Origin: a virus
DNA length: 27,866 bases
IMG/VR virus record: IMGVR_UViG_3300035698_028215
Location: 1 to 27,866 of that record
Direction: 5' to 3' (one strand)
Below the pieces are notes generated by a model, which saw nothing but the letters and a program-made list of their open reading frames with translations, had not been told where the DNA came from and made no database searches. Numbering within the stretch: position 1 is the first letter of the stretch; each line of letters opens with the position of its first letter. The position numbers were made by a program, and so were the translations under genes. Shown here piece by piece: positions 1-27,866 of this stretch.

Positions 1-48
1 AAAGCTGATAAGAAAGCTGATAAGAAAGCTGATAAGAAAGCTGATAAG
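1..48 (+). repeat. 12-bp tandem repeat x4, coding
   Basis: Four perfect head-to-tail copies of AAAGCTGATAAG, in frame, encoding KADK. The array may extend upstream of the window. Perfect nucleotide identity suggests recent slippage expansion. Confidence 0.9.
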
Positions 49-297
49 AAAGAATTAAAAGAACCAAAAGAAAAATCAGTAAGACAAAGAATCACTGATT
101 TGATTAAAGAACAAATGATTAAGGGGATAAGTCTTTCAGAGCTTGTCGGCCTTTTGGAAAAGGAATTTAAGTTACCTACAAAAAAGGCAAATGGTAGAGT
201 TAAGGGAAACATCCGTCGTTTTAAAAAAGAGGGAATGGAAATTACTTTGGTAATGACACAGAATGAAAGCTTCTACAGAATTAAAAAATCAATTTAA
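1..297 (+). CDS. Lys-rich repeat protein, C-terminal part (5' end outside window)
   Basis: The reading frame is open from base 1, so this is the last 98 residues of a longer gene; the TTG at 100 is not needed as a start. It opens with four perfect in-frame copies of a 12-base unit encoding Lys-Ala-Asp-Lys, then a charged linker, then a roughly 70-residue C-terminal domain. The architecture (Lys/Asp repeat, then a compact C-terminal domain) matches the protein at 12286-13026, which also has KADKK and KKDKK repeats, so the two may be paralogues. The tail has alternating helix and strand character and several basic residues, which could suit nucleic-acid binding; that is inference. The stop at 295-297 lies 5 bases before the first ribozyme-like element. 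Function unknown. Confidence 0.7.
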   Translation, partial: KADKKADKKADKKADKKELKEPKEKSVRQRITDLIKEQMIKGISLSELVGLLEKEFKLPTKKANGRVKGNIRRFKKEGMEITLVMTQNESFYRIKKSI

Positions 298-302
298 TCT
301 AA

Positions 303-365
303 TCCGAAACTCGGGCGTAGCCCGAGTCTGCATAAGATGGTAACTTATGTACTGATGAGGTAAAC
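303..365 (+). ncRNA. Type II hammerhead ribozyme-like element, copy 1
   Basis: All core elements of the hammerhead ribozyme occur in type II (stem II open) order. G12-A13-A14-A15.1 is GAAA at 306-309. Stem III is an 8-bp perfect hairpin (309-316 with 320-327) closed by a GTA loop. The GTC cleavage triplet is 326-328, so cleavage is predicted between 328 and 329. Stem I is 8 bp including one G-U (329-336 with 344-351) with a 7-nt loop. CTGATGA is 352-358. The open stem II is short: C304-C305 pairs with G359-G360. The element lies between the upstream stop at 297 and the ribosome binding site of the gene at 389. Cleavage would leave a 3' end held in stem III and a downstream mRNA starting with the stem I hairpin. 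Stem II length is the main weakness. Confidence 0.8.
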
Positions 366-388
366 TAATTTAATAAGGAGGATAAAAT

Positions 389-595
389 ATGAGTAAAACA
401 GTGGAAATCATTGTCGGTAAAGATGGGGCGATAGAAGTTTCTGCTCATGGCTTTAGTGGTACTTCTTGTGAAGAAGCGACGGAGTTTTTAGATAATTTAT
501 TTAAAAGAACCAACACTGATTACAAGGATTGTTACTATGAAATCAACGAACGAAATATTCTCGTAGACCCTGTTCCAGAAGGGCACTGCGGCTAA
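389..595 (+). CDS. DUF2997-like small protein
   Basis: A 68-residue protein with a strong ribosome binding site (AAGGAGG about 10 bases before ATG). It starts with a beta strand of the type K-T-V-E-I-I-V followed by G-x-I-E-V and the signature F-S-G-T-S-C-E-E-A-T-E-F-L, which I recognise as the DUF2997 pattern (a conserved cysteine before a helix). The family has no known biochemical function. It is repeatedly found beside DUF1257 (Ycf35-like) and Ycf46-like AAA+ ATPases; here both partners follow in that order, which supports the assignment. The start is 24 bases after the hammerhead-like element, so ribozyme cleavage would place this gene first on a processed mRNA. Confidence 0.7.
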   Translation: MSKTVEIIVGKDGAIEVSAHGFSGTSCEEATEFLDNLFKRTNTDYKDCYYEINERNILVDPVPEGHCG

Positions 596-606
596 AGGGG
601 ATTGCC

Positions 607-996
607 ATGAGCCATACATCAACATATGCTATTAAAGTAAAAGATGTCAATTTGTTTTGTAATGTTGCTCTAAATAAAGGGCACAAGGTTAATTTTTTGA
701 ATAGGTTAAATGAGCAGAGTGAGCAAACAGTTAAATTCTTTGGTTCCAATACTGTTCAGGCTGTTGCTTCTATTTCTCTTGATGGCTGGAGATATCCAAT
801 TGCTATTAATAAAGAAGGTCAAATTTCTTATGACCATTTTGGTTCTCAGCCTCATACGATGAAAAAGCTTGGTGAAGTTTTGCAAGAATATAGCACTAAA
901 CTTATTTTTCAAAACGTACCAATGGATATTGTAAAAAATTCCTTTTCTGAAAATATAAAAGAAACAGGGGCAGTAAAAATTACTCTTGTATGTTAA
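607..996 (+). CDS. DUF1257 / Ycf35-like protein
   Basis: A 129-residue protein starting M-S-H-T-S-T-Y, close to the M-S-H-F-T start typical of DUF1257 (chloroplast/cyanobacterial Ycf35-like) proteins. A central D-G-W-R-Y-P-I-A-I-N segment resembles the family's core strand. It sits 11 bases after the DUF2997 stop behind a GGGG ribosome binding site, so the two genes are probably translated together. The Ycf46-like ATPase downstream completes a known gene neighbourhood. The function is unknown in all hosts; possibly an adaptor or substrate of the ATPase (inference). Confidence 0.65.
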   Translation: MSHTSTYAIKVKDVNLFCNVALNKGHKVNFLNRLNEQSEQTVKFFGSNTVQAVASISLDGWRYPIAINKEGQISYDHFGSQPHTMKKLGEVLQEYSTKLIFQNVPMDIVKNSFSENIKETGAVKITLVC

Positions 997-1024
997 ATTT
1001 TAAAGAGTAGAAAGGACAAGTATT

Positions 1025-1174
1025 ATGGTAGAAATTAGAATCATAGCAGCAGTAGTTCACAAAAAAACAAATGAAGTTGAAATTGTAATTGAAAAGGTCA
1101 AACACGAATCAAAAAAGGCACTTGTTTCTTTTTGGATAGACTGTGAATCGGAAGTGATTATAAGAAAGCTTTAA
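1025..1174 (+). CDS. Small hypothetical protein, 49 aa
   Basis: Short ORF starting ATG at 1025 behind an AGAAAGGACAAG ribosome binding site and ending TAA at 1172-1174. The protein is one amphipathic alternation of strands (V-E-I-R-I-I-A-A-V-V, then E-V-E-I-V-I-E) ending in I-I-R-K-L. The open frame, binding site and position between two clear genes make it likely real. It ends directly at ribozyme-like copy 2, whose stem II lies at 1176-1177. No family recognised. Confidence 0.6.
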   Translation: MVEIRIIAAVVHKKTNEVEIVIEKVKHESKKALVSFWIDCESEVIIRKL

Positions 1175-1237
1175 TCCGAAACTCGGGCGTAGCCCGAGTC
1201 TGCATAAGATGGTAACTTATGTACTGATGAGGTAAAC
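1175..1237 (+). ncRNA. Type II hammerhead ribozyme-like element, copy 2
   Basis: Identical over 63 bases to copy 1. GAAA is 1178-1181, stem III is 1181-1188 with 1192-1199 and a GTA loop, and the GTC triplet ends at 1200, so predicted cleavage is 1200/1201. Stem I is 1201-1208 with 1216-1223, and CTGATGA is 1224-1230. Stem II is C1176-C1177 with G1231-G1232. It separates the DUF2997/DUF1257/49-aa mini-operon from the AAA+ ATPase. Confidence 0.8.
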
Positions 1238-1271
1238 CAAAATAAATAAATAAAAGGGGGATTATTATGAA
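1175..1271 (+). repeat. 97-bp perfect direct repeat, copy A (ribozyme plus leader)
   Basis: Bases 1175-1271 equal 3291-3387 exactly (offset 2116). The repeat covers ribozyme copy 2, the AT-rich leader, the GGGGG ribosome binding site and the first five coding bases of the ATPase gene. Confidence 0.9.
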
Positions 1272-2676
1272 GAAGATTATAAATTATTTGCGTGCAGGAT
1301 TTCCAGCCTTTTGGTTAAAAACTTCTGAACCAAATAGAGTACGAAAAAATGTCTATGAAATGCTCCGTTCTTTTGAAAGAAAGGATGGGGGAAAGTATGA
1401 AATTATGGAGTGGACATGTACTGCTGAACCGAACCCAATGAAGACCTTAGAGCAGTTTAATAATGCAGAAGATTTTACTCTTTTGTTTGCTTATAACTTT
1501 CATTGGTATGCGGATAAACCACAGATAATTCAAACTATACAAGATAACCTTGCTTCATGGGCAAGCGCAGGAAAGGCAATTATTTGTGTTTCTCCAGTGG
1601 AAAAGATTCCGTTGGAATTACAGAAAGATTTTTTGTTGCTTAATTTGCCATTGCCAAATGAAGTAGAGATATCAGACGCCATTAACCATGTCGCTCCAAA
1701 TTCAAAGGTAATTCCTAAGGGTGACAGTCTTACTCGTTTAATATCGTCATGTAAGGGGTTTACAAGAGTGGAACTGGAACAAATCTTGGCCTTGTCTTTT
1801 GTAGAAACAGAAGGCAAATCATTTTCAAGAAAAACTATTAATGATTACAAGGCTATTACAATTCGCAAGACTGGTTTTCTTGATGTCTTGGAACCGACCA
1901 CAAATTTTTCAAATATAATCGGGTACAAGAATATTAAGAAGTTTATTATGGGAACAATTAATAATCCAAAGTCAAAAGGAATTATGACGATTGGTCCTCC
2001 AGGATGCGGCAAGACTGCTCTTATGAAAGCAGTTGTCGGCGAAACAGGAAAGTTTGGATTATCTATCAATATGGGAAAATTGTTTAGTAAGTATCAAGGA
2101 GAAACGGACAGTAATATAGATACTGTAATTAATCTTATTACGGCAATCGGTGATTGCCTTGTTCTTATCGATGAATTTGAGAAACAATTTGCTGGTTCGG
2201 GGTCAGACGGTTCATTGGATAGTGGAACTACACGAAGAGCGACAGGCCGTTGGCTTGACTTTCTTCAAGATCGTCCAAAAGGGGTTTATATTGTTGGAAC
2301 AGCAAATTCCTTTTCTGGTATTCCTGGAGAATATATCAGACCAGGTCGTTGGGATACATCTCCATTTTTTATTGATTTGCCGACAGATAATGTTAAAGAT
2401 GAGATTTTAAAATATTATGCTAAGAAGGCCGGATTAAGTCTTCCAAAAAGATGGAGAAGGGATTTAATGAAGGATTTTTCAGGGGCAGAAGTTGAAGCAT
2501 TAGTTCATATCGCTGATATGAGGGGAATTGGTTTTGAAGAAGCTGTTAAATGTATTATACCTCAGGCCAAAACAATGGCTGAGAATATTAACGGGTTGCG
2601 GGATTGGGCAAAAGGCCGAACAATCCCTGCTGAGGAAATCCAGTTTAATAATGGCAAAAGGCAATTAGATATTTAA
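1267..2676 (+). CDS. AAA+ ATPase, Ycf46-like
   Basis: A 469-residue protein with an N-terminal domain of about 215 residues that is not a classical ATPase fold by motif, followed by a AAA+ module. Walker A G-P-P-G-C-G-K-T is at residues 243-250, Walker B L-V-L-I-D-E-F-E around 299-305, the sensor-1 region V-G-T-A-N near 345, and R-P-G-R-W-D with the arginine fingers near 358-361. Length, the single AAA+ domain and the neighbours fit the Ycf46-like group, which occurs with DUF1257 and DUF2997. The ATPase probably remodels a protein or protein-DNA complex; the substrate is not known. Start ATG 1267 follows a GGGGG binding site. The ribozyme-like elements before and after would release it as a monocistronic mRNA. 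Confidence 0.85.
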   Translation: MKKIINYLRAGFPAFWLKTSEPNRVRKNVYEMLRSFERKDGGKYEIMEWTCTAEPNPMKTLEQFNNAEDFTLLFAYNFHWYADKPQIIQTIQDNLASWASAGKAIICVSPVEKIPLELQKDFLLLNLPLPNEVEISDAINHVAPNSKVIPKGDSLTRLISSCKGFTRVELEQILALSFVETEGKSFSRKTINDYKAITIRKTGFLDVLEPTTNFSNIIGYKNIKKFIMGTINNPKSKGIMTIGPPGCGKTALMKAVVGETGKFGLSINMGKLFSKYQGETDSNIDTVINLITAIGDCLVLIDEFEKQFAGSGSDGSLDSGTTRRATGRWLDFLQDRPKGVYIVGTANSFSGIPGEYIRPGRWDTSPFFIDLPTDNVKDEILKYYAKKAGLSLPKRWRRDLMKDFSGAEVEALVHIADMRGIGFEEAVKCIIPQAKTMAENINGLRDWAKGRTIPAEEIQFNNGKRQLDI

Positions 2677-2686
2677 TTTTAATCTT

Positions 2687-2750
2687 AACCGAAACTCGGG
2701 CGTAGCCCGAGTCTGCATAAGGTTGTTCCTTATGTACCGATGAGGTAAAC
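2687..2750 (+). ncRNA. Variant hammerhead ribozyme-like element, copy 3 (C at core position U4)
   Basis: Same architecture as the other copies: GAAA 2691-2694, stem III 2694-2701 with 2705-2712, GTC ending at 2713, stem I 2714-2722 with 2728-2736. Two changes stand out. The stem I apex has gained a G-C pair with a new TTGTT loop, keeping the stem intact. The core heptamer reads CCGATGA (2737-2743) instead of CTGATGA, which replaces the nearly invariant U4. Stem II gains a third pair (A2688-T2746 beyond C2689-C2690 with G2744-G2745). Catalysis may be weak or lost. Confidence 0.65.
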
Positions 2751-2769
2751 AATTAATAAGGGGGATATT

Positions 2770-2970
2770 ATGGAAAAACCGAAAGAAACTCCGACAGTAA
2801 AACTTGTTGGGGAAAGCAGCAATGTCTTTGCAATTATGGGAGTTGTTACTAAAGTCTTAAAAGACGCTGGTGCTGATAAGGAATATATTGACCAGTATTT
2901 AAAAGAGGCAATGGACGGAGATTATGACCACCTGCTTGGCGTAACAATGGAATATGTTAATGTTACTTAA
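2770..2970 (+). CDS. Small conserved-type phage protein, 66 aa
   Basis: Starts ATG 2770 behind AAGGGGGAT. The core reads V-K-L-V-G-E-S-S-N-V-F-A-I-M-G, then a helix V-T-K-V-L-K-D-A-G-A-D-K-E-Y-I-D, then G-D-Y-D-H-L-L. I associate this pattern with small proteins common in bacteria and phages near replication or ATPase genes, but I know no established function. It is the first gene after ribozyme-like copy 3 and leads a mini-operon with the 68-aa and 28-aa ORFs. Confidence 0.65.
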   Translation: MEKPKETPTVKLVGESSNVFAIMGVVTKVLKDAGADKEYIDQYLKEAMDGDYDHLLGVTMEYVNVT

Positions 2971-2981
2971 GAGGAAATAAA

Positions 2982-3188
2982 ATGAAAGAGTTTAAATGTC
3001 TTTATTTTGGTCAATTCAATTGGTATGGAGAAGTTCATAAAATTTGGACTTCTGCAAAAAATTCAGTAATTGCTCACAGACAATTCATTGTCCAATTAGC
3101 AAGAACATTAAGGGTATCTGAAAGTAAAGTTCGATATTATTTTAATGGAGATAAAGATAATTATAAAATTACAAAAGATGAGAGGTAA
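2982..3188 (+). CDS. Hypothetical protein, 68 aa
   Basis: Starts 11 bases after the previous stop, behind AAGAGGAAATAAA. It has an aromatic N-terminal third (Y-F-G-Q-F-N-W-Y-G) and a helix-turn-helix-like stretch near residues 30-55 (Q-F-I-V-Q-L-A-R-T-L-R-V-S-E-S-K-V-R-Y-Y-F). The latter could bind DNA, but that is only a pattern resemblance. No family recognised. Confidence 0.6.
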   Translation: MKEFKCLYFGQFNWYGEVHKIWTSAKNSVIAHRQFIVQLARTLRVSESKVRYYFNGDKDNYKITKDER

Positions 3189-3194
3189 GGAACA

Positions 3195-3281
3195 ATGCTA
3201 AAACAAATGCTTAAAGAATTATGTAAATATTCTTCGATTCTTATTTTAATCGTTTTATTTCTTTTTTTAATTCTTTATTAA
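3195..3281 (+). CDS. Small membrane peptide, 28 aa
   Basis: ATG 3195 is 6 bases past the previous stop, with GGTAAGGAACA as its binding site; stop 3279-3281. A short polar N-terminus (M-L-K-Q-M-L-K-E-L-C-K-Y) precedes about 16 uninterrupted hydrophobic residues (I-L-I-L-I-V-L-F-L-F-L-I-L-Y), a single predicted membrane helix. Too short for homology; supported by spacing, ribosome binding site and composition. Confidence 0.45.
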   Translation: MLKQMLKELCKYSSILILIVLFLFLILY

Positions 3282-3290
3282 AAGAGGATA

Positions 3291-3353
3291 TCCGAAACTC
3301 GGGCGTAGCCCGAGTCTGCATAAGATGGTAACTTATGTACTGATGAGGTAAAC
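3291..3353 (+). ncRNA. Type II hammerhead ribozyme-like element, copy 4
   Basis: Identical to copies 1 and 2 over 63 bases. GAAA 3294-3297, stem III 3297-3304 with 3308-3315, GTC ending at 3316 (predicted cleavage 3316/3317), stem I 3317-3324 with 3332-3339, CTGATGA 3340-3346, stem II C3292-C3293 with G3347-G3348. It precedes the DUF3150-like gene. Confidence 0.8.
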
Positions 3354-3387
3354 CAAAATAAATAAATAAAAGGGGGATTATTATGAA
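3291..3387 (+). repeat. 97-bp perfect direct repeat, copy B
   Basis: Exact copy of 1175-1271, including the leader, GGGGG ribosome binding site and the first five coding bases of the next gene. The identity stops inside codon 2. Confidence 0.9.
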
Positions 3388-4252
3388 AGAGAATCAATTA
3401 AAAGAAGGTGTTTTTTGTAGTTTGAAAATGGGTCGTTGGGATGCTATTATTAAGATGCCAAGTAAACATTTTGGTAAAAGAATACCACGCGAAATAGTTC
3501 GAGCAAGACAAGATATTATTAGTGACAGAACTTACCTTAAAGATTTGAGTACGATTCGTAGGTCGGCTAAAGGCTTGCTTCTTCGGAATTCTTTACCTTT
3601 TCCAATTGATAATGTTTTCTGGATTCCAAAAGAGAAAATTGTTGAAGTCGATAAAAAACTCAACGAGTTTCGAGAGGAGTACAAAAACAGAGTGAAGATT
3701 TTGTGCGACAATATAAAAGAAATGGAAAGTAATTTTCAGGAGCAGTATCCTGAATTTTATGACAAAAAGAATTATCCATCAATTCCAGGAATCAAAAACA
3801 AGTTTTATTTTTTCTGGAACTTTTTACATTTTGCCGCTCCGTCTAAAGAAGCCAAGACCCTTTCGCCTGCCCTTTACAAAAGGGAACAGGAAAAGTTCAC
3901 GCAAATGATTTCCAAAATGGAAGAAATGACGATCAATGTCGTGGGAAATATGCTGTTCAAGCGAATTGAAAAATTAGCTGGACAATGCGACAGTGGTAAA
4001 ATCAATGCTGGTACGGTCGGGTCTATTAGCAAGTTTCTAAAAAGATGGGATGGCCTGTGGAAAGATCATGTAGACGAAAAAAAGTTACACACTATTATGA
4101 AAGATTTACAAAAACAGATGAGGGGGACAAGTGCTGAAAGACTTAAAGGGAATGAAGACTTTCGAAACAAGCTTGGCAATAAGTTAGAAAAGATTATTGG
4201 AAGCCTTCAGAAAATCCCCGACTTTAAGTTAAAAAGAAAACTTGATATATAA
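3383..4252 (+). CDS. DUF3150-like protein
   Basis: A 289-residue, mostly helical protein. The segment around residues 50-135 (a D-L-S-T-I-R-R-S-A-K-G-L-L-L-R motif, then W-I-P-K-E-K-I-V-E-V-D-K-K-L-N-E-F, then a long helix ending Q-E-Q-Y-P-E-F) resembles DUF3150, a family found in phages and bacteria next to MoxR/AAA+ ATPases. That association agrees with the Ycf46-like ATPase two operons upstream. The C-terminal half is Lys-rich and probably helical or coiled-coil. No catalytic motif is visible. It may be the ATPase's partner (inference). Start ATG 3383 uses the same duplicated GGGGG leader as the ATPase, so both genes may be translated at similar rates. Confidence 0.55.
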   Translation: MKENQLKEGVFCSLKMGRWDAIIKMPSKHFGKRIPREIVRARQDIISDRTYLKDLSTIRRSAKGLLLRNSLPFPIDNVFWIPKEKIVEVDKKLNEFREEYKNRVKILCDNIKEMESNFQEQYPEFYDKKNYPSIPGIKNKFYFFWNFLHFAAPSKEAKTLSPALYKREQEKFTQMISKMEEMTINVVGNMLFKRIEKLAGQCDSGKINAGTVGSISKFLKRWDGLWKDHVDEKKLHTIMKDLQKQMRGTSAERLKGNEDFRNKLGNKLEKIIGSLQKIPDFKLKRKLDI

Positions 4253-4275
4253 TGGATAAGGTTTTCAATTCGCTT

Positions 4276-4320
4276 CAACTTCACCCAAACCACTTCAAAT
4301 ACTTGGTTTGGGTGAAGTTG
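4276..4320 (+). other. 17-bp perfect stem-loop after the DUF3150-like gene
   Basis: Bases 4276-4292 and 4304-4320 are perfect inverted repeats with an 11-nt loop (4293-4303). It follows the stop at 4252 by 23 bases. No U-run follows directly, so it is not a classic intrinsic terminator. A smaller 6-bp hairpin (CTTGTA/TACAAG) follows at 4321-4344. Possible roles are 3'-end protection, an RNase III site, or termination. Confidence 0.7.
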
Positions 4321-4450
4321 CTTGTAGGAACCTTTCGTTACAAGGACTCAATGAATAAAAAGCTTTACTTTATATTAAGAATATATTAAGAATCATTTAT
4401 TATTTTAATCTTTTAAAGAGGATATAATCGCGTAACAAAAAGGAGGCGTA

Positions 4451-5005
4451 ATGTCAAAGTTAGCAAAAAACAATTTATTCAAATGTATATATTGTACTTT
4501 CTGGTCTAAGTCTGCCGTTATAAGAAGAGATACAGACAGCGATTCTTCTAAGAAATCTAAACATCGTATGATTACTCGTGTTTGCCCTATTGCTAAGAAA
4601 AACATAACAGCCGATTCGAATAGCTGTGAATATTTTTCTCCCTCAAGCAATTTTTATTGTGATAAAAATAATTGTTTCATGCCCTTTATCGCCTGTCTAA
4701 ATAGACGACGAAATCAAAAAAGTTTCGATGGATTTAGTAAGTGTTCTAAGTGTAGACAGTTTGATAGAGATATCAAATTAATTATAAGAACCTATTGGCT
4801 CAATTGTAAAAAAATATTAATTCCTAAAGGATTTGCGAAAGAGAAAGAAGTAGAAGAAGTAGAAGAGGAAAAACATATAAAGAGAAGAAGTAAAAAGCCT
4901 ACACCACCCGAGTCAAAAAAACAGCTTAAGAGAAGAAGTAAAAAAATTGAGGAGCCGAAAATAAAACCAAAAAGAAAAAAGCTAAAAAGGAGGAATAAGA
5001 AATGA
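4451..5005 (+). CDS. Cys-rich zinc-finger-like protein with basic tail
   Basis: A 184-residue protein behind AAGGAGG. Nine cysteines lie in the first 101 residues: C12-x2-C15, C45, C59, C70-x4-C75, C82, C98-x2-C101, enough for two zinc sites. After residue 125 comes an acidic stretch (E-V-E-E-V-E-E-E-K) and then a Lys/Arg tail with repeated K-R-R-S-K-K blocks, separated by a P-T-P-P-E-S linker. Basic tails like this usually contact nucleic acid; that and the zinc sites suggest a DNA- or RNA-binding protein (inference). It ends in an ATGA overlap with the membrane ORF downstream. No family recognised. Confidence 0.65.
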   Translation: MSKLAKNNLFKCIYCTFWSKSAVIRRDTDSDSSKKSKHRMITRVCPIAKKNITADSNSCEYFSPSSNFYCDKNNCFMPFIACLNRRRNQKSFDGFSKCSKCRQFDRDIKLIIRTYWLNCKKILIPKGFAKEKEVEEVEEEKHIKRRSKKPTPPESKKQLKRRSKKIEEPKIKPKRKKLKRRNKK

Positions 5006-5199
5006 TTCTTTTTATCAAAATTTTAATAGCCTTTCTAATTGGAGTAATAATTGCTTCTATAATCAACTACGGAATTAATTTTATAATGGATTCTTATTAC
5101 CGAAAGAAGCAAATTAAAAGATGGAAGAATGCAACCAGAATAGAGAGAGAAGAGTATAAAGAGGAGTATGGTTATTATCCACCAGGATGGTATTGCTAA
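5002..5199 (+). CDS. Small single-pass membrane protein, 65 aa
   Basis: Starts inside the previous gene (ATGA overlap), behind AAAAGGAGG, so translation is coupled. Residues 1-29 form one hydrophobic helix (I-L-F-I-K-I-L-I-A-F-L-I-G-V-I-I-A-S-I-I). A charged tail with E-R-E-E-Y-K-E-E-Y-G-Y-Y-P-P-G-W-Y-C follows and is probably cytoplasmic. Function unknown. Confidence 0.65.
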   Translation: MILFIKILIAFLIGVIIASIINYGINFIMDSYYRKKQIKRWKNATRIEREEYKEEYGYYPPGWYC

Positions 5200-5220
5200 A
5201 ACAAAAGGAGGAAACTTATC

Positions 5221-5430
5221 ATGATGCAACAAAAAGTAGAAGTAATGAACTTTAATCGGGAAAGGAAAGAAGTAGAATTAAAAGACTTTTCAATTGGTCT
5301 TTCTTGCCATACTTGTGGTTCTGTAGATTGCATTTTACGAATTGATGCTTGTAGAACTCCGGCATATAACGACTTTCTGTGTTCTCTTGTATGTAAAAAC
5401 TGTGGGAGTATCGAAGTCATTGATGCTTAA
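5221..5430 (+). CDS. Small zinc-ribbon-like protein, 69 aa
   Basis: Preceded by AAAGGAGGAAAC. Two C-x2-C knuckles, C29/C32 and C58/C61, each followed by G-S, frame a short domain, the layout of a zinc ribbon. Extra cysteines are at 37, 44 and 54. No catalytic motif. Likely a nucleic-acid or protein interaction module; target unknown. Confidence 0.6.
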   Translation: MMQQKVEVMNFNRERKEVELKDFSIGLSCHTCGSVDCILRIDACRTPAYNDFLCSLVCKNCGSIEVIDA

Positions 5431-5454
5431 AGAATAATCTTAAATAGCTTTAAG

Positions 5455-5473
5455 TTGTAGAGTTAACTTCAAA
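5455..5473 (+). promoter_or_regulatory. 19-bp sequence recurring inverted at 23733 (operator candidate)
   Basis: TTGTAGAGTTAACTTCAAA lies in the leader of the gene at 5495. Its exact reverse complement is at 23733-23751, also just before a gene. The core AGTTAACT is palindromic and the flanks are imperfectly symmetric, as in operators for dimeric repressors. No extended -10 motif is visible nearby here. Confidence 0.4.
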
Positions 5474-5494
5474 CAAGAAAGAGGAGAAAATACA

Positions 5495-5863
5495 ATGCCA
5501 AAAAAAGTTGTAAGTGCTAATTATCTATCTGCTTATGAAATTCTGTTCGGTCAATGGCTTCGAGTTGACCCCTGTGACTACTATGAAGAAGAAGAAGATG
5601 GTGCTCCTTTATATAATAATGAATTGACCCCTGTTGCCCTTCTTCTAAAGGAAGAATCATGGCGAGATTTAAGTCATGAAGCAAAAGAAATGATAACCGT
5701 AATTCTTAATTCTCCTGCAGAAATATTAAATTTAATGTCTACTTCCAAAACCAAAAGAATAACAAAAAGAAATGTCAGAAAATATTTTTATAATGTCTGG
5801 AAAAGTACATTCATTACAGACTTAACGATTAAAGAAATATCGGGATGGGTTGATGGATTATAG
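5495..5863 (+). CDS. Hypothetical protein, 122 aa
   Basis: Starts ATG 5495 behind AAGAGGAGAAAATACA. The N-terminal half is acidic (Y-Y-E-E-E-E-D-G). The C-terminal half has a basic patch (K-T-K-R-I-T-K-R-N-V-R-K-Y-F) followed by helices. It overlaps the possible upstream starts of the helicase gene, so the two are probably co-translated. No family recognised; position suggests a replication accessory role, which is inference only. Confidence 0.6.
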   Translation: MPKKVVSANYLSAYEILFGQWLRVDPCDYYEEEEDGAPLYNNELTPVALLLKEESWRDLSHEAKEMITVILNSPAEILNLMSTSKTKRITKRNVRKYFYNVWKSTFITDLTIKEISGWVDGL

Positions 5864-5873
5864 AAGGGATAAA

Positions 5874-7265
5874 ATGGAAACTAAACCAACAATAGAAATT
5901 CTTGACGTAGTTCATTGTAAAGCAGATTTGAAAGCTCGAGAATTATTACTTCCAATTTTAAAGTACGAATCGACTATGTGGAAGAAAACTCGTTATGGAG
6001 GAAGAAGTCCTAAAATAGTTTCTTCGCATCTTATTACTGGTAGACAAGGAACTGCAGGAACTTTCTTAACTGGATTACTTCCAAGAATTAAAAAAGAGTT
6101 AGGAGATAAAATAAGTATTGTTGGTCAGGAAGAAAAGATTATTCCAAATAAAAAAGCTCATGTTCCTGGGATAGTCTTTCGCCCTGACCAGAGCAAGGCA
6201 TTAAGGAAAGCCAGAATAACTCCTCGGGGGAAAATTGTTTTTCCAACCGGAAGTGGAAAGACAATTATTGCATTGGGGATAATGTCTATGTTTCTTAATT
6301 ATAGAATATTATTTTTGTGTCATACTACAGATTTAATAAGCCAAACAAAGATAGAAATCGAAAAGAGATTTGATTCTAATTTTTATATTATCGGGGCTGG
6401 GTACAAAACCAAGTGGGAGAAGTTCTGTAATTTAAAAGAAGTAATTGTGCTGAGTACTATACAAAGCTTTTCTAATATCCCATCAAAAAAATATAGTGCC
6501 TTTTTTGATTTGGTTATTATAGACGAAGAGCATCATCTCAATTCTCTTGATAGCCAATATGGTAAGGCCATGTCTTCTAATCTCGCTCCTCGAAGATACG
6601 GGCTTACCGCTACCGAATCAACAGGGCAGAAAGAAAAACTTATTAATGAAGGATTGCTTGGTCCGGTCATTTCTGAATTAACGATACAGGAAGGGATCAA
6701 GAAAAAAATAGTAGCAAAGCCCGAAATTAAATTAGTACCTGTACCTTTTGATCCAAAGATAAAAATCGAATGTAAAAATAAATATGTGAATTACTATCAG
6801 TATGGGGTCATAGAAAACGAAGCTCGCAATTCGCTTATCGTTAATGAAGTACAAGAGAGTCTAAAGAAAAAAGAGATAGTACTAATCATAATAGAAAGAA
6901 CAGAGCATGGACGTATTCTAAAAAAAATGTTAAAATATAAACATATAAAGGTTCGTTTTGTTTATGGTGCTACGGATAAAGAAGTTAGAACAAAGATAAA
7001 AGAAAGGTTGAAGTCTGGAAAATTAAGAGTTGCAATCTGTTCTCGTATATGGAAAGAGGGAACAAACATTCCTTCTCTAAATAAAATCATAAATGCTTGT
7101 GGGGGAAAAGAAGAAAAAGGAGTTATACAATCTATTGGTAGAGGGCTTCGTATAACAGAAAATAAAACCACCGTAAAATTAGTTGATATGTTAGACCCTT
7201 ATCCTTACCTTGCCGAGCATGCTATTGAACGAATACAAGTTTATATAAACCAAGGCTGGATATAA
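5874..7265 (+). CDS. Superfamily 2 DNA helicase (UvsW/type III restriction helicase-like)
   Basis: About 463 residues from ATG 5874; starts at 5853 (ATG) or 5850 (TTG) are also open, overlapping the previous gene. Numbering from 5874: an N-terminal domain of about 90 residues, motif I F-P-T-G-S-G-K-T at 123-130, motif II D-E-E-H at 217-220, motif III-like G-L-T-A-T-E-S near 243, and motif VI Q-S-I-G-R-G-L-R at 419-426. Two RecA-like domains are therefore complete. The DEEH box and compact size fit phage UvsW-like branch-migration and recombination helicases. It should act on forks or R-loops, next to the primase and with the recombinase at 25500. The stop lies in a triple 13-bp tandem repeat that leads into the primase gene. 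Confidence 0.85.
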   Translation: METKPTIEILDVVHCKADLKARELLLPILKYESTMWKKTRYGGRSPKIVSSHLITGRQGTAGTFLTGLLPRIKKELGDKISIVGQEEKIIPNKKAHVPGIVFRPDQSKALRKARITPRGKIVFPTGSGKTIIALGIMSMFLNYRILFLCHTTDLISQTKIEIEKRFDSNFYIIGAGYKTKWEKFCNLKEVIVLSTIQSFSNIPSKKYSAFFDLVIIDEEHHLNSLDSQYGKAMSSNLAPRRYGLTATESTGQKEKLINEGLLGPVISELTIQEGIKKKIVAKPEIKLVPVPFDPKIKIECKNKYVNYYQYGVIENEARNSLIVNEVQESLKKKEIVLIIIERTEHGRILKKMLKYKHIKVRFVYGATDKEVRTKIKERLKSGKLRVAICSRIWKEGTNIPSLNKIINACGGKEEKGVIQSIGRGLRITENKTTVKLVDMLDPYPYLAEHAIERIQVYINQGWI

Positions 7266-7292
7266 AGGCTGGATATAAAGGCTGGATATAAA
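7254..7292 (+). repeat. 13-bp tandem repeat x3 at the helicase/primase junction
   Basis: Three perfect copies of GGCTGGATATAAA. The first carries the helicase stop codon and the last ends at the base before the primase ATG. It makes up the whole intercistronic spacer, and no normal Shine-Dalgarno is visible inside. Confidence 0.9.
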
Positions 7293-8198
7293 ATGGAAAT
7301 AAAAGAATTCTTTGACGACCACGATATTAGATACTGGGAAGACGGAAAGAATGTTGGACGGGGCTGGATAAATATCCAATGTCCTTTTTGTGATGATACA
7401 AGCAACCATATGGGAATAAGATTAAAAGACCTTTATGTTTCTTGTTGGAGATGCGGGCACCATAATTTATTTGATTTGATAAAAGAATTGACTGGCCTTA
7501 ATAACTACGAAACGAACAATATAAAAAAGGCATTATCTCCAGAGGAAGGTAGCAATCCTCCTTTAGAACAGAGTACTTCACCAATACTTAACTTAAGAGC
7601 CACTCTTCCTCTGGAGTCTACAACATCATTTTCTAAAAAGCATATTGCCTATTTAAAGAAAAGGGGATTTACTCCACCAGAATCTTTTATTGAAAAATAT
7701 AAATTACGGGCGGTTCATGAAATAGGAGATTATAAATTTAGGATTGTGATTCCGGTTTATATGAATAGAAAATTGGTATCGTTTAGTACACGAGATATAA
7801 CAGATCTTCAAGACCCAAAGTACTTGAGTAATTCTCTTATTGAAGGAATGAATATAAAGCATGCTGTTTATAATTATGATAAAATAATTCCTAACTCAGA
7901 TATTATCTTAGTAGAAGGACCGCTTGATGTCTGGAAGTTTGGTGTAGGTTCTTGTTCTTTGTTTGGAGTTTCTTGTACTTCAAAACAAATCATCGCTTTA
8001 AAAAATAAACGTATTAGAAATTTATTTATTTTATTTGATAATGATTTGACAGGAGAACGGGGTGCAGAAAAAATTTCATCTATGTTATTGCCTATTGTAA
8101 AGAAAATAGAAATAATAAGTTTGACAGAAGTAAATGATCCAGGAGAACTTTCGTTAGAAGAAGCAGAAATAATAAAATACAAATTGGGGATAAAATAA
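7293..8198 (+). CDS. DnaG-type DNA primase
   Basis: A 301-residue protein. The N-terminal zinc-binding module has C30-P-F-C33 and C51-W-R-C54, as in CHC2-type zinc fingers. After a linker of variable composition (about 75-110) comes the TOPRIM catalytic domain: E208-G-P-L-D212 and F-D249-N-D251, the metal-binding residues. It is shorter than bacterial DnaG (about 600 residues) because no C-terminal helicase-binding domain is present, as is usual for phage primases. It should make RNA primers at the fork with the DnaB-like helicase at 9897. The ATG follows the 13-bp repeat directly, so translation may rely on coupling to the helicase gene. Confidence 0.9.
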   Translation: MEIKEFFDDHDIRYWEDGKNVGRGWINIQCPFCDDTSNHMGIRLKDLYVSCWRCGHHNLFDLIKELTGLNNYETNNIKKALSPEEGSNPPLEQSTSPILNLRATLPLESTTSFSKKHIAYLKKRGFTPPESFIEKYKLRAVHEIGDYKFRIVIPVYMNRKLVSFSTRDITDLQDPKYLSNSLIEGMNIKHAVYNYDKIIPNSDIILVEGPLDVWKFGVGSCSLFGVSCTSKQIIALKNKRIRNLFILFDNDLTGERGAEKISSMLLPIVKKIEIISLTEVNDPGELSLEEAEIIKYKLGIK

Positions 8199-8362
8199 AA
8201 AAACGAAACTTCTTATTGACCTTTTAAGCGGCATTAAAAATTTAGGTTAAGGATATATATTAAAAAAAGTAGAAGTAAGGTTATTTCAGTCAATGCGGAA
8301 GCCTGATATATGTTTATAAGTTAAATCTAAACCTTAAAAACAAGCTATCGTAAAACAAAAGT

Positions 8363-8384
8363 AAAAGAAGTAGAAAAGAAGTAG
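8363..8384 (+). repeat. 11-bp tandem repeat x2 before the interrupted ORF
   Basis: Two copies of AAAAGAAGTAG plus a partial third, directly before the AAAGGAG binding site of the ORF at 8403. One of several short tandem duplications at gene junctions in this window. Confidence 0.8.
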
Positions 8385-8402
8385 AAAAGAAAGGAGAAGT
8401 AA

Positions 8403-8630
8403 ATGAAAACAAAGATGGATATAGACCGGCATAAACGATGCTTAAGAAATTAAATTAATTACACAGAATATTTAAAAAAAGAACGGAATAGATTACAAGA
8501 GAAAATAAACTATCTGGAGAAAGACCAATTTTTCTATGAGCATCAAATAAAAACTGCGATTGAAAAAAAGAAAACGGGTTTTGATAGAGAGATTTTTAAA
8601 AAAGAAAGTCAAAACGAATTAAAAAAATAA
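8403..8630 (+). pseudogene. Interrupted small coiled-coil ORF (in-frame TAA)
   Basis: ATG 8403 follows a good binding site (AAAGGAGAAGTAA). The frame stops at TAA 8451-8453 after 16 codons but continues open to TAA 8628-8630. The distal part encodes a charged heptad-like helix (Y-L-K-K-E-R-N-R-L-Q-E-K-I-N-Y-L-E-K) typical of a small coiled-coil protein. The binding site and protein-like distal frame suggest a once intact 75-codon gene broken by one nonsense change. A sequencing error is also possible. Confidence 0.45.
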
Positions 8631-8665
8631 AATAAAAATGCGAACGAGGGAATATACAAATAAAA

Positions 8666-8798
8666 ATGGCATTGAGAGGAAGAACATCTTTATTTATAAA
8701 GAATCCAATTAGTTGAAGAGGACATTCAAAAGCTCGGTCACGAAAAAACCTCCATGCTTGTCCCTATATACCTGCGCCCGCTCGTAAAAAATAAATAA
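8666..8798 (+). pseudogene. Possible frameshifted small ORF remnant
   Basis: ATG 8666 reads 16 codons to TGA 8714-8716. The +1 frame from about 8703 then reads protein-like sequence (L-V-E-E-D-I-Q-K-L-G-H-E-K-T) to TAA 8796-8798. Joining the two with a single-base shift near 8703 gives about 44 residues. Weak: there is no clear binding site and no family. Confidence 0.25.
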
Positions 8799-8826
8799 AT
8801 AAGCTACGCTTATTTTATTTTTTTAT
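8791..8826 (+). terminator. Probable intrinsic terminator
   Basis: A stem of about 8 bp (8797-8804 with 8808-8815) with a TAC loop is followed by ATTTTTTTAT. The A-rich left flank mirrors the T-rich right flank, so it could work on both strands. Confidence 0.55.
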
Positions 8827-8870
8827 ATTAAATAATAATAATATAATTACTATATACTAATATATTAAAA

Positions 8871-8925
8871 GAACCACTCGCTTCGCTCCGTGGTTCCACG
8901 ATTTTCGCTTTCGCTCCAAATCGTG
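8871..8925 (+). repeat. Twin stem-loops with near-identical loops
   Basis: Two abutting hairpins: 8871-8877 with 8890-8896 (7 bp) and 8897-8904 with 8918-8925 (8 bp). The stems differ but the loops match, TCGCTTCGCTCC and TCGCTTTCGCTCC. The reverse complement of the second loop's core recurs inside the tRNA-like gene at 11858-11869. Confidence 0.7.
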
Positions 8926-8982
8926 TTTCTAATTTTTTATTTGTTTGAATAAAGGAGTAAATAAAAGAAGGAAAAATAAATT

Positions 8983-9900
8983 ATGAAAAAACAAAATGAT
9001 TTAAAACTTAGAGTAATTCCACCATTAAATGTTTTATTAAAAGAACCATTAATTGGCAGTGGAAAATTATCAAGAAGAATAACAGTAAAACCTTTTAAAT
9101 TCAAAAATGGGAAAATGGGAAAATGGGAAAAGAATATTTCTTATACAAATATGTTTCATTCAAAAAATAATTATTTTCCTACTTCCGGATTAAGGAAAAA
9201 TACTTCTAAACCAATTAACTTTGAAACTTCTTCTGCGAGGATAATTTTTTATTACTGGAACAATATTGGACATCCGTTTATTCATCATAGACCAGAATTA
9301 AATAAAACCACATCAATTGCTTTAGAAAGAATAAATAAAAATTTTAAAAAATACGGAAAAGAAAAAATACTTTTTAGCATTGATCTTTTATCAAAAGTAT
9401 TTAATGCTGATTGGTTCAAATACAGAATCCTTTTTTCTAAAAGAAAAATAAGTCTTCCAGATTTTTTTAGATACGATAAAAATAAAATGAGTTTTTTTAA
9501 TAAAAATGATTCTGGAATTCCCGTGTCTTGGTTTCAAGAATGTTTACGTGGAGAAAGTTATCTTTCTGAAAAATACACGATAAAGATAAAAGATAAATAT
9601 CCAGATATTACAAAAAGGATTAAGGCTATTTGGAAGGAATTTATAAAATATGATAAAATAAATACTGGCGATATTAATCAATTTGTTTTATGTAGTAAAA
9701 AGCTTTTCTCTTTTGGTGAGAAAAATAAAATTGATTGTCTTGTTCTTATAGATCTTATTGACGGGATGTTGAATAGGGCAAAAGACTTTAAACCAAAGCA
9801 TGCTGGTTACCTCTCCAATAAAATTTTTTGGGAACAACAAATTCCTAATGAACTTGTTAGAACTAATCTTGTTTTAGATAGGAGTAAACTAATTCTATGA
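8983..9900 (+). CDS. Hypothetical protein between primase and helicase, 305 aa
   Basis: A very Lys- and Asn-rich basic protein. Near residues 40-50 the coding sequence contains a short tandem AAAATGGG repeat, read as G-K-M-G-K-W-E-K. No catalytic motif or zinc cluster is visible. It ends in an ATGA overlap with the DnaB-like helicase, so the two are translationally coupled. The middle segment (H-P-F-I-H-H-R-P-E-L-N-K-T) could belong to a winged-helix or replication-initiator fold, but I cannot show that. By position and coupling the best guess is a helicase loader or replication initiator; this is inference from context. Confidence 0.6.
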   Translation: MKKQNDLKLRVIPPLNVLLKEPLIGSGKLSRRITVKPFKFKNGKMGKWEKNISYTNMFHSKNNYFPTSGLRKNTSKPINFETSSARIIFYYWNNIGHPFIHHRPELNKTTSIALERINKNFKKYGKEKILFSIDLLSKVFNADWFKYRILFSKRKISLPDFFRYDKNKMSFFNKNDSGIPVSWFQECLRGESYLSEKYTIKIKDKYPDITKRIKAIWKEFIKYDKINTGDINQFVLCSKKLFSFGEKNKIDCLVLIDLIDGMLNRAKDFKPKHAGYLSNKIFWEQQIPNELVRTNLVLDRSKLIL

Positions 9901-11516
9901 TTATGAGAAAGAAAGTAGAAGACAATTCTGAGTTTTTAGTTTTGTCATATATGATCATGAATACTTCCGTACTTTTTTCCGGCTATTCCAGATATAAATC
10001 GGGACAGTTAAAAACGAAACACTTTACAAAATATTTTCAACCAATCTTCCGTTGGTTGATTAGATACCATGCACAACATCATAAAGCACCTGGGCGTACA
10101 ATCCAAAAAGTCTTTGAAGAGAAAAAGAAAAATTTATCAAAAGGGGATTGTGAAATAATAGATGATTACTTAGATCGTCTTGCTGAAGAGTTTATTCTTT
10201 ATCAAGAAGATTCGGTCGATCCTGCTTATATTCGTAATGAAGTTTTGTTAGACTTTATAAGAAAGAGAGAAATATCTGAAAGAATATTGAAGGCACAAGA
10301 TAAGATAGACAAAGGACAATACGAAGAAGCAGAAAAAATTGTATCAACGTATCCTGTATTAAACAAGAATGAAGAAGATGAGACCCTTGGGACGATTATT
10401 CCATACTCAAGCGAAGATCTCGTTAATCATGATGAATCTCATAGTGCGGCTGACGTTGCTTTTCAGTTTGATGGTGATTTGCATCACATGGTTGGTTCGC
10501 TTAATAGGACATGGCTTGTTGCTATAACGGGAACAGAGAAAACCGGTAAGAGTTATTTTCTTCAGGAAATGGCTTTTCAGGCGGCACTTTATCAAAGGAA
10601 AAAAGTTCTAATAATAAATCTGGAACTTGGCGAAAGTATTGTTAGAAACAGAACAAGAAGAAGGCTTACACTTACTACAAATAAAAAGCGGTCACAGAAA
10701 GTAATCTATCCAGTTTTTGATTGTGAAAATAATCAGAATGGGACTTGTAGAATTTTAAGTACCTTGAAAAATAAAAAAGGATTATTTAAAGATAGTACGG
10801 AAGTTGTTGACTTTATGAATCGGGAAGGCTGGAAAGTTTGTACTCAGTGCAGAAACGATCCTAATATTCGCAGAAATGCTGCTTCTTCTAAAAGATTCAT
10901 TCCTACAATTTGGTTTGACAAAACAAGAATTATGCCAATATCAAATGGAAGAGTTGCTAAAGCCATTAATAGAAATAGAATGACTGGGCTTTCTAATTTA
11001 AGAGTAAAATGCTTTCCGAGATTTTCCGTTACTTTTGATGAAGTTTATGATTATGTTCGTCGTTATGTTGACAGAACTGGTTGGGTTCCAGATATAATTG
11101 TTTTTGATTATTTGGATATTCTTGCACCTGAAGCTGGTAATTTACAGGAAAGAATTGATGTTGATAGAAAATGGAAGAAGGCCGCAAGAATGGCAGGAGA
11201 AATGAACTGTCTTGTTCTTACTGCTGATCAAGCTACAAAAACCAGTAGAACTCAGTATGCTTTAGATCAGATGTCAACTTCAGAATCTAAAACAAAAGAT
11301 TCTCATTTAGATGTTCGCCTTGCAATTAATCAAACCGATGATGAGAAAGAATTGAATATCACAAGAATGAATGTTTTATTTCATAGGCATATTATGTTTA
11401 GTGTTAAACACGAAGTTCTTATAACACAGAGGCTGGTTACGGCAGAACCAATGGTTGACAATTCCAGACTTTTCTTCCGTGGGAAAAAATATAGATTATC
11501 TGGAACTTCTTTTTAA
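9897..11516 (+). CDS. Replicative DNA helicase, DnaB-like
   Basis: A 539-residue protein. Residues 1-160 are helical, as in the DnaB N-terminal domain. The RecA-type core has Walker A G-T-E-K-T-G-K-S at 212-219 and Walker B I-I-V-F-D404-Y-L-D-I-L. A later segment L-T-A-D-Q-A-T-K-T-S-R matches the DnaB H3-like loop. Between Walker A and B is an insertion of roughly 80-90 residues with C276, C284, C315 and C318, a likely zinc finger not found in typical bacterial DnaB. It should unwind the fork with the primase at 7293. Start ATG 9897 overlaps the upstream stop (ATGA). The stop at 11514-11516 is directly followed by the first tRNA promoter. Confidence 0.85.
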   Translation: MIMRKKVEDNSEFLVLSYMIMNTSVLFSGYSRYKSGQLKTKHFTKYFQPIFRWLIRYHAQHHKAPGRTIQKVFEEKKKNLSKGDCEIIDDYLDRLAEEFILYQEDSVDPAYIRNEVLLDFIRKREISERILKAQDKIDKGQYEEAEKIVSTYPVLNKNEEDETLGTIIPYSSEDLVNHDESHSAADVAFQFDGDLHHMVGSLNRTWLVAITGTEKTGKSYFLQEMAFQAALYQRKKVLIINLELGESIVRNRTRRRLTLTTNKKRSQKVIYPVFDCENNQNGTCRILSTLKNKKGLFKDSTEVVDFMNREGWKVCTQCRNDPNIRRNAASSKRFIPTIWFDKTRIMPISNGRVAKAINRNRMTGLSNLRVKCFPRFSVTFDEVYDYVRRYVDRTGWVPDIIVFDYLDILAPEAGNLQERIDVDRKWKKAARMAGEMNCLVLTADQATKTSRTQYALDQMSTSESKTKDSHLDVRLAINQTDDEKELNITRMNVLFHRHIMFSVKHEVLITQRLVTAEPMVDNSRLFFRGKKYRLSGTSF

Positions 11517-11535
11517 AACGTGTTATAATATAAAT
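11505..11535 (+). promoter_or_regulatory. Extended -10 promoter, copy 1
   Basis: TGT-TATAAT (TG at 11521-11522, -10 at 11524-11529) within TTTTTAAAACGTG...ATAAAT. No good -35 is present. It begins at the DnaB-like stop codon and reads into tRNA-like gene 1. A near-identical block is at 11693-11724. Confidence 0.7.
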
Positions 11536-11544
11536 ATTGGAGAA

Positions 11545-11656
11545 ATTGATGGGGTGGTAGAATTGGTAATGCACGATCCACAGGGTCGATCTGATTGGTT
11601 CAAATCCGGCGATATTCTTTAGGCAAGCAGTACGGGTTCAAATCTCGTCTTCATTA
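11545..11656 (+). tRNA. tRNA-like gene 1, degenerate or oversized
   Basis: A D-arm-like stretch (GGTAGAATTGGTAATGC) and a well-formed T-arm (11632-11648, ACGGG/CTCGT around TTCAAAT) are followed by CTTCATT and A73. The acceptor pairs only 5 of 7 (two T-T mismatches). The anticodon hairpin 11574-11588 has a 5-bp stem but only a 5-nt loop. A second GGTTCAAATCC box lies at 11597-11607, so about 35-40 extra bases sit between anticodon arm and T-arm. It could be a decayed tRNA, one with an insertion, or two superimposed 3' halves. The anticodon cannot be assigned. It is transcribed from promoter copy 1. Confidence 0.4.
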
Positions 11657-11692
11657 GTTCCTCTATTAATTATTTTTTAATTAGCTGTAACT

Positions 11693-11724
11693 TTTTTTTA
11701 AAACGTGTTATAATATAAATGTTG
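11693..11724 (+). promoter_or_regulatory. Extended -10 promoter, copy 2
   Basis: Same AAAACGTGTTATAATATAAAT block as copy 1, -10 TATAAT at 11709-11714 with TG at 11706-11707. It lies 19 bases before tRNA-like gene 2. Confidence 0.7.
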
Positions 11725-11732
11725 AGAAAATT

Positions 11733-11932
11733 GCTAAGGTAGCGGGATTGGTAAACAGGATATTTTTCAGAATATCTTTTCGAAGTGTTTATCATTGGTA
11801 ACCGATTCTATAATAACCAAAAGTTTGTAAGTTTGCTATGGAGTATGAAGGTGGAGTGGAGCGAAAGCGTTGAAGCGATGAAGCCGAGAGGACTAACAAA
11901 ACTTATTGCAGGTTCGAATCCTGTTCTTAGCA
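11733..11932 (+). tRNA. tRNA-like gene 2, Leu-like, with about 130-nt extra segment
   Basis: Ends match a tRNA well: acceptor GCTAAGG (11733-11739) pairs 7/7 with TCTTAGC (11925-11931, one G-T), with A73 at 11932. The T-arm is GCAGG/CCTGT around TTCGAAT (11908-11924). The 5' half resembles bacterial tRNA-Leu (GCGGGATTGGTAAAC). The anticodon hairpin 11759-11776 has a 5-bp stem and an 8-nt loop TTTTCAGA; CAG (Leu) follows a U33-like T, but the loop is one base long, so the reading frame of the anticodon is uncertain. D-stem pairing is poor. Bases 11777-11907 are far too long for a variable arm (normally under 25). No group I intron core is recognised. Confidence 0.5.
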
Positions 11933-12057
11933 ATAACAAGTTGATTGTGGAAAGACCAGGTAGGGTAGAAAAAATCTTCTTAAAGTAAGAAAGGAGGTTG
12001 CTTATGATTGATTGTTAGTTACCAGTTTTTGTTAAATTAGTTGTTGATTGTTAAATT

Positions 12058-12167
12058 GATGGGGTAGCTCAAATGACTGGTCAAAGTAAGAATTGAGCAG
12101 AGCATCTGGTGATGCACTATGGTGGTTTTGTCACCGGAATATATAGGTTCGAATCCTATTCCCATCA
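12058..12167 (+). tRNA. tRNA-like gene 3, possibly Lys(UUU), 110 nt
   Basis: Acceptor GATGGGG (12058-12064) pairs with TCCCATC (12160-12166, one G-T) and A73 follows. The T-arm is perfect (12143-12159, TTCGAAT loop). The anticodon arm 12120-12136 has TGGTG/CACCG and the 7-nt loop GTTTTGT, with T33 and anticodon TTT (Lys) at 12127-12129. The D-stem is GCTC/GAGC, but its loop is 24 nt (12071-12094). About 20 further bases between D-arm and anticodon arm contain a separate small hairpin (GCATC-TGGT-GATGC). The total excess is about 34 nt. Bases just upstream (TTAAATTGATGGGG) resemble those of tRNA-like gene 1. No own promoter is visible, so it may share the transcript from 11709. Confidence 0.55.
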
Positions 12168-12285
12168 ATAAATATTCAATAAATACGAGGAGGGAAGAAT
12201 AAAAATTTGTATGGATTGTTCGGAGTATAGGGAGTATAGTTTGTAACATTACTAATTATTTTTTATTAAAAGGAGTTATTCAATT

Positions 12286-13026
12286 ATGAGTAAAGTAGTT
12301 AAAAAAGAACTTGGCAGCTTTATCAAAAAACTTAATAAGTTAAAACTGGCTGACAAGATTGGAACGAGGGGTGATGTTGGGGAGATGCAGGAAGAGTTCA
12401 TTTCGGCCATTGAGGAAATTGACGATGCTGGTAAGGCCGACAAAGTTGATAAAGAAATAATTGATTATTATGAAGGACTTCTCGAAGAGGGCGAGCCCGA
12501 GAAAGAACCTGAGAAAGACGGTAAAGATGGTGAAGATGAAGTTGACCTTGACGAGTTAAAAGAAGAACTTGAGGATATGTCATTTAAAGAGTTAAAGGCA
12601 TATATCGAAGAAGAAGACCTTGAACTTGAAACGAAAATTACAAAAAAGAAAGTTGATGATATTATCGAAGAAATTCTGGAGTTGGCTGGCGAAGAGGGCG
12701 AGCCCGAGCCTAAGGAGAAAGATAAGAAAAAAGATAAAAAGGCTGACAAAAAGAAAGACAAAAAGAAAGACAAAAAGAAAGACAAAAAAACTTCTAAAGT
12801 AAAAGGCAAACTTCCAAAAATGCTTTTAGAAGCGATCGAAGAGGGTGACGCTACATGGGGTAGTCTGGCCGAATTGGTTGCTGACGAAAAAGATAAAGAA
12901 GCGGAGAAGTGTATGGGTATAGTTATTCGGGTAGTTAGCCGAAAGATATCCAAGGTTGTGCCTATTGTTTTGACTATGTCGGGTGATGAAACGGAAGCTA
13001 CTTTTAAATTATCAGAGGAGGAATAA
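12286..13026 (+). CDS. Charged Lys/Asp-repeat protein with helix-extension-helix-like module
   Basis: A 246-residue protein behind AAAAGGAG. Residues 1-75 are helical and acidic. About 85-137 (D-M-S-F-K-E-L-K-A-Y-I-E-E-E-D-L-E-L through K-K-V-D-D-I-I-E-E-I-L) look like a HeH/LEM/SAP-type small helical module. Then come repeated K-K-D-K-K blocks (about 150-170). The C-terminal 70 residues (K-L-P-K-M-L-L-E-A-I-E-E-G) are compact. A similar acidic HeH-like module ends the gp32-like SSB at 24425, and the K-A-D-K repeat occurs in the partial protein at 1-297. HeH-type modules often bind DNA or partner proteins, so a replication accessory role next to the clamp is plausible. A hairpin follows the stop. 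Confidence 0.6.
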   Translation: MSKVVKKELGSFIKKLNKLKLADKIGTRGDVGEMQEEFISAIEEIDDAGKADKVDKEIIDYYEGLLEEGEPEKEPEKDGKDGEDEVDLDELKEELEDMSFKELKAYIEEEDLELETKITKKKVDDIIEEILELAGEEGEPEPKEKDKKKDKKADKKKDKKKDKKKDKKTSKVKGKLPKMLLEAIEEGDATWGSLAELVADEKDKEAEKCMGIVIRVVSRKISKVVPIVLTMSGDETEATFKLSEEE

Positions 13027-13071
13027 GCTCAGTTAAATATAAGTTAGCATAAAACCTTTAGTTAATAATAC

Positions 13072-13110
13072 AAGAGCGTCAGAGCTTATCTCATAGCCTC
13101 TGACGCTCTT
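13072..13110 (+). terminator. 13-bp stem-loop, probable terminator before the clamp gene
   Basis: 13072-13084 and 13098-13110 pair perfectly (AAGAGCGTCAGAG stem) with a 13-nt loop. The following ATTCTTGTATG is only moderately T-rich. An alternative outer pairing of ATACAAG with CTTGTAT exists. It separates the Lys-rich gene from the clamp operon. Confidence 0.6.
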
Positions 13111-13141
13111 ATTCTTGTATGTTAGGAGGGCAATAATAGTT

Positions 13142-13939
13142 ATGGCAAAAACATTAAAGAAAAAAGATAATATTTTCAAAACGAAATCTTTCCTTAGAAT
13201 ATTAAAGGAAATTTATTTGGGCGGATTGTTAGAAGAATGTATGGTATCTATAAACTATGGGAGGGCAAAAGTAGAAGCAGTAGATATTACCAATTCCCTT
13301 ATCGTTATTTGTAAGGGTGCTGTTGCTTCTAAAGACGTAAGCGGCCAGTTAGGACTTGGAAATTTAGATCTTCTTATTAAGTTCTTATCTTCAGTAGAAG
13401 ACCAGAAACTCTTTTTTAAATACAAGAAGGACGGGTCAAGCTTTGAACTTTCAAGAAAAGATAAACGAAGAAAACTGAATTACTTATTAACTCAGCCAGA
13501 ACTAATCGCTACTCAGTTACAGGTAGATGAGGATTCTGATGATAAGGAAGACCCTTACTTAAAGATGAAGAAGATGATGGAGTATAATGTAGAATTATCT
13601 GCTTCATTCATGAAAGATTTTCTTACGTATATTGGCCTGTTAAAAACGAAGGATGTCGTTCTTGAATTTGATGGGGCTGAGGAAATTGCTTTTATTTGTG
13701 GTGGATCAAATGACCATAAGTTTGAATTGGTATTAAGTAATGAAGTAGAAGGAGATGAAGTAGACCCATTTAGTCTTAAGGTTAACGGAGAACATCTTGC
13801 TCGAATTTTTAATACGATTGGTTTTGATGAAGATGAACCACCAGTATTATCTTTTGCAGAAGAGAAACTTATAATGATAGAAGCTGAAGGTACGGTTTGG
13901 GCTCTTGTTCCGTTAACTGATTTGGAAAATGAAGATTAA
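13142..13939 (+). CDS. Sliding clamp (T4 gp45 / PCNA-like)
   Basis: 265 residues from ATG 13142, chosen over an upstream TTG at 13115 because GGAGGG at 13125-13130 fits it and 13115 would start next to the terminator stem. The protein shows two repeats of an alternating strand/helix fold: F-L-R-I-L-K-E-I-Y near the N-terminus and F-M-K-D-F-L-T-Y-I-G-L-L near residue 165. There is an acidic interdomain region (D-E-D-S-D-D-K-E-D). Length and repeat layout fit gp45/PCNA trimeric clamps (about 230-270) rather than bacterial beta (about 370). The clamp loader follows 11 bases later, the same order as in T4-like phages. It should tether the DnaE-type polymerase at 20343. Confidence 0.75.
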   Translation: MAKTLKKKDNIFKTKSFLRILKEIYLGGLLEECMVSINYGRAKVEAVDITNSLIVICKGAVASKDVSGQLGLGNLDLLIKFLSSVEDQKLFFKYKKDGSSFELSRKDKRRKLNYLLTQPELIATQLQVDEDSDDKEDPYLKMKKMMEYNVELSASFMKDFLTYIGLLKTKDVVLEFDGAEEIAFICGGSNDHKFELVLSNEVEGDEVDPFSLKVNGEHLARIFNTIGFDEDEPPVLSFAEEKLIMIEAEGTVWALVPLTDLENED

Positions 13940-13950
13940 GGAGAAAAATC

Positions 13951-14868
13951 TTGAAGAATCTTATATGGTACGAAAAGTTTCGGCCTGACAGTTTATCTTC
14001 AATGACCTTACCACTAAAGGCAAAGAAAATATTTAGAGAATATATAAGAGAAAAACAAATTCCTCATGTACTTTTCTATGGACCGCCTGGAAGTGGTAAG
14101 ACTACATTGGCTATGATTCTTTTGAAAGCAACTGCTTCGAGGAAGTTAATTCTCAATGCAAGTAGTGGTGATCGAGGAATAGCAACAATTAAAATAAAAG
14201 TAAAACAATTTGCTACTGCCAAGAGGACAAGTTCTGATAAATTGAATGTCGTTTTTTTAGACGAAGCAGACGGTCTTACTTTTGATGCACAAATGGCATT
14301 GAAAAATACGGTAGAGACCTACTATAAAAATTGTCGTTTTATATTTACTTGCAATCATATTGACATGGTCATTCCGGAGATTGCTTCCAGATGTATTCCT
14401 TTTCAGTTTGATACTTATCCTAAGGACAAACTTCTTATTCATCTTAAAAAGATGCTGGACAAAGAAGGGATTAAATATAAAGAAAAAAGTATTAACAGGA
14501 TAATAGAACTTTGCTATCCCGATATCAGGTCTATTATTAATCTTCTTCAGAAAAATAGTATCGGCAAGAAGCTTGAAGATTCCGAAGTCTTGATAGACCT
14601 GAATTTATTTAGAGAATTTTTATTAGACGGGAACTTGTTTAAGATAAGAGAAATATTTAATGGGAAGATGGATTTTGTATGGGTGTATAAATATCTGTTC
14701 AATATTTTTATCCCTGAGTTTTTGGATAAAGATGTTAAGTCTGAGGCGGCAATTATTACTGCTGGCTATCTTTATAAAGATAGGACTGTTCCAGATAAGG
14801 AAATCAATTGTACCGCTTGTTGTCTTGAGTTAATGGATTTAATGGAAGTAAATATTTCTTTTGGATAA
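13951..14868 (+). CDS. Clamp loader AAA+ subunit (T4 gp44 / RFC small subunit-like)
   Basis: 305 residues with a TTG start at 13951, preceded by TTAAGGAGAAAAATC; no in-frame ATG lies before the Walker A motif. It opens with W-Y-E-K-F-R-P, the RFC-box signature. Walker A G-P-P-G-S-G-K-T is at 44-51, Walker B V-V-F-L-D104-E-A-D107, sensor 1 F-T-C-N-H near 133, and the S146-R-C148 arginine finger motif. This is a complete loader ATPase that should open and load the clamp encoded just upstream. Its likely small partner overlaps or follows the stop at 14868. Confidence 0.9.
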   Translation: MKNLIWYEKFRPDSLSSMTLPLKAKKIFREYIREKQIPHVLFYGPPGSGKTTLAMILLKATASRKLILNASSGDRGIATIKIKVKQFATAKRTSSDKLNVVFLDEADGLTFDAQMALKNTVETYYKNCRFIFTCNHIDMVIPEIASRCIPFQFDTYPKDKLLIHLKKMLDKEGIKYKEKSINRIIELCYPDIRSIINLLQKNSIGKKLEDSEVLIDLNLFREFLLDGNLFKIREIFNGKMDFVWVYKYLFNIFIPEFLDKDVKSEAAIITAGYLYKDRTVPDKEINCTACCLELMDLMEVNISFG

Positions 14869-14875
14869 AAACAAA

Positions 14876-15268
14876 ATGAAAAAGAAAAATAATAGCAATA
14901 ATAGTTTTGGTATAGCAAGTGCTCTTTTTACAAAAGAAGAAGTGAAAGTACAGAACGAATTTATGGTTAACAGAATTCTTTCTTTTCAGAAAGGAACCAT
15001 TTTGTTTTCTATCGATATGAATAGGTTCGTATCTCGTCTGCCGTCTTGGGCAAGAGATACTCTTTATAATTTAGGGGTTCCAAAACAAAAGAATGCACCA
15101 TATCTTAAATATCCCAAGAGGAAGAAAAAACAGAATCCAAAACTCTTAGCCAAGATTAGTAGTACTTTTTGTTGCAATGGATATCATTCGCAACAAATAA
15201 TTGACATTCTTAAAAGGCATAAAGGGAAGCCACCAGAATCTTATTATGGATTAAAGAAAGGGGAATGA
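14876..15268 (+). CDS. Probable clamp loader small subunit (T4 gp62-like)
   Basis: About 130 residues from ATG 14876 (a TTG at 14861 overlaps the loader gene; neither has a clear Shine-Dalgarno). After an Asn/Lys-rich start comes F-M-V-N-R-I-L-S-F, an F-V-S-R-L-P-S-W helix, then a basic loop P-Y-L-K-Y-P-K-R-K-K-K followed by L-L-A-K-I-S-S-T-F-C. The basic Y-x-K-W/Y-P-K segment before a helix resembles part of T4 gp62. The clamp, large loader, small loader gene order supports this. No catalytic motif is expected. Moderately supported by context, weakly by sequence. Confidence 0.5.
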   Translation: MKKKNNSNNSFGIASALFTKEEVKVQNEFMVNRILSFQKGTILFSIDMNRFVSRLPSWARDTLYNLGVPKQKNAPYLKYPKRKKKQNPKLLAKISSTFCCNGYHSQQIIDILKRHKGKPPESYYGLKKGE

Positions 15269-15655
15269 ATGGACATAACGAAGTTTGTCAATAAAAGAAG
15301 TAAGGAAGAAAATCAAATGATAAGATTTGAAAAGATGATTCTTCCTTCTACTACAAAGCAAGAACAGAGAGTATTGGAAATGCATCTTTTAAAACCAATG
15401 CCGATTCCAAAGTACAAGGGGACTAAAACAGGGATGTCAAATTTCAAGAAGCGAACTCTTTTCTTTTCTTTTCCCAGTCCCGATTTTATTAAGAGGTTGG
15501 GGAAGATTGTTACTATAAATTCTTACATAGAAAATAATTGTCACGAAGTATTATTTTTAACGGAGCTGATTCGCTTGATAGAGGAAGGAAGAATTAAATG
15601 GGATGGCAAAAAGTATTCTTTCAGAACCCGTAGGGGAGGCAAGATAAGGTTATGA
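15269..15655 (+). CDS. Hypothetical protein, 128 aa
   Basis: The ATG is directly after the previous stop (TGA-ATGG), with AAAGGGGAAT as binding site. The central segment F-K-K-R-T-L-F-F-S-F-P-S-P-D-F-I-K-R-L-G-K and L-F-L-T-E-L-I-R-L-I-E-E-G is strand then helix. The C-terminus is basic (R-T-R-R-G-G-K-I-R-L). It ends in an ATGA overlap with the radical SAM gene, so it may act with it. No family recognised. Confidence 0.6.
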   Translation: MDITKFVNKRSKEENQMIRFEKMILPSTTKQEQRVLEMHLLKPMPIPKYKGTKTGMSNFKKRTLFFSFPSPDFIKRLGKIVTINSYIENNCHEVLFLTELIRLIEEGRIKWDGKKYSFRTRRGGKIRL

Positions 15656-17079
15656 AAAAAGAATCGTTTGATGATTTAAAAAAGAAAGTAACAAGAGACT
15701 CTCAGGAATTTATTCGAGAAAATAGGGGGATGAAAATAGACAAATCCAGAACTTATATCAGTCCGAGAATAAGTTCTGAGTTTATGGATTGTTCTTTACC
15801 GATGACCTTCGACCAATATTCTTATTGCTCGATGGGGTGTACATACTGTTTTGCATATTATATGAAAAGCCAAAATCCAAGCTTTTCTCATAAGTTACAT
15901 TCTGTAGACGAGAAGAAGCTTGTTGCTACTATTAAGGGAAAGCCTCCAACAAGTAGACTCAAGGCAATGCATAAGAACTTTTTTTCTAAGAGGTTTGTAT
16001 TTCATTGGGGTGGTCTTGCTTCTCCTTTCTGTAATTTTGAAAAAGTTAATGGAGTCGGGTATAAGATTGTTTCTGCTTTGGGAAAAGAAAGCTATCCAAC
16101 TCTTTTTAGTTTTAAGGGATCGGCTGTTTTCCGTCCGAACTTTGAGAAGTTATTTACAAAATATGCACATCAAAAGAATTTTGCTTTTCAGGTATCTATT
16201 GTTTGTCCTTCAGATGAAATGAGTAAGCAAGTAGAAATAGGAGTCCCTGTTACGAGCAGAAGGATAAAGGCATTAAAACATTTATCAGATATGGGGTACT
16301 ATACCGTACTTCGTCTTCGACCTTTTATTATAGGAATTTCTGATATTGGTCTTGACGATTTACTTCATCAAGCAAAAGAAGCGGGAATAAATGCGATAAG
16401 TACAGAGTTCATGGCAATTGACCAAAGGCATAATGAGCATATTGCTAAGAGGTATAAATGGCTTGGAGAATTAACAGGAACAAAAGATTTGTTAGAATAT
16501 TTTAAAGCATTAAGTCCAAGTGAACGAGGCGGATACATGCGACTTAACAGATTAGTGAAAGAGAAGATTGTAAAAAAGATGTATACGTTTTGTGTAGATA
16601 ATGATATTTTATTTTCATGTAGTGACCCCGACTATAAAGAGTTAGGGATGTCTGGTTGTTGTTGTGGGTTGCCTGATACCTATAAAGAGAATAAGGAAAT
16701 GGAAAATTGGGGAAAGAGCCAATTGACTTACGCCCTAAAAGAAGCCAGAAAAAAATTTCATCGTGATGGTAAAATTGTTCATTTTAAATTTAGCAAAGTT
16801 TTTGATCCAAAGGAAAGTCCATTTTTAAGCGACTCTACTTTTGGTCAGGATCATATTGGTGTTACAGGAATGACTGCAAGTCAGAGGCGAGGTATAACGT
16901 ACTTAGATTTTGCAAGGGAAACGTGGAATAATCTCAGGTCTCCTGGAAATCCAAGAAATTATTTTCATGGAAAAATGATGCCTATTAGAATGGACGAAGA
17001 AGATAATTATGTTTACGTCTATAATCCAAGTGAGTACGAGGCCAGATGGGTAAAGGAAGGAATTGATTTAACGAAGTAG
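15652..17079 (+). CDS. Radical SAM protein, spore photoproduct lyase-like (SPL/Rv2578c-like)
   Basis: A 475-residue protein with the radical SAM cluster motif C59-S-M-G-C63-T-Y-C66. It continues F-A-Y-Y, and later F-H-W-G-G-L-A-S-P-F, the type of segment seen in SPL-related proteins. Further cysteines (around C-S-D-P-D and S-G-C-C-C-G) lie in the C-terminal third. The family uses a 4Fe-4S cluster and S-adenosylmethionine to make a 5'-deoxyadenosyl radical; true SPL repairs the thymine dimer spore photoproduct. Here it could repair DNA lesions or act in base modification. I cannot tell which. The start overlaps the previous stop (ATGA) and the gene lies between the clamp loader and the sulfation cassette. 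Confidence 0.75.
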   Translation: MKKESFDDLKKKVTRDSQEFIRENRGMKIDKSRTYISPRISSEFMDCSLPMTFDQYSYCSMGCTYCFAYYMKSQNPSFSHKLHSVDEKKLVATIKGKPPTSRLKAMHKNFFSKRFVFHWGGLASPFCNFEKVNGVGYKIVSALGKESYPTLFSFKGSAVFRPNFEKLFTKYAHQKNFAFQVSIVCPSDEMSKQVEIGVPVTSRRIKALKHLSDMGYYTVLRLRPFIIGISDIGLDDLLHQAKEAGINAISTEFMAIDQRHNEHIAKRYKWLGELTGTKDLLEYFKALSPSERGGYMRLNRLVKEKIVKKMYTFCVDNDILFSCSDPDYKELGMSGCCCGLPDTYKENKEMENWGKSQLTYALKEARKKFHRDGKIVHFKFSKVFDPKESPFLSDSTFGQDHIGVTGMTASQRRGITYLDFARETWNNLRSPGNPRNYFHGKMMPIRMDEEDNYVYVYNPSEYEARWVKEGIDLTK

Positions 17080-17104
17080 AAGAAGTAGTAGGGGAATTAA
17101 AATT

Positions 17105-17941
17105 ATGAAGATAGCCATATATATACCAAGCCATAGAAGACCAGAAAAACAAAGAACCTTTAATTTTATACCTAAAAGATTAATAAAAAATACTTTCATT
17201 GTGGTTGATAAAAAAGATTTTAAAAGATATAAAGAACTATATGGGTCGAATGTTATAGAATGTCCTGAGAAGGGGATATGTAAAACAAGACAATGGATTC
17301 TTGAGAACAGTAAAAGGAAATATGCATTGATGTTAGATGATGATATGGATTTTTCTGTTCGTAATAAAGAATTAAAATTGCATAGGTGTAGTCCTAAAGA
17401 ATTTGCTGAGATGGTTATGCTCCTTGAAGGCTGGCTCGAAGAGGGATTGGTACATGTAGGAATAAGTCAAAGATTCGGTAACAATAGAATAGAGGAAGAT
17501 TATCTGGAAGTTACAAGAATGAATAATGCGTATGCGTATAATTGCGAAAAGATGATTGAGTTAAAAGAAAAGCATAATGTATCATTTGATTCTCTTGAAA
17601 ACAAGCATGGTAAGCAGCTTGTTATGGAAGACTTTTTAGTAACGCTATCATTGTTTCAACTTGGATTTAAAAATCGTGTTACGTATAAGTATGTATGGAG
17701 CCAAAATCAGAGTGGTGCTGATGGAGGTTGCTCTTTATACAGAACATCTAAAATGCAAAAAGAAAGTGCTATTTTATTAGCACAAAAGTTTCCAAGATAC
17801 GTAAGGGTAGTTAAAAAAGAAAGTTCAAAAGTATGGAAAGGTTTTGATAGCAAAGTAAGAATCGACGTCATTATACAATGGAAGAAAAGTTTTAATGAAA
17901 AGGGAAGGGCGAATGGAGGAATTAGATCATGGCTCAAATAG
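17105..17941 (+). CDS. GT-A type glycosyltransferase, possibly TET-associated (TAGT)-like
   Basis: A 278-residue protein starting K-I-A-I-Y-I-P-S-H-R-R-P, the usual first strand of a GT-A nucleotide-sugar fold. The metal-binding acidic motif is L-M-L-D78-D-D80-M-D. A later segment V-M-E-D-F may be the second acidic site. The overall pattern, I-P-S-H-R-R-P then G-I-C-K-T-R-Q-W-I-L then L-D-D-D-M, recalls phage TET-associated glycosyltransferases that modify hypermodified bases. General glycan transferases look similar, so the substrate is open. It sits in a coupled run with sulfotransferase-like, radical SAM and APS kinase genes. AGTAGAAGAAGTAGTAGGGG before the ATG gives a weak binding site. 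Confidence 0.65.
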   Translation: MKIAIYIPSHRRPEKQRTFNFIPKRLIKNTFIVVDKKDFKRYKELYGSNVIECPEKGICKTRQWILENSKRKYALMLDDDMDFSVRNKELKLHRCSPKEFAEMVMLLEGWLEEGLVHVGISQRFGNNRIEEDYLEVTRMNNAYAYNCEKMIELKEKHNVSFDSLENKHGKQLVMEDFLVTLSLFQLGFKNRVTYKYVWSQNQSGADGGCSLYRTSKMQKESAILLAQKFPRYVRVVKKESSKVWKGFDSKVRIDVIIQWKKSFNEKGRANGGIRSWLK

Positions 17942-18711
17942 AATATAGACTCTTTTTCCAAAGAAGGTCTGGTGGCCATGCGATTGTTGAATGGGTCGCA
18001 TCTCATTTTGAAGAATCGGGCGTATTAATTAATTCTCTTCGGCCGAATGTAAAGTGGAGTCGTCCAACCAAGTATTGGAATATAAAATATCCGTTCCATA
18101 ATGCGAATAACGAAATCCAATTGAGAGAATATGAAAGGGGAAGATTGAAAATATCTCATTCGTTTGTTATTACTACATACGAAGACCCGTTAAGATATTC
18201 AGATGGCCTGTATAGGCATAAAAAATATGGGATAATAAATAGTCACATTAAATATATTATTGTCGTTCGAGACGTATATAACTATGTCGCAAGCCGATTA
18301 AAATTTGATAGCAGACATAAAAAATTCACTCCTCCTGGATGGTATTCCGAATGCATTGCTCATTGGAAAAAACTTCTTCTTAATAAAAACTTTAATTTTT
18401 GTATTAGATTAAACTATAATGACTGGTTGACTAAAAAGAAATATCGTATTAAAATTGCGAAGAGATTGGGGCTTCCGAATAATGATGGCCATATGGTAGA
18501 TAAAATCCATAGTTATGGTGGGGGGTCTTCGTTTACCGGCATTAAAAAAACTGCAGCTCCTGAAGATCTTGTTAATAGGTATAAAGTCTACATAGAGGAG
18601 TTTGGAATTATATCTGAATTAAAAAAAGTTTTGAATGATAATGAGTTACGCGAAATTAATCTTTCCGAATTTGGATGGGCGCTGGATAGAGAAGGGAAAA
18701 TTATAAAATGA
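17929..18711 (+). CDS. Sulfotransferase-like protein
   Basis: A 260-residue protein. R12-R-S-G-G-H17 near the N-terminus matches the 5'-phosphosulfate-binding loop of PAPS sulfotransferases (usual form R-S-G-T-T/H). Y-I-I-V-V-R114-D-V-Y-N-Y-V-A-S122-R matches the 3'-phosphate-binding strand and helix (R and S contacts). A late N-D-W-L-T-K-K-K-Y-R-I-K-I-A-K-R-L-G-L helix and a G-G-G-S-S-F segment also fit the family. It should move sulfate from PAPS to a hydroxyl or amine; the acceptor is not known. It overlaps the glycosyltransferase by 13 bases behind GGAGGAATTAGATC and is followed by an ATGA overlap. The APS kinase at 19673 would supply PAPS. Confidence 0.7.
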   Translation: MAQIEYRLFFQRRSGGHAIVEWVASHFEESGVLINSLRPNVKWSRPTKYWNIKYPFHNANNEIQLREYERGRLKISHSFVITTYEDPLRYSDGLYRHKKYGIINSHIKYIIVVRDVYNYVASRLKFDSRHKKFTPPGWYSECIAHWKKLLLNKNFNFCIRLNYNDWLTKKKYRIKIAKRLGLPNNDGHMVDKIHSYGGGSSFTGIKKTAAPEDLVNRYKVYIEEFGIISELKKVLNDNELREINLSEFGWALDREGKIIK

Positions 18712-19676
18712 AAGAAAAACAAGAACCACCATTTGCAATACAAGTTGAGCTTACAGAAGGCTGTAATTTATTTTGTAAATTTTGTGGTATACGTGGCATA
18801 AGAAAAAAACCAAACGAATGTAAATTTATGTCGTTAGAATGTAGTAAAAATATCGCAAAGCAAATTGGTGCAACAAAATGGGGGTCACGTATTGAGTTTG
18901 CTATGCATGGCGAGCCTACCTTAAATCCAAGACATTTAGAAATTATAAAAATATTTAGAAGTTATCTTCCACAAAACCAATTAACGATGTTGACGAACGG
19001 GATTGGACTTCTTCCTTCGCCAAAAGAAAAAGTAAAAAGATTATTTTCTAATGGAATAAATATTCTTGGTATAGATGATTATAGTCATAATCCATTCTCA
19101 AAGAAAATCAAATCAAAAGTAAAAGGCGAAGAATATCCTGGAGGTGAAAGCCCACATAAAAAGTTTCGAATCGATACCAAAAAAGTTATCTATATAAAAG
19201 ATATACAAGATGCTAAAACTGGGGGGCATAGCGTTTTGAATAATCATTGTGGGTGTGCCGCTCCTTCATTATTTTCTCCAATGAAGAAGAGATGCGCAAA
19301 GCCGTTTAGGGAATTGAGTATTAGATGGGATGGTAAGATTGCTATTTGTTGTAATGATTGGAGGGGGCATTACTATTGTGGAGAAGTAAAAAAGGAAGGG
19401 AACTTAGACGATATTTGGAACGGCAAGGAATTCGATATCGCAAGAAAATTATTATACGATAGAAACAGGAATTTCATACCATGCAAATGGTGTGATGCAA
19501 TATCTTACAGGGTTGGATTCTTACCGGACAAAATGGGTAAAGCAACATTGCCAATACCTACAAAAGAAGAAGTAGACTGGGCACGAGAAGAAAATACAGT
19601 TGACAAAACAATGTCAGAAATAATTGCAAGGCCATGGGAAAAAAATAAAAGAGTTGGGATTAGGGAATTGATATGA
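18708..19676 (+). CDS. Radical SAM protein with SPASM-type C-terminus
   Basis: A 322-residue protein with C19-N-L-F-C23-K-F-C26, the canonical radical SAM cluster, followed by F-A-M-H-G-E-P-T-L-N-P (the S-adenosylmethionine-binding G-E-P motif). The C-terminal part has C-A-K-P-F-R-E-L-S-I-R-W-D-G-K-I-A-I-C-C-N-D, G-N-L-D-D-I-W-N-G and C-K-W-C-D, the layout of a SPASM domain with auxiliary iron-sulfur clusters. SPASM enzymes modify peptides, sugars or other small substrates. Starts ATGA within the sulfotransferase-like gene and ends ATGA within the APS kinase gene, so all three are coupled and likely act on one pathway. Confidence 0.85.
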   Translation: MKEKQEPPFAIQVELTEGCNLFCKFCGIRGIRKKPNECKFMSLECSKNIAKQIGATKWGSRIEFAMHGEPTLNPRHLEIIKIFRSYLPQNQLTMLTNGIGLLPSPKEKVKRLFSNGINILGIDDYSHNPFSKKIKSKVKGEEYPGGESPHKKFRIDTKKVIYIKDIQDAKTGGHSVLNNHCGCAAPSLFSPMKKRCAKPFRELSIRWDGKIAICCNDWRGHYYCGEVKKEGNLDDIWNGKEFDIARKLLYDRNRNFIPCKWCDAISYRVGFLPDKMGKATLPIPTKEEVDWAREENTVDKTMSEIIARPWEKNKRVGIRELI

Positions 19677-20278
19677 ATAATATTTTTCCTTCTCCATCAT
19701 CTGTTTCTACTGTTGATCGGTATCTATTAAATGGTCATAGCGGAGGTCTGCTCTGGTTCACGGGTCTATCTGGAAGTGGAAAGTCCACCCTTGCTCATGC
19801 TGTTGAAGAAAAGTTGTATTCCCTTTGCGTGTGCAGTTATGTTCTTGATGGAGATAATATTAGAACGGGATTAAATAAGGATTTAACTTTAAGCTCTGAA
19901 GACAGAAAAGAGAATGTTCGCCGTATTGCCGAGGTGTCCAAAATTATGGTGGATGCGGGATTGCTCGTTTTTGCCGCTTTTATTACTCCATATAAGCAAA
20001 GCAGAGAATACGTACGCAGGTTAATGACTGGTTGGCCTTGTTATGAAGTATATATTAAATGTAGTATTGAAGAATGTGCAAAGCGTGATCCAAAAGGTCT
20101 TTATGAAAAGGGTCGCATGGGTGAAATAATAAATATGACGGGAATTTCTGCGCCTTATGAAATTCCTGAACATTCTGATTTTATTATCGCTACAGATAAA
20201 CTTAATTTGCAGCAATGTGTGGATGAGGTAATTGAATTTTTGCTAAAACAAGGGTTGATTGATGTAGGCTCATGTTGA
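19673..20278 (+). CDS. cysC: Adenylylsulfate (APS) kinase
   Basis: 201 residues, the usual CysC length. Walker A G31-L-S-G-S-G-K-S38, then V-L-D-G-D-N-I-R-T-G-L-N-K-D-L, then E-N-V-R-R-I-A-E-V, F-I-T-P-Y-K-Q-S-R, and K-G-L-Y-E-K-G-R-M-G-E-I with T-G-I-S-A-P-Y-E: every family signature is present. It phosphorylates APS to PAPS, the sulfate donor for sulfotransferases. No ATP sulfurylase or PAPS reductase is in the window, so APS must come from the host, and reductive assimilation is not the goal here. The start overlaps the radical SAM gene (ATGA). The stop codon lies in a 22-bp tandem duplication. Confidence 0.95.
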   Translation: MNNIFPSPSSVSTVDRYLLNGHSGGLLWFTGLSGSGKSTLAHAVEEKLYSLCVCSYVLDGDNIRTGLNKDLTLSSEDRKENVRRIAEVSKIMVDAGLLVFAAFITPYKQSREYVRRLMTGWPCYEVYIKCSIEECAKRDPKGLYEKGRMGEIINMTGISAPYEIPEHSDFIIATDKLNLQQCVDEVIEFLLKQGLIDVGSC

Positions 20279-20308
20279 GATTGATGTAGGCTCATGTTGA
20301 GATTGATG
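20257..20308 (+). repeat. 22-bp tandem duplication across the APS kinase stop
   Basis: Two perfect 22-bp copies (20257-20278 and 20279-20300) plus 8 bases of a third. The first contains the stop codon, so the second is non-coding. Confidence 0.9.
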
Positions 20309-20342
20309 GATTTGATGGATTAAGAAATAAAAGAAGGAAAAA

Positions 20343-23300
20343 ATGGAAAATAAAAACTTCACCCATCTTCATTTGCATAGTGAATATAGCGTTCTTGACG
20401 GAGTAGGAACGGTAGATGCCTATGCAAAAAAGGCTTCTGAAATGGGGTTCAAATATCTTGCTCTTACAGACCATGGGTCTATAAATGGGTTAATTGAATT
20501 TCAGAAAGCTTGCGATAAATATAATATTTCTCCAATACTTGGTTGTGAAGCCTATATCGTTCCAGATGCAAAAGTAAAAAATGATAAGAGGCGAGGGCAT
20601 ATTTTACTTTTGGTTAAGAATCAAGAAGGCTTTAATAATTTATGTAGATTACTTACATATGCTAATTTAGAAGGGCTTTATTATAGGCCAAGAATAGATT
20701 ATAAAATGCTTCTAAAACATTGCGAAGGGTTGGTTGTTTCTACTGCTTGTTGTAGTTCGTTTTTAATAAAGTGCAAAGAAGGAGAAAAGTTTTTTTATGA
20801 TTTGTTAGATAAGATTGGAGAGGATTTATATTGTGAAGTAATGCCTCATCAATTAGATGGGCAAATAAAAGCAAACAAATTAAATATTCGTCTTGCGAAA
20901 AAATCAGGCTGTAAAATTATAGCGACAAACGATAGCCATTATATACAAAGAAGTGATTGGAAAGCACAGGAAGTACTTCTTGCTATTCAAACAAAAAAAT
21001 TGTGGAGTGATCCCAATAGATGGAAATTCGATATTAGAGGATTGCATCTACGATCTGTGTCAGAAATGATAAGGGCATTAAGAAAAGTAAATGCTTACAA
21101 AAAAGAATATCTTTTAAATACTATTGAGATAGCAGAGAAGTGCAGTTCTTTTAGAATTCCAAAACAAGAAATTCATTTACCAAGAGTCAAAGGGGTATTA
21201 AGAGAAAAGAAATTCTTTTGGGAACTATGTCTTGAAGGGTATAAAAATAAGTTTAAGAAAGAAATAAGCGGAGGATATCTTTCTCGTCTAAAGGAAGAGT
21301 ACAATCTTATCGTTAAGAAGAAATTCGCTCGTTATTTTCTTATTGTGTGGGAATTGGTTAAATGGTGTAAATCAAATGATATTTTAGTTGGTCCAGGAAG
21401 AGGATCAGCGGCAGGAAGCCTTATTGCATTTTTACTTGGAATTACTGCTATTGATCCGATTAAACATGGATTACTTTTTAGTAGATTTATTAACGAGGAC
21501 AGAATTGACTATCCAGATATAGATGTAGATTTTGAGCATATTAAGGGGCATCTTGTAAAACAGCATCTTGAAACGATGTATGGAGATAGCCATATTGCTA
21601 ACGTAAGTTCTTTTAATAGAATGAAGGCAAAGGCTGTTATAAAAGATGTAAGTAAAGTTTTTAGCGTACCTTTTGATGAAGTCAATAGTTTTACAGATTT
21701 AATTGAAGACAATGATGAACATACCGGAATACAAGAGTCTATCGATAATTATCAAGAAGGGGCAGAATTTAATGATAGACACCCTGAAGTTATTAGAATC
21801 GCTAAAGTTTTAGAAGGGCAAATAAAAAATTATTCTCAACACGCTGCGGCTTTGATTGTTTCTAATGAACCATTAGATCAGAGCGGAAGATGTAATTTGC
21901 TTAGGAGAAAAGACGTACTTCTTGTAAATTGGGAAAAGAATAATGCAGAATTTGTTGGCCTTATGAAATTAGATGCTTTGAGATTAAAGCTTCTTTCTAT
22001 TTTTGGGGAAACATTAAAAAATATCAAAAATAATTCTAATCAAGATATTGACTTTGACAAAATAAATATAGATGATAAGGCTGTTTATCAAGAAATTGAT
22101 AATGGAAATACTGTTGGGCTGTTTCAGTTAAATACAAGGGCAACAACAAGTTTGATTGGTGAAGTTGGGGTTAAGAAATTTAATGATTTAAGAGATATTG
22201 TCGCTCTTGTTCGACCAGGAATTATGCAATCGGGAATGACTGCCGAATACATAAGAAGAAAACGAGGTGGTTCTTGGGAAACGAAACATAAAATATATGA
22301 ATCTATTACTGCTGATACTCATGGGGTAGTTGTATTCCAAGAACAGGTGATGAAAGTTATTAGTGAAGTTGCTGGTTTGTCTTATTCTACTGCTGATAAA
22401 ATTAGAAAGATAATTGGCAAGAAGAGAAGTAAAAAAGAATTCATGCCATATAAGAAAAAATTTATTCGTGGATGTTTAAAACAAAAAACCCTTTCGAGAA
22501 AAGAAGCAGAAGAATTTTGGACTGGATTAGAAGAGCATTGTAGATATAGTTTTAATGCCAGCCATTCTGTTGCTTATGCTTTATTAGGATACCAGTCAGC
22601 GTGGTTAAAAAAATATTTTCCTACTGAATTTATTTGTGCGGCATTAACTTTTGGTGCAAAGGATAAGAAATCGGTATTAATTGAAGAAGCGTATCGTTTA
22701 GGACTGACTGCTGTATTACCAAAGGTAGGCATAAGCGAGGCTACAAGGTGGGTCGCAAAAGAAGGTAAGTTATATATACCCTTCGTAGAAGTACGGGGTA
22801 TAGGGGCTGTCAAGGCTGTTGAAATAGCTAATGCGGGAATAACTACTAATGATATTAAGAAGTTTTTTACCAAGAAGAAATCAAATGTAGTTGTAAAGCA
22901 AAAAGGAGTGTTAGGAAAAATCCTTAATAAGATTGGTTCTTATAATCAATATGATAGTGTTCAGGTAGATGAAGAAGTAGAATCGTTTTTTGATTTTCGT
23001 ATTGTTGTAAATTCTCAAGCCAGTTACAAAAAACTCTTTACTCTTTTTAATGGTAAGATTCGACTTGATGTAATTGATAAATTGTTAGCGGGTGACATAA
23101 AAGAAGTTAGAAAAGCACCGAAGTCGGCTTTAAGAGAAGTAGAGTTTTCGGGGCATGATAAGCTTATGGCCTGTTCTCGTTGTGATCTTAGGAAGGAGTG
23201 TAAAAGCCCAGTTACTCCAACCCCAGGAAAGTATAATATTGTGATTATTGGTGAAGCTCCTGGAAAAGAAGAGGATAAACAAGGAATTGGTTTTGTTGGG

Positions 23301-23702
23301 CAGACAGGAAAATTATTATGGAAGAGTATAAATAGAAGAGGATATGATAAAAGCTTATTTCATATTACAAATATTTGTAAGTGTTTTCCTTCTAAAACCA
23401 GAAAACCAATTACTTCACAAATAAAAAAATGCAGTACTTTTTTAAAACGAGAGCTTGTAGAAGTACGGCCAGTGGTTATCTTAGCGTTTGGTAATACTTC
23501 TCTACAATTTTTTACTCAACAGAAAACAGGAATTATGAATTTAAGTGGAAAAGTTATATGGAACGAGGAGTATGGTGCGTGGGTCGTTTGGTGTTTACAC
23601 CCGTCGGCAGTTCTTTACAATTCAGAGAATAAAAAGTACTTCAAAAAAGGACTAAATTCTTTTTTCAGATTGTTGAAGATTTTTGTACCAAGGAAAAGCT
23701 AA
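20343..23702 (+). CDS. DNA polymerase III alpha (DnaE)-type replicase fused to family-4 uracil-DNA glycosylase
   Basis: 1119 residues. Residues 1-240: PHP domain (H8-L-H-L-H12-S-E-Y-S and T-D-H-G-S). Palm: G-P-G-R-G-S-A-A-G-S near 352, P-D392-I-D394-V-D-F, and K-L-D544-A-L-R-L, the three catalytic aspartates of C-family polymerases. An HhH-like V-R-G-I-G-A-V-K-A-V-E is near 823. From about 940 the chain becomes a family-4 UDG: iron-sulfur cysteines C944, C947, C1014 and C1030 have spacing close to that of Thermus UDG. G-E-A-P-G-K-E-E-D and H-P-S-A-V-L-Y are the active-site motifs. The polymerase part is shorter than E. coli alpha (1160), so the OB and tau-binding regions are probably missing. 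Preceded by AGAAGGAAAAA. Confidence 0.92.
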   Translation: MENKNFTHLHLHSEYSVLDGVGTVDAYAKKASEMGFKYLALTDHGSINGLIEFQKACDKYNISPILGCEAYIVPDAKVKNDKRRGHILLLVKNQEGFNNLCRLLTYANLEGLYYRPRIDYKMLLKHCEGLVVSTACCSSFLIKCKEGEKFFYDLLDKIGEDLYCEVMPHQLDGQIKANKLNIRLAKKSGCKIIATNDSHYIQRSDWKAQEVLLAIQTKKLWSDPNRWKFDIRGLHLRSVSEMIRALRKVNAYKKEYLLNTIEIAEKCSSFRIPKQEIHLPRVKGVLREKKFFWELCLEGYKNKFKKEISGGYLSRLKEEYNLIVKKKFARYFLIVWELVKWCKSNDILVGPGRGSAAGSLIAFLLGITAIDPIKHGLLFSRFINEDRIDYPDIDVDFEHIKGHLVKQHLETMYGDSHIANVSSFNRMKAKAVIKDVSKVFSVPFDEVNSFTDLIEDNDEHTGIQESIDNYQEGAEFNDRHPEVIRIAKVLEGQIKNYSQHAAALIVSNEPLDQSGRCNLLRRKDVLLVNWEKNNAEFVGLMKLDALRLKLLSIFGETLKNIKNNSNQDIDFDKINIDDKAVYQEIDNGNTVGLFQLNTRATTSLIGEVGVKKFNDLRDIVALVRPGIMQSGMTAEYIRRKRGGSWETKHKIYESITADTHGVVVFQEQVMKVISEVAGLSYSTADKIRKIIGKKRSKKEFMPYKKKFIRGCLKQKTLSRKEAEEFWTGLEEHCRYSFNASHSVAYALLGYQSAWLKKYFPTEFICAALTFGAKDKKSVLIEEAYRLGLTAVLPKVGISEATRWVAKEGKLYIPFVEVRGIGAVKAVEIANAGITTNDIKKFFTKKKSNVVVKQKGVLGKILNKIGSYNQYDSVQVDEEVESFFDFRIVVNSQASYKKLFTLFNGKIRLDVIDKLLAGDIKEVRKAPKSALREVEFSGHDKLMACSRCDLRKECKSPVTPTPGKYNIVIIGEAPGKEEDKQGIGFVGQTGKLLWKSINRRGYDKSLFHITNICKCFPSKTRKPITSQIKKCSTFLKRELVEVRPVVILAFGNTSLQFFTQQKTGIMNLSGKVIWNEEYGAWVVWCLHPSAVLYNSENKKYFKKGLNSFFRLLKIFVPRKS

Positions 23703-23721
23703 AGCGTGATATAATATAAAT
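23693..23721 (+). promoter_or_regulatory. Extended -10 promoter, copy 3
   Basis: TGA-TATAAT (TG 23707-23708, -10 at 23710-23715) in the context AAAGCGTGATATAATATAAATAT, matching the tRNA promoters at 18 or more positions. It starts inside the last codons of the polymerase gene and would drive the SSB, recombinase and nuclease operon. Confidence 0.7.
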
Positions 23722-23732
23722 ATACGGGCTTA

Positions 23733-23751
23733 TTTGAAGTTAACTCTACAA
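23733..23751 (+). promoter_or_regulatory. 19-bp candidate operator, inverse of 5455-5473
   Basis: TTTGAAGTTAACTCTACAA, exact reverse complement of 5455-5473, about 20 bases after the -10 and so inside the leader just after the expected start of transcription. Its centre AGTTAACT is palindromic. Confidence 0.45.
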
Positions 23752-23772
23752 GGAGTAGAACAGGAGTAGAAC
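23751..23772 (+). repeat. Duplicated ribosome binding site, 11-bp x2
   Basis: Two tandem copies of AGGAGTAGAAC directly before ATG 23774. The second is placed well for initiation (AGGAG about 7 bases upstream); the first would be a standby site. Confidence 0.85.
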
Positions 23773-23773
23773 A

Positions 23774-24274
23774 ATGGGAAAATACAGTAAATACAGGAAT
23801 GAATTGTTTATTGATAAATATAATCTTGATGAAGAGCTTGTTAAGCAACCACAGAGGTATTTCGATTGGGCTTTGAAGGCTGTTCAGGCCGCAGGGGATA
23901 AAGATGCCGCCAAAAAAGATTTAGATATTGTTAGAGCAGAAGCAGAAGATGAAATTCGTAAAGACCCGAAGAAGCACGGGATTAACGAAAAAGGAAAGAT
24001 TACCGAGGCTATGATAAGGAATGCAGTAATGCTTCATGAAAGAGTAAAGGAATATAATGCTAATTATTTAGAGGCTGTAATGGAGGAAAGGGTTCTTGAG
24101 AAAATGGAGAAGTCTTTTAGTAGTAGAAAGAAATCGCTTGAAGGATTGGTTCAGTTAGATTTACGTTTACATTTTTCAGAACCAAAAACCTCGAAAGGGT
24201 ATAAAGAAAATAAAGAATCGGAAAGAGGAGATACGAAACGGACTATTTGTAGGAATCTTAAAAGGAGAAAGTAA
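23774..24274 (+). CDS. Coiled-coil phage protein, possible UvsY-like recombination mediator
   Basis: 166 residues, almost entirely helical. N-terminal L-D-E-E-L-V-K-Q-P-Q-R-Y-F-D-W-A, then L-D-I-V-R-A-E-A-E-D-E-I-R-K-D-P-K-K-H-G, then a long helix ending K-K-S-L-E-G-L-V-Q-L. The pattern recurs in phage genomes beside SSB and RecA genes. By position (before gp32-like SSB and UvsX-like recombinase) it could play the role of T4 UvsY, which loads recombinase on SSB-coated DNA. Sequence evidence for UvsY itself is weak. The last stop base is the first base of the next ATG (TAATG). Confidence 0.6.
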   Translation: MGKYSKYRNELFIDKYNLDEELVKQPQRYFDWALKAVQAAGDKDAAKKDLDIVRAEAEDEIRKDPKKHGINEKGKITEAMIRNAVMLHERVKEYNANYLEAVMEERVLEKMEKSFSSRKKSLEGLVQLDLRLHFSEPKTSKGYKENKESERGDTKRTICRNLKRRK

Positions 24275-24504
24275 TGGCAGAGGTATTTAGAAATGTATTG
24301 ATAGTTGTGATTGCTTTCTTATTCTGCTATATTTTTTTCCGATTAGCGGGATTGGCAGTTGCCAAAAGTTTTATGCAGGTCTTTAGTAAAAACATAAAAA
24401 ACACAAAAAAGGAGGAGGGTACTAATGAGCAGAGACAGAAAGGGCAAGAATGGCAAGAAAAATTCAAGAACAAAAAGCAGAGAGAAAAGAAGAATACAAA
24501 GTGA
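24274..24504 (+). CDS. Small membrane protein, 76 aa
   Basis: Behind AAAGGAGAAAGTA, overlapping the previous stop by one base. Residues 7-28 are a membrane helix (V-L-I-V-V-I-A-F-L-F-C-Y-I-F-F). The tail is very basic and Gln/Lys-rich. The last 80 bases overlap the SSB gene in another frame. The tail composition there may just mirror the SSB's basic N-terminus, but the good binding site and helix favour a real gene. Confidence 0.5.
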   Translation: MAEVFRNVLIVVIAFLFCYIFFRLAGLAVAKSFMQVFSKNIKNTKKEEGTNEQRQKGQEWQEKFKNKKQREKKNTK

Positions 24505-25477
24505 AAGATTACAGGCAAGAGTTCAGGCAGGGCAAGAGAGAAGCCAGGGAAAATCAAAAAATATTTTAAAAGAAAATCCTGATGTATCTATGTGGCGTCC
24601 AAAAGATGGTTCCCATATTGTTGATGTTGTCCCGTATTTGGCAGGAAAGAGCGATCCGTTTGTTAAAAAAGGAGATCCGACTTATACCTTTGAATACTGG
24701 GCGCATACAAGAGTTGGTCCAAATGAAGGAATGTATTTGTGTCCTGCAGAAATGTATAATAAACCTTGCCCAATTTGTGAGGAAAGGCAGAGGCTGAGGG
24801 AGAAGGGAGTTAGTGACGATATTTGGAAAAAGTTATTCCCAAAAAGAAGAAACCTTTACAATGTAATTTGTTATGATAAAGGGGAAGAGAAAAAAGGAGT
24901 ACAGATTTGGGACGTATCTTATCATTACTTTGAAAAGCTTGTTCTTGCTATCAGCAAGAAACCTTCAAGGCGTGGAGGAAAAGAGAAATTAATTAATTTT
25001 GCCGATCCTGTTGATGGAAGGTCTATTTCCTTTAGTGTTGAACCAGCGAAAAGTAAAAACGATTATCCAAAATATGTTGGGCATAGTTTTGATGAAAGAG
25101 ATTATGAAGTAGATGACGAAATCCTTGATGCTGCCTTTACTTTAGATGATGAAGTTATCAAGGCAGATTATGATGAAATCTCCGAGGCGTACTGGGGCGG
25201 TAAGGATAAAGAAGAAGAAGGAAAAAAGAGAAGTCACAAAGACGATAAAGATGATGATGAGAAGGAAGAAGTTTCAGGAAATGAAAATGAAGATGAATTG
25301 GAAGATTTATTAGACGAGGTAGAAGACCTTGAAGATATGGATGAATTAAAAGAGTTTATCGAAGAAAATGATTTGGATGTAAAGGTTAAAAGAAAAGATG
25401 AAGAAGAAGAGGTGAAAGAAAAAATTGTCGAAGCTCTTGAAGATAAGTTTGAAAAGGAAAGCGACATCCCATTTTAA
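24425..25477 (+). CDS. Single-stranded DNA-binding protein, T4 gp32-like, with zinc site and DIPF tail
   Basis: 350 residues behind AAAGGAGGAGGG. A basic N-terminus (about 1-48) resembles the gp32 cooperativity arm. The core has H94, C106, C115 and C118 (C-P-A-E-M-Y-N-K-P-C-P-I-C), with spacing nearly equal to the T4 gp32 zinc ligands H64, C77, C87, C90. After about 255 there is an acidic linker and a HeH-like helix pair (D-M-D-E-L-K-E-F-I-E-E-N-D-L-D-V). The last residues are S-D-I-P-F, like the acidic tip of bacterial SSB (D-D-I-P-F), which recruits partner proteins. So a gp32-type body carries a bacterial-type tail. It should coat single strands for replication and recombination. Confidence 0.88.
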   Translation: MSRDRKGKNGKKNSRTKSREKRRIQSERLQARVQAGQERSQGKSKNILKENPDVSMWRPKDGSHIVDVVPYLAGKSDPFVKKGDPTYTFEYWAHTRVGPNEGMYLCPAEMYNKPCPICEERQRLREKGVSDDIWKKLFPKRRNLYNVICYDKGEEKKGVQIWDVSYHYFEKLVLAISKKPSRRGGKEKLINFADPVDGRSISFSVEPAKSKNDYPKYVGHSFDERDYEVDDEILDAAFTLDDEVIKADYDEISEAYWGGKDKEEEGKKRSHKDDKDDDEKEEVSGNENEDELEDLLDEVEDLEDMDELKEFIEENDLDVKVKRKDEEEEVKEKIVEALEDKFEKESDIPF

Positions 25478-25499
25478 TAACTTTTAACAAGGTGAAGCT

Positions 25500-26606
25500 G
25501 TGAAAAAAAGAAGTCTTAAACGTAGAGGCGGAACGGTATCAGAATGTGTTGCTGATGCTAAGAGGTCTGTGGGAAAAAGAAATGAAATTCCCACAGTAGA
25601 GTTCTTGGGAAGTGGAAGTACTACATTGAATCTCGCCTTGAGCGGGGAGGGTAAAGATGGCGGTTGGGCAAGAGCAAGAGTTTTAAACCTTGTTGGTGAT
25701 GGGAGTAGTGGTAAAACATTGCTCGCATTGGAACTTGCCTTTTGGTGTTATAAAAACATCAAAAAAGTAAAGTCAAAAATCTTTCCAAAAGTTAAAGAGG
25801 TAAAGATAGTTTATTGTAATGCAGAAGGGGTCATGGATTTCCCAATTAAGAAAATGTATGGAAAAGATTTTGTCAATTCTGTTGAATGGGTTACTCCTAA
25901 AAATATAGAATCTATGGGAAGGGATTATATATCGAGGATGAATGAATTAAAGAAAGGTTATTTTTTACTTTTCATTATTGATTCTTGGGATGCTTTACGT
26001 TCTTATGCTGATACTGAAAGATTTAAAAAGAGTGTTGATACGGGGGGAGAAATAGAGGGGAGTTATAATCTCGAGAAGCAAAAGTACGGCTCTGCTTTTT
26101 TTGCGTATGTTTGCAGTTTGGCAGAAACAAATAAAAAAGATGCGACTCTTATGATCTTGTCTCAGATTAGAACAAAGATTGGCGTTACTTTTGGAAAGAA
26201 GACTTACAGGGCAGGGGGGAAAAGTTTAGATTTTTATACGCATCAAGTTGCGTGGATTAGGGAAATACAGAAGCTTGCAAAAACAAGACAGGGGGAGAAA
26301 AAAGTTTATGGCATTCAGAGTCATATTAAAGTAGAAAGAAGTAAGGTAGCAAAGCCATTTAGAGAAAGTAATTTTAATATTCTTTATGATTATGGTCTTG
26401 ATGATTTACAGTCCATGATAGATTACTTATGGGGAAAGAAAAAAATTAAGTTTAATGGAGAGAAGTTTAAGACGAGAGAATCTTTTGTAAAATATATAGA
26501 AGGAAATAATTTAGAAGATGAGCTTATTAAAAAAGCAAGCAAGAAATGGGAATATATTGAGTCTGTTTTCGAAGACGAAGTCTCATCAAGAAAGTCGAGA
26601 TACTAA
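25500..26606 (+). CDS. RecA/UvsX-family recombinase
   Basis: 368 residues, GTG start at 25500 with AAGGTGAAGCT as binding site. Walker A G66-D-G-S-S-G-K-T73, Walker B L-L-F-I-I-D-S-W-D-A-L near 160, then a long helix and a loop-2-like segment M-I-L-S-Q-I-R-T-K-I-G-V-T-F-G. It is close to phage UvsX and RecA-like proteins in size. A C-terminal extension of about 90 residues is basic and helical. It should form filaments on SSB-coated DNA and pair strands for recombination-dependent replication. Preceded by SSB and a possible mediator. Its 3' end overlaps the nuclease gene by 89 bases if ATG 26518 is used. Confidence 0.88.
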   Translation: MKKRSLKRRGGTVSECVADAKRSVGKRNEIPTVEFLGSGSTTLNLALSGEGKDGGWARARVLNLVGDGSSGKTLLALELAFWCYKNIKKVKSKIFPKVKEVKIVYCNAEGVMDFPIKKMYGKDFVNSVEWVTPKNIESMGRDYISRMNELKKGYFLLFIIDSWDALRSYADTERFKKSVDTGGEIEGSYNLEKQKYGSAFFAYVCSLAETNKKDATLMILSQIRTKIGVTFGKKTYRAGGKSLDFYTHQVAWIREIQKLAKTRQGEKKVYGIQSHIKVERSKVAKPFRESNFNILYDYGLDDLQSMIDYLWGKKKIKFNGEKFKTRESFVKYIEGNNLEDELIKKASKKWEYIESVFEDEVSSRKSRY

Positions 26607-27513
26607 AGATACTAAGACAGAAAATTCTCCTATACTTTTAATAGATGGAAGTGTTCTTTGTTATATGGCTCTTAATGCTATGGGGCATTTGTCTTATAAT
26701 GGTAAGAATACTGGGGTAACTTATGGAGTATTGCAAAAAATCTTATCTCTCTCTAATAAATTCAAGACTAATAAATTTATTTTTTGTTGGGATTCTAAAG
26801 GTAGCAATCGAGAAAAGATTTATGCAAAGTATAAATCAAAAAGAATAAAGAATAGAAAAGAAAAAACGATAGAAGAACGGGAAGCTCATCAATCTTTGAT
26901 TCGTCAAAGAGAAGGATTAATGAATTATGTTTTACCAGAGCTTGGTTTTAAAAATAACTTTATTTGTTCTGGGTATGAGGGCGACGATATTCTGGCGTGG
27001 TGGGTTTTAAGATTAAATGAAAGAAAAGTAAAGGCTCGAGTTGTTATGGTTACTACGGATGCAGATATGTATCAGGAATTAGATTACTGTGATATATGGA
27101 ATCCACAAAAGAAGAAGTTCTTTACGAAGAGAAATTTATTAATCGATTTTGGTGTTCTGCCTAACCAATGGGCTATGGCAAAAGCAATTGGTGGTTGTGA
27201 TGGTGATGGGGTAGTAGGAATAAGAGGTGCAAGCGATCCCAAGAAGGCGGCATCTAAGGCGCTGAAATATATTATAGGCAAACTTGTTAAGGGTAAAATT
27301 TATGATAAGATAGAGAGCAAGGAGGGGCAAGAGATTATTAAAAGGAATTTAAAATTAGTGTCGTTGCCTTTTGATAATGAAATAAAAAGAATGGTCTTAA
27401 GAAGAAATCGATTTACAAGACAAAAGTTCTTAAGAGTATTTGACCAGCATCATTTTAAAAGTTTTTTAGATAATGATAACTTTATTAAATGGGAGAAGGC
27501 TTTTTTAAGATAA
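26518..27513 (+). CDS. 5'-3' exonuclease / flap endonuclease (T4 RNase H-like)
   Basis: 331 residues from ATG 26518, which overlaps the recombinase; TTG 26557 is an alternative, and the conserved part starts near residue 38 (P-I-L-L-I-D-G-S). The acidic motifs are L-L-I-D-G-S, W-D-S-K-G-S-N-R, G-Y-E-G-D-D-I-L-A, T-T-D-A-D-M-Y-Q, and G-C-D-G-D-G-V-V-G-I-R-G, which also carries the helix-three-turn-helix DNA-binding loop. The family removes RNA primers and flaps from lagging strands. No DNA ligase is in the window. The frame has no usable start after the recombinase stop, so the gene must begin inside it. Confidence 0.88.
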   Translation: MSLLKKQARNGNILSLFSKTKSHQESRDTKDTKTENSPILLIDGSVLCYMALNAMGHLSYNGKNTGVTYGVLQKILSLSNKFKTNKFIFCWDSKGSNREKIYAKYKSKRIKNRKEKTIEEREAHQSLIRQREGLMNYVLPELGFKNNFICSGYEGDDILAWWVLRLNERKVKARVVMVTTDADMYQELDYCDIWNPQKKKFFTKRNLLIDFGVLPNQWAMAKAIGGCDGDGVVGIRGASDPKKAASKALKYIIGKLVKGKIYDKIESKEGQEIIKRNLKLVSLPFDNEIKRMVLRRNRFTRQKFLRVFDQHHFKSFLDNDNFIKWEKAFLR

Positions 27514-27533
27514 TTAATATTTAAGGAGGCAGT

Positions 27534-27680
27534 ATGAAAATAGATATAATAGAAAAGAACTGTTTAGCCATTTTAAATGAATTGAAGAATAGCCAGTTTA
27601 CACGGGAAGAACTTGAATTTCTACAAATATTCTTCCAAGAAATAGTCAATAAAACAGAACAAAAGTTATTATCAAAATAA
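27534..27680 (+). CDS. Small hypothetical protein, 48 aa
   Basis: ATG 27534 after TAAGGAGGCAGT, stop 27678-27680. Mostly helical and amphipathic (A-I-L-N-E-L-K-N-S, E-E-L-E-F-L-Q-I-F-F-Q-E-I-V). Strong binding site and good spacing to the nuclease gene. No family recognised. Confidence 0.55.
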   Translation: MKIDIIEKNCLAILNELKNSQFTREELEFLQIFFQEIVNKTEQKLLSK

Positions 27681-27705
27681 AGGGATCGTACGAGATGGAT
27701 TAAAT

Positions 27706-27866
27706 ATGTTAGATGCTAAAATATCTAAAGGTGGCACTTTGTTAGTAAAAAAATTAGGCTCAGCAGTTTTCCGCAATCATATTTGTGGGACTAATACCTG
27801 CGGTGATTGGTGCCCTCATTTTGACGAATATGAAATAAGAGGAGGCAAAAATATAATGGCTTGTCT
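27706..27866 (+). CDS. Cys-rich hypothetical protein, 3' end beyond the window
   Basis: ATG 27706 opens a frame that runs off the end (53 codons seen). It contains C-G-T-N-T-C-G-D-W-C-P-H-F, a possible zinc or metal knuckle. The site upstream of 27706 is weak, while an in-frame ATG at 27856 follows a perfect GAGGAGGC. Either the gene starts at 27706, or the real start is 27856 and the upstream part is leader. Confidence 0.4.
   Translation, partial: MLDAKISKGGTLLVKKLGSAVFRNHICGTNTCGDWCPHFDEYEIRGGKNIMAC

Follow-up and report, generated by a model that had tools for sequence, protein, structure and literature searches.

Arrays of type II hammerhead ribozymes between the genes of a phage operon as probable sites of mRNA punctuation

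Introduction

Why would a phage repeat one ribozyme-like RNA ahead of gene after gene in the same operon? The question is raised by the window analysed here, one complete IMG/VR virus fragment of 27,866 bases, whose first 3.4 kb contain four elements of the type II hammerhead ribozyme (HHR-II; hammerhead is abbreviated HHR), all on the + strand. Clustered HHRs flank genes in prophages, where processing of polycistronic transcripts has been proposed, and they cleave both in vitro and in E. coli (Perreault et al. 2011, PMC3088659). The role of prokaryotic and phage hammerheads is an acknowledged open question (PMC6155905). A preliminary description of the window had recognised the four elements as HHR-II, had considered their repetition inside an operon unusual, and had named a short stem II as the weak point of the assignment.

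Results

The type II fold descriptor matches exactly four elements in the whole window, and in its strict form (stem III of at least 6, stem I of at least 6 and stem II of at least 2 pairs) it finds 4 there versus 4 sites in total in 200 first-order Markov shuffles (∼0.02 per window). Copy 1 (304-367, + strand) is base-paired from 304 to 360, with a pseudoknot tail to ∼367. Its stem II, CC/GG (304-305 with 359-360), is followed by GAAA (306-309), stem III (309-327), a predicted cleavage site at 328^329, stem I (329-336/344-351) and the core CTGATGA (352-358), and UGGU (338-341) can pair with ACUA (364-367), one pair being a G-U. Copy 2 (1176-1239, + strand; base-paired limits 1176-1232, tail to ∼1239) and copy 4 (3292-3355, + strand; limits 3292-3348, tail to ∼3355) have predicted cleavage sites at 1200^1201 and 3316^3317, the core CTGATGA at 1224-1230 and 3340-3346, and UGGU/ACCA pseudoknots (1210-1213 with 1236-1239; 3326-3329 with 3352-3355); the two copies are 98% identical across 103 nt, ribosome-binding site included. 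Copy 3 (2689-2752, + strand; limits 2689-2745, tail to ∼2752) is a variant with the core CCGATGA (2737-2743; U4C), a predicted cleavage site at 2713^2714 and a UUGUU/AACAA pseudoknot (2723-2727 with 2748-2752) that is compensatory relative to copies 2 and 4. These limits bear out the places first proposed for the four elements, and the 5'-OH ends then predicted, at 329, 1201, 2714 and 3317, are the same positions that the fold yields.

All four copies have GAAA, GUC and a stem III of 8 bp (A15.1-U16.1 counted); in copies 1-4, stem I measures 8, 8, 9 and 8 bp and stem II 2, 2, 3 and 2 bp. Stems I and III are closed and stem II is open, the arrangement that defines the class. Copies 1, 2 and 4 combine the core C3UGANGA...GAAA with H17 at the cleavage site, while copy 3, with CCGAUGA, was filed as a variant. 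The order of strands and motifs given in the preliminary description is correct except for CTGATGA, which copy 3 lacks. U4C is seen once more in the lineage (in G006), as well as in G013 and G029, and this recurrence hints that the core change is tolerated; copy 3 may be weaker given the substitution, and its activity is uncertain.

A covariance check had been suggested at the outset. The Rfam model RF02276 (hammerhead type II; gathering score 37 bits) scored three of the four copies above threshold (copy 1, 38.2 bits; copies 2 and 4, 39.3 bits each) and gave no match to copy 3 in a search of 1-4200 that admitted E values up to 10; with its U4C, this copy departs from the RF02276 family in falling below Rfam detection. 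A lineage covariance model, R1, was built from 8 gap-poor lineage HHRs, a training set that lacks copy 3 but includes a sister copy from the same phage. R1 detected all four window copies, at 83.5 (copies 2 and 4), 81.4 (copy 1) and 67.0 bits (copy 3, E 1.5e-15). The pattern CTGATGAGGTAAAC alone is too short, and its matches are mostly expected by chance. RNAalifold returned no structure on the MAFFT alignments A4 and A5 because gaps split the hairpins, and the gap-poor subset was therefore used. Across these 8 HHRs and 20 pairs, pseudoknot included, 98.8% of cells were paired and 14 of the 20 pairs showed changes on both sides, a result as high in 0 of 500 shuffles, although several of our statistics count related copies. 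Covariation is present in all four helices, the pseudoknot among them. Rfam, the independent lineage model and this four-helix covariation support the identification of the window elements as type II hammerheads.

The tertiary contact between the stem I loop and the stem II side is a pseudoknot in about 40% of HHRs, and in most of type II. In the window copies, loop I can form 4-5 bp with the 3' tail, as UGGU/ACCA in copies 2 and 4, UGGU/ACUA in copy 1 and UUGUU/AACAA in copy 3, and the pairing, which had no part in finding the copies, covaries between them and among relatives. For 49 distinct loop/tail pairs drawn from six phages, loops paired with their own tails scored 10.5 versus 8.4 ± 0.36 with swapped tails (0/5000), and likewise 0/5000 when tails were swapped solely within genomes; most of the signal is contributed by G003 and G006, whose loops vary, and in G001, G002, G004 and G005, taken singly, the loops hardly vary. 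This resolves the doubt about stem II, which is indeed just 2-3 bp but normal for the class: the 3' tail forms a covarying pseudoknot with loop I. Two-bp stems are common in natural type II ribozymes, with one case of one bp, and most of them can pair loop I with nucleotides 3' of stem II (Perreault et al. 2011, PMC3088659). Like RF02276 and the ribozymes of that study (PMC3088659), the window elements run from GAAA through stem III, GUC and stem I to CUGAUGA, leave a stem II of 2-3 bp open, and have the pseudoknot and a phage context.

When the stem III sequence was searched for exact matches, one other contig turned up, a longer one from the same phage that has additional copies upstream. 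A protein search with the AAA+ ATPase added five relatives at 49-67% identity; querying phage records for near-identity to window 1-9000 gave nothing. The longer contig carries 8 HHRs and the five related phages 7-15 each: RF02276 matches number 7, 9, 4, 10, 8 and 14 in G001-G006, rising to 8, 9, 7, 11, 8 and 15 with descriptor-only copies. Within each record the HHRs occupy one strand and one stretch, except for wrap-around at the record ends of G004 and G005. The relatives G004 and G005 (L283, L284, L285, L286) also hold HHR-II variants in which, unlike in the RF02276 family, one additional base separates A9 from stem II (CUGAYGAUGG); their loop I is a near-invariant GUGGUG. The HHR copies of G002 (L281, 11276-18037) draw on two versions of stem III and two of stem I, and all four combinations are present, which suggests recombination or gene conversion between copies.

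Scoring covered 56 of the 58 HHRs, two falling outside the criteria (32240-32305 in G003, and a long copy in G006, 11420-11507). CUGANGA is kept in 54 of the 56, the remaining two having CCGAUGA, and C17 likewise in 54. The records are fragments and the gene calls near HHRs are simple ORF calls; on these calls, 39 of the 56 begin 0-6 nt past a stop codon (median stop-to-HHR distance 2 nt) and 10 lie at least 28 nt downstream of the nearest one. From the HHR end to the start codon, ATG in 54 of the 54 starts found, the distance is 24-45 nt, and predicted cleavage falls 67 ± 4.5 nt upstream of the ATG. In the window, every copy is followed 24-34 nt downstream by an ATG with a Shine-Dalgarno sequence, which confirms the earlier placement just 5' of ribosome binding sites.

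Unrelated phages also have arrays (G013, 11 HHRs by descriptor; G039, 9 by Rfam), most of whose HHRs again start 0-6 nt after stop codons; homologues of twelve window proteins were undetectable in the regions fetched. No HHR was detected in four cultured phages whose AAA or DUF3150 homologues are distant, and cellular genomes yielded no DUF3150 relatives. One cultured phage with a weak DUF3150 relative, Tunturiibacter phage Tunturi_3 (L294), has an annotated RNA 2'-phosphotransferase and an RNA ligase; an RF02276 match is absent from it.

The ribozyme is placed ahead of about half the operon's genes. In the window, on the + strand, copy 1 precedes the gene for a 68-aa DUF2997 protein (389-595, starting 28 nt past the copy), copy 2 that for a 469-aa AAA+ ATPase (1267-2676, 34 nt), copy 3 that for a 66-aa protein (phrog_1933; 2770-2970, 24 nt) and copy 4 that for a 289-aa DUF3150 protein (3383-4252, 34 nt). 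The 129-aa and 49-aa genes (607-1174, + strand) lie within the array with no HHR ahead of them; before the 129-aa gene, and before the next shared gene after DUF3150 (window 4451), no element was found in ten relatives. The AAA slot contains a structured element in 10 of 10 phages, an HHR in six, where protein identity goes down to 49%, and another element in four. The DUF3150 slot holds an HHR in five phages, another element in four and a plain hairpin in G005; the DUF2997 slot holds an HHR in four and another element in four. Gene content between HHRs differs among relatives. In G006 (L287, minus strand), a phage with an HHR array, the DUF2997 slot is occupied by a non-HHR hairpin (13168-13270 of the reverse complement).

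Sigma-70 promoters and intrinsic terminators were both considered as the repeated element and rejected. In each of the six HHR phages, promoter-like scores in the AAA and DUF3150 slots were no better than those of shuffled sequence, and these are therefore not promoter units; near-consensus sigma-70 promoters were seen upstream of the next shared gene (window 4451) in 3 of 10 phages. No terminator-like site (GC hairpin plus U run) was found at any HHR in 1-5000. From gene order and the lack of promoters, the HHRs appear to sit within one transcription unit.

Elsewhere in the window, a repeated promoter-like unit (TAAAACGTGTTATAATATAAAT) at 11495-11569 and 11680-11754 stands ahead of two tRNA-like sequences, with a third such site at 23700; 11548-11656 scores 28.8 bits with the Rfam tRNA model versus a cut-off of 29. 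A DNA polymerase III alpha subunit with a C-terminal uracil-DNA glycosylase superfamily domain (Pfam) is encoded at 20343-23702.

A profile search yielded four more relatives, G054-G057, in which no HHR was detected by RF02276 or by R1. These sister phages have other hairpin-rich intergenic RNAs ahead of successive genes, with a Shine-Dalgarno sequence close downstream (∼18 in G057, 13 in G055, 12 in G056 and 8 in G054), and searched singly these elements matched no Rfam family at its gathering score. In the AAA tree, G054 pairs with the HHR phage G003 (99/97) and is thus nested in the HHR clade; the slot label, HHR or other element, has therefore changed at least twice. In G054 (L311), HHR slots are filled by near-perfect hairpins of 17-21 bp that resemble RNase III substrates. 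The elements of G055 (L312), G056 (L313) and G057 (L314; for example L314:9569-9655, minus strand) share a different order: a strand A near the stop codon, which it overlaps or abuts in G055 and G057, then a hairpin H1 of 10-17 bp, a strand B, a short loop and a strand A', the second hairpin sharing its pairing partner with strand A. This second hairpin outscores base shuffles in all three phages. Pairing of A with B, compared with swapped partners, gave 0/500 in G056 and a weak 23/500 in G055, and strand A is nearly constant in G057.

Discussion

In our view the elements are probably type II hammerheads that act in cis, each cleaving itself and so splitting a long phage mRNA at a point between two genes, a form of RNA punctuation. 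Copies 1, 2 and 4 are likely active because clustered HHRs were found to cleave in vitro and in E. coli (PMC3088659). Cutting after C17 would leave the upstream mRNA ending in the stem III hairpin (GUC with a 2',3'-cyclic phosphate), and the downstream mRNA would open with a 5'-OH and the stem I hairpin and pseudoknot, ∼60 nt before the start codon. The cistrons of one operon would thereby be separated, each gaining a uniform 5' leader and 3' end that are structured and resist decay, and expression could be set for every gene separately. We infer cleavage and its consequences for end structure, decay and expression from the fold, core, pseudoknot, position, covariation, slot conservation and slot replacement seen in the sequences. 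Against punctuation count the core change in copy 3 and the pseudoknot of copies 1, 2 and 4, which has just 4 bp, one of them a G-U in copy 1. In one assayed ribozyme, shortening a 6-bp pseudoknot to 4 bp cost ∼20-fold (PMC3088659). Compaction of the genome can also account for HHRs lying next to stop codons.

Other explanations start from the same observations. A ribosome ending translation of the upstream gene would cover a GAAA strand lying 0-6 nt past the stop codon, and the element could then act as a translation-coupled switch, cutting only once upstream translation had ended or become sparse. The 39 stop-adjacent HHRs, the like position of most HHRs in unrelated arrays and the stop-overlapping or abutting first strand in G055 and G057 would all fit such coupling; yet phage genes are tightly packed regardless, and the 10 HHRs at least 28 nt past the nearest called stop codon do not suit it, so that we regard it as unlikely, if credible. 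The near-identical HHR-RBS units might instead allow exchange or duplication of gene cassettes, ribozyme activity being secondary. Such recombination junctions would account for the near-identity of copies 2 and 4 through the ribosome-binding site, for the shuffled stems of G002 and for the variable gene content between HHRs, but core and pseudoknot pairing survive sequence divergence and recombination alone needs neither, which makes this reading improbable.

If the ribozymes had decayed and were retained solely as mRNA-stabilising hairpins, stems I and III would shield ends without cleavage. The other hairpins of sister phages and the core change in one window copy agree with this; we nevertheless find it very improbable in view of CUGANGA and C17, each kept in 54 of 56 related HHRs, and the covarying pseudoknot. 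Finally, HHRs flank single genes or short blocks, and pairs of them might excise single-gene RNAs that are then ligated or circularised; such a flanking arrangement yields circles in viroids and retrozymes. An RtcB ligase match was found in 0 of 12 records searched, and spliced or circular products were sought by Perreault et al. and none found (PMC3088659), which leaves excision highly unlikely here.

Punctuation by self-cleavage, the reading we prefer, has counterparts in known systems, and the repetition noted at the outset proves less unusual than supposed. In the clustered prophage HHRs of C. scindens, A. caulinodans and the A. tumefaciens ardA locus, individual genes or short runs of genes belonging to one transcription unit are bordered by several HHRs (PMC3088659), and what we found is alike: multiple HHRs share a strand and border genes of an inferred single transcription unit. 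The A. tumefaciens cluster is a triple arrangement (PMC3088659), whereas the phages here have 7-15 each. Beyond the clustered prophage HHRs, the ribozyme is here kept before orthologous genes across divergent phages and replaced by other RNAs in their sisters. The ribozyme family and its clustering in prophages were thus already known (2011), while the array size, the fixed geometry, the conservation of gene slots across divergent phages and the exchange of HHRs for other structured RNAs in sisters are new by the standard of the literature that could be searched; openly licensed papers yielded no account of HHR arrays this large.

Structured intergenic RNA also divides a phage polycistronic mRNA at the RNase III sites between T7 early genes. 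Cleavage there is protein-dependent, unlike that of HHRs, and the 17-21 bp hairpins of the G054 type look closer to the T7 sites than HHRs do. RiboJ, a synthetic insulator, was engineered from a satellite-virus HHR and an added hairpin. Like the phage elements it lies upstream of a ribosome-binding site and is expected to standardise the 5' leader, but it is not an operon-internal array. Clifton et al. (2018, PMC6206723) report that, placed in a 5' UTR, it increases protein in E. coli by 2-10 fold.

Since these slots are occupied in sister phages by hairpin RNAs of another kind, the comparisons suggest that selection preserves what the slot does, probably processing or protection of ends, and not the hammerhead itself. 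With a per-gene array, fixed distances, orthologous slots and sister swaps, the idea of mRNA punctuation becomes directly testable. The array also points to candidate new RNA elements, because earlier ribozyme classes were discovered by such association with known ribozymes and neighbouring genes. We hold it doubtful, though worth stating, that the slots are interchangeable RNA-punctuation sites in which the G055-G057 elements would stand in for the hammerhead as an RNA class not yet described that cleaves itself or processes itself in some other way. Within strand A of G057 (L314) lies ATTGAAAC, a sequence with which CRISPR repeats commonly end at the 3' side; the match to CRISPR-DR2 is far below the cut-off, and the likeness is probably a coincidence.
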